A stretch of DNA of 64,000 nucleotides from Candidatus Zhuqueibacterota bacterium (lineage in GTDB: Bacteria; Zhuqueibacterota; Zhuqueibacteria; Thermofontimicrobiales; Sulfurfontimicrobiaceae). Of the stretch, positions 1 to 64,000 are shown piece after piece; the stretch's first letter is position 1, and each line of letters starts with the position of its first letter. The notes beneath the pieces are model-generated. The model did no database searches. It worked only from the letters and a program-made list of their open reading frames with translations, and was not told the origin of the DNA. The stretch covers positions 1 through 64,000 of the forward strand of contig JAFGMA010000045.1 of the NCBI GenBank assembly GCA_016927835.1, in the 5' to 3' direction. The position numbers and the translations under genes were made by a program.

Positions 1-54
1 TGCTTAACCTCATGGGATTGCTTCGCTGCACTCCGTTTCGCTCGCAATGACATG
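1..54. repeat. Partial copy of the same 'CTCGCAATGACA' repeat type at the window edge
   Basis: GGGATTGCTTCGCTGCACTCCGTTTCGCTCGCAATGACATGAAAG; left arm would lie outside the window. Confidence 0.55.
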
Positions 55-279
55 AAAGTTCAATTTGTGCCCGTGCAAAGTATAAAAACGTTTGATTCTT
101 TGCGCAAAATTTTTTATGTTGCGATTACCAGATCGATGCGCGATTGAAAAAAGATTTCTGCTGCCTGTTAAGGCAGCCGGGGAATGCGTAATGAGCTACG
201 TCGATTAAAATGGTACAACTGACCGGGCTGTCTGGTTTCCCGAATTGAGAAATGCGGCAAATTTCGAAGGAGAGAAGGA

Positions 280-3200
280 ATGGTGATATTCAAAACCTTC
301 CGTATCAGGTGTGCTGACTGGAAATCATGGTCGATTATTTTGTTCTTTGCAGTCGTTCATGCATCGGCGATTCAGTCCATTTTTGCATCCGTTTCCCGGG
401 CGGATTCGAGCAGGCAACAGCAATTTAACCGGGCACAACAACTAATCGGGCATAAACGATACGAGGAGGCGTTTGCGGCGTTCAATAATATTATCCGGAT
501 CGATCCGAACTTTTTACCCGCCTACAAAAAAATCATTTTCGTGTGCCAACAACGCGGCGATTTGAAACCTGCGCTAGAATATTTCGAAGAGCGGCTTCGG
601 GTGGCACCCGAAAGCGCCGGTGCGCTTTTTGGAATGGGCGCTTATCATGCTGCTCGCGATGAACATGAAATTGCCCTCACTTACTTTACAAAATCAATCC
701 GACAAAATCCTCAACTACTGCAAGCATATCGTGACCTTTGCGAAAGTTATCGCGAATTGGAACGGCTTGATGAAGCTGAAACGTATTTAAAAAGCCTTTT
801 CGCTCAATCGCCACCCGGAGCTGCATTATATGTTGCTCTGGGAATAATCTATCAATACAAGCGCGATTGGAAAGAATCGCTGAAAAACCTGGATCGCGCA
901 ATTGATTTGAATCCGGAATTCACCATTGCGCACATCGAAAAAGGGACGGTACTTTTCTATGCCGGACAAATTCAAACGGCGTTGGATGTGAACCAGCATG
1001 CATTGGAACTGGCACATAAACAGCATCAGCTTGAAGAAGAGGCAACGATCTTGAATGCGCTTGGGGTGAGCTTGAACTTTCAGGGCAAGCTATCCGATGT
1101 AGCACTCAGTTATCAAAAGGCGACTTCGATTCTGAAGCAAATCGGATCCGTCGAAAAGCATTACAAGGTGCAGATAAACCTGGGGATCACGTACACGCGA
1201 CTGGGCGACTATCCGCGAGCGCTAACGCTCCTCAAAGAATGCATGCTATATTTCAGAGCGCAGAATGACAGCACCACTCTGGCTACGGTGATGGGCAACA
1301 TGGGCGGGGTTTATATGAATCAGGCGCGTTATGACTCAGCCTGGTTTTATATTCAGCCTGCAGCCCGCATTTCCGAACGTTTTGAAAATTTCAGGTTCGC
1401 CTCTTATTGGAATAGTTTCCTGGGATTGATCCAACAGAATCGCGGAAATCTCGAGGACGCTCTGTACCACTTAAGACGGGCACATCAATACGCGCTTAAA
1501 TTCGGAAATCAAGCGTATGTCGCTCGAAATTTGTCCGCAATTGGTCGCATATTTTTTGAAATTGGGCGAGTCGATTCAGCAGTTACAAATTATAAGCGAG
1601 CGCTGGCGTATTTGCGAAAAGCAGGTGATGTATATTTTGAAGCCCATTGTCTGGCGAATCTCGCAATGGCAGAAAATGATGCCGGTAATTTCAGCCAGGG
1701 TCTGGAATACTATGAGACCGCATATCGCATCGTTCAGCAAACCGGCGATACCAAAGACCAGATGAATTGGCTCGGGGATATCGGAAATGTTCACAGCGCA
1801 CTGGGCGACTATGATGCCGCAATCCATTACTTCCGCAAGGCTCTGCAGCTTTCCGACCGACTACGAACCCCGGATGCCCAATGCCGGCTGCTCCATAATC
1901 TGGGAGAAAATTACATCCTGTGCGCAAAATACGATAGCGCCATAAACCTGTTAAACCGCGCCTTGAAAATTTCCCGTCGAATCGAAGCCCGGAAAAGCGA
2001 AACCGGCATTCTGGAAGGTCTGGGTACAAGTTACGCGCGCCTGCAAAAATGGGAAAAGGCACAGCATTATTATAGCCGGGCAATTGAATTGGGCAAAAAA
2101 ATGAATAACCGGCTCATTTTTCCGCCAATCTATATCAGCCTGAGCCGGTTGCATCGACAACAGGGCAACTATCCAGAGGCAAAGCACTACGCCCAACTTG
2201 CACTGAATTTAGCGAACGACATGAATAGCGCCACCAGCATCACCGACGCAAACCTGGAATTGGGCAGAATTTTCTTTAATTTGGATAGCCTGAAACTGGC
2301 TCGTGACTTTTTCCAGGCAGCTATTCGGTCAATCGAAGCGGTGCGCGACCGCGTACCCGGACAGGAATTTAAAATATCGTATTTCGAGACGAAGACACGC
2401 GTTTATAATGCCTTGATACGCACATTGGTAACGCTCCATCGACGCGATCCGTCAGCGGGATTTGCAGAGCAGGCATTCAACGTCGCAGAACAGGCAAAGT
2501 CACGCACCATGCTCGAGTTGCTAAAACAAAGCAAAGCCAAATGGATGAAAAATGCTCCGATGGAGTTGCTGGTAGCAAGGCGCAATGCTGAGCAACAATT
2601 AAATAGCGCCCAGAGCGCACTGAGCCTGGAAGCAGGTAAATTGCAGCCTGATTCGATGAGACTGGATAGCTTGTGGATGCAATTAAGGCAATCCCAGGAT
2701 ACGTTGTATCAAATACAGGCACAGATTGAGCGCAAAGAAAATGGCTATAATACCATTAGAAATGCAAGTGCGCCAATCAACCTCAGACAAATACAAAGCA
2801 GAATATTGAAGCCGGAACAGGCTTTATTGGAATTTTCGGTTGGCAGCGAATCCAGCTATTTATTCATTGCCAAAAAGCAATCCCTGAATATCTTTGAAAT
2901 TCCGATGGCAGACTCTGCCCTCAAGACAAAAATATTGCAATTAAGACGTCCTTTCGTCAATGTGAAGGATGCAACCGATATACATTTCGACGTCCACCTG
3001 GCGCACAAGCTTTATTCGCTGCTGCTTAAGCCGGCAGAAGCGATCATCAATCCCGGAGAAACGCTCATCATCGTGCCGGACGGAATTCTATTCTATTTGC
3101 CATTTGAAGCGCTGGTGACAGATTTGGGAGGGAATTCGGGTGACGAATCAACATTGTATGAACGATATCGGACATCACGTTATTTGATAGAAAAATTTCC

Positions 3201-4044
3201 CATTGCCTACAGCAGTTCTGCGAGTGTACTGGATCCGCTACTGGCTGCCGCTCGAGAAAAAGCCTCACCCGAACATAATTTGCTGGCTGTTGGAGACCCT
3301 TCGTATCACAACACGGCACCGGATGCAATGGTGCTTCGTCAACAGCGAAATTGGCTTTTTCAACCACTGCAATATTCGGAACAGGAAATCGAACAAATCA
3401 ATCGTGAATTCAGGCAAGCGACGACGATGCTTCATCGAAATGCCACGGAGGATTCGATCAAGGCGATTGCCGGCGAGTACCGTCTGCTGCATTTTTCAGC
3501 CCACGGTCTGCTCGATGAACGCCAGCCGATGTATTCGGGTCTCGCGCTGACGCAGGACGATGATCCCGCCGAAGATGGCTTTTTACAATCCTATGAAATT
3601 TTCGATCTGAAGCTCAATGCCGATCTGGTGACATTGAGTGCGTGCGAAACCGGATTGGGCGCATTGAAACAGGGAGAAGGCATCATCGGCTTGACACGGG
3701 CATTTTTGTATGCAGGTTGCAAATCGGTTGTTGTGAGCCTGTGGAGTGTTGCCGATGCATCGACCGCCGAACTGATGGCGCATTTTTATCGCAATTTAAA
3801 CCAGGGAATGAGCAAGGCAGACGCTTTGCGCCAAGCAAAATTAGCCCTGATGCGGCAATCGGTCGATATGGGACAGGTCCGCCTGTCTTATGCAAATCCT
3901 TTTTTCTGGGCGCCGTTTGTGCTGATCGGCGACACGGAAGCTGTCGAGGCTTCGGCGAATCAGTATATTTATTTGATTTGGATGATCGTTGGATTGGCTG
4001 TTTCAATTGCAATTTGGGTGGGTAGAAGACGCCGAATTTCGTAA
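280..4044 (+). CDS. Secreted/membrane-anchored TPR-CHAT domain protein (caspase-like protease fold)
   Basis: 1254 aa ORF; N-terminal hydrophobic signal; many TPR motifs; C-terminal CHAT domain with His motif LLHFSAHGLLD and Cys motif LVTLSACETGLG; terminal TM helix followed by GRRRRIS. Confidence 0.88.
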   Translation: MVIFKTFRIRCADWKSWSIILFFAVVHASAIQSIFASVSRADSSRQQQFNRAQQLIGHKRYEEAFAAFNNIIRIDPNFLPAYKKIIFVCQQRGDLKPALEYFEERLRVAPESAGALFGMGAYHAARDEHEIALTYFTKSIRQNPQLLQAYRDLCESYRELERLDEAETYLKSLFAQSPPGAALYVALGIIYQYKRDWKESLKNLDRAIDLNPEFTIAHIEKGTVLFYAGQIQTALDVNQHALELAHKQHQLEEEATILNALGVSLNFQGKLSDVALSYQKATSILKQIGSVEKHYKVQINLGITYTRLGDYPRALTLLKECMLYFRAQNDSTTLATVMGNMGGVYMNQARYDSAWFYIQPAARISERFENFRFASYWNSFLGLIQQNRGNLEDALYHLRRAHQYALKFGNQAYVARNLSAIGRIFFEIGRVDSAVTNYKRALAYLRKAGDVYFEAHCLANLAMAENDAGNFSQGLEYYETAYRIVQQTGDTKDQMNWLGDIGNVHSALGDYDAAIHYFRKALQLSDRLRTPDAQCRLLHNLGENYILCAKYDSAINLLNRALKISRRIEARKSETGILEGLGTSYARLQKWEKAQHYYSRAIELGKKMNNRLIFPPIYISLSRLHRQQGNYPEAKHYAQLALNLANDMNSATSITDANLELGRIFFNLDSLKLARDFFQAAIRSIEAVRDRVPGQEFKISYFETKTRVYNALIRTLVTLHRRDPSAGFAEQAFNVAEQAKSRTMLELLKQSKAKWMKNAPMELLVARRNAEQQLNSAQSALSLEAGKLQPDSMRLDSLWMQLRQSQDTLYQIQAQIERKENGYNTIRNASAPINLRQIQSRILKPEQALLEFSVGSESSYLFIAKKQSLNIFEIPMADSALKTKILQLRRPFVNVKDATDIHFDVHLAHKLYSLLLKPAEAIINPGETLIIVPDGILFYLPFEALVTDLGGNSGDESTLYERYRTSRYLIEKFPIAYSSSASVLDPLLAAAREKASPEHNLLAVGDPSYHNTAPDAMVLRQQRNWLFQPLQYSEQEIEQINREFRQATTMLHRNATEDSIKAIAGEYRLLHFSAHGLLDERQPMYSGLALTQDDDPAEDGFLQSYEIFDLKLNADLVTLSACETGLGALKQGEGIIGLTRAFLYAGCKSVVVSLWSVADASTAELMAHFYRNLNQGMSKADALRQAKLALMRQSVDMGQVRLSYANPFFWAPFVLIGDTEAVEASANQYIYLIWMIVGLAVSIAIWVGRRRRIS

Positions 4045-4255
4045 TCGCTCAACACACACCTTAAGAGATGTTTTACGATTTTGATTTGTGATATTAAAAC
4101 TTCGTAAATCGCAAATCCATAATCATTATTCTATAATCAAAAAAGTACGGTGATAAGCGATTGCCGAATTTCCGGATAGCACCAGGACCTGTTTTTTCTT
4201 GAAAAATGCCGCGTGCGCTTCGCCCTGCATCCGGATGTTTCAAATAGTGCCTGTT

Positions 4256-5233
4256 CTAGCGCCCGTACGCCTGCTCTTGCAGCTTCTCAATTTTTTCGAT
4301 CTGGTCCCTGGCTTTCTCTGTAAAGCGATTCGTTTCCATTTCCTCGAATTGCTTCAAAATGCTCAGAGCAGCTTTCGGTTCATTTTTTTTCAGGTAAACC
4401 TGCGCCAGGTACCAATAGGCGGCGGGCTTCCCGGGCTCGTTGCGGATCAACGAATTGAATTGCAGTTCCGCCTGATCATAGTTTTCTTCCAAAAATAAGC
4501 AGACGCCCCAATAGAGCCGCGCCAACGCATTCGATGAATCTTGCAGAGCAACCTGCTGCAATTTTTCGGCTGCGCCATTGTAATCACCATTCACATAATC
4601 CTTCATCGCCAGTTTAAACAGCCTGTCTGCGGGCGAAAGCGTTTCCCGGAGACCAAGTTCGACATAGGGGTAGGGTTTCGAGTCAGCAAGCTCCGATATG
4701 CTGGCAGGCAAGAATGCACTCTGATAAAAGTGATATCCGAAAATGACTAAAAACAGCGATACTGCCACCGGAACCAGAATGCGCGTCGCCGGAATCCAGG
4801 AAAAGCGCGATCCTGCGAAACGCTGTTTCAATGCCTTCACCCACTCTGAAAACGTCTTTTTTGCTCCGGGTTCGATATTCAATTCAAACATTGGTTCGAG
4901 TTGATCGAGCACTTTCATCCGCTCGTTTGCCTCACGGCAGCTTTCGCACGATTTCAGATGCCGTTGCATGCGATTGATTTCGACCAGCGAGTCCAGTCTT
5001 CCATCGAGCAGGGATCCCAATTCTTCGGTAGACAGGTGCTTTTTTGCTGCAGCATCCAAAGCCGAGGTAATTGTGAGATTCACCTGTTTTAATTGATGAT
5101 ATTTCACCCGGCAGGCTTCACATTGCGCCAGATGCGATTTCAACTGCTGATGGTCGTGCACGGAGAGCTCTTCCGCATCAATTTCCATGTTCATCAACGA
5201 AATTGCCTGCTCACATGCTATATTTTGTCCCAT
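4256..5233 (-). CDS. Putative anti-sigma factor: two zinc-finger-like CxxC segments + TM helix + TPR repeats
   Basis: HLAQCEACRVKYHQ and HLKSCEESCREA-type motifs, TM segment ILVPVAVSLFLVIFGYHFY, C-terminal TPRs; start moved to MGQNIACEQ (codon 30 of the ORF). Confidence 0.75.
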   Translation of the reverse strand: MGQNIACEQAISLMNMEIDAEELSVHDHQQLKSHLAQCEACRVKYHQLKQVNLTITSALDAAAKKHLSTEELGSLLDGRLDSLVEINRMQRHLKSCESCREANERMKVLDQLEPMFELNIEPGAKKTFSEWVKALKQRFAGSRFSWIPATRILVPVAVSLFLVIFGYHFYQSAFLPASISELADSKPYPYVELGLRETLSPADRLFKLAMKDYVNGDYNGAAEKLQQVALQDSSNALARLYWGVCLFLEENYDQAELQFNSLIRNEPGKPAAYWYLAQVYLKKNEPKAALSILKQFEEMETNRFTEKARDQIEKIEKLQEQAYGR

Positions 5234-5345
5234 CTTATTTGCGCTCCAATGATTTCTATCAGGTGATACTTTCTGTCCGGCATCGCGGCAAATTGGATTA
5301 TCCGCTTCAGCTTTCCCCACAAAAGCGTTTCAACATCCCCTCATT

Positions 5346-6095
5346 TTATGTGTCGAAATTGAAACAGATTTTTTTTAATTTTTTTTGCAATGCGGATCGG
5401 TTCGAGTGCAGGATATAGGCAACGCGCTGATAGTTTAGCGAAACGCTGTCATCCGAGAATTTTTTGCCGGCGCTTTCGATAATCTCCGCATAGCTGAGAC
5501 CATGCATCCATTTTGAAATTTTTATAAATTTTTCAATCGGTGGCTGGTCTTCGATATATTGCTGAATAATCGATTCGATTTCGCCCTGTGCTTCAGGCTG
5601 TTCCGGGATATCGGTGTGATATGATTCCTGGTAAACCAGCTTTTCATGTTGACGTTTTTCCTTCCTGCCGGCATCGATGAGCTTGTTGCGCACAATGGGC
5701 CACAGATAACTCGATAGCTTGCATTGTCCCCGGTACGCCCGCAATACTTTGCACTCATCTGCTGCCATCACCTGGTAAACGATTTCGGAAACGACATCAT
5801 CTTCGTCAGCAAAGAAAATCCCTTTGCCCACCATGGCTTTGATGAGCTTCGAAATCAGTTTTCGCAGATCGCGGAAAAGCTGTTTTTCAATTTTGTGGTC
5901 GCCGCTTAAATATGCATTTACAAGCCGAACGTCATCAGTATTAAAGGCTGACAAAGTATCCTCCGCGTGTTTATCAATGAAAATCAAATGTATGAACTTG
6001 AGGAATAAAATGCAAGTAGTTTCCACGGTAATAAAACAGGTTCTTTCAGATTTTAATCGATGCGAGACAAATAACGGAAAAATTGAATTATTCAA
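5346..6095 (-). CDS. ECF-like RNA polymerase sigma factor
   Basis: FADEDDVVSEIVYQVM...YRGQCKLSSYLWPIVRNKLIDAGRKEKR resembles sigma region 2; directly upstream of the zinc-finger gene on the same strand; true start probably downstream of 6095. Confidence 0.65.
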   Translation of the reverse strand: MNNSIFPLFVSHRLKSERTCFITVETTCILFLKFIHLIFIDKHAEDTLSAFNTDDVRLVNAYLSGDHKIEKQLFRDLRKLISKLIKAMVGKGIFFADEDDVVSEIVYQVMAADECKVLRAYRGQCKLSSYLWPIVRNKLIDAGRKEKRQHEKLVYQESYHTDIPEQPEAQGEIESIIQQYIEDQPPIEKFIKISKWMHGLSYAEIIESAGKKFSDDSVSLNYQRVAYILHSNRSALQKKLKKICFNFDT

Positions 6096-6369
6096 CTCCT
6101 CGCTCTCACCTGCTCTTTCATAAGAGGCGAAACGAGCTTTTCTTCAATGAATTAAGATGACTTGGTGAAAGTTGAAACCTCGGCGCAGAAACGGCAAACC
6201 CGCAGCTAACCCGTTGCCTTTCTGACTGGATGAAACGAATTTTTAAAAAAATTCGAAATTTGCATGTTTGGATTCGACAAACCAGATGAAAAGCGAATTC
6301 GACTTTCATAAAAAGCCAATTTAACACGACATTTTTATTATTTCACTTTCAAATCAGGAGGTATTTCCA

Positions 6370-8334
6370 ATGAAATCAAAAATCTATTCCACAGGCATCG
6401 TATCGCTGCTTTGTGCGGTAATCCTTTTATCTGCATCGACTGCATTTTGTCAGGCAAAAATATTATTTGATGCCACACATGGCACGCTTGCTCGCTATGA
6501 CGGGCGAACATGGTTCCAGGATTTGCAGGCGGAACTGACCAGCCTGGGCAATACTGTTTCGACGACAACCGACATTGGTCGGGCTAATTTGACCCAGCAT
6601 GACATAATCGTTATCAGCGTCGTCACCACATATCATTCCGCTTACACCGCGGGCGAGGTTAACAAAATACGGAATTATGTTCGAAATGGCGGCGGATTAT
6701 TGATAATGGGGGAAATGCCGTTTTATCTTAACGATCACATCAATCCGGTATCCGAGGCATTCGGCATCACCTGTGGCGTTTCAGAGCTTTCGCCCCGAGA
6801 TTTGACGATCACGAATATTCAGCGGCTCCACCCCATTTTTCAACACGTGAGTGAAATTTTTTTCCAGATCGCCGGTGAGGTGACTGCTTCGTCGCCTGGC
6901 ACTGCGGTCGCCTGGAATCGTCTCGGAGCATCCGCTGCGGTAGCGGTTGCGGAATTCGGACAGGGACGTGTGGTGGTTACCGGGGATGCCAATTTCTGCT
7001 ACACAGATATGTTCGGCGATACCCGGCTTTATGATGCGGACAACCGCCAATTTATTGAAAATATTTTCGAATGGTTGTACAGCGGTATACTCTGGCGCTG
7101 GGATACGTTCGATTTCAATTTTGGCACAGACCAGGGATGGACACTCTACGGTGCATTGGATGAGGGGGGACACGGGCCTTTCGCTCATGGTTTCGGTTAT
7201 GACTGGATGGATTTAGTTAATTACCCGGATGTTCCTCGATCGGGCTACCCGGCGACACTGGGCGATAACCGCGGATCCATTAAAATGTGTACGATTGGCG
7301 GGCACGGCGTATGCAATCCCGGCGCAACCTGGTGGTGCATGGTCTTTACATCGCCATTGCTCATCATTTCTCCGGCATGGCAGCGTGCTGAAGGATTCTC
7401 AGCAAAAATTGCCCATTGCATGGAAGTGCCTGATGGCGGATACTTCACGCCGACTTTAGAGCTCTACGGGAATCTTTTCGTCAGGATTTATGATTTCGAT
7501 TTGCGCCGCTATCGGTATTTCTACAGTGGTGCGGCACAGCCCTTCAACAATTGGGCAACAGATCCCCGATGGATTGACATGAGTTTCAATTGGTCGGGTA
7601 TGCCGGCTACGAGGTATCTCATCACGAATGTGTATGTCTGTATTTGGGGCGAAATGGCGCGACCGCGCTTCGAAGGCGGATTATATATTGACGAAGTCGC
7701 GCCTTTTGAAGTCTCGCTTTCAGGCTCAGACACGCCAGCCGCGACGCTTACCAAATCTGCTATTGATGCAAGTACCAAAGAAGCCCGCTCCGGAATTAAC
7801 GAGCACGAGGCGCCTTCTATATTCGAAATCGTTCCGAACGCCGCTCTTGATTCTCAGGTCGCTGCTGAATTGACCAAAGAGCTTCCCACCAGGACGTCTC
7901 TGTTTAGAGAATTCGAGCATGTTCTTTGCATGGCCGATACGCCTGCTTTGAATAAAAAGTCAGATGCAGAAAAGAAAGACTCGTTGGAAAAGGAGCCGTT
8001 GAAGCATTCTATTCTCAGCGAAAGCGAGTTGCCGACGTCTTTTAAACTGGGGCAGAATTATCCCAATCCATTCAACCCGGAAACCACAATCGCGTATCAC
8101 CTGCCAGTTTCATCCGAGGTTGAATTGACGGTTTATGATATCGCAGGACGGGAGGTGCGGCGACTGGTTCGAGGGATTCAATCCGCCGGTGAATATGATG
8201 TGAATTGGGATGGCTGCGACAGCGTCGGGCAGAAAGCGGCATCGGGAATCTATCTTTGCAAAATCATGGCTCGTGCAACCGATTCTTCGCAACCGCTATT
8301 TTCTGAAGTTCGCATGATGACGCTGCTAAAATAG
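6370..8334 (+). CDS. Secreted protein with DUF4350/ThuA-like N-terminal domain and C-terminal Por/T9SS-type sorting domain
   Basis: Signal peptide; KILFDATHGTLARYDGRTWFQDLQAEL...GLLIMGEMPFYLNDH; C-term FKLGQNYPNPFNPETTIAYHLP...GIYLCKI. Confidence 0.72.
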   Translation: MKSKIYSTGIVSLLCAVILLSASTAFCQAKILFDATHGTLARYDGRTWFQDLQAELTSLGNTVSTTTDIGRANLTQHDIIVISVVTTYHSAYTAGEVNKIRNYVRNGGGLLIMGEMPFYLNDHINPVSEAFGITCGVSELSPRDLTITNIQRLHPIFQHVSEIFFQIAGEVTASSPGTAVAWNRLGASAAVAVAEFGQGRVVVTGDANFCYTDMFGDTRLYDADNRQFIENIFEWLYSGILWRWDTFDFNFGTDQGWTLYGALDEGGHGPFAHGFGYDWMDLVNYPDVPRSGYPATLGDNRGSIKMCTIGGHGVCNPGATWWCMVFTSPLLIISPAWQRAEGFSAKIAHCMEVPDGGYFTPTLELYGNLFVRIYDFDLRRYRYFYSGAAQPFNNWATDPRWIDMSFNWSGMPATRYLITNVYVCIWGEMARPRFEGGLYIDEVAPFEVSLSGSDTPAATLTKSAIDASTKEARSGINEHEAPSIFEIVPNAALDSQVAAELTKELPTRTSLFREFEHVLCMADTPALNKKSDAEKKDSLEKEPLKHSILSESELPTSFKLGQNYPNPFNPETTIAYHLPVSSEVELTVYDIAGREVRRLVRGIQSAGEYDVNWDGCDSVGQKAASGIYLCKIMARATDSSQPLFSEVRMMTLLK

Positions 8335-8419
8335 TCCCCGATCCCCTGCGCAACGATTGTCGGGAAATCCGGCATTTATTCGGCTATTCGAAATTCTGTA
8401 TCCGCGTCGATACCAAATT

Positions 8420-8474
8420 GGAAATGTTTAAATACAAACTGGTTCTGTGTTTAAACATTTCCTGTTATTTTTTA
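8420..8474 (+). terminator. Rho-independent terminator-like hairpin
   Basis: Perfect 13-bp inverted repeat GGAAATGTTTAAA (8420-8432) / TTTAAACATTTCC (8450-8462) followed by TGTTATTTTTTATT. Confidence 0.7.
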
Positions 8475-8498
8475 TTCCCTTTGAAAAGCCTTTAAACA

Positions 8499-9758
8499 TC
8501 ATCGAATTAACAGCATCTTCCGACTGATTACCATCGAAGGCGCGATCAACCTGGCAACGTACACACCGCTGGCGCAGTCTTCCGCATTCCACGAAATTTC
8601 ATATTGTCCCTGGTCCCGGAAGCCTTCGAGCAGCACTGTCACTTCACTGCCCAGCGCGTTATAGATCGCCAGTTTTATTTCGGAAGGCGTTTGAAGGGTG
8701 AATTCAATAGTTGTGGCGGCGTTGAACGGATTGGGAAAATTTTGCACCAATTCAAATTGATCCGGCGCCGGATGCTTCTCGATTGGTTCGACTGCGCTGC
8801 CGATTTGCTCCGCCTGCAATTGCTGCAAGTCGCGCCAGCCAACCAATTGAATCCCCAAGCTATCGATGAAAGCATGCATCTCGTCTGATTTGAAGATCCG
8901 GTAATCCCAGTCACGGGCACGCCAGGCATTGGTGATCGCTTTAATTTCATCCGACTCGACTGCCGCATGAATGTAAAGCTCGGTCACTCCCGGCATCAGG
9001 TTTGTGAGCATGTCACAATACATATCGAAGGTTTCTTCGTAAGTACTGCCATGCTCGCCGGATATCAAAAAATCCGGCAATGCGAATCCCTGCTCAACCT
9101 TTTGGGCAGCAAACGCCTTGAGCGCATTTTTTCGCACTTCGGGCAGCAATTGATCGAACGGCGGAGACAGGTCACGCGGCAGGCGGAAGGGCAAACCGTA
9201 TTCGGCGCTCAATTCATAAATTATCTCCAGAAAGTGCTTGCCGAGAATTAATCCGTATACACTTGCCATGTGGTTATCGATATGCGTTGGTATCACGCCG
9301 AATTGCAGCGCTTTTTCAATTTGTGCACGCAGTTCGAGTTCCACCTGCTCGGGTTGCGCATAAAGTTCCACCCACAGCTCATTGTCCGGGAAATAGCCTT
9401 CAGCGGTTAACAGTGAAGGAATCTGAGCAGCGGAGGCAACACTGCCCCATTTATAATCACCCCATTCGGCGGTAAGCGTTAAATGGACACCGACATCTGA
9501 TTGTGGATTTTTACGGCAAAATTCAGCGCTTTCAGGGAACCAGGAGCAGGGAACCATAATCGTAGCCGATGTGATCCGGTTGCTGCTCAATAAATTTATC
9601 GTCGCGACGTTTTCCGCGTGGCACATCCCGAAATCATCCGCATTGATGATCAACACCCTGTCATCGGCAGCATACCCCAGCAGTTCCGCGGTAGTTTGCG
9701 CGAAAGCGGCATTCAACAGCCCGATGAGGATGATGAAAATTACAAAAGCCTGTTTCAA
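8499..9758 (-). CDS. Secreted ChbG/YdjC-family polysaccharide deacetylase with T9SS-type C-terminal domain
   Basis: Signal peptide; VLIINADDFGMCHAENVATINLL, DVGVHLTLTAEW, THIDNHMASVY; C-term FELVQNFPNPFNAATTIEFTL. Confidence 0.85.
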   Translation of the reverse strand: MKQAFVIFIILIGLLNAAFAQTTAELLGYAADDRVLIINADDFGMCHAENVATINLLSSNRITSATIMVPCSWFPESAEFCRKNPQSDVGVHLTLTAEWGDYKWGSVASAAQIPSLLTAEGYFPDNELWVELYAQPEQVELELRAQIEKALQFGVIPTHIDNHMASVYGLILGKHFLEIIYELSAEYGLPFRLPRDLSPPFDQLLPEVRKNALKAFAAQKVEQGFALPDFLISGEHGSTYEETFDMYCDMLTNLMPGVTELYIHAAVESDEIKAITNAWRARDWDYRIFKSDEMHAFIDSLGIQLVGWRDLQQLQAEQIGSAVEPIEKHPAPDQFELVQNFPNPFNAATTIEFTLQTPSEIKLAIYNALGSEVTVLLEGFRDQGQYEISWNAEDCASGVYVARLIAPSMVISRKMLLIR

Positions 9759-9839
9759 AATTCATCTCCCATATTTTCAATATCTGATTCACGTTTCATT
9801 CACCCAATTCTGGTAACTCACAGAGGCGCTTTCTGCAAA

Positions 9840-10703
9840 TCATCCCTTGATCCCCGACAGGATGATACCTCGCACAAAATATTTCTGCGCCATGAAAAAC
9901 AAGATCAACACCGGAATCAATGAAAGCATTGACGTCGCCATCACATAATGCGGCAGATCGCTGTAGACATCTTTGAACATATTGATACCCAGCGAAAGCG
10001 GAAACTTGTCGAATGTCTGCAAATAAATGAGCGGCTGAAGAAAATCGTTCCAATGGCGGATGAACGACAGCACCGTGACCGTAGCCAGCGCCGGTTTCGC
10101 CAGCGGCAGCATAATAATCAGGAAAATACGTAAATGCGAACAGCCATCGATTTTAGCCGCATTTTCGAGTTCAAGCGGAATCGTTTTGAAAAATTGCCGC
10201 AATAAAAATATATTGAAAACGCCGCCGCCCAAAAAATAGGGCACAATCAACGGGTTGTACGTATCGTGCCAGCCAAGATATTTGAAAAGCAGGAATTGAG
10301 GGATCAGGGTTACCTGTGCGGGCAACATGATCGTACTCAGCAGCACGATGAAAAAGAAATCCCTCCCGAACCAGCGCAGTCTGGCAAACGCATACGCCAC
10401 AACAGCAGCCGAAGCAATTTGTCCGACCAGGCTCAATAAGGTAATGTAAATTGTATTGGTAAAAAATTTGACCAGCGGCAGCAGCTTGAAAATCATGACG
10501 TAATTGTTCCAGCGCACCGGGCTCGGAATCCATTGATGCGGAACAGCGTACACCTGCTGCAAATTTTTAAAGGAAGCTGAAAGTGACCACAGAAACGGAA
10601 TGATGAAAATACAGGACATCGCCGTCAAGATGAGGTAACCTGCAATGCGTCCGTATTTTTCCTGGAAACGTTTGCTGCGCCAGAATTTCTTGGCTGGAAG
10701 CAT
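9840..10703 (-). CDS. Sugar ABC transporter permease (MalG/UgpE-like)
   Basis: Six-TM protein with EAA-loop ELENAAKIDGCSHLRIFLIIMLPLAKPALAT; start chosen at MLPAKKFW. Confidence 0.92.
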   Translation of the reverse strand: MLPAKKFWRSKRFQEKYGRIAGYLILTAMSCIFIIPFLWSLSASFKNLQQVYAVPHQWIPSPVRWNNYVMIFKLLPLVKFFTNTIYITLLSLVGQIASAAVVAYAFARLRWFGRDFFFIVLLSTIMLPAQVTLIPQFLLFKYLGWHDTYNPLIVPYFLGGGVFNIFLLRQFFKTIPLELENAAKIDGCSHLRIFLIIMLPLAKPALATVTVLSFIRHWNDFLQPLIYLQTFDKFPLSLGINMFKDVYSDLPHYVMATSMLSLIPVLILFFMAQKYFVRGIILSGIKG

Positions 10704-10705
10704 TT

Positions 10706-11629
10706 TTATTTGCGCTCTCCTTCGTAATAGACCCAGATTGCAGACGATTTGATCACCAGCAGCGTCAATGCCAAAATAATAATAAAAAGCATCCACGCCA
10801 GGGCGCTGGCATAGCCCATTTCAAATTCCATAAACGCCTTGCGATATAGGTAGAGCACATAAAAGAGCAGGCTATTTTTCGCACCACCGGTCGGCGCCAT
10901 GATATAGACTGCGGTGAAAATCTGGAAACAACCGATGATGGACATGATCAGGTTGAAATAAATGGTTGGCGTCAACATGGGAATGGTGACATGGCGGAAT
11001 CTGTGCCACCGCGATGCGCCGTCCAGATCGGCGACTTCGTAAAGATGGTGCGGAATATTCTGGAGTCCTGCCAGGAAAATGAGCATCGTCCCCCCTACTC
11101 CCCACAGACTCATGATAATCAGCGCCGGCTTCGCCCAGACTGGACTTTGCAGCCAGGCAGGTCCCTGCATTCCGAGCAATTTCAGGAATGAATTCAGAAT
11201 GCCAAAGTCGGGATTGAAAATCCATTTCCATAGAATGATTGTCGCGACGCCGGCAACCAGCGAGGGAATATAGAAAATCGTCCGGTAAATATAAATTCCC
11301 TTGAGCTTCTGATTCAACAGCAGCGCCAGGAACAGGGCGAATGTTATCCCGAGGGGAACCGAAAAAAAAGCGTAATATGACGTATTGAAAAGCGCTGTTC
11401 GAAAAAGCGTATCATCAACCAGAATTTCCTGAAAATTTCCAAATCCGAGGAATTGGTAATCGCTCAACGGATTATGGGCATTCCATTTTCCAAGCGACAA
11501 TATGAATGAAAAGATCATCGGACCGAATGTCAATCCAAAGAATCCAATCAGAAACGGCGATGCAAACAGGTATCCGATAAGTCCCTCTTTGATAGCACGC
11601 TTTGAGACTTTCTTCCTGGCTATTTCCAT
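10706..11629 (-). CDS. Sugar ABC transporter permease (MalF/UgpA-like)
   Basis: EAA loop LYEVADLDGASRWHRFRHVTIPMLTPTIYFN; multi-TM. Confidence 0.92.
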   Translation of the reverse strand: MEIARKKVSKRAIKEGLIGYLFASPFLIGFFGLTFGPMIFSFILSLGKWNAHNPLSDYQFLGFGNFQEILVDDTLFRTALFNTSYYAFFSVPLGITFALFLALLLNQKLKGIYIYRTIFYIPSLVAGVATIILWKWIFNPDFGILNSFLKLLGMQGPAWLQSPVWAKPALIIMSLWGVGGTMLIFLAGLQNIPHHLYEVADLDGASRWHRFRHVTIPMLTPTIYFNLIMSIIGCFQIFTAVYIMAPTGGAKNSLLFYVLYLYRKAFMEFEMGYASALAWMLFIIILALTLLVIKSSAIWVYYEGERK

Positions 11630-12927
11630 ATCTCGTATTGATCCCTCATTTTCACAAGAATCTTGTCAATATCCCGTGTGAGATTTTCCGCTACTTGCCT
11701 GACATCGGTATCCGGTAGTTTCAAGGATTCGAGATGGGTGCGCGTGGCAATGGCAATCTCGCTCTGGAGCGCGACATTCGGCATGGTCCTCCCGTATTTG
11801 AGCATGGCTTCAATCGCAATCGATTCATCCTGCCGGGTGTCGGGACGATCATAAAAACGATAGGCATCCCCTACGCGCACGGGCAGCGCGCGTCCCTCGT
11901 GACCGATCATTCGCTGCCCGGTTTCGGTCATGATGAGCCGAATCCAATCCCAGGCTTCCTGCTTGACCTTTGATCTGCTGTAAATTGCAATTCCATCGAA
12001 CGACACGCGGTTGAATTTTCCTGCGGGTCCCGAAGGCATCAACGTGATGCCCCAATCCATTCCATCCTCGATGCTGCGCAAATGCTCGACTGTGTATGCG
12101 CCGGCAAGGATCATCCCCACTTTGCCGGTAAGCAACATAATGTAGTCATTCATATCTGCCAGCTCTTCTCCATGAGGTGCAACCTTGTATTTGAAAATCA
12201 AATCGCGAAAAAACTGCATGGCTTCAATTGCCGGCGGATCGTTGAAGGTGCAGCGGCTCAGGTCAACCGAGAGCATGTCGCCCCCATAAGTCCAGATCAT
12301 CGGTACAATCGTCAACCAACTCGTACCAAGACAGATGCCAAATTGATCTGTGTAGCCATCACCGTCGGTATCGCGCGTGAGTTTGCGGGCAGATTCCAGC
12401 ACTTCCTGCCAGGTCCAGAACGCTTCGGGGTAGCCGACACCATCCTTATCGAATAATTCTCTATTATAAAACAGCACGATGGGAAATCCGTCGAGTGGAA
12501 TCGCATACTGAGCGCCACCCAATTGAAATGAACTCAGCGCATGCGGGAAAAATTCATCCAGCTTCAACTCATCCTGGTGCGCTTCCATGAATGGCTCCAA
12601 ATTCTCCAGATGACCGCTGGCGGCGGTAACTTTGAAATAGTCATCATCCACCATAAAAACATCCGCTGCTGATTGAGCTACCAACGCCAGGCTCAATTTA
12701 TCCTGGTAAAGCCCGCTGACCAGTTCCAGCTTAACCGTGCGATCCAGATAGAGCGCTTCATATTCCCGTTTCAAATCGCGCCAGAGACTGAAATCGCGGT
12801 AGCCGCCCCAAAACATAAATCGAATCACTTTTTTATCGCCGGTTGATTTTTCATCAGTGCATGTGAGACTCGTTGACAGAATCAGGATTATTAAAAGAAG
12901 GACTGGTAAATGTGTTAAATGCTTCAA
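11620..12927 (-). CDS. Extracellular sugar-binding lipoprotein (family 1 SBP)
   Basis: Lipobox LSTSLTC after TTG start at 12927 preceded by AGGAG; VIRFMFWGGYRDFSLWRDLKREYEALYL; EF-hand-like DTDGDGYTDQFG. Confidence 0.88.
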   Translation of the reverse strand: MKHLTHLPVLLLIILILSTSLTCTDEKSTGDKKVIRFMFWGGYRDFSLWRDLKREYEALYLDRTVKLELVSGLYQDKLSLALVAQSAADVFMVDDDYFKVTAASGHLENLEPFMEAHQDELKLDEFFPHALSSFQLGGAQYAIPLDGFPIVLFYNRELFDKDGVGYPEAFWTWQEVLESARKLTRDTDGDGYTDQFGICLGTSWLTIVPMIWTYGGDMLSVDLSRCTFNDPPAIEAMQFFRDLIFKYKVAPHGEELADMNDYIMLLTGKVGMILAGAYTVEHLRSIEDGMDWGITLMPSGPAGKFNRVSFDGIAIYSRSKVKQEAWDWIRLIMTETGQRMIGHEGRALPVRVGDAYRFYDRPDTRQDESIAIEAMLKYGRTMPNVALQSEIAIATRTHLESLKLPDTDVRQVAENLTRDIDKILVKMRDQYEIWK

Positions 12928-13225
12928 AAAGAATCTCCTGCAGGTGAGTAATAATTCAGTGCAAATTCCAATAAAAACGATTTTATTGACAAATGCAATA
13001 GAAAAATGCAAGCATTTTTCTCGTTCCCAGTCTCCGGCTGGTAATGCACACCTTAGCGCTCTGCCTCAAGAAAAGAAAAATTCGGCAGTACATCAGAGCC
13101 GCAACTTTACACTCTCGCGGGGACGCCTGAAGCGAGAGAAAATCCATCCTTACCGCGGCTTGATAAAAGGATTGATTTTTAATGTATTTATTTTTATCAT
13201 ACTGTAACTGATCAGCCATCATTTT

Positions 13226-13274
13226 GCCCTCACCCTGACCCTTTTCCAGGGGGAGAAGGATCGGGGATGAGGGC
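13226..13274. repeat. Imperfect palindromic GCCCTCACCC...GGGATGAGGGC element
   Basis: GCCCTCACCCTGACCCTTTTCC / GGAGAAGGATCGGGGATGAGGGC pair over about 21 positions with mismatches; intergenic; resembles the widely dispersed 'CCCTCACCC' palindromic repeats seen in many bacterial genomes. Confidence 0.55.
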
Positions 13275-13488
13275 AGGAGATATCTGGCTGGCGCAAGCGA
13301 ATCAACTCGACCGAGGTTGAATAATTCCATTTGCTTGCTTTCTCGTCTGAAGGTCGCATAATGCCTGAAGCTTCTGATGTTAGCAATTTATATGTATAAT
13401 CCAGGATAGATTACGTCGCTAAGATTTTCAGCCTCAAAATCATGAAATGCCATAGAAATTCTACAAAATTGAATTGTATATTTTAGTC

Positions 13489-14169
13489 ATGAAATTATTG
13501 ATTGTTGAAGACAACCTCCGGTTGGCGCGCGACATGCAGCAATTTCTGAGGGACAACGAATTCGTGGTTGAAATTGCTGAAACGTTCCGTGAAGCGAGCG
13601 AGAAAATATCGATTTACCAATACGATTTGCTGATTGTCGATCTCGGGCTGCCTGACGGCAATGGTTTGGATCTGATCCGCGAAATGAGAGAACGCCATCT
13701 GGACACCAGCATTCTGATTCTGACCGCCAAAGACGGGATCGCGGATAAAGTGATGGGTTTGGATTTAGGCGCGGATGACTACATGACGAAACCCTTCCAT
13801 AAAGCTGAATTGAATGCCCGAATCCGGTCCATCCTTCGACGGAATAAATTCAACCACAGCAACATTATCCGGATCAATGAGTTGAAGATCGATCTGCTGG
13901 CTTCGCAGGCGTTTGTGAAAGATACGCCGCTGAATCTAACAAAAAAAGAATACGATTTATTGCTATATTTCATCCAAAATCCAAACAGGATGTTGACGAA
14001 GGAGAGCATCGCCGAACATTTATGGGGCGATCATATTGATCAATCGGACAATTTCGATTTCATCTACAACCACATAAAGAATCTTCGGAAAAAGATTGTC
14101 AGCGCTGGCGGCGGGAAGGTTATCACGGCAATGTATGGCATGGGCTATAAATTTTCCAGGCATTCATAA
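13489..14169 (+). CDS. OmpR/PhoB-family response regulator
   Basis: MKLLIVEDNLRLARDMQQFL, DLLIVDLGLPDGNGLDL, GADDYMTKPF; C-terminal winged helix LTKKEYDLLLYFIQNPNRMLTKESIAEHLWG. Confidence 0.95.
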   Translation: MKLLIVEDNLRLARDMQQFLRDNEFVVEIAETFREASEKISIYQYDLLIVDLGLPDGNGLDLIREMRERHLDTSILILTAKDGIADKVMGLDLGADDYMTKPFHKAELNARIRSILRRNKFNHSNIIRINELKIDLLASQAFVKDTPLNLTKKEYDLLLYFIQNPNRMLTKESIAEHLWGDHIDQSDNFDFIYNHIKNLRKKIVSAGGGKVITAMYGMGYKFSRHS

Positions 14170-14181
14170 AGGCTAATAGAC

Positions 14182-15453
14182 ATGAAAAGAAATCATACAT
14201 ACAAGCTTTTGTCCAAAACAACGTTTATCTATCTTATTTTCACGTTCATTGCCTTTTTCAGCAGCGCCCTGTTTCTTACGCACGAAGTCGATGAATTCAT
14301 CCACAAGGACATGGAACGGCGATTTCCACGAACCGAACACCGAATTCAGCACCACATCAAGTCAGGAAAATCACTTGATTCAATGCCATATCATGCGCAG
14401 GCATTCCTCTTATCGCAAAAGCCGCCATTGAAGGCATATCCGATTTATTCGGATACCCTGATTTTCAATTCCGAAATGGATGAAAATCAGCACTTTCGAA
14501 AAAAAGTTTCTGTGTACGAATATAGCGGCAAATTTTACACGCTGGTTATGCTAAAATCGATGGATGATTTCATTAGGCTGCGGGATGATATTTTCGAAGT
14601 GCTGATCCCGGCTTTCATATTATTGGCTTTCGGTATCCTCGGATTCAATCTTTTCATATCGAGTTATTTATTCAGACCTTTCAACGCGATTCTCCGGCTG
14701 ATGCAGACATTCAAAGTCGGGCAGCGAACAACTATTCGAAATGTCCGAACGTCAACTATTGAATTCAAGCAAATGCAGGATTTGTTTCATCAGATGATTG
14801 AACGGATCGAATTCGATTACCAGCACTTGAAGGAGTATACGGAAAATATGGCGCATGAGATCCAGACGCCTTTGACCATCATTCGGAACAAGGTGGAAAA
14901 TTTAATTGACGATGAAAACATCATGAAGCGCCAGGCAGAGTCGGTGAAAATTATCTATGATGAGACCAATCATTTATCGAAATTAGGCAACTTGCTGAAT
15001 CTGCTCACAAAAATCGAGAATGGCGAATTCAATAACGCCGCTCGCATACACACCCGCCCGGTGATCGAAAAGCAGGTAACGGCGATCAGCGAACTGGCAC
15101 AGCTAAAAAAGCTCGTAATAGAAACTGACCTGTCCGACGATCACTTTCTGTTCATCGATTCATTTTTATTAGACATCGTTTTAAAGAATTTATTGCGTAA
15201 TGCGTTGAGCCATGGCACTCCGGATGGACCAATCCGCATTAAAACCACACCAGACCATCTTTCCGTGATCAATTTTGGCCCGCCCCTGGACGCACCCGAA
15301 AGCAAACTTTTTGAACGCTTTTATCGCAATCACCAGAAAAAGACATCAATGGGATTGGGGCTGGCGCTTGTAAAAAAAATCTGTGAGCTGAACGGATTGA
15401 CGATTGAATATCATTATCAGGATCAGCAGCACATTTTCAGCATATTGAGCTAA
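14182..15453 (+). CDS. Sensor histidine kinase
   Basis: Two TM segments, HAMP-like region, H-box MAHEIQTPLTIIRNKVENL, N-box DIVLKNLLRNALSHG, G-box MGLGLALVKKI. Confidence 0.94.
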   Translation: MKRNHTYKLLSKTTFIYLIFTFIAFFSSALFLTHEVDEFIHKDMERRFPRTEHRIQHHIKSGKSLDSMPYHAQAFLLSQKPPLKAYPIYSDTLIFNSEMDENQHFRKKVSVYEYSGKFYTLVMLKSMDDFIRLRDDIFEVLIPAFILLAFGILGFNLFISSYLFRPFNAILRLMQTFKVGQRTTIRNVRTSTIEFKQMQDLFHQMIERIEFDYQHLKEYTENMAHEIQTPLTIIRNKVENLIDDENIMKRQAESVKIIYDETNHLSKLGNLLNLLTKIENGEFNNAARIHTRPVIEKQVTAISELAQLKKLVIETDLSDDHFLFIDSFLLDIVLKNLLRNALSHGTPDGPIRIKTTPDHLSVINFGPPLDAPESKLFERFYRNHQKKTSMGLGLALVKKICELNGLTIEYHYQDQQHIFSILS

Positions 15454-15638
15454 GCCTGGCACACAAATAATTTGAGCAACAAATTTTTTGGGTGTTAGAT
15501 CCCCCCCATTCACCAGTTTAATCCCCGCTTCTTAATTCCCGACTGCTACAAAATTTCTACAGATTTATTCCTTAAATTTGAGTGTTAAATTAGCGCTGAA
15601 TTCTGTTTTATCCGATGATGTATCTAAGGAGTACACGA

Positions 15639-18086
15639 ATGCTTAAAAAGCTTATATGTATGGTTATTTCTTTAATGCTGGCAACGAATCTGGTATATTC
15701 ACAGGATAGCCGGCACCTGCCCCGAACGACGATGCGCGGAAATCTGCACAGTCTAATTACCGGAAGTGTTTATGACACCAATCAAAATGTTCCGATTGAA
15801 TACGCGAATGTTATCCTTTTCAATCAAGGCGATAGCCTGCAATCCACAGGCACAATCACCAATCGTGCGGGAATTTTTCGTTTGGAGGGCATACGACCCG
15901 GGCAATATTATATCGAAATTCATTTTATGGGCTATAAAATGCGACGGATTGATGATATCAGTGTTGCTTCTCCCGAGACGAAAGTAGATTTGGGTGTGAT
16001 AGCGCTTGACCAAAGTGTGCTAAACATGGAAAGCGTGACGGTCGAAGCTGAGAAGGCGGCTATTACGTATGAAATTGATAAAAAAGTCATTAACGTCGAT
16101 CAGATGCAAACAGCAGTTTCAGGAACCGCTGTGGATGTTCTGGAAAATGTACCCTCGGTGACGGTCGATATTGAAGGCAATGTCAGCTTGCGAGGGAGCA
16201 GCAATTTCATGGTGCTTATCGACGGACGTCCAACCGTTCTGGAGGGCAACGATGCGCTGCAACAAACGCCAGCCAGCACTATTGAAAATATCGAAATCAT
16301 CACCAATCCGTCGGCGAAATACGATCCGGACGGAACTTCCGGGATCATTAACATTATCCTGAAGAAAGGCAAAAAATCCGGACGCAGCGGGCTGCTGAAC
16401 CTGAATGGCGGCGCGGAAGATAAATACGGCGGTAACTTTTTGCTCGAAGATAAAAGCGAGACGTATAGCCTCATTTTTGGATTAGATTACAGCAGATGGT
16501 TTTCGCTGGGGTACGACATCGAAAAAAATCATACAACGCAACAGGATATAACCTCCTTCATCTATTCTAAGGGTGATTCACGCAGAGGCAGAATATCTTC
16601 GGGATTGCGAGGTGCGTTTGAATATAATTTTAATCCGGCAAATTTAGTAAGTATTGATCTGAGATACGGCACACGATCATCTCAGGGCAGCTCCGAACAA
16701 AATTTTGATGAGTGGTCGGATGCGGCAACCGAGCATCATTATTATATCAGCACCAATGATCGAGAACGAGCAGGCGATCACTATTCGCTGAATATGTCGT
16801 ACCTTCACAAATTCGCCCAAAAAGGACATGAAATTTTAAGCCAAATCCATTACAGCAAAGGAAATGGGGATGAAAATACAACCAACGAGTTGCTGAATAG
16901 CGATGCCTCGAAAGTCAGTGGTCGCATATCAACGGAGAAAGGACCATCAGCCGATTTTCGGACAAAGGTCGACTACTCGCTTCCGCTGGGAAAGGACTAT
17001 AGATTTGAAGCGGGCTACCAGAGTGAGATCGATCGCTCGGAAGATCGAACCGGATTATCAGATTTCGATCCTGTTGAAAACCGGTATCAATTTTTGCCTC
17101 AATATACCCATACAACCCTATACGATCGGGACACGCATTCCTTATACGCCATTTATTCCGGCAAACGAAACGATTTCGGATTGCAAGGCGGGCTTCGCGG
17201 TGAATATACATATCGTGTCGTGGAACTGGTTGATGCCGCGCAGCGATTCACCATCGATCGCTGGGATTATTTTCCAACGGTCCATTTATCTTATGAATTT
17301 ACCGACGGGAAACAAATGATGGCGAGTTACACACGGCGCATCGACCGTCCGCGAGGCTACTATCTCGAGCCATTCGAAACCTGGATGGATGCCTACAATG
17401 TGCGGATGGGGAATCCGGCGATCAAACCAGAATATATTGATTCGTATGAACTTGGTTATCAAACCTATTTTGGAAAAAACTTGTTCTCAACTGAACTTTA
17501 CTATCGCGTCAATCATGATAAAATTGAACGCGTTCGATCGGTTTACGATACCAACATCACCCTGCATTCGGTCGCAAATGTTGGTACGGATTATGCATTT
17601 GGCAGCGAACTCCTTTTAAATCTCGATTTGACTAAGCGCTGGAATATCAATTTGATGGGCAATGTCTACCATTACCGCATCGAAGGAACGCTTTACGGAG
17701 AACGTTTTTCCAGGGATAGCTTTAATTGGAGCACACGCTTCAATAACGCTATCCATCTGGGGCACTCAACCCAATTTCAAATTAATACCAGATATAACAG
17801 TCCGACCGTCTCCTCACAGGGGCGCCGCGAAGGATTTTTCACCACTGATCTCGCTGTAAAACAGGAGTTTTTTGATGAGTCGTTAGCGCTGACGCTTCAA
17901 ATAAGAGATGTCTTCAAACAGGGAAAACATGAATATGTCTCGGAAGGACCCGATTTCTATTCGTATAACCATTTCACTCATGAGTCGCCGGTAATCATGC
18001 TGAACCTGAAATACAATATCAACAATTACAAAGCCGAACGCAAGAGCAATATGCGGGACGGTGCGGGATCAGAAGATGAGTTCTGA
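15639..18086 (+). CDS. TonB-dependent outer-membrane receptor (CarboxypepD-regulatory N-terminus, outer membrane beta-barrel)
   Basis: VYDTNQNVPIEYANVILFNQGD...; plug VDVLENVPSVTVDIEGNVSLRGSSNFMVLIDGRP; SD AAGGAG before ATG 15639. Confidence 0.9.
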   Translation: MLKKLICMVISLMLATNLVYSQDSRHLPRTTMRGNLHSLITGSVYDTNQNVPIEYANVILFNQGDSLQSTGTITNRAGIFRLEGIRPGQYYIEIHFMGYKMRRIDDISVASPETKVDLGVIALDQSVLNMESVTVEAEKAAITYEIDKKVINVDQMQTAVSGTAVDVLENVPSVTVDIEGNVSLRGSSNFMVLIDGRPTVLEGNDALQQTPASTIENIEIITNPSAKYDPDGTSGIINIILKKGKKSGRSGLLNLNGGAEDKYGGNFLLEDKSETYSLIFGLDYSRWFSLGYDIEKNHTTQQDITSFIYSKGDSRRGRISSGLRGAFEYNFNPANLVSIDLRYGTRSSQGSSEQNFDEWSDAATEHHYYISTNDRERAGDHYSLNMSYLHKFAQKGHEILSQIHYSKGNGDENTTNELLNSDASKVSGRISTEKGPSADFRTKVDYSLPLGKDYRFEAGYQSEIDRSEDRTGLSDFDPVENRYQFLPQYTHTTLYDRDTHSLYAIYSGKRNDFGLQGGLRGEYTYRVVELVDAAQRFTIDRWDYFPTVHLSYEFTDGKQMMASYTRRIDRPRGYYLEPFETWMDAYNVRMGNPAIKPEYIDSYELGYQTYFGKNLFSTELYYRVNHDKIERVRSVYDTNITLHSVANVGTDYAFGSELLLNLDLTKRWNINLMGNVYHYRIEGTLYGERFSRDSFNWSTRFNNAIHLGHSTQFQINTRYNSPTVSSQGRREGFFTTDLAVKQEFFDESLALTLQIRDVFKQGKHEYVSEGPDFYSYNHFTHESPVIMLNLKYNINNYKAERKSNMRDGAGSEDEF

Positions 18087-18112
18087 TTTCATGCCCGGGC
18101 TGCGATAAGTCT

Positions 18113-18431
18113 TCAAAGAAATGTAGTTGGTTCATTCCCTGAATTTACCAGCCCGAAATTTCCGCCAAATCTATAACCCGGTGATCCAGTCATCAGATAG
18201 TATCCATCAGCAGTCGGGATGGCGCACCAATCCAAATCGCTGAATGGAATATCATTGGCTTTTTCCCAAATCAGCCCGCCATCACCATCTATTGGAAAAG
18301 CCCACACATCACCACCTGTCATCCACCAGGCGAATGCACGACCAGGGAGCAAAATTCTCTCAGCATTAAAAGTTTGAAAATATATCCAGATTTTTGATGA
18401 TGTTGAGTAAAAAAAAGCAGCGCCATTTCAT
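18113..18431 (-). pseudogene. Remnant coding fragment, possibly from a beta-propeller-type secreted protein
   Basis: About 105-aa open frame, no credible start: ...NAERILLPGRAFAWWMTGGDVWAFPIDGDGGLIWEKANDIPFSDLDWCAIPTADGYYLMTGS, resembling 'D-x-W-x-x-x-x-D-x-x-G-x-x-x-W...T-x-D-G-Y' propeller blades. Confidence 0.35.
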
Positions 18432-18556
18432 TCCGAACGCGGGTATTATGTTTCAATTTTGCAGCGAATTTGAAAAATAATACTTGATATTTAAAAAAAA
18501 TATTCATATTCTACACTCTGCCAAGCCAAAAAAGGCTTTTATTTTTGCAATAAAAG

Positions 18557-18580
18557 CAACACGGTTAACATGGTTAAAAC
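18557..18580 (+). promoter_or_regulatory. Third copy of AACACGGTTAAYA..GTTA motif
   Basis: CAACACGGTTAACATGGTTAAAAC, upstream of ATG 18597 of the Nif3-like remnant. Confidence 0.4.
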
Positions 18581-18596
18581 ACCTAACACGACAACG

Positions 18597-19116
18597 ATGG
18601 ATCATATTACTGAATTTCTCACTGCCAATGACATTCATCGATACTTGATTTCTCTGGGAAGCGCCTGGATTGATCTCGAAAATACTGTTGATACATTCAA
18701 AGCGGGTGATCCTGCTACCGTAGTGACCGGCATCGCAGTTGGTTGGATGAGTTATTTCCGGGCGCTGGAGGAAACTGTAGAGTCAGGCTGCAATGTTTTC
18801 ATCACCCACGAACCAACATTTTACGATCACCATGACAATGATCCATCCGTCTTCGATTTCGACATCGCTCATCGCAAAAAGGATTTCATACGCCGAAATA
18901 ATTTGGTCATCATTCGCTGTCATGACGTCTGGGACAGGATGCCTGAAATCGGAATCACCGATTCATGGGCGCAGTTTTTAGGCTTATCGAAAAAAAATGA
19001 AACACAGCGAGTACTGCCAGGTTCATGCGATCCCCGAGATTGCCGCAGAAGAACTTGCAAAGCGCATATTCCGTCATTTTATAATTGTTCCTGATATGAA
19101 TGCGGATCGAATCTGA
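18597..19116 (+). pseudogene. Nif3-like (dinuclear metal-binding) gene remnant, frameshifted and truncated
   Basis: VTGIAVGWMSYFRALEETVESGCNVFITHEPTFYDHHDND; after about 19010 the other frame continues YCQVHAIPEIAAEELAKRIFRHFIIVPDMNADRI*. Confidence 0.6.
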
Positions 19117-19304
19117 TGCTTTGCCTTAACAGTCCTAATCGCCGTACCGGCTTGAAATAGGCAAAGCAGATACTATTTTATAACTTCCAACGCCATGATG
19201 ACTGTGCCAAGACGTTTAATCCTGAATGCTGGTTATGCAATTAATATAGCATTTTACATAAAATTCAATTCTGAGCCTTATATCTTAAAATACAGGAGTT
19301 ACGA

Positions 19305-20708
19305 TTGAAATTTGAGCCGGTAAGCCAGGACCTGAAGGTTGCGTATTTAGGCGGCGGGAGCCGGGGATGGGCTAACATTTTCATGCGCGACCTGGCGCTC
19401 CATCCGCTGCTATCAGGCGAGGTTCGGTTGTATGATATCGATTTCGAATCGGCGAAAATCAATGAACGATTCGGAAATTGGATTGGCACCCTCAAAAATG
19501 CTGCATCTGTCTGGCGATATAAAGCAGTTGAAACCATTGCTGAAGCACTCAAAGGCGCTGATATCGTCATTGCCTCGGTTCAACCGGGTTCTCTGGAAGC
19601 TATGCGCGCCGACCTGGAAATTCCCCAAAAGTACGGCATCTTCCAATCGGTTGGAGATACGGTTGGTCCCGCCGGGATCATGCGCGGATTTCGCTCGGTG
19701 AATATCTACAAATATTTTGCCCAGCAAGTTGCGGAGAATTGCCCAGATGCCTGGGTCATCAACTATACCAATCCAATGACGGTTTGTACACGGACGCTGA
19801 CGAAGGTCGTCCCGCAATTAAAAGTTTTCGGTTGCTGCCATGAGGTATTTGGTACCCAGGCATTTCTGGCACGATTGGTGGCTGATGAATTCGAAGTGCC
19901 ACCTCCTGAGCGACATGAAATCAAAGTGAATGTTCTTGGGATTAATCACTTTACGTGGATTGATCGAGCAACCTGGCAGGGGTGCGACCTGCTGGCTCTT
20001 GTTCGAAATAAAATCGAAAATGACGGATGCATGCGACCGTATTCAAAATCCGAGGTATTGAACTGGAATGATTATTTCCACCATGACTATCAAGTTACCT
20101 ACTCGCTTTTCCAGAAATTCGGCATTCTGCCCGCTGCCGGCGACCGTCATCTCGCAGAATTTGTTCCGGGTTATTTAAGCACGGAGGATGAATGCTATCG
20201 TTGGGGATTCTCTTTGACGCCCATTCAATATCGATATGACCGGTGGAACAGCCGATCTCAAAAAAGGCTGGATTATCTCGCCGGGAAAGAAAAATTCAAC
20301 CTGGTACATTCGTGCGAGGAAGGTGACAGGCAGATTCAAGCCATCGTCGGTCTGGGGGATTTTTTCACCAACTGCAATATGGAAAACAAGGGACAGATTT
20401 CGAATTTACCATTGAATTCAGTTGTGGAGACTAATGCCTATTTCAGTCATGACTGTGTGAGACCGGTTGCTGCCGGCGAATTGCCTCCGGGCGTGCGGAT
20501 AATGGTACTTCGACACGTTCAAAACCAGGAACTGACAATCGAAGCTGCCTTGCAAAAGGATATCGATCTTGGCTTCCAGGCGTTTTGGAACGATCCGCTA
20601 TTTCATATCCCAATCGACAAAGCCTGGAAAATGTACAAAGAAATGCTGCACGCCACTGCGGAATGGCTGCCCGGTTGGAGGATCGATTCTCGTTCAAATC
20701 TTAAATAA
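19305..20708 (+). CDS. Glycoside hydrolase family 4-like (NAD-dependent alpha-galactosidase/alpha-glucosidase type)
   Basis: VAYLGGGSRGWANIFMRDLAL, GADIVIASVQPGSLEAMRADLEIPQKYGIFQSVGDTVGPAGIMRGFR, VINYTNPMTVCTR, VFGCCHE; TTG start with GGAG upstream. Confidence 0.85.
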   Translation: MKFEPVSQDLKVAYLGGGSRGWANIFMRDLALHPLLSGEVRLYDIDFESAKINERFGNWIGTLKNAASVWRYKAVETIAEALKGADIVIASVQPGSLEAMRADLEIPQKYGIFQSVGDTVGPAGIMRGFRSVNIYKYFAQQVAENCPDAWVINYTNPMTVCTRTLTKVVPQLKVFGCCHEVFGTQAFLARLVADEFEVPPPERHEIKVNVLGINHFTWIDRATWQGCDLLALVRNKIENDGCMRPYSKSEVLNWNDYFHHDYQVTYSLFQKFGILPAAGDRHLAEFVPGYLSTEDECYRWGFSLTPIQYRYDRWNSRSQKRLDYLAGKEKFNLVHSCEEGDRQIQAIVGLGDFFTNCNMENKGQISNLPLNSVVETNAYFSHDCVRPVAAGELPPGVRIMVLRHVQNQELTIEAALQKDIDLGFQAFWNDPLFHIPIDKAWKMYKEMLHATAEWLPGWRIDSRSNLK

Positions 20709-20785
20709 CCAACGCTATTTCTGGCAAAATACAGCTTGATGAACGTCGCTTATGATTGAAATGCTTAAAATACAAGGATACGTGA

Positions 20786-22087
20786 ATGCACATTTTCAAA
20801 GCAACGTGTTGGTTCGTTCTGGGATTGCTGCTATTCATGCTGTCGTGCGCCCCTGGCGACAGTCCGGGCGATCGCCAGGTCATTCGATTCATGTTTTGGG
20901 GCGGATTCAAGGACATGAGCATCTGGCGCGAGATGAAACGCCTCTACGAAGCAAAATATCCGGATCGATTTATTAAATTGGAACTGGTCGCCGGACGCTA
21001 CGAGGACAAATTGAGCCTCTCATTCATTGGCGGCAAAGCGGCTGATGTAATAATGCTCGACGATGACCACTTCAAAATGAATGCATTTTCAGGCAATCTG
21101 CTGGAGTTGACTTCGTATATTAACCGAGATCGCGAGCAACTCGAACTCAATGATTTCTTCAAAAATTCACTGGAGGCGTTTCAACTCGGCGGCAAGCAGT
21201 ATGGGATGCCCTGGGATTGCTTTTCAGTCATTTTATTCTATAACAAAGACCTTTTTGATAAATATAACCTGAAATACCCTTCGGAAAATTATACCTGGGA
21301 TGATCTGCTCCATGCTGCCCAAACCATGACCCGTGATCTCGACGGTGACGGATACAGGGATCAATTCGGTTTCAATTTCGGGCTGAGCCGGCTGAATCTG
21401 ACACCGATTATGTGGACTTTCGGCGGCGGGCTATTGACGAAGGACTGGGAATATTCCGCACTCGGTACGCCTGAATCGCGGCAGGCGATTGACTTTATCC
21501 GGGATATGCTTTATAAATATGAAATTTGCCCCCGATCTGAAGACATGGCGGATATGAATGATTACATCATGCTCTTGACCGGGCGCGTGGGAATAATCAT
21601 GTCGGGAGCGTACACGATTGATCACATTCGATCCATTGGGCAGGGCATGGCATGGGATATCGCCCCGCTGCCAACCGGACCTGCTGGTACGTTCAGCCGC
21701 GCTGCTTTCGACGGACTCGGAATAAATGCGCAGTCAACTGTGAAACAGGAAGCCTGGGATTTCATCAAAATTGTACTCAGCAGCCAGGGACAGGAATTTC
21801 TGGGACGCAGGGCTAAATCTGTGCCGATTAAAATTTCTGATGCGATGACATATTATGTACGCAGCGATACACCGCAAAATGAGGAAATCGTCATTCAGGG
21901 CCTCCAGAATTGCGGGCGCACCATGCCCCAGATTGTTGCCCAGGGAAACCTGGCGCTGTTGGTAGGACAACATTTCCAGGAAATAATGATGCCCGATGCG
22001 GACGTTTCAAAGGAAATCAAACTGGCGGATGAAGCTATCAATAAACTGCTAAAGGAAGTAAGGGAAAAATATCCAACATGGAAATGA
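20786..22087 (+). CDS. Extracellular sugar-binding lipoprotein (family 1 SBP), paralog of 11620-12927
   Basis: Lipobox LFMLSC; VIRFMFWGGFKDMSIWREMKRLYEAKYPDR; DLDGDGYRDQFG. Confidence 0.9.
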   Translation: MHIFKATCWFVLGLLLFMLSCAPGDSPGDRQVIRFMFWGGFKDMSIWREMKRLYEAKYPDRFIKLELVAGRYEDKLSLSFIGGKAADVIMLDDDHFKMNAFSGNLLELTSYINRDREQLELNDFFKNSLEAFQLGGKQYGMPWDCFSVILFYNKDLFDKYNLKYPSENYTWDDLLHAAQTMTRDLDGDGYRDQFGFNFGLSRLNLTPIMWTFGGGLLTKDWEYSALGTPESRQAIDFIRDMLYKYEICPRSEDMADMNDYIMLLTGRVGIIMSGAYTIDHIRSIGQGMAWDIAPLPTGPAGTFSRAAFDGLGINAQSTVKQEAWDFIKIVLSSQGQEFLGRRAKSVPIKISDAMTYYVRSDTPQNEEIVIQGLQNCGRTMPQIVAQGNLALLVGQHFQEIMMPDADVSKEIKLADEAINKLLKEVREKYPTWK

Positions 22088-23007
22088 AACGACAAAAAAA
22101 GCGAACGCTCAATCGAGTAGAAAACTTCTACGGCTATTTATTCGTTTCACCCTGGATCGTCGGATTTCTGTTCTTGACGCTGGGACCCATGCTTTTTTCA
22201 CTGGCGCTTTCTTTTAGCGATTGGAACGCTCACGAATCGCTAAATGCACATGCGTTTGTTGGATTTGATAATTATAAAGAATTGCTTTCGAAAGATCCCC
22301 TCTTCTGGAAAGCGCTTTTCAATACGAGCTATTACGTGATATTTTCCGTTCCCATCGGCATTATTTTCGCCCTGCTCTTGGCGCTATTGCTCAACCAGAA
22401 AATTAAAGGCATCTATGTTTTTCGAACTATTTTTTATATTCCTTCTCTCGTGGCTGGTGTAGCCACGGCTATTCTCTGGCGCTGGATGTTTAATCCCGAT
22501 TTCGGGGTGATTAACTCGGTCCTGAAAATGGGCGGGATCAAAGGACCAGCCTGGTTACAGGATCCTGTGTGGGCAAAACCCGCGCTCATTATAATGAGCC
22601 TGTGGGGAGTTGGCGGAACGATGCTCGTTTTCCTGGCAGGGCTACAAAATATTCCAGGTCATCTATATGAAGTCGCCAAAATCGATGGTGCTTCGCGCTG
22701 GCGCCAATTCTGGCATGTCACCATTCCCATGCTCACCCCGACCATCTTCTTCACCCTGATCATGGGAATCATCGGTTGTTTCCAAATTTTCACATCTGTT
22801 TACATCATGTCTCCCGATAGTGCGGGCGGCACCAAAAATAGCCTGCTGTTTTACGTTCTATACCTGTATCGCAAAGGATTTGTCGAATTTGAAATGGGAT
22901 ATGCCAGCGCGCTGGCGTGGATATTATTCATTATCATCCTTACGTTAACCCTTTTCGTTTTTAGATCGTCAGCACTTTGGGTTTATTACGAGGGAGAGAA
23001 AAAATAA
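22078..23007 (+). CDS. Sugar ABC transporter permease (MalF-like), paralog of 10706-11629
   Basis: EAA loop LYEVAKIDGASRWRQFWHVTIPMLTPTIFFT; overlaps SBP stop. Confidence 0.93.
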   Translation: MEMKRQKKRTLNRVENFYGYLFVSPWIVGFLFLTLGPMLFSLALSFSDWNAHESLNAHAFVGFDNYKELLSKDPLFWKALFNTSYYVIFSVPIGIIFALLLALLLNQKIKGIYVFRTIFYIPSLVAGVATAILWRWMFNPDFGVINSVLKMGGIKGPAWLQDPVWAKPALIIMSLWGVGGTMLVFLAGLQNIPGHLYEVAKIDGASRWRQFWHVTIPMLTPTIFFTLIMGIIGCFQIFTSVYIMSPDSAGGTKNSLLFYVLYLYRKGFVEFEMGYASALAWILFIIILTLTLFVFRSSALWVYYEGEKK

Positions 23008-23873
23008 TGCAATCGGCTATTCTGTCCAAAACTCAAAGCCTGTCTTTTGAACGCAAAGCGGGCAAATTCATTGGCGTCAGCATCTTAACGGTACTCAGCG
23101 CAATCTTCATCATTCCGTTCATCTGGTCGCTGTCGGCGTCGTTCAAGGATTTGCTTCAAATCTATGCAATTCCACACAAGTGGATCCCCAATCCGATCTA
23201 TTTTGAAAATTATGCCAATATTTTCGAGTTGCTGCCCCTTGCCCGGTTCTTTTTGAATACAGTGATTATAACATCACTCTCGCTCATCGGCAACATTTTT
23301 TCATGCTCATTGGTTGCATATAGCTTTGCACGCCTCAGGTGGCGCGGCAAACATGTTCTGTTTATTATCCTGCTAAGCACAACCATGTTGCCGTCGCATG
23401 TTACGCTAATTCCACAATTTTTGATTTTTCAAAAACTTGGATGGCATGATACCTACTTGCCGCTCATTGTCCCGCATTGGTTGGCAGTCAGCGTCTTCAA
23501 TGTGTTTTTGCTGCGCCAGTTTTTTCTTACCATCCCTCTCGAATTGGAGGATGCTGCCAAAATAGATGGCTGTTCTTTTCTCAGAATCTTTTTCCAGATT
23601 ATGATTCCCCTGGCAAAGCCCGCAATGGCGACTATCACCATCCTGTCGTTCATCGGTCATTGGAATATGCTTTTATTACCATTGATTTATTTGCAGTCCT
23701 ATGAAAAATTTCCGATTGCGGTGGGCATCAACATGTTTAAAGATATGTATAGCGCACTACCGCATTATGTAATGGCTGCCTCGATGTTATCGCTGATACC
23801 GATCTTGATCTTATTTTTTCTGGCACAGAAACAGTTTGTCAAAGGCATTATGCTCTCAGGAATTAAAGGCTGA
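23007..23873 (+). CDS. Sugar ABC transporter permease (MalG-like), paralog of 9840-10703
   Basis: ELEDAAKIDGCSFLRIFFQIMIPLAKPAMATITIL; start codon overlaps previous stop (TAATG). Confidence 0.93.
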   Translation: MQSAILSKTQSLSFERKAGKFIGVSILTVLSAIFIIPFIWSLSASFKDLLQIYAIPHKWIPNPIYFENYANIFELLPLARFFLNTVIITSLSLIGNIFSCSLVAYSFARLRWRGKHVLFIILLSTTMLPSHVTLIPQFLIFQKLGWHDTYLPLIVPHWLAVSVFNVFLLRQFFLTIPLELEDAAKIDGCSFLRIFFQIMIPLAKPAMATITILSFIGHWNMLLLPLIYLQSYEKFPIAVGINMFKDMYSALPHYVMAASMLSLIPILILFFLAQKQFVKGIMLSGIKG

Positions 23874-23881
23874 TGCGGTGA

Positions 23882-25603
23882 ATGGCTCTAATAACGCGGC
23901 AGGTTTTCGGAGAAGAATCGATGATAATCGATCTCGACAAGGTTCCCTTCAGCAAATTCGGTTCGTATCTCATGCTTTCCACTGCACGACAGCGAGTAGA
24001 TGATCCGAACCTCTACATTCGATCGGCACATTCAGGCAAAGGGATTGCGCATATTTTCAAAATCACTTTAGCCAGACACGGTGAAAATATCCCTTATAAA
24101 ATCACCGCAACGCCATGGCAGGTGAGACTTGAAAGTCAAAACGGCGCAGTCGAGTTCTGTTTCAAAAATGTGAATACGATTGCGTTTACGGGCACGAATG
24201 TCGACATCTGTTTTGAATTGTTCGAAGTCGGCAGCTTCGGAAACGCAATACAGCGTTCACCCCAACATTGCCAGGTGCTCGCCTGGAATAATCGCCTGGT
24301 ATTTCTATTTTCGGCAATCGAAGGCGAATTGCAGATCGACGCGCCGTGGATATCTGAAAAATGTCGCTGGGTTAAACTCATCTTCTCCGGGGAAAAAATT
24401 GGCGGGCTTATCGAAGCCGGGCGCCGGGAAATAGTGCCGCGGATGATGCAGGCGGATTTCCCGGCTATTAAACGAGATGCGCAAAAAGAGTTCGAAGCAT
24501 GGCTGGCGAAAATGCCCCCTGTACCCGATACCTATTTAAATTCGGCTAAATTAGCGTGGTATATTTTATGGGAAAGCGTAGTTGAGCCCGACGGTTTTTT
24601 CAAGCGCCCGGCAATGCTTTCTTCAAAAAACTGGATGCCCAGCGTCTGGGCGTGGGACCATTGCTTCAATGTACTCGCCCTGGCAAGATCGGCACCGGAA
24701 CTCGCCTGGGATCAATTCATGCTCATGTTTGATGCTCAGTTGCCCAATGGCGCGCTGCCGGATGCGATTAATAATACATCTCTAACCACGGTTTTTACCA
24801 AACCACCTATTCATGGCTGGACACTTCGGGTATTAATGGAGCGCAGCAAATGTGTCGACGGGCAAAAACTGCGTGAAATTTATGCTCCGCTAAAACGTTG
24901 GACTGACTGGTGGTTCGAAGAAAGGGATGATGACGCCGACGGCATCCCGCAATATAATCACGGAAACGACAGCGGTTGGGATAATGCGACTGTTTTTGAT
25001 GAAGGCGCGCCCATCGAATCACCTGACCTGTCTGCCTACCTGATCGTCCAGATGGACGTACTCGCGACGATTGCAGCAGAACTTGGCTTTGGGGCGGCTG
25101 CAAAAAACTGGCAAAGCCGCGCGGATCAACTGCTGAGAAAGATGCTTGATCATTTCTGGCAGAAAGATGGCTTCGTGAGTAAACACAACCGAACGCATCG
25201 CGTTGTGAATGCGCCATTGAGCCTTTTGAATTTCATGCCACTCGTGCTGGGAACTCGGCTTGAACGAAACTATCGAGATCATTTGGTGAAAAAGCTTTTT
25301 GCGTCGGGCTTTGTCACAGACTTCGGACTTGCAACTGAATCTACAGAAAGCAAGCCCTTCAATCCGAAAGGCTATTGGCGCGGTCCGATATGGCCCTCTC
25401 CGCTGCTGATACTGGTCGATAGCTTGCTCCGAATCGGCAACAAAGCTGAAGCCACAGAGATTGCTCATAAATTTTGTAATATGGTGAATGGGCAGCCAGG
25501 AATATACGAAAATTACGATCCGGTTACCGGGGAAGGATTGTGCGATCCGGCTTACACCTGGACAGCATCCGTTTTTTTAGTGCTGCTTGAAGATTTTTTT
25601 TGA
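23882..25603 (+). CDS. GH63/trehalase-like (alpha/alpha)6-barrel glycosidase
   Basis: NWMPSVWAWDHCFNVLALA, GNDSGWDNATVFDEGAPIESPDLSAYLIVQMDVLA, NPKGYWRGPIWPSPLLILVDSLLR, YENYDPVTGEGLCDPAYTWTASVFLVLL. Confidence 0.82.
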   Translation: MALITRQVFGEESMIIDLDKVPFSKFGSYLMLSTARQRVDDPNLYIRSAHSGKGIAHIFKITLARHGENIPYKITATPWQVRLESQNGAVEFCFKNVNTIAFTGTNVDICFELFEVGSFGNAIQRSPQHCQVLAWNNRLVFLFSAIEGELQIDAPWISEKCRWVKLIFSGEKIGGLIEAGRREIVPRMMQADFPAIKRDAQKEFEAWLAKMPPVPDTYLNSAKLAWYILWESVVEPDGFFKRPAMLSSKNWMPSVWAWDHCFNVLALARSAPELAWDQFMLMFDAQLPNGALPDAINNTSLTTVFTKPPIHGWTLRVLMERSKCVDGQKLREIYAPLKRWTDWWFEERDDDADGIPQYNHGNDSGWDNATVFDEGAPIESPDLSAYLIVQMDVLATIAAELGFGAAAKNWQSRADQLLRKMLDHFWQKDGFVSKHNRTHRVVNAPLSLLNFMPLVLGTRLERNYRDHLVKKLFASGFVTDFGLATESTESKPFNPKGYWRGPIWPSPLLILVDSLLRIGNKAEATEIAHKFCNMVNGQPGIYENYDPVTGEGLCDPAYTWTASVFLVLLEDFF

Positions 25604-25731
25604 AATGTAAAAATCACTTCTTAATGTCAATTTATTAAGAATTTAAATCTATTTCATCAATTTCAAAATTTAAAAAAAATTAAAATTTAAAAAAAAGCAC
25701 TTGACTTTTTGAAAAAAATATATAACATTGG

Positions 25732-25749
25732 TTTTGCATGATTGCAAAA
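25732..25749. promoter_or_regulatory. 18-bp perfect palindromic candidate operator TTTTGCA-TGAT-TGCAAAA
   Basis: Seen directly; just downstream of TTGACT...TAACAT promoter-like hexamers. Confidence 0.5.
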
Positions 25750-25800
25750 GTTTGAATAGAAATTCAAAGAATTAGTGTTCATATTTTTTTGACAGGAATG

Positions 25801-25827
25801 CAACACGGTTAATAGAGTTAGCAAAGT
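25801..25827 (+). promoter_or_regulatory. Copy of AACACGGTTAAYA..GTTA motif
   Basis: CAACACGGTTAATAGAGTTAGCAAAGTG; 24/27 match to the copy at 26159. Confidence 0.5.
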
Positions 25828-26014
25828 GAAACGACTGACAAACAGCTTTAAAAAGATAATCAGGCTGAGAATATAAACCTCTTAAATGATATCAGAGCTT
25901 TTAAGGATTCGAGTTCAATCGAGCCAGATATACTCATTGCGGATTAAAATGTAACACCTCGGTCATTCAGGAGGAATCTGTTATATTTCGGAATAGGATG
26001 TTAATTTTTTACAT

Positions 26015-26024
26015 GTTACGTAAC
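26015..26024. promoter_or_regulatory. 10-bp perfect palindrome GTTACGTAAC with central CG, candidate operator
   Basis: ACATGTTACGTAACCG read directly, upstream of the GntR/LacI-type regulator. Confidence 0.45.
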
Positions 26025-26158
26025 CGAAAAAAGATTCTTCCAGAATGACAAGCTCACGATATAAAGTTACAAAACAACCCAAAATAAGTATATAATAAAG
26101 TTGTTTTGTGGGTGCTCGGAGATCGAAGATGTGTAACGCATTTTTTTTATTCTGCTAG

Positions 26159-26187
26159 TAACACGGTTAATACAGTTATCAGAGTGG
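26159..26187 (+). promoter_or_regulatory. Copy of AACACGGTTAAYA..GTTA motif
   Basis: TAACACGGTTAATACAGTTATCAGAGTGG, about 115 bp upstream of regulator start. Confidence 0.5.
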
Positions 26188-26301
26188 TTACGATCTCTCT
26201 GTTGTATATGCAAACACGATTACAGCACTCCATCCTGAGTGTTTAACAATAAACACGATATGTTACATTAGCCAAAACTAACCATAGCAAGGTATTTGAA
26301 A

Positions 26302-27468
26302 ATGGCACTTGATTATAAGAATCCGATTCCCCTTTATCTTCAAATTATTGAAGATATTCAAGAAAATATTTTAAAAGGAGTTTATAAACCAAACACGCCA
26401 TTGCCTTCATTAACCGAATTGTGCAAAATGTATGATGCCGGACGCAGCACGATCCACCGCGCATTGCAAACACTCATTTCATCGGGCAAAATCTACAGCC
26501 GTGTTGGCAAAGGATTGTATGTCAATGATTCCCATCCTCTTACGCCATTTCCAAAATTGAAAAACATCATCGTTGTGACCAATAGTCTGACGAATGTGAC
26601 CAATACCTATATTTCCGGCTTCGAGCAGGCAGCAAAAGAGTACGAGTGTTATTTGCACATTTTATTGGCGCAAGAAGAGCGCGGCAACCATGACGTCATG
26701 CTGAAAAATATTTTAAGTCTGGATTCCAAAACTATTGTCTTTTTGAATGGTATCCGAACCAGCGAAGATCAGGCTTTGGTTGATATGATGTTTGAGGCAG
26801 GATTGACCCTTGTGTCACCGTATTATACCCAGGACAAACGCATCATATTTATTGGCGTGAATCCTGAAACCATTGGTAAAATGGCAACCAATCACCTGAT
26901 TAAACTGGGCTATCAACGAATCGGCTATGTAGGACCTATGTCCGAAGAATCCCAGCCGTCCCATAAATTGAAATTACGGGGATACAAAAGCGCGCTATCC
27001 GAAAATAATCTCAATTTCAATCCTAATTTGGTCATCAATTTATCGAATCTTCAGATTACGGGAAATAAAAAAGATATTCCGATTTACCAGGAGAAATTAA
27101 ATGCATATATCAACCAGGCTATCAAGAACGAGCAAATCAATCTAGAAAATCGACCGGATGCTATTTTTGCTTACAATGATTTTATCGCATTCGCGCTGAT
27201 TGAAGTACTAAGAAAACACAACTACTATGTTCCGAAAGATATTGCTATTGTTGGTGATGGTGACTATGAATCGATGAGTCACTTAACTTCCGGATTTCTT
27301 ACCTCTGTCCACAGACCTGTTTTATCCATCGCACGAGAAAGTATCAGATACATACTTGGCAAAAAAACAATCTCCAAAAAATCAGGACCGAAAAATATTT
27401 ACCTCACACCGCAGGTTGTTATCAGGGAATCCTGCGGCAGCCTGAGCTTCGACACTGAAAATATATAA
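26302..27468 (+). CDS. Transcriptional regulator: GntR-type winged HTH + LacI/periplasmic-binding-type sensor domain (AraR-like architecture)
   Basis: PIPLYLQIIEDIQENILKGVYKPNTPLPSLTELCKMYDAGRSTIHRALQTLISSGKIYSRVGKG; C-terminal PDAIFAYNDFIAFALIEVLRKHNYYVPKDIAIVGDGDYE. Confidence 0.9.
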   Translation: MALDYKNPIPLYLQIIEDIQENILKGVYKPNTPLPSLTELCKMYDAGRSTIHRALQTLISSGKIYSRVGKGLYVNDSHPLTPFPKLKNIIVVTNSLTNVTNTYISGFEQAAKEYECYLHILLAQEERGNHDVMLKNILSLDSKTIVFLNGIRTSEDQALVDMMFEAGLTLVSPYYTQDKRIIFIGVNPETIGKMATNHLIKLGYQRIGYVGPMSEESQPSHKLKLRGYKSALSENNLNFNPNLVINLSNLQITGNKKDIPIYQEKLNAYINQAIKNEQINLENRPDAIFAYNDFIAFALIEVLRKHNYYVPKDIAIVGDGDYESMSHLTSGFLTSVHRPVLSIARESIRYILGKKTISKKSGPKNIYLTPQVVIRESCGSLSFDTENI

Positions 27469-27606
27469 GGTGATGTATTAGAAAATTTTTAATGATACAA
27501 AACCAGTCTCAATTAGGATCGCTTTGCAGTTATTGTGTAAGATTTTCTTTAATTTCAATCATTGAAGAAAAAGCCCAGAAAATTGACTAAATTGGAGGCA
27601 TTCGAC

Positions 27607-30315
27607 ATGATAATCGAACGGAAGCCGTTCTGCTGGAAGTTTATTCTCTATTCATGGATTCTGCTGCTCCTATCTACGAATCTGCTTCTGGCGGGTGCAA
27701 CAGGAAAAATATCAGGCAGAATAACCGATGCCAGGACAGGGGAAGCGTTATCCGTTGCAGAAGTTTTGCTCACCCATATCTATGTAGGCAATCAAGCGGT
27801 TGAAATGTCCCCACCAAAGGGTGCTGCTGCTGATATGGATGGTCGGTTTGTGCTACTGAATGTGAATCCGGGAAAATATAACGTTCAAGTCAGGATGATG
27901 GGGTATACCTCGAAAATCATTCCTGGTGTCAGAGTATCCATCAACCGGACCACGCCGCTGAACGTGTCGCTAGATCCAACCGTCATCGAAGGGGAAGCGG
28001 TAACCGTAACCGCGCCGAGAGATTTGATAAAGCGCGATATGACCTCATCGATCAAAACAGTATCCGCCGATGATATGGAAAAATTCAATCTGGAAAGCGT
28101 GGGCGCGGTGGTTCAATTGCAGCCCGGAGTGGTTGAAGGGCATTTCAGAGGCGGGCGTGCCGATGAAGTGATCTACCTGATCGACGGCATTCAGTCGGGG
28201 CTCTCCCTCCACGCGGATGCGGTTCAGGAAATCGAAGTGATCAGCGGAACCTTCAATGCTGAATATGGCAAAGCGATGAGCGGCATCGTCAACGTGGCTC
28301 CTAAAGAAGGCAGTGCAACGTATACCGGCAGCCTGAAACTCTTCACATCAAATTGGCTCACCAACTATGACTACATCGGTCTGGATAAATCAGACATATT
28401 TCATGGAACGGAGGCGCGCTTTCACCTTGCCGGTCCCATTCCATTTACTCGCAACAACATCAAGTTCTATATGCATGGAACGACATCCGATAGCAAGGGG
28501 CTTTATTACGGAATTCGCAGGTACAACATGTGGGATATGAGCCTGATATCCACCAGCATTCCAAGGGAAGACTGGATCGATATCCATACCGGCGATATGG
28601 CAAAAATCCCAATGAGTCAAAGCCAGTCATATCAGTTGATGACGAACCTGGTATGGCGTGCGCCTTTAAATCTCAAGCTGAGTTTGCTTCACCAGTATCA
28701 GTATTCCGAGGGACAGGCAGGCTACAATCACAGCTATAAATATACACCGGATCGAACAAATCAGAACTGGTCTGAGAACCAGAGCATTGCATTTGCCATA
28801 ACCCATACACTGGGCGAAAGAGCATTCCACGAATTCAGAGCGCTGTATGCCGACTATTGGAGCCAGAGCTCGCGATACAAAGATCCGTATGACAATCGAT
28901 ATGTTCATGACAAATACAGCACGTCCATGGGGGGATTTGCTACAGGTGGGAATGATAAAGGTTTTTCGTACAACGATAACAAACGCCTTGAGTTGAAGTA
29001 CGATTTGACTTGGCAGCTCACCAGCCATCATGAAATAAAACTCGGTACAGATTTCGTTAAACTGGATTTTGCGCCCTATAGCTTTACCCTGCAAAATAAG
29101 TGGAAAAATACTGAATATGAAGCCACCCGTTATGAACCGGTTATCTGGGCGGATACAACCATTTATTCAAATCGTTATGAAAAAACACCTTATGAATTTT
29201 CCGCATATCTTCAGGATAAATCGGAATACAATAAGCTGGTAATTAATTATGGATTGCGCTACGATTGGTTCGATCCGAAAACGATTTATCCCACTGATAT
29301 CCGCAATCCGGCAAACCGTATCGTTGGCTCGCGCAAAACCGAATACGCCGATGCCGAGCCGCAATATCAATTGAGTCCGCGTCTCGGATTATCGTACCAG
29401 GTGGCAGACGTCGCCGCGCTGCATTTCAGCTATGGGCATTTCTTTCAAATTCCCGGATACGGCTCAATGTATCAGAATCCGGATTACAAAATTGCCTCGG
29501 TCAATTATGGATCCACAATTGGCAATCCCAATATAAAAGCCGAAAAAACCGTGAAATACGAACTTGGATTGCAATTGGAGGTTCTCGAAGGAATGGTGCT
29601 GAATACGACTGTATTCTACCATGATATCTATAACCTGGAAACCATCCGCCCGATTGAAACCTATGACGCCATTATTTTCGGCTACTACGTCAATAAAGAC
29701 TATGCCATGTCAAAAGGTTTAACCCTCGGTCTGGATTATATTACACAAATGCTCAGTTTCAATCTCGCGTATACACTGCAATATGCCGAAGGCAATGCCA
29801 GCGAACCAGGCAGCAATTTTTACAAAGCCGCGGATAACATCGATCCGATTTCCAAATTTGTGCCGCTCGATTGGGATCAGCGGCACACATTTAATATGGC
29901 AGTGGGCTACAATACACCCAAATTCGGTGCATCGTTTATTTCCAGGCTTGGCTCTGGTACGCGATATACGCTGGAACCTTATGATAAAAGCCGTCTGGCG
30001 CTCATTAATATCCCCGAAAATAGCATGACCAAGCCCAGGACAATTTATGCGGATTTAACAGCATATTACAACCTGACTTTTCTCAAAATGGGCAACATCA
30101 CGCCGCAACTCGGATTCTATATCTACAACATTTTCGATCACCGGAATGAGATAGTGGTGTATAACGATAGCGGACGTTCCGGTTCGACCCTAACGATTGA
30201 GGATGCTCGGGATGACTATATCAGCACCTTCACAACCATAGAAGATCTGTATTATCGACCCAATTATTATAGTGCACCAAGATCATGGAAACTGGAATTA
30301 GGTATTTCTTTCTAA
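27607..30315 (+). CDS. TonB-dependent receptor with carboxypeptidase-regulatory-like N-terminal domain
   Basis: GKISGRITDARTGEALSVAEVLL; NVQVRMMGYTSKIIPGVRVSINRTTPLNVSLDPTVIEGEAVTVTAPRDL; LYYRPNYYSAPRSWKLELGISF; start at ATG after GGAGG. Confidence 0.9.
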   Translation: MIIERKPFCWKFILYSWILLLLSTNLLLAGATGKISGRITDARTGEALSVAEVLLTHIYVGNQAVEMSPPKGAAADMDGRFVLLNVNPGKYNVQVRMMGYTSKIIPGVRVSINRTTPLNVSLDPTVIEGEAVTVTAPRDLIKRDMTSSIKTVSADDMEKFNLESVGAVVQLQPGVVEGHFRGGRADEVIYLIDGIQSGLSLHADAVQEIEVISGTFNAEYGKAMSGIVNVAPKEGSATYTGSLKLFTSNWLTNYDYIGLDKSDIFHGTEARFHLAGPIPFTRNNIKFYMHGTTSDSKGLYYGIRRYNMWDMSLISTSIPREDWIDIHTGDMAKIPMSQSQSYQLMTNLVWRAPLNLKLSLLHQYQYSEGQAGYNHSYKYTPDRTNQNWSENQSIAFAITHTLGERAFHEFRALYADYWSQSSRYKDPYDNRYVHDKYSTSMGGFATGGNDKGFSYNDNKRLELKYDLTWQLTSHHEIKLGTDFVKLDFAPYSFTLQNKWKNTEYEATRYEPVIWADTTIYSNRYEKTPYEFSAYLQDKSEYNKLVINYGLRYDWFDPKTIYPTDIRNPANRIVGSRKTEYADAEPQYQLSPRLGLSYQVADVAALHFSYGHFFQIPGYGSMYQNPDYKIASVNYGSTIGNPNIKAEKTVKYELGLQLEVLEGMVLNTTVFYHDIYNLETIRPIETYDAIIFGYYVNKDYAMSKGLTLGLDYITQMLSFNLAYTLQYAEGNASEPGSNFYKAADNIDPISKFVPLDWDQRHTFNMAVGYNTPKFGASFISRLGSGTRYTLEPYDKSRLALINIPENSMTKPRTIYADLTAYYNLTFLKMGNITPQLGFYIYNIFDHRNEIVVYNDSGRSGSTLTIEDARDDYISTFTTIEDLYYRPNYYSAPRSWKLELGISF

Positions 30316-30354
30316 ATAACTCAAGTGCGTTTGTCACATTCAGCGAGGTGAGGA

Positions 30355-33300
30355 ATGATAATTCAAATAAAATCTAACTATATATCTATTTTCATACTGG
30401 CTTTTTTGCTCGTTCTCGGCAGCGGTTCCCTGTTGGCGCAAGGCGTACCCTTGATTGGCGAGCAAAAAATACCGGATGATCCACCCGCAGAGACAACCGC
30501 CCGACGCTGGTGGTATATGGACGGGAATCGCGTCTGGATGAAATTTTTCAACGACGGCATGCTCGGTGACCATCCAGATCCGTTGGCATCGATTTGGCCT
30601 AAAGGCTCGGGTTTGGATATGAATGACGGTCTGGCGGTTATGGTAAGTGCCAGGATAGCGGTCGACCGCGATGGGATTCCGCTGCTGGACGCCGTCAGCT
30701 TCAATCCTGCCCAGGGCGATACCTTTTTGTATTTTTGCCAGACGTATTACAGGGAAGATATGGACATCGATCCCACCGGACAATTCAATTGGGGTTTTTA
30801 CCCGGTCCGCGGTTATCTGAATCTGGATCAGGAAAAACCGGCGATCAGCAACGATTCGAATTCATGGCCTCTCGGCGGTTGGCCCGATGCCCCTGATTTC
30901 ACGGATCCCGATGGTAATACCGAGTGGAATGGCTACTTCGGTCGGGGCAAAACCAACGCGGATGTTGAATCATATTTTGTCACCAACGATGCCTGGGATT
31001 TGGAATATCAGCAACCGGAGATGAAAATCCACTTTTATCCCCGGCCCGGTGATTTGATCGCCGACGGGCGCTATCACTGGGGCGGCATCGGCGCACGTAT
31101 CGGCGCGCGCTTGTTTCAATGGTCCCATCCGTTGGCTCAGGATTGTATCTTCATTCATTATGATGTCGCCAATATTTCAGATTATAATCATGATAATATT
31201 GTGCTCGCCTTTTATATCGATAGCGGAATTGGCGACGATCCGCAGGATGATTACAGTTACATGGATAAAACCCTGGATATGTCCTGGATTTTTGATAGCG
31301 ATGGCTTAGGTGAAGGAAACGTGCCGGTGGGTATCATGGCATTTGCGTTTCTGGAAAGCCCGGGTATTCCTTATGATAATGAAGATAATGACGACGATGG
31401 CATTATCGATGAAGATCGGGGACCTAATCCGGGCGTTTGGACCGAAAATCCGCTCGAAGGACCCAATGGGACTCTGATTGATCAGGCAAAATTCGAATTC
31501 TATTATTCACCGAGAAAAGTCGGACCCCACTGGACTGGTGACGAAAACCAGAACTGGCGCGCCTGGCAGGATCTGGATGGCGATGGCATCTTCAATCCAT
31601 CCAAAGATGAGATCGGTGATGATGTGGGAGCTGATGGTGTAGGTCCGCAGGATCCCAACTACTATGGCGCGGATGAAGATGGTACCGAAGCCAACGGAAT
31701 CCCGGATGACGGCGAACCCGAATTCGGACGCACCGATAAAGACGAATCCGATCAAATCGGTCTAACGTCATTCCAGGCGTGGAGCCGTCAAACAGGAAAT
31801 GCACCGTGGTACAGAATGTTTTGCAACGATAGCACGTTTTATGAATTAACCGCAAATTATGAATTCAATCCGAATTTTACTGAAGTCGGGAACGTCCTGA
31901 ATGTATTTGCATCAGGACCCATTCCTCTGAAAAACTGGACCAAAGAGCGTTTCTCCCTGGCTGAGTTGCATTCCTGGGATAGACCGATTGATGATCAGGT
32001 TAACTGGTCTGCCCCGGCATTATTTCAATTGAAAAAAACCGTTCAAAGAATTTATAATGCCAATTATCGCTTCGCAAAGCCGCCCGACAGACCGGTGCTC
32101 AAGGCGATCCCCGGCGATGGCATGGTGACGTTATCCTGGGGCAATATCGCTGAAAAATCTAAAGAACCCTTCTATAACTATATCGAAGATTTTGAAGGCT
32201 ATAAAATCATCAAATCCACCGAACCTTATTTTGAAGATGCGCGAGTTATCACCGATGGCTATGGCAGTCAGATCTTTTTAAAACCGATCGCGCAATATGA
32301 TAAAATTGACGATATTAAGGGCTTTGCCGACTGGGCGGTCTATAATGGCGTATCGTTTTATCTGGGTGAGGATACCGGCTTAAGGCACTCCTACGTCGAT
32401 CGCAACGTAACGAACGGGCGAACATATTATTATGCAGTAGTGGCTTATGACTTTGGATGGGAGAAAGACGGCTTGTCCCCCAGTGAAAATACCGCTACTA
32501 TAACCCTGAACCAGGCTGATAGTGTCGTATTCATCGACCGCAACTGTGCCATGGTGACACCGCGCGCGTATGCTGCCGGCTATATCAGAAGCGAAAAACA
32601 TGAAGAAGGTTGGCTCTCAAAACAAGGGACAGGACTTGTACAACTGGATTTGATCGAACCCGACCAATTCAAGGGCGGACACGAATACCTGCTGAAATTT
32701 GATGTACAAACAACCGCTTATGATCCCGAAAAAGCAAGAACCCTTTATCGCTTGTCGGACGATAAAGTATATTCCTATTACAATTCAGGCTATTTCGTAA
32801 TAGATGTCACCGATTCGTCGCTGTTGGATACAGTGCTCTTCGAACCGCTGGCAGACGATGAAGCCAAGTTCGAATCCCCAATGTTCGACGGCATGCGACT
32901 ACGGGTACAAAACGATATTGAACCCAAATACCAGGGAAAAGCCTGGGAAGATTCTGATGATAATAAGGTGCTCGTAAGCGTGCAAACCAATAATATCAGC
33001 GATGCGCCATGGGACTTCAGTCTGCATTTCGTAGAAGACTCGGTCTATACGACGCCGCTGGTTAATACCGGACCGGGCGGATATTTCCTGCCTAATATGA
33101 AGATAAATGTATTTGCTTTAAATCATAACTTCTTCCATAAAATATTTAACGGGACCGACTCAGTGATGGTCCCGGATACGGCTGCTGTGATTGTCGTAGA
33201 CGCTGACACTAACGGTCATTACGAGTTGAAGCCTGAAACTCCGAGTTCTGATTATTTCATCATCGGCGAATACACCACAAGATACAGAAAGGCATGGGGA

Positions 33301-33789
33301 AGCAGATCGGATAAAGACCTGGTTAGCTACGCCTACACCGTAAAATTTCCGGGACGCCTGCCCCGGGTTGGATCCGTGCTGAACATCTATACCCGGCGCC
33401 CGTTCACGCCGACAGACGCTTACAAATTCTCCCTGACCGAAGGCGCGCAATTCGATATGGCGACAGCAAAATTCGGATTGAATAATATAAAAGTGGTACC
33501 CAATCCTTATATTGCCACAAACCTGATGGAGCCCAAAGTCAGGCAGGGCTTGAATCAGCGAAGGCGCTTGATGTTCACTCATCTACCTGCCAAATGCAAG
33601 ATCAGCATTTACACAGTCAGTGGTTATCTGGTTGATGAAATCGACGTCGATAACGTGGTCGATGACGGGCATGCTATGTGGGATATGCTGACCAGAGAGG
33701 GGCTGGAACTCTCTTATGGGCTTTATATTTATCGCGTTGATGCACCGGGCATTGGTGAGATAATGGGAAAATTTGCTGTCGTAAAATAA
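30355..33789 (+). CDS. Large acidic secreted protein with Asp-rich (EF-hand/thrombospondin-3-like) segments, fibronectin-like region and C-terminal sorting-like domain
   Basis: Signal peptide; DNEDNDDDGIIDEDRGP, DLDGDGIFNPSKDEIGDD, DEDGTEANGIPDDGEPEF; C-term IKVVPNPYIA...YGLYIYRVDAPGIGEIMGKFAVVK. Confidence 0.7.
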   Translation: MIIQIKSNYISIFILAFLLVLGSGSLLAQGVPLIGEQKIPDDPPAETTARRWWYMDGNRVWMKFFNDGMLGDHPDPLASIWPKGSGLDMNDGLAVMVSARIAVDRDGIPLLDAVSFNPAQGDTFLYFCQTYYREDMDIDPTGQFNWGFYPVRGYLNLDQEKPAISNDSNSWPLGGWPDAPDFTDPDGNTEWNGYFGRGKTNADVESYFVTNDAWDLEYQQPEMKIHFYPRPGDLIADGRYHWGGIGARIGARLFQWSHPLAQDCIFIHYDVANISDYNHDNIVLAFYIDSGIGDDPQDDYSYMDKTLDMSWIFDSDGLGEGNVPVGIMAFAFLESPGIPYDNEDNDDDGIIDEDRGPNPGVWTENPLEGPNGTLIDQAKFEFYYSPRKVGPHWTGDENQNWRAWQDLDGDGIFNPSKDEIGDDVGADGVGPQDPNYYGADEDGTEANGIPDDGEPEFGRTDKDESDQIGLTSFQAWSRQTGNAPWYRMFCNDSTFYELTANYEFNPNFTEVGNVLNVFASGPIPLKNWTKERFSLAELHSWDRPIDDQVNWSAPALFQLKKTVQRIYNANYRFAKPPDRPVLKAIPGDGMVTLSWGNIAEKSKEPFYNYIEDFEGYKIIKSTEPYFEDARVITDGYGSQIFLKPIAQYDKIDDIKGFADWAVYNGVSFYLGEDTGLRHSYVDRNVTNGRTYYYAVVAYDFGWEKDGLSPSENTATITLNQADSVVFIDRNCAMVTPRAYAAGYIRSEKHEEGWLSKQGTGLVQLDLIEPDQFKGGHEYLLKFDVQTTAYDPEKARTLYRLSDDKVYSYYNSGYFVIDVTDSSLLDTVLFEPLADDEAKFESPMFDGMRLRVQNDIEPKYQGKAWEDSDDNKVLVSVQTNNISDAPWDFSLHFVEDSVYTTPLVNTGPGGYFLPNMKINVFALNHNFFHKIFNGTDSVMVPDTAAVIVVDADTNGHYELKPETPSSDYFIIGEYTTRYRKAWGSRSDKDLVSYAYTVKFPGRLPRVGSVLNIYTRRPFTPTDAYKFSLTEGAQFDMATAKFGLNNIKVVPNPYIATNLMEPKVRQGLNQRRRLMFTHLPAKCKISIYTVSGYLVDEIDVDNVVDDGHAMWDMLTREGLELSYGLYIYRVDAPGIGEIMGKFAVVK

Positions 33790-33798
33790 AATCTATAG

Positions 33799-33894
33799 CC
33801 TCCCGCAGTTCTGCTTCTGATGTGAAGACGGTGCAGTTGGTTGGTTTCAATTTCTTTCGGTTTCAGGCTTGCTTTGTATTTTAACGCTGCGGGA
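33799..33894. repeat. Inverted repeat enclosing about 76 nt between genes
   Basis: CCTCCCGCAG (33799-33808) / CTGCGGGAGG (33885-33894), perfect 10 bp, followed by TATTTT. Confidence 0.5.
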
Positions 33895-34041
33895 GGTATT
33901 TTAAAAATTGCCCGAAATGATATGCGCTTGAATTCAAGGCGCTGCATTGAAAGCAGAAAAAATGTCAGCGACGGACTGCACTGAATTTTGCATATTCTCA
34001 GATTGTTCTTTTGCCTTTAATTCAAATACAAGAAGGGAATT

Positions 34042-35115
34042 GTGATGAATAATAAACCTGTTTTTAAAATCGTGATTGCGTTGCTTATTTTCAGCTTTGC
34101 CCAATCTGATGCTATAAGCAAAGATAAGCCGGTGAAAATGGGAACGACAGCCGCAAGCTTCCTCGAGATCGGCGTGGGAAGCGCCGCTGTAGGAATGGGT
34201 AGCGCCTATACGACGATGTGTGAGGATTTGAGCGCAATCTATTGGAACCCATCTAAATTGGCACACATCCGGCAAATCGAAGGCATGTTTATGCATCAAC
34301 CGTGGCTGGTTGATATCAATTTCAGCTTTCTGGGGGGCGCGCTGCCCTTGCCCGGCATCGGCGTCGTCGGATTAGGCGTAACCATGCTGAATTCAGGCGA
34401 TATTGAGGAAACCACACTCGATTTTCAGGATGGCACCGGCTCCTATTATGATTGCTCCGATATAGCGCTCAGCTTGTGCTTTGCACGGGAAATGACCGAC
34501 AACTTTTCTGTGGGTTTCGCCGGGAAATATATCACCCAGCGCATCTCTACCATGAAAGCCTCCGCTCTGGCAATCGATATGGGTGTGTATGTGGTAACTC
34601 CGTTTTTCGCTCGCCCCGATGGTAATGTAAAAGGTATGCAAATCGGGATGTGTATTTCTAATTATGGCGGAAAAATGAGAATGCTCGGAGATGATACTTA
34701 TATTGCCGTCGATCCGGATCTGAATAATGGCGGCAACAATGAACTCATCGAAGCTGATTATCGGACTCAGGCGTACAACCTCCCCTCAGTTTTCAGGGTG
34801 GGAATTGCGTATGACTTTTTTAACACCACCCACAATCGGGTCACCTTCGCTGCCGATGCTCTCCACCCCAACAATAACTATGAATACATTAATACGGGCT
34901 TGCAGTATCAGCTTTCGATGTGGGACGGATTGGTGCTAAAACTGAGAGGCGGGTACAAAACGCTCTTTCTCGAAGATTCCATGCAGGGGCTGGCACTGGG
35001 ATTCGGACTGAAATACAGGCTGAGGGGGATGGCTGGTTTCCGGTTCGACTATGCGTTTAGCGACATGAACGAGCTCGGAAAAGTGAGTAGCTATACGCTT
35101 TCGCTGATTTTTTAA
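34042..35115 (+). CDS. PorV/PorQ-family outer-membrane beta-barrel protein
   Basis: MGTTAASFLEIGVGSAAVGMGSAYTTMCEDLSAIYWNPSKLAHI; beta-barrel pattern through C-terminal SYTLSLIF. Confidence 0.85.
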   Translation: MMNNKPVFKIVIALLIFSFAQSDAISKDKPVKMGTTAASFLEIGVGSAAVGMGSAYTTMCEDLSAIYWNPSKLAHIRQIEGMFMHQPWLVDINFSFLGGALPLPGIGVVGLGVTMLNSGDIEETTLDFQDGTGSYYDCSDIALSLCFAREMTDNFSVGFAGKYITQRISTMKASALAIDMGVYVVTPFFARPDGNVKGMQIGMCISNYGGKMRMLGDDTYIAVDPDLNNGGNNELIEADYRTQAYNLPSVFRVGIAYDFFNTTHNRVTFAADALHPNNNYEYINTGLQYQLSMWDGLVLKLRGGYKTLFLEDSMQGLALGFGLKYRLRGMAGFRFDYAFSDMNELGKVSSYTLSLIF

Positions 35116-35129
35116 AATCTGATCGGTAT

Positions 35130-36605
35130 ATGAAAAATTCTATCAGTAAATTCATGATTTTTATTATCGGCTGCCTTGCGCTCTCCAATTGCTCAAACGA
35201 TTCATCTGTGCAGGAGCAGCGGAAAAGCCGTATTCTGGCGATTATCGCCGACGACACCTTGTATGTGGATGATTTCATCAAGCGCTGCGAATATACACCT
35301 CGACCGAATTATTGCCAGGAAGACGGCTATCATGACAAGAATATCTGCCTGAATTCGCTGATCGCCGAGAAAGTATTTGCGCTGGAAGCAGGCGCTCATA
35401 ATCCCCTGACCCGGCAAAAGGCTTTCCAGGCGCGGCTTAAAGGCATAAAAGAGCAATTGATGCGCGAACAACTCGTTAACGATATGGTCATCGAACAAAT
35501 CAAAATACCGGAGGAGGAAATTCAGGCAGCATACCTCCACTCCCGGAAAACCGTGCATACACAGGCGATCTTCATCCCCGAAACCTGTGATGCAACCGTC
35601 ATTTACCGCGACGCCCGGAATGGGATGCCACTCGATGAACTTGCCCGTAAATATGCCGGTGTGTCCGAGCCCATAAAAAATGACATCAAATGGGGACACA
35701 TTGATGAGGCTGCCCAAAATGCGATTTTTGCCGATAGCGTCAAGCAGGGAACCATCCTGCACCCGACGAAAATTGAAGGCGGCTTTCGAATGATTAAAAT
35801 CACCGGATGGACCGAAGAGATCGAAATGAGTTCGATGAATCGTAACCAGCAAATGGAGAACATAAAAAAGCGGTTGATGGACTTTTACATTAAAAAATCG
35901 TATCAGGAATTCGCTCAAAATGTCATGAAAGGCAAGCGCCTCGATTTTTACCCGCAAGGCTGGCACAAGCTTGTGAATGCACTGCAACCGCTATATGCTG
36001 AAAATACGTCCCGACTGCCAGAAAATAATTCGAAAACCGGCAATATGGAAAACGCCATGCAGCTTTCAGCATCAGAAGGCTCAATGCCGCTTTTGAAGAT
36101 TGATGATGATGTTTGGACCATTCAGGATTTTTATGATGCTATTTTGGTTCATCCGCTCGAAATAAGCCAGAGAGCAATCACAGCGGAAAATTTTCAGCAA
36201 CGCTTACGGGCTGCTATCGCCAGTCTGATGACCGATACGTATCTCACTGAGTTGGCTTATCAAAAGCATTACGATGAAGCGTACACCGTCAACCATACTC
36301 TTAAGCAGTGGAAAATCCATTATCTTTTTCAGTATCATCGGGATGAACATCTGAAAAAACAGGGTTTCACCGGATCGATTACGAAAGATTTTTTCGACGC
36401 TTATGATAACTACCTCACACCCTATTTTGAGACCCTGAAAGCGAAATACGACGTCAGTATCAGGTTTAACATCGAGGCACTCAAAAAAGTCGAACTGACT
36501 CGCATCCCGCTGATGACACACAAAACCAAGGGACCATATCAGCAGGTTGTTCCGCCGTTTCCGTTGGTAACGAATTCTGTAAAAGCAAATTACAAACGAA
36601 TGTAA
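35130..36605 (+). CDS. SurA/PrsA-like peptidyl-prolyl isomerase lipoprotein (parvulin-like)
   Basis: Lipobox IGCLALSNC; VDDFIKRCEYTPRPNY...IPEEEIQAAYLHSRKTVHTQAIFI...GMPLDELARKYAGVSEPIKNDIKWGHID. Confidence 0.6.
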   Translation: MKNSISKFMIFIIGCLALSNCSNDSSVQEQRKSRILAIIADDTLYVDDFIKRCEYTPRPNYCQEDGYHDKNICLNSLIAEKVFALEAGAHNPLTRQKAFQARLKGIKEQLMREQLVNDMVIEQIKIPEEEIQAAYLHSRKTVHTQAIFIPETCDATVIYRDARNGMPLDELARKYAGVSEPIKNDIKWGHIDEAAQNAIFADSVKQGTILHPTKIEGGFRMIKITGWTEEIEMSSMNRNQQMENIKKRLMDFYIKKSYQEFAQNVMKGKRLDFYPQGWHKLVNALQPLYAENTSRLPENNSKTGNMENAMQLSASEGSMPLLKIDDDVWTIQDFYDAILVHPLEISQRAITAENFQQRLRAAIASLMTDTYLTELAYQKHYDEAYTVNHTLKQWKIHYLFQYHRDEHLKKQGFTGSITKDFFDAYDNYLTPYFETLKAKYDVSIRFNIEALKKVELTRIPLMTHKTKGPYQQVVPPFPLVTNSVKANYKRM

Positions 36606-36850
36606 AAAGCCATCGAAGTAATAACTCATTTTCTGTTTTCTGCTTGGAGACTGATATCATAATTCTGAATACAGATTCGCCATCAGCATAACCTGAAAAA
36701 AGCGATACATTTTCCACACGGCATTTCACGAAGGGAGGTGATCTACTTAAAACTCCAAAGCATTTTTACTAACTCATTGCTACACAACCTTTTTTAATAG
36801 GGCGTCACAAGACGTTAAAAAAAGACAAGTACTTACCACCCTTGACAGCC

Positions 36851-36902
36851 GTGCTTAATTAAGGCAACACTTTGTTAATACAGAATAAAAGCAATTAAGC
36901 AC
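36851..36902. promoter_or_regulatory. Perfect 10-bp inverted repeat flanking a 32-nt segment
   Basis: GTGCTTAATT (36851-36860) / AATTAAGCAC (36893-36902), about 100 nt upstream of ATG 37002. Confidence 0.45.
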
Positions 36903-37001
36903 AATCTGAAATATCCCGGAACAGAGGGATTCGTAATACTTCGAATCAAGGTTCTGAGTTTTGTGAAACCCTGTAATCCTTAAATTCCTGGAGGAATCAT
37001 T

Positions 37002-39071
37002 ATGAAACGTCTAATGTTAGTTCTTGCCGTTTTATTAGTTTTCACCGTCTCCGCTTTTGCGCAGTTGTGGGATTATGTGCTTACCGGTGACGCAATGCCA
37101 ACAAAATTCTGGCGCTATGAAGGTTTTGACAACTGGGCTGAATGGTCGTTTGCTGATTCTGCCGGCGAACGGATGGATTTTGTATTTAAAGTTGCAACCG
37201 ATCCGGATGATCCTGCAAATAACGTGCTTCAGTGCGTGGATCTGTATAACCTCGGTGAAAACGTTTCGATGGCGATCATGACCGGTGATCGTCTGGCAGA
37301 AAAATCTTATGATAAAGCTACCTTCCTGTTCCGTGCGCGCTGCATCAAACCGGAAGAAGTTCCTGATAGCCTGGAAGTGGATGTCCAAAAATGCCGCCGA
37401 TATCTCGGTTGGGATATCTGGGTCGGCGGGACCTTTTTCCAGATTCAGTTTGAAACCGGCGAAGACAGTCAGGATGAATACCCCAACTGGATCCGCGCGG
37501 CACGGATGTGGTCAGATTCAGCACGCACCCGAAATGACGTGGTCGATAAATTCGCCTGGAATACATTCCGATTCACCGCTGAAGTCAACGACGACAGCAT
37601 GGGCATCGAGGTAAAAGGTTACCTGAATGAGGATCCCGAACCGATTCTATCTGGCTATTACAAGGAATCGTATAATGCAGAAGACACCCAAACCGCTTTC
37701 TTCTTCGGCGACGATCGCACCAGCGGTTGGAATATTAATGAACTCGGTGTGAGCAATGGCGGCGCCAAAGCATGGTTCGACTGGGTTGCAGTCGCCTGGG
37801 GTGAAATTCTTCCCCCGGGAACGCCTCTGCCATTAAACGTGAAAGCCGACGGACCTGATGGAAATCCTGCACCCAATGAAGGCTGGGTATGGCTGTTCGA
37901 CGGCAGCGAAAACCTGATTGAAGGCGCAACCAACAGCTATACGCGTATCGCTATTTCGAATGAATTCCCTGGCTGGGATGTCGGCAATTCATACAATAAT
38001 AGTTTCATGTATTATTACAAGGAACCCGTAGCAATCGAATTGCTATACAATTCCATGTGCTACCATGTTGAAGATGTCGATGTGCCGGGAAACGCCGTTC
38101 TTGAAATCGTAGATGATACAGATCTGAATCCTGTTTCCTTCGTTATAGGACCCTATACCAAAGGCGAGTTCTCTACCGATCAAGGAACCGTGCTCTGGCG
38201 TGCCCGCAACCTGACTGAAGAAGAAGGCGTCCGTGGCAGAAGAGGCTGGGCATCCACGGCGAATGTGCCCGGATTTGCTTTCGGCGATATCAAAGCTGAG
38301 TCTGGGTATCGGGGCAGTGATGGTCTGCGTCCCTGCACCATTGAATTTTTCCATAACTCCACCAATTCAACCGGGCGGTATCCCTTTACGGTTGTCGAAG
38401 ATGTTTATGTACCAAATGCATGGCTGTCATCCATTGGCGGCACTATGGATGCTTTCGAATGGCACACGTATCGGATGACCTGGGATCGCAGCCTGCCGGA
38501 TTCAGTCTGCTGCAAGCTCTATGTAGATGAAAATCCGATTCCGGCGCTGGAAAATCAACCCTGGCCCGCCGATCCGTCTCCTGAAGAATTTGGCTTCCTG
38601 TTTGGCGATCAACGTACAAATAACATCGGCTACGATGAAACCGGCGCATCGGATGGTAAAACCGGTCAGGCATGGGACTATGTCGCGGTCAATTTGGGAA
38701 ATGCCTATGCACCTGGTGATGGCGATATCCCTGAAGGATTGATCGTCGATAAGATCACCTCGGTTGAATCAGAAAATGGAATGTCAGTCGAGAAGTTCGC
38801 ACTTATGCAGAACTACCCGAACCCATTCAACCCGGCAACCACCATTCGCTACAGCCTGGATAATGAAGTTCAGGTTGAATTGAGCGTTTTCAACGTACTG
38901 GGTAAAAAAGTCAAAATCCTGGTGAATGCTAAAAAATCCGCTGGTTACCATACGCTGGAATGGGATGGCACCGACTTGAACGGAAACCGTGTCGGATCGG
39001 GTGTCTATTATCTCAAATTGAAAATCGCTGAAGGCAATAGTGAAATCCGCAAGATGGTGATGATGAAGTAA
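37002..39071 (+). CDS. Secreted protein of unknown function with C-terminal T9SS-type sorting domain
   Basis: SD TGGAGG; signal peptide; FALMQNYPNPFNPATTIRYSLDNEVQVELSVFNVLGKKVK...GVYYLKLKIAEGNSEIRKMVMMK. Confidence 0.78.
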   Translation: MKRLMLVLAVLLVFTVSAFAQLWDYVLTGDAMPTKFWRYEGFDNWAEWSFADSAGERMDFVFKVATDPDDPANNVLQCVDLYNLGENVSMAIMTGDRLAEKSYDKATFLFRARCIKPEEVPDSLEVDVQKCRRYLGWDIWVGGTFFQIQFETGEDSQDEYPNWIRAARMWSDSARTRNDVVDKFAWNTFRFTAEVNDDSMGIEVKGYLNEDPEPILSGYYKESYNAEDTQTAFFFGDDRTSGWNINELGVSNGGAKAWFDWVAVAWGEILPPGTPLPLNVKADGPDGNPAPNEGWVWLFDGSENLIEGATNSYTRIAISNEFPGWDVGNSYNNSFMYYYKEPVAIELLYNSMCYHVEDVDVPGNAVLEIVDDTDLNPVSFVIGPYTKGEFSTDQGTVLWRARNLTEEEGVRGRRGWASTANVPGFAFGDIKAESGYRGSDGLRPCTIEFFHNSTNSTGRYPFTVVEDVYVPNAWLSSIGGTMDAFEWHTYRMTWDRSLPDSVCCKLYVDENPIPALENQPWPADPSPEEFGFLFGDQRTNNIGYDETGASDGKTGQAWDYVAVNLGNAYAPGDGDIPEGLIVDKITSVESENGMSVEKFALMQNYPNPFNPATTIRYSLDNEVQVELSVFNVLGKKVKILVNAKKSAGYHTLEWDGTDLNGNRVGSGVYYLKLKIAEGNSEIRKMVMMK

Positions 39072-39170
39072 CAATGCAGCAATGTTTGAAAGCACAGGAT
39101 AGTCTACTCAATGCGTTCTGCGCTTTCGAGATTCATGCTCATGCCTGAGCGTTTTCAATTCATCAGGATT

Positions 39171-39222
39171 AGAACCTCTCACAAAATGCCATTTTCAGGA
39201 TGATGTGAGAGGTTCTTTTTAT
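39171..39222 (+). terminator. Strong intrinsic terminator
   Basis: AGAACCTCTCAC / GTGAGAGGTTCT perfect 12-bp stem followed by TTTTTAT. Confidence 0.82.
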
Positions 39223-39301
39223 ATCCTGCCGCCAAACCAGACTTTGCTTTGAAGCAGACAGGATTGCCAGTTGCAGATGACTGTAAAAAGAAAGGAATGC
39301 T

Positions 39302-41416
39302 ATGTTGGCTGCCTTTCAAAATTCATGTCGCCGTTTGTTCTTTTTATGCCTTTGCCTGATATTTTTGATCCGCAACGGATCGTCGGCTTTCGGCAGATTG
39401 GGAGACACAAGCCCGATACGAGCTTCAAATATTCAACTAATCGTAGGCGACAACGCTACCGAGACCGAGCTGCGGATTGCCGGCATTTTGAGACAACGCA
39501 TCTTGTGGTTCAGTCGCGTTTCGATAGACATTTCAACAGCGCGAACCACCGGCAATAGCGATTTTCTGATTTATCTTGGCAGGGCAGGTCATCACAGAAT
39601 ATTGGACTCACTGTGTGCTACGCACAACATTACCCTGCCAGGACGTACCAGATCCGCTCCCGAAGGGTTTGCAGTCAAATCGTTGCGCCTCGATAATATC
39701 CCGACATGGATCGCCGTGGGAACAGATCACCGCGGCGCACTCTATGCTATCGGCGAGCTTTTGCGGCATATCACTTTTGAACCGGATTGCATTTTATGCG
39801 ACAGCTTCGAGGTGCGTACCGCCCCGGCATACCGTTATCGCGGCTTCGAAGCCCGACAGGGCGAAGCCATGCAGAAAATTACCCATGCCAGGCTCTGGGG
39901 TGACGAAGATAAGTTTCGCCTGAATATTGATTATGCACTTGCCGGCGCCAATTGTTTCTACACGGAGTGGGAACCGGGACCGGTGTACCATTTCATCAAA
40001 TCATTCGACCTGATGACTACCGATTATGGTGTGCGTCCGAATTACCTCGGCAGACCATTTCCGGATGCGTGGAAAGCTAAAAATTTGCCACCCAAAGAAG
40101 GCACAGGCTGGATTTGTCCCGGCATCCCGGAAGCTCGTGAAGCCGCGCTCGAATATTGGACCGACATTTTCAGGAAGAAGGCTCAACACGACATTTTGCG
40201 ATTTTATGCCGGAGATCCCGGCGGCTGCCGCGGTGAATGCTGCAAACCGTGGGGCAAGACGTTCATGCACCTGTGCCGGGAATTTGCCGAACGCCTCTCA
40301 GAAACGCATCCGAACACCCAGGTCTTTATTGCCAATCAACATACGGACAATGCAGGGGATCAAGCAATCTTCGATTATCTGAATCAAACACCTCGTTCCT
40401 GGCTGAAGGGATTGGCGTATGGTCCGGGCAGCAATGCCATGTCAACATTTCACCGCGATGAATTGCGGGAAGATTTGTTCGAATTTCCGGGCAACGGAAC
40501 GGTGAATCGATACCTGGCTGAAACGCTCAAACAGCTCCCGTGTGACATGCAGCTCATGCATTACTCTGACATCACGCATTGGTTCCGCTCCCAATATGCG
40601 GTTGAATATCCCGAGCCGCATTTGATCAAAGCTTACGGTCGCCGCACATTCCACGCTCGCCCACGCGCGCTATACCGGATATTTCAATCAATCATGCCGT
40701 TTTCCGAAGGCGACATCATTTACTGCGAAGGCTACCACGATGAATTCAACCAGTATCTCTGGTGTCGATTATTATGGGATCCCTGCCGCGAACTTGAAGA
40801 TATCATGCATGAATATTGCCAGCTCCATTTCGGAAAAGCAGCCGCAGACTTGATGTGCAAAGCCCTCTTCCAACTCGAAAAAAATCTGGAGGCTCCCCTT
40901 GCCGATAATGACGGAATCGAGACCTACTACGTGCTGGTAAGCCAGGCGGGCAGGCGCATCCCGAAGCATTTGATTGAAAAAAATTATCGCTGGCAGTTGC
41001 ACCAGCAGAAAGCCGCGCTCGATCGCTATAATCAATTGAAGCTTCAGCGGGAAGTATTCAAAGAGCAGCGTGTCCGCGAAGCACTGAAATTCGCTCTGGA
41101 GTCAAAAAAATATCTTGCGGCGATCGAAAATGCGCTGACGATCATTTCTGAACCGGCGGAAACACCGCAGATGGCAAAATTACGCGAAGAAGCCCGGTTG
41201 TTGGGAGAGGAAACAGATCGGCTCTTCGGCGTCAGAAACGTTGGCTATTTCCGCCTGGATGTGCCGTTTCGGGACTTGCCTGGTTTATTGGAAATGCTAA
41301 AACAAGCCAGATCGAGCAAATCGAATTCCAGGCGCAAAGAGTGCATCATTTCTGCCATTCAAATTACCAATAAACCGACTGAAGTGGGCAGCATCTCCTG
41401 GAGCTACGTTCAGTGA
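39302..41416 (+). CDS. Putative GH20/GH67-type glycosidase (N-terminal GH67_N/GH20b-like domain + TIM-barrel-like domain)
   Basis: ATETELRIAGILRQRIL...FLIYLGRAGHHRIL..GTDHRGALYAIGELLRHI; GYHDEFNQYLWCRLLWDP. Confidence 0.6.
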   Translation: MLAAFQNSCRRLFFLCLCLIFLIRNGSSAFGRLGDTSPIRASNIQLIVGDNATETELRIAGILRQRILWFSRVSIDISTARTTGNSDFLIYLGRAGHHRILDSLCATHNITLPGRTRSAPEGFAVKSLRLDNIPTWIAVGTDHRGALYAIGELLRHITFEPDCILCDSFEVRTAPAYRYRGFEARQGEAMQKITHARLWGDEDKFRLNIDYALAGANCFYTEWEPGPVYHFIKSFDLMTTDYGVRPNYLGRPFPDAWKAKNLPPKEGTGWICPGIPEAREAALEYWTDIFRKKAQHDILRFYAGDPGGCRGECCKPWGKTFMHLCREFAERLSETHPNTQVFIANQHTDNAGDQAIFDYLNQTPRSWLKGLAYGPGSNAMSTFHRDELREDLFEFPGNGTVNRYLAETLKQLPCDMQLMHYSDITHWFRSQYAVEYPEPHLIKAYGRRTFHARPRALYRIFQSIMPFSEGDIIYCEGYHDEFNQYLWCRLLWDPCRELEDIMHEYCQLHFGKAAADLMCKALFQLEKNLEAPLADNDGIETYYVLVSQAGRRIPKHLIEKNYRWQLHQQKAALDRYNQLKLQREVFKEQRVREALKFALESKKYLAAIENALTIISEPAETPQMAKLREEARLLGEETDRLFGVRNVGYFRLDVPFRDLPGLLEMLKQARSSKSNSRRKECIISAIQITNKPTEVGSISWSYVQ

Positions 41417-41522
41417 TGCAAATTATGCTGCCCTCTCGATATATGTCAAGATGGCATTTTGATGGAAATTTTAGTGTCAATCTGCTGCCGAAAATCGAAA
41501 TACGAATCACCGTGGAGGACGC

Positions 41523-44500
41523 ATGTTTAAAGCAATGATTAAAAGCTGGCTGGGCTTCTTTATTTTCATCGCAATCGCTGTGGATACCTTCGCTGAACAA
41601 TTCGATTTGGAGCGTAACTGGACGTTTCAAATTGAATACCGGGGTCCGGAAAAAATAGCTGTCGGAGCTGGTTCGCCAATTCCATTTCCGAATGCAGAAA
41701 AACCAAACAGCATCGTGCTGGCGACCTTTTTCGGCGTGATTCGTGTCGATGGCAACGGAAAGCAACTTTTCAGCTATTCGACTGGAGAGGAAGGCGCAGG
41801 GCTGACGCCAGCAGTCGGTGATCTGAATGCCGACGGCTCCGCGGAAATAATTCAGGCGACATATCCCGGTATTATCCATTGCATCAGCGGCGAAGGGAAA
41901 TGCCTCTGGAAAACCGATCTGAAAGACAGACTGCATGGTTTCGGCGGAATTTTAATCAGCGATATTGACAGCGATGGCAAATATGAAATTTTGATCAATG
42001 CGGAAAGCGGTGCGATTCATTGCCTGAACCATGATGGCTCCAGACGCTGGCAGGCGAACGCTGAACCCAAAGCCTGCATGCCCACTGCCAGTGATATCGA
42101 TGGCGACGGCAAAGCTGAAATTTTTTATGGCACTGATTACGATAAAATCTTTTGTCTGAATTATCAGGGCGAATATCGCTGGCATTGTGAATTGCCGGGG
42201 CGCCGGATGGCGCGTTCATCCCCATCGCTAGTGGATTTGAATAATGATGGTCGCTACGAGCTCCTCATGCCGCACAATTCAAGTCATCCTGATCCAGCCA
42301 TTCTGTGTCTCGATGCCCATTCCGGGAAATTGCGATGGAAGGGCAGGACCGGCATGCAGAACTACACCGGTACGTCGGTCGTCGACCTGGATGGCGACGG
42401 AAAATATGAAGTGATGGTGGTGGATAAATCCAATACAATCTCGGTGTTCGAAAATGACGGGTGTACACGCTGGCAAACCAGCCTGACCGGTCACGGAATA
42501 TTTTTCGCGGCTGCGGTAGCCGATTTCAATGGCGACGGGCGATTCGAAATTTTTTGTAGCTGCCGCCAAACCGGAAATGACGGGCAGACGATCTACCTGC
42601 TCGATGATGAGGGAAAGCTTCTCAGGGAATACAATGAAGGTTACAGCCGCAATGCATCCCCGATGATAGCCGATCTCGATCAGGATGGTCTGCCGGAAAT
42701 TTATTTGACCGACGGACGCGTCGATAAAATTCTTGTCTGCTATGCACTAACCGGCACACAAAAAAACGCTCGCGTGCTATGGCGCTGCTGGAAAAAGTCG
42801 TCCACTAATGACGGTTATATAAAATCCACATCCCAAAAGCGCATCGCAATGGACGTCGACGTACCGAAGATCCCGCCGGTTGATAAAAGCCAGCCAGAAC
42901 CGGTATTCATCGGGAAGAATTTGAAAACAATTGAAGTGCCCCCCAAATGGCGCAGCAAAGATTTAATTGTTGAAACAAAACTCGAAGATGAGAATAATTT
43001 TTTGAAATCAGCGCTAATCTGGCGCGAGGAAGTCGGGGAGTCTATCGCTGTTCCGTTTGCGGTGACTTCCGGTCAAAAATCCGCATTGAGCATCATCGTG
43101 CGTGAAAGAGCATCACAAAGATTGGTTCATGTTGAAGCTGGCGCGATTCACACTGATAATTTTACCAAAGACATTGAATTCAGCCGCAACGCATTCGCAA
43201 GGATGTCACTGCTAGCACATGATTTCAGCTCAAGCGATATAGAGATTGCCAGCGACCTAACCGCCCGTTTCAAACAAAAGGAGACCATGCTGGCTGATTT
43301 GATCGCCAAAGCCGGCAGTTCAAGCCAGTCGCTTCCGGCAGATGTGCTAAAGTTGATTGAGAAAAATCGAGACGAGTCGAACCAAATGCTGGGATATGCA
43401 GAATTTCTGCAACGCATTCGACTCGCTGGCAATCGAGAGCTATTTTATGTCTGGGAAGATTCAAATCCCTGGGATGAATTGCATCCCGAGGAACTCTACC
43501 CGCAGAATATCAAGCCGGACTCATCCAGCGTATTCGTGACTGCGCTGGGCAATGAACTCGAAGCCTGTGCATTTTATCTCACGAATTTGACAAACAAATC
43601 ACTTTTTGTCAAAATCTATCCTTACGATTTCCGCGATCAATCCGGCAATACCACCAAGAGCGATAAAGTCATACAGTTGCGCGAGCCAATCAATACACCT
43701 GATACCAAAGGAAAAATGGTGGATGAAGTGCTCCCGCTGCTGAACCAGGGAAATACGTTGCTGCTTCCGCCGCGTGAAAATCGCAAACTATGGATTTCAA
43801 TCGACACCAAAGAACTCGATCCCGGAACCTATCGCTGCGTTCTCGGTTTCGAAGCCATCGGGATGACGATCTCGGTTCAACACATCAGGCTCGAAGTCCG
43901 CGTCAGCACAGTGAAAGTACCTGAAAAGAGCGAATATGCGTTCTCAACCTGGAGCAATATCTATATCGCCGATCCGGACATGCGCCAGAAGGTCGTTGAC
44001 GATGTCATTTCTCACAAAATAACCGTTTTCCCACAAATTTCCGGACCGCAATTTCGCCTGGATTCTGACAAGCGATTGGTCGAAGACTGGACTGCCTTCG
44101 ACCAATATATGTTACCGGTCAAAAAATATGCGCAGGCGATGCTGTTCAATCCCATTCATCTGGGCGTGCCGAAAGATGTCGAATTAATCCAGGAGGAGCG
44201 CGAATACTGGGAAAAAGAATGCCATCTCCGGACATCTGCCGGAATGAAAGAACGGGGTTTCAGCTATGAGGATTGGGGAATTTACGTCATGGACGAGCCC
44301 GGGCTGACAGGCTATGGGACCATTCTGGAGGCTATCGAGATCGCCAGAAAGATCAAAGAAAAAGATCCGAATATTCAATGTTTCATCGATCCTGCCGGGA
44401 TGGTGACGCCCGAATCGATGAAGGGCTTCGAAGGTTTAATCGATATTTATCAACCTGAGGTCGGTCTGTTGAATCAACCGGATCGAAAGCTGGTCAACTG

Positions 44501-45026
44501 CTTTCTGCGTTTGGGAAAAAAACTGTGGTTTTATGAGGCGCCCGGACCGGCTCGGTTGTTTCATCCCCTGGGTCATTATCGCGTGAAACCCTGGATCGCG
44601 TTCGATCTGGGTTGCACGGGCAGCGGATTCTGGTGCTATCATTACGCTGGTCGAACGAATTTGTGGCGCTTGAAAACAGCCTATCCGCCGGATGGCAGTA
44701 CCAGCTATTCCGTGGTTTATAATGACGGTCTCAATGTCATCCCTTCCCGACGCTGGGAAGCCTGTCGCGATGGCGTGGAGGATTACCATCTGCTGATGCA
44801 GTTCAAAAGGCGAATCGAATCCATAAAACCTGGTAAAAGCCCAAAAGGCGCGCTGGCTGCCGAAGCTGAAGCCTTCATGAAGGCTGCCGTAGAGCGAATG
44901 ACAACGGTTATTCATCGCCATCGCCTGGAAGAAGGTGAGTTTTCCCCGTACGACCTCGACTACGATGATTTGCAGAAATCGAAAGCCAAAATGATTGATT
45001 ATCTGGAAAAACTGAATGCAAATTAG
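41523..45026 (+). CDS. FG-GAP/VCBS beta-propeller fused to DUF4091/GH123-like catalytic domain
   Basis: Repeated D-x-D-x-D-G blades (DIDGDGKAEIFYGTDYDKIFCLN; DLDGDGKYEVMVVDKSNTISVFENDG); C-term YVMDEPGLTGYGTILEAIEIARKIKEKDPNIQCFIDPAGM...GSGFWCYHYAGR...VIPSRRWEACRDGVEDYHLLMQ. Confidence 0.75.
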   Translation: MFKAMIKSWLGFFIFIAIAVDTFAEQFDLERNWTFQIEYRGPEKIAVGAGSPIPFPNAEKPNSIVLATFFGVIRVDGNGKQLFSYSTGEEGAGLTPAVGDLNADGSAEIIQATYPGIIHCISGEGKCLWKTDLKDRLHGFGGILISDIDSDGKYEILINAESGAIHCLNHDGSRRWQANAEPKACMPTASDIDGDGKAEIFYGTDYDKIFCLNYQGEYRWHCELPGRRMARSSPSLVDLNNDGRYELLMPHNSSHPDPAILCLDAHSGKLRWKGRTGMQNYTGTSVVDLDGDGKYEVMVVDKSNTISVFENDGCTRWQTSLTGHGIFFAAAVADFNGDGRFEIFCSCRQTGNDGQTIYLLDDEGKLLREYNEGYSRNASPMIADLDQDGLPEIYLTDGRVDKILVCYALTGTQKNARVLWRCWKKSSTNDGYIKSTSQKRIAMDVDVPKIPPVDKSQPEPVFIGKNLKTIEVPPKWRSKDLIVETKLEDENNFLKSALIWREEVGESIAVPFAVTSGQKSALSIIVRERASQRLVHVEAGAIHTDNFTKDIEFSRNAFARMSLLAHDFSSSDIEIASDLTARFKQKETMLADLIAKAGSSSQSLPADVLKLIEKNRDESNQMLGYAEFLQRIRLAGNRELFYVWEDSNPWDELHPEELYPQNIKPDSSSVFVTALGNELEACAFYLTNLTNKSLFVKIYPYDFRDQSGNTTKSDKVIQLREPINTPDTKGKMVDEVLPLLNQGNTLLLPPRENRKLWISIDTKELDPGTYRCVLGFEAIGMTISVQHIRLEVRVSTVKVPEKSEYAFSTWSNIYIADPDMRQKVVDDVISHKITVFPQISGPQFRLDSDKRLVEDWTAFDQYMLPVKKYAQAMLFNPIHLGVPKDVELIQEEREYWEKECHLRTSAGMKERGFSYEDWGIYVMDEPGLTGYGTILEAIEIARKIKEKDPNIQCFIDPAGMVTPESMKGFEGLIDIYQPEVGLLNQPDRKLVNCFLRLGKKLWFYEAPGPARLFHPLGHYRVKPWIAFDLGCTGSGFWCYHYAGRTNLWRLKTAYPPDGSTSYSVVYNDGLNVIPSRRWEACRDGVEDYHLLMQFKRRIESIKPGKSPKGALAAEAEAFMKAAVERMTTVIHRHRLEEGEFSPYDLDYDDLQKSKAKMIDYLEKLNAN

Positions 45027-45209
45027 ATCGATGCGCGACAGGCTTGCCCCCAAATGCTTTTATCGGGGAAGCATTCGGGCATGACAGAACCGGATGAGTA
45101 CTTTCTGATTTTTTTTTGAATTTCAAAAATCAATGCAAAATCAAAAGCACTAAGCCCGTTCTGGTTCCCCTTCCCTGTCATTCAGCGCGTGTCCGAAAAC
45201 TCGAAAAAT

Positions 45210-45311
45210 TGTCATTGCGAGGCGTTTTTTGCCGGGGGTGCCCAACCGAATCAATCCCCTGATAAAACGGCTGAGATTGCTTCGTCGCAAAAAACGCTCC
45301 TCGCAATGACA
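45210..45311. repeat. Palindromic TGTCATTGCGAGG...CCTCGCAATGACA element
   Basis: TGTCATTGCGAGGCGTTTTTTGC (45210-45232) pairs with GCAAAAAACGCTCCTCGCAATGACA (45287-45311). Confidence 0.8.
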
Positions 45312-45376
45312 GCTCAAAGGTACTTCTCGGACAGACACTAAATACTATTCATGCAATTCGAATCGGAGGTAACTCA

Positions 45377-48300
45377 ATGAAAATTCTGATCGCCGTTCTG
45401 GCAGTGCTCCTGCTTGCGGCAAATGGCTCAGCCGAAAAATATGATCTGAAAATTAACTGGACGCTGGACGTTCCATCCCCGGATCCGGCGAAAATGGAAC
45501 CCTCTGCCGGCGGAGCGCTTCTCCCCTACCCTGATGAAAAAAAACCGAATAGTATGGTTTTTACATGCGGCTACGGCACGATGCGCGTGGATGGTGCCGG
45601 CAACATCCTTTTCAGTTATACGACATCGGACCGGGCAAGCATCTACCTGGCGATCGACGATCTGGATGGGGACGGAATCCCGGAAATCGTGCAGCCAACC
45701 GGCAATGGCGAAGTGCATTGCATCGATGGTGCCGGCAAGCGTATCTGGAAGGTCGACCTGAATGATCAATTATACGGATTCGGCGCGGCTGTGATTTCCG
45801 ATATCGACGGGAACCGGAAAAAAGAAATTTTCCTGAACGCCAGAGAGGGTAATCTTTATTGTCTGAATTATGACGGTTCATTGAAATGGAGATTCAATGC
45901 GGAAGCCCGCGCATCCAGTCCCGCAGTCGGCGATATCGATGGCGATGGCAAGGCGGAAATTTTTTACGGAACCGATGTCGGCAATATTTTCTGCCTGAAT
46001 TGCCGCGGAGAATACCTCTGGCATACGGAAATCATCGGTCGCGCATTCGGACGGTCTGCCCCGGCTCTAGCTGATTTGAATCATGATGGGCGCTACGAGG
46101 TATTGATGCCGCACAGCGCCGACAGCCCTGATCCCGCCATTCTTTGTCTCGATGCCCACTCCGGCAAGTTCCTCTGGAAAGGCGGCGTCAAGCTCCAGAA
46201 CTATGTGGGAACCACCATTGTGGATCTTGATCAGGATGGGAAGCTGGAAGTGATGGTTGTCGATAAATCCAATACGATCTCGGTCTTTGAGGATGATGGC
46301 AAAACCAAATGGCAAACATCCCTGGTGGGGCACGGCATCTTCGGGGCAGCAGCAGTGGCTGATTTCGATGGCGACGGGCATTTCGAAATCGTGTGCGGAA
46401 CACGGCAAACCGGTCCCGACAAGGAAACAATGTTTCTTCTGAACGATCAGGGCGACGTTTTGAAAATTTATAAGGAAGGCAACGGGCGCAACAATTCCCC
46501 GCTGGTCGCCGATTTGAACCAGGACGGATTACTGGAAATTTATATGGCGAATCAACATCCGGCAAAAATAATCAGCTATACCCTGGAAGGGACTCAACCG
46601 GGCAATAAATCGCTCTGGTCATGCTGGAAACGCGTGCCTTCGAATGCGGGATTTCATCCCTCCGTCTCCCGAAAAATATGTAAAATGGCGGTGCGTGCTG
46701 CTGATATTCCGCAGCCGGAAAGCGAGCAAATCGAGCCGGTATTCGTGGGACAAAACACCCATTCAGTCGCTATCCCCGAAAAATATCACGATCAGGCTCT
46801 GATTGCGGAAATTCGGCTGCTCGATGAAACAGGTTTCATCGACGGCAGACTGAGCTGGTATCAGCAAGCGCAAGAATCCGTGGAAGTTCCTTTTTACATT
46901 CCATCGCTGCGAAAATACCAATTAACCATCTCGATTCGACAGCGCCAATCGGCACGGATTATAATGACCCGAACCATGCGCGTCAGCGCCGACGGTTTCC
47001 GGAAAGACATTGATTACATCCGAAAAAATCGCAATGAACTATCACAGATTGTACAGCGAACCGAGAAGACAGATGTCGAACTGACGCAAGCGTTGACCGG
47101 GAGCTTTGAGCAAAAAGAGCAGTTGCTGCTCAATCAAATCGATGCGGTTAAGCAAGAGGGGAAATCTCTGTCAGCGCCCCTGCTTCAGCTCATCGAAAAA
47201 AACCGAAATGAGGTTGATGAAATTTTGCGCTATGCCCGCTTCCTCGATCGCATTCGGGATACCGGCAACCGGGAACTCTTTTATGCGTGGGAGGATGAAA
47301 ATCCATGGGATAATGTCCCATGCGAACAAATCTACCCCGAAGTCATTGCCCGGGATACCCTGACGCTGGCTGTAAAAGCGCTCGGAAATGAAATCGAGTC
47401 GCGCACACTCTGCATCTCAAATTTAATCAACCAATCGCATTTCGTGAAAGTCTATGTGCACGATGTCACCTCCGACAGCGGGGACAAAATCAAAGGCAGC
47501 CGCGTGATCCAACTGCGAGAGCCCATCGCCATACCAGATGTGCAGGGTATGAGCGTCGATCAGGCACTTCCGCTGCTGAACCAGGGGAATACGCTCCTGT
47601 TACCTCCCGCGGCGACGCGCAAGCTGTGGCTGAGCATTAGCACCAGTGAACTGCTGCCGGGAAACTACACCGCAAATATCGGCATCGAAGCGATTGGGAT
47701 GACCGTATCCACGCAGACCATCAAACTGATGTTAACCGTCAGTCCGATTGCAGTCCCACAAAAAAGTGAATTTGCGTTTTGCACCTGGAGTTACCCGGGC
47801 GAATTCCAGGACGATGACTTGCTGCAAAAAGCGATTGCCGATCTGATATCGCATAAAGTCACGGTTATTCCCGGCATTCCCAACCCCCGAATCGGTATTG
47901 ATGCGCAAAAGCAATTTTTTGAGGATTGGTCGAATACGGATAAATACCTGCCCCTGGTGAAGGATCATACCATCTGTATTCTTTTCGGGCGTCCGCATTT
48001 GAGCGTGCCCGAAAGCGTGAGCCTGACTGAAAACGAGCGGAAAACCTTCGTAAAGAAATGTACGCGCCGGTTTGTCAACGGACTGGAGAAACGCGGATTG
48101 ACGTATGATGACTGGGCGGTGTACATCATGGATGAGCCCGGCTTGACGGGAATGTCAACCATTTACCAGGCGACAGAATGGGCGCAGGAAGTAAAAGACA
48201 ATGATCCCAGAATACAGTGCTACGTCGATCCTGCGGGCATGGTAACGCCACAGTCGATGAAGCCGTTCGAAAAGGTGATTGATATTTATACGCCCCAGAT

Positions 48301-48847
48301 CGACCTGCTGAAAAAACCGGATGGCGAATTACTCGCATATTTCCATCGATTGAAAAAAACGCTCTGGTTTTATGAAGCTATCGGTCCGTCCCGCATCTTG
48401 CATCCATTGGGCTATTATCGCGTTCAACCCTGGTTGGCGTTCGACTACGGGCTCACGGGAAGCGGATTCTGGGTCTACTGCATGCACGCGAATTTCTGGC
48501 GAAAGGAACAGCCGAATGGTGAATATGCCGTAGTCTATAATGATGACACAAACATCATTCCATCCCGGCGCTGGGAAGCCAGCCGCGACGGCATTGAAGA
48601 CTACCACCTGCTGATGCAAACCAGGCGAGAGATTGCGCGTTTGAAAACCGGAAATCGCGCGCAGAAACAACTTGCTGCCGAAATTGAAGCCTATCTGGAT
48701 GCAACCGTCAAACGGATTACGAGAAACGTGAAACGCATCGAATCGATTAACCGCGAGTTAATCCACTACGACGTGGAGTATTCATATTTTATAGAAGCTC
48801 GTGAAAAGTTCATGAAATATTTAGAGAAACTGACAGCAGTTGAATAA
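45377..48847 (+). CDS. FG-GAP/VCBS beta-propeller fused to DUF4091/GH123-like domain (tandem paralog of 41523-45026)
   Basis: DIDGDGKAEIFYGTDVGNIFCLN; VYIMDEPGLTGMSTIYQATEWAQEVKDNDPRIQCYVDPAGM; VIPSRRWEASRDGIEDYHLLMQ. Confidence 0.75.
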   Translation: MKILIAVLAVLLLAANGSAEKYDLKINWTLDVPSPDPAKMEPSAGGALLPYPDEKKPNSMVFTCGYGTMRVDGAGNILFSYTTSDRASIYLAIDDLDGDGIPEIVQPTGNGEVHCIDGAGKRIWKVDLNDQLYGFGAAVISDIDGNRKKEIFLNAREGNLYCLNYDGSLKWRFNAEARASSPAVGDIDGDGKAEIFYGTDVGNIFCLNCRGEYLWHTEIIGRAFGRSAPALADLNHDGRYEVLMPHSADSPDPAILCLDAHSGKFLWKGGVKLQNYVGTTIVDLDQDGKLEVMVVDKSNTISVFEDDGKTKWQTSLVGHGIFGAAAVADFDGDGHFEIVCGTRQTGPDKETMFLLNDQGDVLKIYKEGNGRNNSPLVADLNQDGLLEIYMANQHPAKIISYTLEGTQPGNKSLWSCWKRVPSNAGFHPSVSRKICKMAVRAADIPQPESEQIEPVFVGQNTHSVAIPEKYHDQALIAEIRLLDETGFIDGRLSWYQQAQESVEVPFYIPSLRKYQLTISIRQRQSARIIMTRTMRVSADGFRKDIDYIRKNRNELSQIVQRTEKTDVELTQALTGSFEQKEQLLLNQIDAVKQEGKSLSAPLLQLIEKNRNEVDEILRYARFLDRIRDTGNRELFYAWEDENPWDNVPCEQIYPEVIARDTLTLAVKALGNEIESRTLCISNLINQSHFVKVYVHDVTSDSGDKIKGSRVIQLREPIAIPDVQGMSVDQALPLLNQGNTLLLPPAATRKLWLSISTSELLPGNYTANIGIEAIGMTVSTQTIKLMLTVSPIAVPQKSEFAFCTWSYPGEFQDDDLLQKAIADLISHKVTVIPGIPNPRIGIDAQKQFFEDWSNTDKYLPLVKDHTICILFGRPHLSVPESVSLTENERKTFVKKCTRRFVNGLEKRGLTYDDWAVYIMDEPGLTGMSTIYQATEWAQEVKDNDPRIQCYVDPAGMVTPQSMKPFEKVIDIYTPQIDLLKKPDGELLAYFHRLKKTLWFYEAIGPSRILHPLGYYRVQPWLAFDYGLTGSGFWVYCMHANFWRKEQPNGEYAVVYNDDTNIIPSRRWEASRDGIEDYHLLMQTRREIARLKTGNRAQKQLAAEIEAYLDATVKRITRNVKRIESINRELIHYDVEYSYFIEAREKFMKYLEKLTAVE

Positions 48848-48894
48848 CGGAAATCCATTGGAATAAATGCATTCAAGCAAACGCCGAGGTTCAA

Positions 48895-51800
48895 ATGAAT
48901 TCACAAGCAATTTCAAAGCACGTGACGTACCTGTGTCTGTTTTTCCTGATGCTCGTTTTTGCCATGTTCCAGCCGCCAGCGCTGGCAGGAAAACCAGATG
49001 AAGGACGTGAAAATCAACTCGAAATTGAGCATGAATTATCACTGGCTTTCGAGACACCGCATACAAAATGGGCGAAGCCTTATGCCGGAGGCAAAATCCG
49101 GACACTGTTTATCACCACGCAATTCCAGGGCTGCATTTATACCCGCGAGATTATCGAGTTGTTGCAGCGCTTTGACCTGGATGCCGATGCAATCTATTAC
49201 CGGCAGCAATATGGTCGCCTGCTGGGTGATAACAATCCGAAATGGTACCACGATATAAATGCCGGTACAAAACGGGCGATCCGCCTTCTCGAAAATCCTT
49301 ACGACGTATATTTTGTCAACCATCTCGAGCTAAAAATCCTCCCCGAAACGGTTCGGCAAAAAATCATGCAAGCTGTGAAACAGGGAGCCGGACTGGTCAT
49401 GGTCGCCAAAACTGATAGCGCGCTGTTTCTCCCGGAGAAAAAACTCGATAATAGCGCCGCACTCATCGCAACTGGCGATTGTTATCAAATCGGAGCTGGT
49501 CGGGGAGTTCTGCTGCCGGCAAGAAAAAAACTGGAATATCACGCCGGCTGGGAAACCGAATTCGACTATCAAATGGAGCAATGGGGGCGCGCCATTTTCT
49601 GGGCAGCAAACCGGCTCCCGAGTACTTCGTTGGAGGTGAGCCTGAATTCCGCTGTGATTACAAGAGAGAACTTGCCTGCTCTAGCGATCACGCTAATCTG
49701 GCGCGATGCTCCTTCCGATGCCAAATTGCAAACAGTGATTCGCCGATGGGACGGCGAGAAAATTGCCCCGGCGCAACAAGCGTGTTCAGCAAAAAATTCT
49801 ACCGTCAAACTGGACATTCCCCTGCTGCGCGCCGGCAGCTATCACTTCGATGCCTTCATCACCAGCGAACACGGCAATGAGGCGTGGCGCACCGTCCCTT
49901 TCGAAATTACAGCCAGCCGCTCAATTGCGGCAGTGGAGTTGGAAAGAGACTGGGGAGAAGTTGGCGAAATACTGAATGGAAGCATTCAGCTTTCGGAACC
50001 GATGGATTCGGGCGATCAAATCCGGGTGCAATTGATCGATCCGCATGGCAGGGTGATCGCGCGCAAAGATTTCAAACGGATCAAAGGCAAGCGGCAGGCG
50101 TTCGACTTTCGCATAGAATCCTGGATGCCCATGCTGCTGCGCGTTGAAGCGAAATTAATGCGGCAGAACCATGATGTTGCAGCGGACGAAACATATTTCC
50201 GTGTAACCAAACGCCACCGTGGTCAATATCATTTCTTGGTCTGGAATTATCCCGGCGGCGATTTGGCGCCGTACGCTGTTGCCAGCATGGCGAAAAATGG
50301 TGTCACTGCGATTCTGCAAGGTGGCAATCCCCCATTATTTCTCTCGGCATATAACATGAGTTACATCCCGTACACGACGCGAATATGCGCCAACACCCAT
50401 TCTGTAACTGGAATGCTCGATTCAACCGGTATTCTGCTGGGCGGCTGTTACAACGATCACGCCCGGATGCTGGAGCGAATCAACACCGTTATTGACTATT
50501 ATAAAGAGTCCCGAAAGCATGGCGTGCTGGCATATTCGCTGGGCGATGAGAATGCTGTTCGCGCATCGTGTCTCAGTCCGCATTGTCTGAAAGCGTATCA
50601 GGAATATCTCAAGGAAATTTACGGAACCATCCAGGCGCTGAATGACGAGTGGGAGACAGATTATCAGCATTTCGAACAAATTCAATTATCCGAAGGGGAT
50701 GCCCTGCCCGCCCCGAACGCGCCTCGCTGGTTCAAAACCTACTATGACGAGCGGCTGGAAAAACACCATACGGATACGGATAACCTGAGTGACATCCAGA
50801 TTAAGCATGGCGATAAAAATGATGAAATGCTGGCGTTGCAGGCGGAAAATTTTGCACGCTGGTACGACCGTCAAGCATTTCAAAATGTCAATTACAGTGA
50901 GTTGTGTAAAAAGTATGCTGCTGCGTTTAAAGCAATCGATCCGCTGGCGTGGACCGGATTTGAGGGAACGGATAGCTACTCCATCAGGCGGCACACCACA
51001 CGCTCGCGCCAGGGAGGTGATGTGGATCTGTTCGTCCGGGAACTCGACTATTTTGGCCCGTATCATGGACCGGCAAATGAGTTGATTCGCTCGATTGCGC
51101 CTCCGGATTTCCCGACCGGCAATTGGATTGGCTACAATAAATTCGCGGGACCGCTGCTTCGGGGATATTGGGAGCAGATTACCAATTGCCTGAATACGGT
51201 TCAATGGTGGCGTTGGGATAATCTGGAAGGTTATCACGGCTTTCTAGCGCCGCATTTTGCGCCTTATCCCGCTTCGAAAGAATTAATCGATGATTCGAAA
51301 ATTGTCCGGGATGGACTGGGAACGCTGTTGATGAAGTCGCGCATGCAGGACGACGAGATCGCCATGTTGTATTCGCTCCCGTCCACCTATATCGCGCATT
51401 TTGATGGCAACCGCGAGTATGGCGATATTGTGCGCGATCATCAGAGCTGGTTCAAGATCATTCACGATTCGGGACTACAATTCCGCTTTGTCACCGATCG
51501 CATGCTGCGGCTGGGAGAGTTCGATGCATCTCATTACAAAGTACTCATCCTGCCGCTGGCATTTGCCATCGGCGAAGAGGAGGCTAGTGTAATCCGGGAA
51601 TTCGTCCGCAGCGGCGGCACGGTCATCGCTGACGTGCGCACCGGCATTTATGATGAGCACTGCAAGCCGCTGGCTCAAGGCGTTTTAGATGACGTTTTTG
51701 GAATCAGGCGCGAGGGCAAGAAAGACGCAGTTTTCATCGATCGTCTCAATATCGACAGCGAACTCGAAGGTCAGCGCCTGAGCTTGCGCTGGGGAAATTG

Positions 51801-52560
51801 GGAAGGCGTGGATATCAATCCCAAAATGCGGGTCGATCCCGCCGTCAAGGTGAGTACCGGAAAACCGCTCGCAACCGCATATTATTATCATTTCTGGATC
51901 GCCGGCGCACCTGCCTGTATCGTGAATGATTTCGGAAAAGGGCGTGCGGTCTACCTGAATTTTTCAATCCTCGATGCACCGGTGCAATCCTTGATCGAAA
52001 AGCTGTTCGCCCTCGCGGGGATCAGCGCACAAATTGTTGTGAATCAAGAAGATGGCGCCCGACCGGAAAACCTTGAAATCACCCGCTGGCAGAATGGCGA
52101 CGTATCGCTCGTTTCGCTGTTCGGCGAACATGAAGGCGAAGTCCGGGTGACGCTTCCGCAAGAACAATATGTCTATGATTTAAAACAACATACTGTGCTG
52201 GTTCGGGTCAAGCAGTTTGTCACCAACTTGCGACCAAACCGGGCATCATTTTTCGCACTGTTACCGGTGCCGGCTCCCGAAGTTGAATTGAAACCTGAAA
52301 AATCTAAAATACGACGCGGAACGGTTCTCAATGCAACGGTGAGCGTGCCCGATGCAGTCGGCAAACATGCTGTACGCATCCGGGTATCAACGCCCGATGG
52401 CAAACCGGCGGATTGGTTCGATCAGGTGCTTATTGTGGACAAAACGCCGGTTACAGTCCAATTGCCATTCGCATTTGACGATCCTTCGGGCAAGTGGAAA
52501 ATCAGCGCCATTGATTTGGTTACCAACAAGCCGGTCATTGCAGAAGTAACGTGCAATTGA
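48895..52560 (+). CDS. GH42-like beta-galactosidase-type secreted glycosidase
   Basis: Signal peptide; AYSLGDENAVRASCLSPHCLKAYQEYLKEIYGTIQALNDEWET; FGPYHGPANELIRSI; FVRSGGTVIADVRTGIYDEHCKPL (trimerisation-like domain). Confidence 0.7.
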   Translation: MNSQAISKHVTYLCLFFLMLVFAMFQPPALAGKPDEGRENQLEIEHELSLAFETPHTKWAKPYAGGKIRTLFITTQFQGCIYTREIIELLQRFDLDADAIYYRQQYGRLLGDNNPKWYHDINAGTKRAIRLLENPYDVYFVNHLELKILPETVRQKIMQAVKQGAGLVMVAKTDSALFLPEKKLDNSAALIATGDCYQIGAGRGVLLPARKKLEYHAGWETEFDYQMEQWGRAIFWAANRLPSTSLEVSLNSAVITRENLPALAITLIWRDAPSDAKLQTVIRRWDGEKIAPAQQACSAKNSTVKLDIPLLRAGSYHFDAFITSEHGNEAWRTVPFEITASRSIAAVELERDWGEVGEILNGSIQLSEPMDSGDQIRVQLIDPHGRVIARKDFKRIKGKRQAFDFRIESWMPMLLRVEAKLMRQNHDVAADETYFRVTKRHRGQYHFLVWNYPGGDLAPYAVASMAKNGVTAILQGGNPPLFLSAYNMSYIPYTTRICANTHSVTGMLDSTGILLGGCYNDHARMLERINTVIDYYKESRKHGVLAYSLGDENAVRASCLSPHCLKAYQEYLKEIYGTIQALNDEWETDYQHFEQIQLSEGDALPAPNAPRWFKTYYDERLEKHHTDTDNLSDIQIKHGDKNDEMLALQAENFARWYDRQAFQNVNYSELCKKYAAAFKAIDPLAWTGFEGTDSYSIRRHTTRSRQGGDVDLFVRELDYFGPYHGPANELIRSIAPPDFPTGNWIGYNKFAGPLLRGYWEQITNCLNTVQWWRWDNLEGYHGFLAPHFAPYPASKELIDDSKIVRDGLGTLLMKSRMQDDEIAMLYSLPSTYIAHFDGNREYGDIVRDHQSWFKIIHDSGLQFRFVTDRMLRLGEFDASHYKVLILPLAFAIGEEEASVIREFVRSGGTVIADVRTGIYDEHCKPLAQGVLDDVFGIRREGKKDAVFIDRLNIDSELEGQRLSLRWGNWEGVDINPKMRVDPAVKVSTGKPLATAYYYHFWIAGAPACIVNDFGKGRAVYLNFSILDAPVQSLIEKLFALAGISAQIVVNQEDGARPENLEITRWQNGDVSLVSLFGEHEGEVRVTLPQEQYVYDLKQHTVLVRVKQFVTNLRPNRASFFALLPVPAPEVELKPEKSKIRRGTVLNATVSVPDAVGKHAVRIRVSTPDGKPADWFDQVLIVDKTPVTVQLPFAFDDPSGKWKISAIDLVTNKPVIAEVTCN

Positions 52561-52626
52561 CAGCAACAGCAATGCACGAATTGCACAGTGCCCGTTTTTA
52601 TCCCACAAGTTTCGAAAGGCTAACTC

Positions 52627-54594
52627 ATGTTTATGCGAATGATTACCGTTATCGGATTGCTCCTCGCCGGCATGTTTCACATTCAGGGATGCAAATCAGG
52701 AGGCGGTGAGTCATCGTCCTTTCAATTCCCGAAACAGGTCCGGATTTTAAAAGCGGAACATGTCCATTCAACCTGTTATGATTATGCCGTTTCAGAGCTG
52801 ATCAGATTGTTAGGGCGCATCCACATTTCAGCCCACGTTTCGGAAGAAGAATACGCTAAAGGCGCTTTTTGCCTGCGGATCATCGCGCCGGAAACGTCTC
52901 CTCAACAAATAGCGCCGGATGATTCTCAGCTATTTGCCGACGGCTATCTGCTTGACATTTCCGAAAGCCACATAACTCTCGTTGCAAGACAGCCGAAGGG
53001 AATCCTGAATGGTGTTTACGATCTGGCGGGGCGTCTGGGCTATTTATTTCTATTTCCCGGGATACGCGGCGAGTGGGAGCCAGTTGAAACGGATGGTGGT
53101 TTCGCATTGCCAGCGGGCAGGGAAATCATCAATCCGCGGTTTCGCCATCGAGGAATTTTCAATGGATCGTCGGAGAAGATTTGGGTTGAATATTACGCGA
53201 AGCTTCGATTCAACCTGTGCAATCCGCTCGATCCACAATTGGCAGAGAAGCTGGGCCTCCGAATCGAGGTGGGCGGACATGATCTGGACCAATTGCTGCC
53301 GCCCACTCTCTTTTCTGAATATCCGCAGATGTATCGGATGGCTCAACCGGAGGATTTTTTCGGTCAGCGCATCAATGATTATAATTTTTGCGTTACCCAT
53401 CCGAAGGCAAGGCAACTCATTCAGGAAAATTATCGGGAGAAACTGAAGCCCTTGCTGGAAAAAGGCGTCTACGCCTGGCATACCTGGCAGGAAGATTTGC
53501 CGGCTGGCGGTTGGTGCTATTGTCCCACTTGCCGCTCATTCACCGCTGCCGATCAGGCGATGCTCTCCATGCGCATGCTGGCTGACGTGATCCGCGAGGA
53601 TAAGCTGCCCATGCGTGTTCCCATGCTTGCCTATCACGACACCATGTTTCCCGGAAAAAAAATCGATGCGCCCAAAGAGGCATTTCTGCTGTTTGCTCCC
53701 CGTGAAAGATGCTACGCTCACGCCCTGGACGATCCCTCCTGCCCCAATAACCGCGTTCATAAACAGGCGCTGGGACAATGGGCAGCTAAATTCAACGGAA
53801 TTGATGATGCACATACCTTCGAGTATTATTTCGACCGTGTTCTGTTTCGAGGGCTTTATCCGTTTTTGCCGGAAGTTATTTTGAATGATATGCGAGTCTA
53901 CGAAGCCTTTGGCATTGAAACGTATACTGCGCTGCAGGTCGGAACCGTTTTCGTGCCCGAATTGGCGATGCGAAATTTTCCGGTGTTCGCCGAAGGAATG
54001 TGGAATAAAAATTTAAATGCGGAATTATTCATCCGCCAGCTCGCTCGAAAAATCCAGCCGAACCAACCGTCAATATGGGAAACCTATTTCACAAAATATG
54101 CCGGGGTTTATTCCCGGGTCATGCGCTGGTGCGAAAATGATATCGCAAGTTGGGCTGATTATCGCTGGCTCCCCGAAACCACCACTGACTTCGGCAGAGA
54201 AATGGCGCGCCTTTACAGGGAGAATGCTTCCGAGCTAAACCAAATCGCTGATGACCTGGCAGATGCCATCACGCCTGACATGCCGGAACGGGTGAAATCC
54301 TTTGCCCGGCATGAAGTGGCGCGGCTGCGATTTGAAGCGGCAGAACTCGAAGTGATGCACGTGCAGCAGAAAGCGGCAAACGCCATCGGGGCATATCTGA
54401 ATTCGGGTGATAGGGAAAAGCTCGAGCAAGGCATCGCCTGTATGCGCGAAACGCTGGCTCAATTGGAAAACAGCCAAGCCAGGGCAGAACAAACCGGCAT
54501 CAAAGCGGGTGATTATTATTATATGTACAACGAGTGGATCACCAAAGAGCTCAAAGCAAAAATCCGAAAATTTGAGCCTGACGCTGGACCATGA
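52627..54594 (+). CDS. DUF4838/GH67-like glycosidase lipoprotein
   Basis: Lipobox FHIQGC; ISAHVSEEEYAKGAFCLRIIAP...DGYLLDISESHITLVARQPKGILNGVYDLAGRLGYLFLFPG; WCYCPTCRSFTAADQAMLSMRMLADVIRE. Confidence 0.68.
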   Translation: MFMRMITVIGLLLAGMFHIQGCKSGGGESSSFQFPKQVRILKAEHVHSTCYDYAVSELIRLLGRIHISAHVSEEEYAKGAFCLRIIAPETSPQQIAPDDSQLFADGYLLDISESHITLVARQPKGILNGVYDLAGRLGYLFLFPGIRGEWEPVETDGGFALPAGREIINPRFRHRGIFNGSSEKIWVEYYAKLRFNLCNPLDPQLAEKLGLRIEVGGHDLDQLLPPTLFSEYPQMYRMAQPEDFFGQRINDYNFCVTHPKARQLIQENYREKLKPLLEKGVYAWHTWQEDLPAGGWCYCPTCRSFTAADQAMLSMRMLADVIREDKLPMRVPMLAYHDTMFPGKKIDAPKEAFLLFAPRERCYAHALDDPSCPNNRVHKQALGQWAAKFNGIDDAHTFEYYFDRVLFRGLYPFLPEVILNDMRVYEAFGIETYTALQVGTVFVPELAMRNFPVFAEGMWNKNLNAELFIRQLARKIQPNQPSIWETYFTKYAGVYSRVMRWCENDIASWADYRWLPETTTDFGREMARLYRENASELNQIADDLADAITPDMPERVKSFARHEVARLRFEAAELEVMHVQQKAANAIGAYLNSGDREKLEQGIACMRETLAQLENSQARAEQTGIKAGDYYYMYNEWITKELKAKIRKFEPDAGP

Positions 54595-54654
54595 CTAATT
54601 CTCAAAAATAGCTATTTTGCCGCTGGCTTTATAATCCTGGAAACGGAGCACTAA

Positions 54655-56802
54655 ATGTCAAACATGTCGGGATTTAAAAAACATGCCAGGGGACATACGG
54701 GCGTTTTCAGCAGCACGATCCCAGTCCCTGAAGTGCGCTACATGTCGGGCACAGTCGTTTATGTAGAATCGTTGATTGAAGAAAAATGGATCGGTCGCTA
54801 TTGGTCAGCGGATAGTCGGATAAATCTGCTGCAAGAGAGTTTGCCGGCAGAGGCATTCCATCTGAAACTAAACGATCGGATCCTGACAACCGGCTGGAAG
54901 TGGCAATACACAACCGAAGCGCCGCCCACCGAACGCGGCGCGCGCCACATCGCAGTTGAATTGTCGAATACCGAGAGTGCGGTTGATTTGAAATTGCACA
55001 CGCTGCTCGACGGAATCCCCGTGCTGACACGCTGGCTGGAAATTACCAATCATTCATGTGAGCATTTGCCGCTGAATGAAATTTCGCCCTGGTGCGGACA
55101 GCTCTGGCTCGGAGAGAATTTTGCCGCCGGGCATTTTGCTTTAGACGGATGGGCTTGCGAGGGCTGGTTCGAATGGATGCGCCTCCCCAAAGGTATCACT
55201 GAAATTTCCAGCACCAAAGGACAGGGACACGACGCGCCTTTTTTCATCCTGCGCAATGAAGTCACCGGGCAGTATTTTATCGGACATCTGGCATGGGCTG
55301 CCAACTGGATGATACACTTTGTGCGGAAAAATTAGGGTCTTTTCTTCGATGTCAGTCCCTGGGAGTTTCCGGTCCAGCGGGTACTTTCTCCCGGCGAAAC
55401 CATCTCTTCGCCGGCGCTTCACCTGGGGCATGTTTCCGGCAGCCTGGATGATGCAATTCAGGCGATGCACGATCACCTGCGAGAGTCTGTACTTCCCAAG
55501 CCGGTGGAAAACAAATCATTTCGCGTTCAATACCTGGTTCCGGCTGATCAGGGCTTTTATAAACCTTTTGACGAAGCGAGCACATTGAAATGCGTTGATA
55601 TTGCGCACGCCATAGGCGCAGAGCTATTTCTCCTCGATGCGTACTGGTGGGATTTCACCTGCGACTGGTTTCCGTCGAAAAACAGATTCCCCGCGGGAAT
55701 CGAGCCGGTCATTGATTCGGTTCGCCAGAAAGGCATGCTTTTCGGGCTGTACGTCGAAGCCGAGGGCGGGCGGGGCAACATCAAGGAGAGCCAGATTTAC
55801 AAACAGCATCCGGAGTGGTTCGGTCCGAAGGATGTGCTCAATCTGACCATCCCGGCAGCAGCGGAATGGATGGAATCGGAAATTTGCCGGCTGATTGAAA
55901 CCTATCAACTCGATCTGTACCGGATTGATTACAATCCATGTTTTACCTATCACGGTTCTTCGACAGTACGCCACGGTTTCACTGAAAATAATTACTGGCG
56001 TTATTATGAAGTTCTGTTTGAAATATACGAACGCCTGATCCGCAAATATCCGAACGTCGTATTTCAACAATGTGCTGCCGGCGGCGCTCGCAATGACCTG
56101 GGTATCGTCAGCCGCTTCCATGAGTCGAATGTCACCGATGGGTTGAGCATCCCGCGCGAACTCCAGGCTTATTGCGGACTGACGCTGGGATTGCCTCCGG
56201 ATATTCTCATTATGCTCCACGGCGCCGATGGCGGATTTGGCTACGATAAGCCTCAAAATCTGGACACTGTTTTGAGGCTCACGTTTGCCCTTACAACGCC
56301 GCAGATTTTCATCGCGTCAACCGCGCCTTCGCTCGAAGAGTTGCACCCGGAGCGACTCGAGCGATTTCAGCATTACAGCAGGATCTATAAAGAATTCATA
56401 CGCCCGATTCTGCCAACATGCCGCATGTTCCACCACCATCCGGTAAACGCAACCGACGGCGTTGATTCGGGTCCCAGGTTCGCAGTTGAATTCGCTGATC
56501 CCCAACGTACAAAAGGCTGGGCAGTTATCATCCGAATGCGCAACGGGAAAGGCGATACGTTTGTTCCCTGGTATTTCAGCAAACCGGTGCGCGATGAAAC
56601 CGGAATGGATGAGCTATATGCGGATGACACCTATCATTTTCGCCCGCGGGGATTATCACCGGATAAAATGTACCGCATCACTTTCGATAGCTGGAATGCC
56701 AGCGTCGAATTGAGCGGTTTCCACCTGCTGCAGCAAGGATTGAATATTCTCCTCGAAAATATCGGCATGTCGGAATTAATTCTGTTTGAAAGCATCAGTT
56801 GA
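54655..56802 (+). pseudogene. GH36 alpha-galactosidase-like gene interrupted by one in-frame TAG (55333-55335)
   Basis: Frame continues either side: IGHLAWAANWMIHFVRKN-TAG-GLFFDVSPWEFPVQRVLSPGETISSPALHLGHVSGSLDDAIQAMHDHLRESV; C-term LYRIDYNPCFTYHG, QQCAAGGARND. Confidence 0.8.
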
Positions 56803-57084
56803 TCCTCAAGCCAAAATGCGACTGGCGACAAACGCGGATCGGCAGAGCGATTTTTTTTCAAACTGCTGCGGCAAATTCACGGATACGCTTACAGATTGGA
56901 GGCATTAAGCACTATTTCCCAGTTGAAAGTCAGTTTAAGAGGCGGGATAAATTAACTTGCACATTTTACGTAATAATAATTATAATAAATAGCCACTTAA
57001 CCTGGATTATTCATATAAATTGAGAACATCAGAATTTTCGGGGATTATGCGGTAGTCAGACGAAAAAGCAAACAAAAATAATTT

Positions 57085-57171
57085 AGCCACCGATTTTCAC
57101 CGATTTAACACGGATAAAAGCAACATATTATATGCAAGAAATCTGTGTTTTATCAGTGCCAATCCGTAGCT
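57085..57171. repeat. Imperfect inverted repeat AGCCACCGATTTTCACCGATTTAACACGGAT ... ATCTGTGTTTTATCAGTGCCAATCCGTAGCT
   Basis: 31-nt arms, about 22/31 positions complementary; matches the 'CCGATTTAACACGGAT' style of dispersed intergenic repeats. Confidence 0.6.
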
Positions 57172-57458
57172 GAAAAAATGTATACGTTTTAATTAAAAAC
57201 CATCCATTGCGAGCGCACCGGATCGGCATTTAAACTGAAGTTCTCTTATAGCATGACGCTCATTGAATCATTCATTTAAATTCAGGCTTAAAACTGAATT
57301 CAATTTGCGTCATCAGGCTAATTATCTGTCATTTTGTTAGATACAAAATAAGAATCAGCTTATAATGAATAATTCAAGTTAAGAAAATTAAATGGGAACA
57401 TATTTTATCCCACATCCTTAGCAAAACGATCAATCAGGATGCTTTGGCAATTCTTAAA

Positions 57459-57483
57459 GGAATAAAAAATCCTGTTTTATTCC
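57459..57483 (+). promoter_or_regulatory. Leader hairpin 1
   Basis: GGAATAAAA-AATCCTG-TTTTATTCC, perfect 9-bp stem. Confidence 0.55.
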
Positions 57484-57513
57484 GGCGTCGTACAAGGTGT
57501 AATCAAGCAGTTA

Positions 57514-57544
57514 CTGGTTCCAAAACTTCTGTTTTGGAAGCCAG
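57514..57544 (+). promoter_or_regulatory. Leader hairpin 2
   Basis: CTGGTTCCAAAAC-TTCT-GTTTTGGAAgCCAG, 13-bp stem with one bulge. Confidence 0.6.
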
Positions 57545-57654
57545 GAGGCATTGCAAATCGTGAGAGCAACTATCGATTAAACCATTACATACAGGCGATG
57601 AGTTTGCTTGATTTATATAATTCCACATGAATTAGCAGAGGGAGGAAAACCAAA

Positions 57655-59568
57655 ATGAGTAATTCAGCACCCGAAAAGAAAAAGTCCGCCACAGCGCAGC
57701 GAATCATCCGCGGCTGGAAAAGCTGGGCGATTCCCTGCCTGGCATTGGGACTCGGATGGGGCATTCGCGGCTCCTTCGGAGGTCCGTTTGGCGCGATGAT
57801 TCCCGGTGTGATGCTTGGTACAGCACTGGCATTTGTCGCCGGCTGTACCTGGCGCCGCGCCTTGTTGGTCATCGCAATGAGCATGCTGGGCATGTCCTTC
57901 GGCGGAAGCCAGACGATTGGTCAGACGGTGGGGCACACAAAAGATGATCTCGAAACGCTGGTGCTCCCGCATGCGCAAACCATTGAGGTGAGCATCCTGC
58001 TAACGGATTCAACGCTGACCGGCGCGGCTCTCGATGAAAAATTCCAGTTGGTCCGGCGATACGATGCGCTTTTTTCCACGCGACTCGATTCCGGCACCGG
58101 AAAAACAATCCTGGTATGCAAGGATGAGTCTCACCTGCGCCGGGTCATCAGACGGCTGAAAAGAGAGATGGCATTCGATTTGGCAACACCGGTTGGCGGC
58201 AAATTGCAGCCGCTGACTATCGGATCCGAATACATGCCATTGTCTAGCTATTTGTCGAGTTTAGCAAAAGTGCTCATCGGGGCGATTCTGTTTTTGCTGA
58301 TCTGGAAATTTGCAGCTAAAACCGGCACTGGTTGGGCACGAGTCATTCGGATTTTTCTCGTCCTATTCGCTTCGGCTGCAAGCTTCCATTATTTAATTCA
58401 GCCAATGTTGGGTTTAAATTATGAGCGCATCCCCAATCGATTGATGCTGCACTGGTGGGGAATGCTCGGTTTAGCCATCAAAGGCGGGCTCTGGATGGGC
58501 ATGCCCGGCGTACTGATCGGAATGGCAGCCAGTCGCAGCCAATACACGGTGAAAGAAATTTTCCTGCTGCTCATTAGTGCTCTCGGTGCCGGGGCGCTTG
58601 GCATGCTCCTGCTCAATCGCCCGTTATCGTTTCAGGAAGGCTTGTTCCCACCGATTTACTTTTCCCGCTGGTGGGATGCCAAGCCGCGGACCGAAAGCTG
58701 GGCTGGACTCTGGGCGGCGTTGCTGCTGCTGTTGTTCTATGCGAAATATGTGAAAAAGGATCCCACCGCCCTCAAGATGGGGCTCTGGGGTATCTTTGCG
58801 GGTCAGGGATGGTGGATGGCAAATTATATCCAGGTCTGGGGACACTTCACATCGCTCTGGAATACCATGCGCTGGATCAACTGGTGGGGGTACATGGAAA
58901 TCGGCTTCGGACTGATCGCAGGAGCAATTTGGGGTCTGGGCTGGCAGCGGATTGAGCGCGACGATACAGATCCGGCGGTTCAGAAGCAGCCCGGCAAAGG
59001 CGTGCTCATTGCGCTTGCCATCATCATCATCGGGTGGATCGGTATCGAGTTCCTGGCGGAAGAAAATGTCATGCATCTTAAATGGTTCGGATGGAATTTA
59101 TGGACCAACTGGTGGTATGCCATTCTCATGCTGCTGCTGGTAACCACTGCCTGGCTGGAAACAAAATGGCAACTCGCTTTCATCCTGGTCTACTGCTCCT
59201 GGATTTCCACAACCAATGTCGGTCTCAAGCTGGTTGAAATCGGTCTCATCCCGCTCTGGGTATTGATTTCAGTGGCTGTGCTGGTGGTAGTGGGCATGGC
59301 TGCGCTAACCGTGCGATTTTATAAAAAGTCGATCTCGGTTGGCGCACTTGCGGCACTTCTCACCTGGATCCATATAATTTTCTTCTGGTTCAAGCATTAT
59401 CCCGAAAGCCTGTTTAACGTATCACAAGCAACCAAAGAAGCACACGGATTTTTCTATTGGTGGTACAGCGGCGGCAGCAACAGCCCTCTGCATATTATTA
59501 TGATTCTCATGCTGATAGCCTTTCTTATGTTGCTGCGCTCGCCGAAAGAAACACAACCAGTGGCTTGA
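57655..59568 (+). CDS. Trp-rich polytopic membrane protein of unknown function
   Basis: SD GAGGGAGGAAAACCAAA; many TM segments, e.g. LALGLGWGIRGSFGGPFGAMIPGVMLGTALAFVAG; WGHFTSLWNTMRWINWWGYMEIGFGLIAGAIWGLGW. Confidence 0.75.
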   Translation: MSNSAPEKKKSATAQRIIRGWKSWAIPCLALGLGWGIRGSFGGPFGAMIPGVMLGTALAFVAGCTWRRALLVIAMSMLGMSFGGSQTIGQTVGHTKDDLETLVLPHAQTIEVSILLTDSTLTGAALDEKFQLVRRYDALFSTRLDSGTGKTILVCKDESHLRRVIRRLKREMAFDLATPVGGKLQPLTIGSEYMPLSSYLSSLAKVLIGAILFLLIWKFAAKTGTGWARVIRIFLVLFASAASFHYLIQPMLGLNYERIPNRLMLHWWGMLGLAIKGGLWMGMPGVLIGMAASRSQYTVKEIFLLLISALGAGALGMLLLNRPLSFQEGLFPPIYFSRWWDAKPRTESWAGLWAALLLLLFYAKYVKKDPTALKMGLWGIFAGQGWWMANYIQVWGHFTSLWNTMRWINWWGYMEIGFGLIAGAIWGLGWQRIERDDTDPAVQKQPGKGVLIALAIIIIGWIGIEFLAEENVMHLKWFGWNLWTNWWYAILMLLLVTTAWLETKWQLAFILVYCSWISTTNVGLKLVEIGLIPLWVLISVAVLVVVGMAALTVRFYKKSISVGALAALLTWIHIIFFWFKHYPESLFNVSQATKEAHGFFYWWYSGGSNSPLHIIMILMLIAFLMLLRSPKETQPVA

Positions 59569-59689
59569 TTTGCCGGGGGGATAAATTGCTTGATATGGAA
59601 CGAAGTTGTAATTTATCGCCACTATTCACCAACTAAATCATTCCCGCGAAATTCCTTTTTTTGCCAAAGGACTGCCGCAAGCGCTGCGA

Positions 59690-59743
59690 TCAATAAAAAT
59701 ATTCCGGTGTTCTCACACAAAAGCAGTGTGAAAAGACCGGAAT
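59690..59743 (-). terminator. Intrinsic terminator (minus strand)
   Basis: ATTCCGGTGTTCTCACAC/GTGTGAAAAGACCGGAAT, 16/18 paired; minus-strand tail is ATTTTTATTG. Confidence 0.65.
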
Positions 59744-59851
59744 GAATGCGGCTCAGGAGGACTACTTAAATTGGTATCATTTGGTAAAAAAGCAAACTTC
59801 TCGTTTTTTATTTGAAGCGTCACTCCATGCGACTGTGGCTTAAGGTGGTTC

Positions 59852-60400
59852 TTATTTGCAATCAACATCCCATTTACTTCCATCTATTACAACATCGCCA
59901 TTTGCATTCCACCTAAGTTTATAGGTGTAATGACTTCTAAAATTATTGTCCGGTCCCTTGCCGATAACCCGGTATATATTTTGATTGGTTACGACAAATG
60001 GCAGTGTATCCGAAATAACAAAATTCCATGTGTTTTGGGCTAAACCTGAAATTTGATATGTATCACCAGTTGTCAGTCCGACTCCCTGGCAGTTTTGTGG
60101 ATTTTCGTGTATCGTTACATGCCACTTATCATCACTATCAATCAGATAATGGACCATAATATGCATTGTGCCTGAAGTTGCAACCTGTTCGCCAGCTCCT
60201 CCTGCCGCGCATGGAACATCCCATATTTCAGTCATTGGATCTTTCAAGTTTATTTTTCGAAGTGTAGTGGCTTTATTCAGGCTACTTGGCGCATTCTCTT
60301 CAAGTGAAGTTGCTGACACCGGATTCTGTGATTTTTGACATCCTGAAGCGATAAGCCCCAGGACTGCTATCAACAGGATTAAACAGCATAATCTTTTCAT
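59852..60400 (-). CDS. Small hypothetical lipoprotein
   Basis: Start at MKRLCCLILL (AGGAC upstream); lipobox GLIASGC; no recognisable domain. Confidence 0.7.
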   Translation of the reverse strand: MKRLCCLILLIAVLGLIASGCQKSQNPVSATSLEENAPSSLNKATTLRKINLKDPMTEIWDVPCAAGGAGEQVATSGTMHIMVHYLIDSDDKWHVTIHENPQNCQGVGLTTGDTYQISGLAQNTWNFVISDTLPFVVTNQNIYRVIGKGPDNNFRSHYTYKLRWNANGDVVIDGSKWDVDCK

Positions 60401-60626
60401 TGCTATGTCCTCCGTTGTTTTTGTGTTGAATAATATTGTCTGAATTATCCGTGCGCTTAAAAGGTCATAAAAAAAATCGCGTCCGGACATTCTTTCCTGC
60501 TTTTGAAATTCTACATGTAATGCATGATTTTATTAGCACTTGCATCAAAAATCCTGGCGCAAGCAATGGGCACCACCTCCCATAGAAAATGCTTTAACAA
60601 CATTTTTGTTGTACGCGGCAAATAGC

Positions 60627-61337
60627 CTAATCCTTCACACAACGGACGGAGTAGCCATAATGAATATTGCCACTGACACGACTTGCAGCTTCCGCATCGT
60701 GCTGGAGAGCGCGGAACCACGCTAAAAGAGACGTGCGCTCCGTAGAACTCCAAAAGAGCGCCAACCTGCCTTTGCTTTGGAATTCACCCTCGACAGCTCG
60801 GGTTCCGGCAGGCAAAGCGGACAGACCGCTGGAGTTGGTAGCGCCTGTGTTAGGTTGTTCCCAGTGTGTCGTTCCTATTTTTTTCATTTTGGCGCCGGCA
60901 ACAGCCTCACCTCCGAGATAATCTGTCAGTGCTTTCCACTCGTCATCTGACGGTGCGTGCCAACCCTCTGGCGCCAGACAGCGGGGATCGTTGACCGCAT
61001 ACCAGTTGTAGAGATGCCCATAAGTTTCGGAGTTCGCTGGATCATTGTCATAGCTGCAGTAAGCTCCCGTTGTGAGGCTCACCCAGGCGCTGTCATCGGT
61101 CACATTGGGAATGGCATCCCCGTTGCGGTAATGGGTCACTTTCAGGTTTTCTTTCAGCCACCATTGATTGCCGATTTTTACTATTTGATAGGTATTCCCA
61201 TCAACGTCCGTAACCGCTGCTGGCGCCTCTTCGGGTTCGGTAGGATTGCTATCCTTCTTATCGCATGTCATTACACAAAAGCCAATTGAAATGATCAGAA
61301 TAAAGAAAAACGCGTCGATTGTTTTTGGTACTCTCAT
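60627..61337 (-). CDS. FISUMP-domain (Fibrobacter succinogenes major paralogous domain) lipoprotein
   Basis: DVDGNTYQIVKIGNQWWLKENLKVTHYRNGDAIPNV...GHLYNWYAVNDPRCLAPEGWHAPSDDEWKALTDYLGG...LFWSSTE...YGYSVRCVKD. Confidence 0.88.
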   Translation of the reverse strand: MRVPKTIDAFFFILIISIGFCVMTCDKKDSNPTEPEEAPAAVTDVDGNTYQIVKIGNQWWLKENLKVTHYRNGDAIPNVTDDSAWVSLTTGAYCSYDNDPANSETYGHLYNWYAVNDPRCLAPEGWHAPSDDEWKALTDYLGGEAVAGAKMKKIGTTHWEQPNTGATNSSGLSALPAGTRAVEGEFQSKGRLALFWSSTERTSLLAWFRALQHDAEAASRVSGNIHYGYSVRCVKD

Positions 61338-61393
61338 CTGCGCCTCCATTGTTGAGTTATAGAGTGATTTCTGTTTGCTGCATTTATAAGCAA

Positions 61394-61409
61394 TTCAAAG
61401 CGCATGCCA
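61394..61409 (-). promoter_or_regulatory. Candidate sigma-54 (-24/-12) promoter
   Basis: Minus strand TGGCATGCGCTTTGAA versus consensus TGGCACGN4TTGCA/T (two mismatches), 57 nt upstream of ATG 61337. Confidence 0.35.
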
Positions 61410-61424
61410 CACAGCTTGAAATAA

Positions 61425-61459
61425 AACAGCCCGTTAATTTCCGGGTTTAACAGGCTGTT
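61425..61459 (-). terminator. Intrinsic terminator-like hairpin downstream of the sigma-54 activator gene
   Basis: AACAGCCCGTTAA / TTTAACAGGCTGTT, about 13-bp stem with one mismatch; minus-strand tail TTTATTT. Confidence 0.6.
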
Positions 61460-61516
61460 ATTAAATAAATAAAACAATGATTTAATTTTGCATGAAATCT
61501 TGTGGGAGATGAGAAT

Positions 61517-61554
61517 ATTATAGCAAATGAACTATAATTATAGCAAGCAAACTA
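61517..61554. repeat. Tandem direct repeat, 18-nt units with 20-nt period
   Basis: ATTATAGCAAATGAACTA (61517-61534) and ATTATAGCAAGCAAACTA (61537-61554), 15/18 identical. Confidence 0.6.
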
Positions 61555-61616
61555 GAGGGCTTTTTTTAATGAGGATGACTAATGACTTTGACTTAATTGA
61601 AATTAGGCGTTAGCAT

Positions 61617-63139
61617 TTATTTAAAATTGTGCGGATCGATTCCATAGCGGGTCATTTTACTATGGAAATTTGCAAAATGGATCCCGGCTGCTTTGGCTGC
61701 CTGGCTGATATTTCCTTTCGCTGTTTTCAAACAATCCAGGATAAATTCGCGTTCGAACGTTTCGATGACGCGCTGCTTGGCAATCTTAAAGGATGAGGGA
61801 TTTTCATCGGAATTTGAAACAATTGCGTCCTGTTGTATTTCGGCAGGCAAATGATGCGGTTCGATTGATCTTCCTTCGGTCATGATGACCGCGTGCTGAA
61901 TGATATTTTCCAATTCACGGACATTACCCGGGAAGTCGTGCGCTAAAAGACATGCCTCAGCGCGTTCTGAAATTTGCAGATCATTTTTGCTGTATTTTTT
62001 ACTGAAAACGGTCAGGAAATGTCGGACGAGTAAGGGGATGTCGCCTTTACGACTCCTGAGGGGAGGCACATTGAGCTTAATGACATTCAACCGATAAAAT
62101 AAATCTTCCCGGAATTTTCCTTCTTTAACAAGTGCTTGCAAATTTTTGTTGGTCGCGGCAACAACGCGAACATCGCAGTAACTAATCGTGTTGCTTCCCA
62201 CCCGGGAATATTCTCCTGTATTCAACACCCGGAGCAATCTCACTTGCAGTTCAGGAGACATCTCACTGATTTCATCCAAAAAAATGGTGCCTCCCTCGGC
62301 AGATTCGAACCAACCTTTTTTGTTCGCGATTGCACCGGTAAAAGCGCCGCGAACGTGACCGAAAAGATCGGATTCCAGCAAATTCGCCGGAACGGCACCG
62401 CAGTTGACTGGAATAAATGATTTGCTTCGCCGCCTGCTATTGATATGTAGTGCGTGCGCGATTAATTCTTTTCCTGTTCCGCTCTCGCCCTGGATGAGAA
62501 CTGTCGCGTCCGTATCTGCCACTCGGGAAATCGTTTGAATATCGCCACCATTTCAGGATGATGCCCAATGATGGCATCAAAGCCGTACTTGTTTCGGAGT
62601 TCATTTTCAAGCAGACTGAAATGATTGAGTAATTTTTTCTCTCGCAACGCAGTGTGGGCGGCAAGTGAAATAAAATCGCTAAAGCTTTCAGCGAACTGAC
62701 ATAAGTCCGGCGTGAAGGCAGCCTCCTTTATCCGATTATCAAGATAAACCACGCCAAAGATATTATTATCATGACAAAGCGGTAGGCAGAGCACGGACAA
62801 CAATTTCAAACGGGCAGTACTGCGACTTTTTTCCAGCTTTCTATTGCTCATGGCATTATCCAGACAAATAGAATCGCCACTGTTTTTTACGCCATTTATA
62901 ATGGTTTGGCTGATTTCGAATTCCGGATTTTCAAGCGATTCCTTGTTCAGATTGCGGTACGTTTGAAATAATGGCTGAACGTTATCATCGAACAGGATGA
63001 TTAGTCCACGTTCAGCATTGGATATTTCGATAACCTCATCGAGCGCAATCGTTAAAATCCGGTTAACATCCGATTCTGAAAGTACCCGTCTGCCGATGGC
63101 GAAGAGCTGTTGGAGGAAATTGTTGTGAATCATAGGCAT
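61617..63139 (-). pseudogene. GAF + sigma-54-interaction (AAA+) + Fis-type HTH activator, split by a one-base frameshift near 62534-62536
   Basis: ORF 62462-63163 (GAF ... NELRNKYGFDAIIGHHPEMVAIFK) and ORF 61617-62522 (VADTDATVLIQGESGTGKELIAHALH, RGAFTGA, HTH at C-terminus) join if TTCAAACGATT is TTCAAAACGATT. Confidence 0.82.
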
Positions 63140-63187
63140 TATTCGGAAGTCTCCGCAATTCAATTCAGTGTAATCGATCGAAATAAA

Positions 63188-64000
63188 TTAAAAGCCAACC
63201 TCAAAACCAAGCCGCACTGTCATGGGTGGTTGAAATTTATAAGGTTCAAGATAAGTTGCATTTTCACTTAACTGGTTGCCTTCAGAATCGGCGATGAGGT
63301 AGTGGCGTTGCTCGATATCAACGACGTCCCTTTGACTCGCTAAGTGGAATATATCCAAAATAAGACGTTGATAGCCAAAACTTCTAATCGCCTTATTCAG
63401 ATTATAGCTAAACCTGAAATTCAAATCCCAAATTGATGGTGTTCTGCCCGCAGTACCTCTTTTCACCAGGAACGTGTGAAAGGGCGTTCCCCAAACAGAT
63501 CCGCCAAACTCATTCAAAGGCGTTCCGGTTTGCCATGAAAAAAATGAGCCAATCGATAAACCGAAGTCAAAGGCATAAGAACCGATAAATTTAAATGAAT
63601 GTGTTCGGTCATTTGGCAATAAGCCTGTGCTATTCGGCAATTGTTCAACCCGACAGAGCGTTCTTGTCGAATTGGGAAATTCAAGCCGATGTTCAGCATC
63701 GTAAACACCGCTGTAATTTCCGTAATTTCGAGATAATACATACGAATCGATAAAATTAAACCTTTGATTTCCGGTTCTTTCCAGATTCACTTCAAATGAA
63801 GTATAGCTGCGGGTAAACTTCGAAAATTCACTTAGCTCTCACTTTCCGGGATTTCCGAACAGGATGTTATTATTCTCATCAACTATACTTTGAATCACCT
63901 GACCCAATACCCGATATGTACCATTAACACTGATTTTAAGATTGCCGGCAATTTCTCTGTCGTAGCCCATCAGAAATTCATCCACATACTGACCTTCTAG
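63188..64000 (-). pseudogene. TonB-dependent receptor C-terminal region interrupted by in-frame TGA (63839-63841); continues beyond window
   Basis: Minus-strand reading: EGQYVDEFLMGYDREIAGNLKISVNGTYRVLGQVIQSIVDENNNILFGNPGK-TGA-ELSEFSKFTRSYTSFEVNLERTGNQRF...PPMTVRLGFEVGF. Confidence 0.7.

Follow-up and report, generated by a model that had tools for sequence, protein, structure and literature searches.

The SusCD/RagAB systems of Bacteroidota combine a TonB barrel carrying a CarboxypepD_reg domain with a surface-exposed partner, the SusD lipoprotein, and are present as many paralogs, often within glycan loci. TonB-dependent receptors of the BtuB-BtuG type have a surface lid that is unrelated to SusD and is itself a lipoprotein. 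A different pairing is found in the type IX secretion system (T9SS), where secreted proteins with a type B C-terminal domain (CTD), as in SprB-SprF and PG1035-PorP, are matched with their own FadL-type barrel, which is thought to anchor them, so that the holding of type B cargo by cognate PorP/SprF barrels is a precedent for a surface protein kept in place by a private barrel (PMC9143113). The PorV/PorQ proteins of the T9SS attachment complex form a further group of barrels, among which PorV has an established role as cargo shuttle in Porphyromonas gingivalis (PMC10202324). Finally, Rhodothermus marinus has an alginate utilisation locus in which the order is tonB, hypA (with a T9SS type A sorting domain) and hypB (PorV/PorQ), the latter two being named as hypothetical genes in a paper on alginate lyases (PMC9530828).

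The locus considered here lies in a stretch of 64,000 nucleotides (the window) of contig JAFGMA010000045.1 of a Candidatus Zhuqueibacterota bacterium. It contains a TonB-dependent receptor (TBDR), a 1144-residue sorted protein that will be referred to as ASP, and a PorV/PorQ-family barrel, which together are a recurring three-gene module. The module resembles SusCD/RagAB in its type of TonB barrel with a neighbouring surface-exposed partner, in its many paralogs and in its frequent glycan context, but the partner is a large sorted protein instead of the SusD lipoprotein, the TBDR fails the SusC model and a PorV is added. With BtuB-BtuG it has in common a surface partner other than SusD, while BtuB-BtuG lacks a PorV. 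Like the type B systems it places a secreted protein beside its own barrel; the barrel is however of the PorV/PorQ family, the cargo has a CTD other than type B and a TonB receptor invariably belongs to the set. The barrels belong to the same sequence family as PorV/PorQ of the attachment complex (NF033709; 6h3i chain F), but they are many per genome, score below the equivalog cut-offs and are each tied to one cargo. The order tonB-hypA-hypB of the alginate locus is identical to that of the module, although the publication gives a list of genes without recognising these three as a module (PMC9530828). A search of the open-access literature found no earlier description, and the module is apparently undescribed.

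The window locus and its gene families

Five adjacent genes, all on the plus strand and separated by 94, 40, 253 and 15 bp, were confirmed where a preliminary description of this DNA had placed them. The features of the locus are the following:

26296..27468, + strand: regulator with a GntR-type HTH (PF00392, E = 3e-14) and a LacI-like sugar-binding domain (Peripla_BP_3, PF13377, E = 5e-23)
27562..30315, + strand: TBDR of the module clade, with signal peptide, CarboxypepD_reg, Plug and barrel; not SusC/RagA
30355..33789, + strand: ASP, which has a signal peptide, an N-terminal part that varies and contains Asp-rich loops, a segment resembling Fn3 and a sorting domain of the VVPNPY type
33493..33786, + strand: C-terminal sorting domain of ASP (VVPNPY...GKFAVVK), residues 1047-1144
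34042..35115, + strand: module-specific PorV/PorQ-family barrel, the proposed private carrier or anchor of ASP (Flavobacterium johnsoniae PorV 6h3i, E = 4e-32)
35130..36605, + strand: SurA/PrsA-like lipoprotein of the parvulin family, an optional accessory
37002..39071, + strand: secreted neighbour of 689 residues whose sorting domain is of the usual T9SS type A, a probable cargo in the same locus
19305..25603, + strand: upstream sugar locus with GH4, extracellular solute-binding protein, two permease-like proteins (assigned by reading the sequence alone) and an MGH1-like glycoside hydrolase
39302..56802, + strand: downstream glycan-degradation genes, namely two DUF4838, two FG-GAP/carrageenase-propeller-like, one GH42-like and one GH36/melibiase

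The window is a carbohydrate locus. Domain scans of its genes returned no SusD, in agreement with the earlier reading of the receptor's surroundings, and the single SusD of the home genome (contig C270) adjoins and pairs with a different TBDR, so that a SusD located elsewhere does not come into question as the true partner. The regulator, initially counted as part of the set, is local to the window locus, since few other modules have one nearby. Upstream of another module (L067, 303-1766) a GntR DNA-binding domain is fused to an extracellular-type solute-binding domain, making an unusual sugar-sensing regulator. Another TBDR of the window, at 15615-18086, is of the OMP_b-brl_3 type, adjoins a histidine kinase, lacks a PorV and falls outside the module clade; the window further encodes a large TPR-CHAT protein of 1254 residues (280-4044).

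A Pfam scan of the module TBDR identified CarboxypepD_reg, Plug and TonB barrel domains, the latter two complete. The label of SusC-like that it had been given was rejected, since the curated SusC/RagA model TIGR04056, which has a cut-off of 368 bits, gives it a score of 39.8. The assignment of the barrel to the PorV family was instead borne out (192.8 bits with NF033709, PorV_fam; cut-off 90), whereas with the equivalog PorV model NF033710 it reaches 82.2 bits for a cut-off of 250. With the latter model the module copies score 63-92, that of R. marinus 81 and the best candidate of the home genome 216. The profile of the barrel family retrieves the solved F. johnsoniae PorV (6h3i chain F) with the E value listed above and TodX only weakly (2e-3), and the window barrel, while matching PorV/PorQ models, gave no match with those of PorP/SprF. 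AlphaFold2 models of ASP and PorV, built from two sequences only, were uninformative (pLDDT 26 and 30). The best candidate for a general PorV is found on contig C50 (L078, 5450-10170), where the next gene encodes an inactivated M6-metalloprotease-like T9SS protein. PorV-family barrels also open far longer proteins of 639-1400 residues (L088, 4076-8278; L093, 6301-9243; L092, 7840-9759; L096, 6476-9454), and long PorV-headed proteins are seen again in other genomes, with open reading frames that span about 640 and about 980 residues.

No Pfam family matches the window ASP, no recognised binding domain is present in ASP, and the ASP profile gave only weak matches to Fn3 and sorting domains when compared with the PDB. 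The Asp-rich segments reported earlier are real (10.2% Asp, and two DxDxDG motifs versus 0.11 expected in shuffled sequences), but they are missing from some family members, so that Ca binding cannot be regarded as a family-wide trait. The N-terminus of the window ASP looks like a normal signal peptide, with ...SLLAQG at its end and no lipobox cysteine. A signal peptide and a C-terminal sorting-type domain are present both in this protein, as had been suggested, and in its relatives. In the ASP family the domain starts with VVPNPY and ends with GKFAIIK, while in ordinary T9SS cargos of the same genomes it starts with NYPNPFNP and ends with KKMLLLK. The two classes are cleanly resolved by their profiles, with ASPs scoring about 90-130 bits with their own profile and about 20 with the other; by this measure the ASP sorting domain is a class distinct from the generic one. 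The domains of the VVPNPY class are those adjoining PorV, in a sample that was picked around PorV and ASP genes and has biased proportions. The curated type A models PF18962 and TIGR04183 do not match the window ASP and match weakly 2 and 5, respectively, of 16 relatives; similarly, the type B model PF13585 does not match it and finds 1 of the 16 at 2e-4. Weak PorZ/PorU matches suggested a likeness with the uncleaved CTD of PorU, which was discarded because it is the generic profile that gives PorU tails the higher score.

For the lipoprotein, the proposed SurA/PrsA likeness holds for the family, which has SurA_N and rotamase domains (PrsA, E = 1.8e-19; SurA, 6e-15; Rotamase_2 in 9 of 15 members), while for the window copy alone it is marginal, with no match in Pfam and E = 0.097 with NF003356. 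A parvulin next to a T9SS cargo is in keeping with the finding of a peptidyl-prolyl isomerase together with SprA in F. johnsoniae (PMC9143113).

Recurrence and co-divergence of the three genes

In the home genome, scans detected ASP 37 times and the PorV family 48 times, and many of these matches are side by side. By gene calling in 40 regions, about 20 copies of the module (module-clade TBDR, ASP and PorV together) were counted, several being cut by contig ends. Both partners accompany 17 of the 31 ASP-like proteins counted in the home regions and one relative, the remaining 14 corresponding to contig ends, extra tandem ASPs and rearranged sets. When the 42 Plug-domain receptors of the home genome were considered, a PorV was found near 16 of the 17 that have an ASP, the sole exception being cut by a contig end, and near none of the 25 that do not (Fisher p = 1e-10).

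Tandem ASP-like genes also exist without TBDR or PorV within the sequence examined, as on contig C427 (L100), where five to six of them encode proteins of about 720 residues that are 64-74% identical. Two close relatives of this array are found beside a TBDR and a PorV on contig C148 (L073), so that the two contigs may adjoin to form one large ASP array. On C148 a PorU-type sortase gene is near the module, with a LacI-like regulator in between (L073, 10832-13999). One TBDR and one PorV accompany three ASP copies (73-75% identical) in region L076 (6222-15649), with several surface proteins for one receptor.

Among relatives, ASP was detected in 59 of 60 genomes and, at a stricter limit, in 57 of 61 genomes drawn from the whole phylum. 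In 40 regions from relatives of the same class, which were selected by ASP and not by PorV, a TBDR lies within 3.5 kb and on the same strand for all 45 ASPs and a PorV does so for 43, one of the two exceptions being at a contig end; in other classes of the phylum the triad is complete in 14 of 14 regions. The gene order thus recurs far beyond chance. The PPIase-like gene follows the module in 16 of 45 cases in the class relatives and in 5 of 14 in the other classes, so that of the gene order originally proposed the three-gene core recurs phylum-wide and into Rhodothermota, but its extension to the PPIase applies to only about one-third of the cases. Each genome has at least 9 to 32 matches to the PorV family, while for SusD 37 of 60 genomes have none and the others no more than 5. 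SprA is encoded in 59 of 60 genomes and in the home genome, which also contains three full-length PorU genes above the cut-off.

A protein search of plasmids gave a single match, to pRMAR01 of R. marinus DSM 4252, on which a TonB-dependent receptor (RMAR_RS14120), a hypothetical protein (RS14115) and a PorV/PorQ family protein (RS14110) are annotated; the ASP and PorV genes overlap. The profiles of the window families score 727, 317 and 308 bits on this triad, and all three proteins are nearest to the same module clade, with the module of contig C16 being the closest in each tree. It is also likely that hypA of the R. marinus alginate locus is an ASP homologue.

The trees of the three proteins from 19 modules gave distance correlations of 0.87, 0.81 and 0.83, values that none of 5000 permutations came near, and with 71 triads the trees are nearly congruent (r = 0.82-0.95). 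Such congruence among paralogs indicates inheritance as a unit without exchange of partners, even where the gene order is rearranged, but it is not proof of contact. Together with the linkage, it lends good support to the earlier idea of a dedicated module in which PorV serves its own cargo. Partial correlations calculated on the 71 triads single out the TBDR-PorV pair (0.68) and that of TBDR with the N-terminal part of ASP (0.47), hinting that the receptor may be the hub of the triad, a pattern that noise in the ASP alignment could also generate. The value for PorV and the ASP sorting domain is 0.04, for a short domain with noisy alignment, and the idea that PorV tracks this domain is unsupported.

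Proposed mechanism and alternatives

It appears probable, from the linkage, the family assignments, the co-divergence, the distinct CTD and the T9SS core encoded in the genomes, that ASP is exported by T9SS and held at the cell surface by its own PorV, where it captures a substrate for the TBDR. The export route, the anchoring, the contact with the receptor and the substrate we infer as follows. ASP would cross the outer membrane through the SprA translocon and be received by its own PorV paralog rather than by the general PorV, to which paralog it would remain bound at the surface through an uncleaved CTD. Placed over or beside the TBDR, it would capture the substrate, to be imported by the receptor with TonB energy, thus filling the role that lipid-anchored SusD has in Bacteroidota. 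The parvulin lipoprotein, where present, would probably help to fold ASP or to hand it over. In the window the substrate is probably a glycan, given the adjoining hydrolases and sugar importer; the neighbourhoods of other modules are mixed, and sugar is therefore not the general substrate. That cognate PorV-like barrels shield CTDs from cleavage has been suggested (PMC10202324). Counting against an uncleaved CTD, those of PorU, which do stay uncleaved, resemble the generic and not the ASP type. The near-zero partial correlation of PorV with the ASP sorting domain, the absence of a recognised binding domain from ASP and the tandem ASP-like genes that have no TBDR or PorV in the sequence examined are further points against the mechanism.

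An unlikely alternative is that the PorV paralog acts as a shuttle only, carrying ASP from SprA to PorU, where the CTD is cut and ASP becomes covalently attached to lipopolysaccharide like ordinary type A cargo, with PorV outside the final complex. PorV is known to work in this way in P. gingivalis (PMC10202324), and such a shuttle would agree with the three full-length PorU genes of the home genome, one of them near the C148 module, and with the weak type A CTD matches of some ASPs. However, ordinary type A cargos appear to share the general PorV, so that a private copy for each ASP would be left unexplained, PorV co-diverges more with the TBDR than with ASP, and the sorting domains of ASP form a class of their own.

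Rather improbable is a surface structure that does not serve uptake, with ASP as an adhesin or coat, the TBDR as a sensor or as a platform for secretion or assembly, and the variable ASPs and their tandem arrays used for recognition. The arrays with 64-74% identity and the many modules with mixed neighbourhoods could be so accounted for, but plug and barrel of the TBDR are both complete, a sugar importer and glycan-degradation genes surround the window module, and the same gene order is found in the alginate locus of R. marinus (PMC9530828). That the PorV paralog is a FadL-like diffusion channel fed by ASP, while the TBDR serves a different ligand, is very improbable: PorV is in the FadL fold class and TodX profile matches exist, but they are weak, T9SS PorV is matched far better (E = 4e-32 versus 2e-3) and the pairing with a CTD-bearing protein is strict. 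Adjacency of the genes without any functional link can hardly be maintained, being refuted by conservation over the phylum and into a second one, with the Fisher test and the congruent trees on the same side.

Within the preferred reading of ASP as a PorV-held capture protein, a wider proposal can be advanced tentatively, its chances being judged slightly short of even. A stable machine of TBDR, PorV and sorted protein would have replaced SusCD as the main uptake system of the phylum, and be present also in Rhodothermota, with PorV as a structural subunit joined to the receptor, that is, a part of the secretion apparatus turned into a part of an importer. If the mechanism is as proposed, the module would represent a second solution for the uptake of large nutrients, in which the partner reaches the surface by type IX secretion and is kept there by a barrel of its own instead of a lipid, and a direct link between type IX secretion and TonB-dependent import. 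It would also explain the dozens of PorV-family genes and the few or no SusD in genomes of the phylum, and provide a function for hundreds of proteins annotated as ‘hypothetical’ or ‘PorV/PorQ family’.

R. marinus is cultured, and with the plasmid triad and the gene order of its alginate locus it makes the module testable now. After the triad, pRMAR01 encodes a peptidoglycan-recognition protein and a serine hydrolase (L201, 13249-15775), from which peptidoglycan fragments are suggested as a possible substrate of that module.
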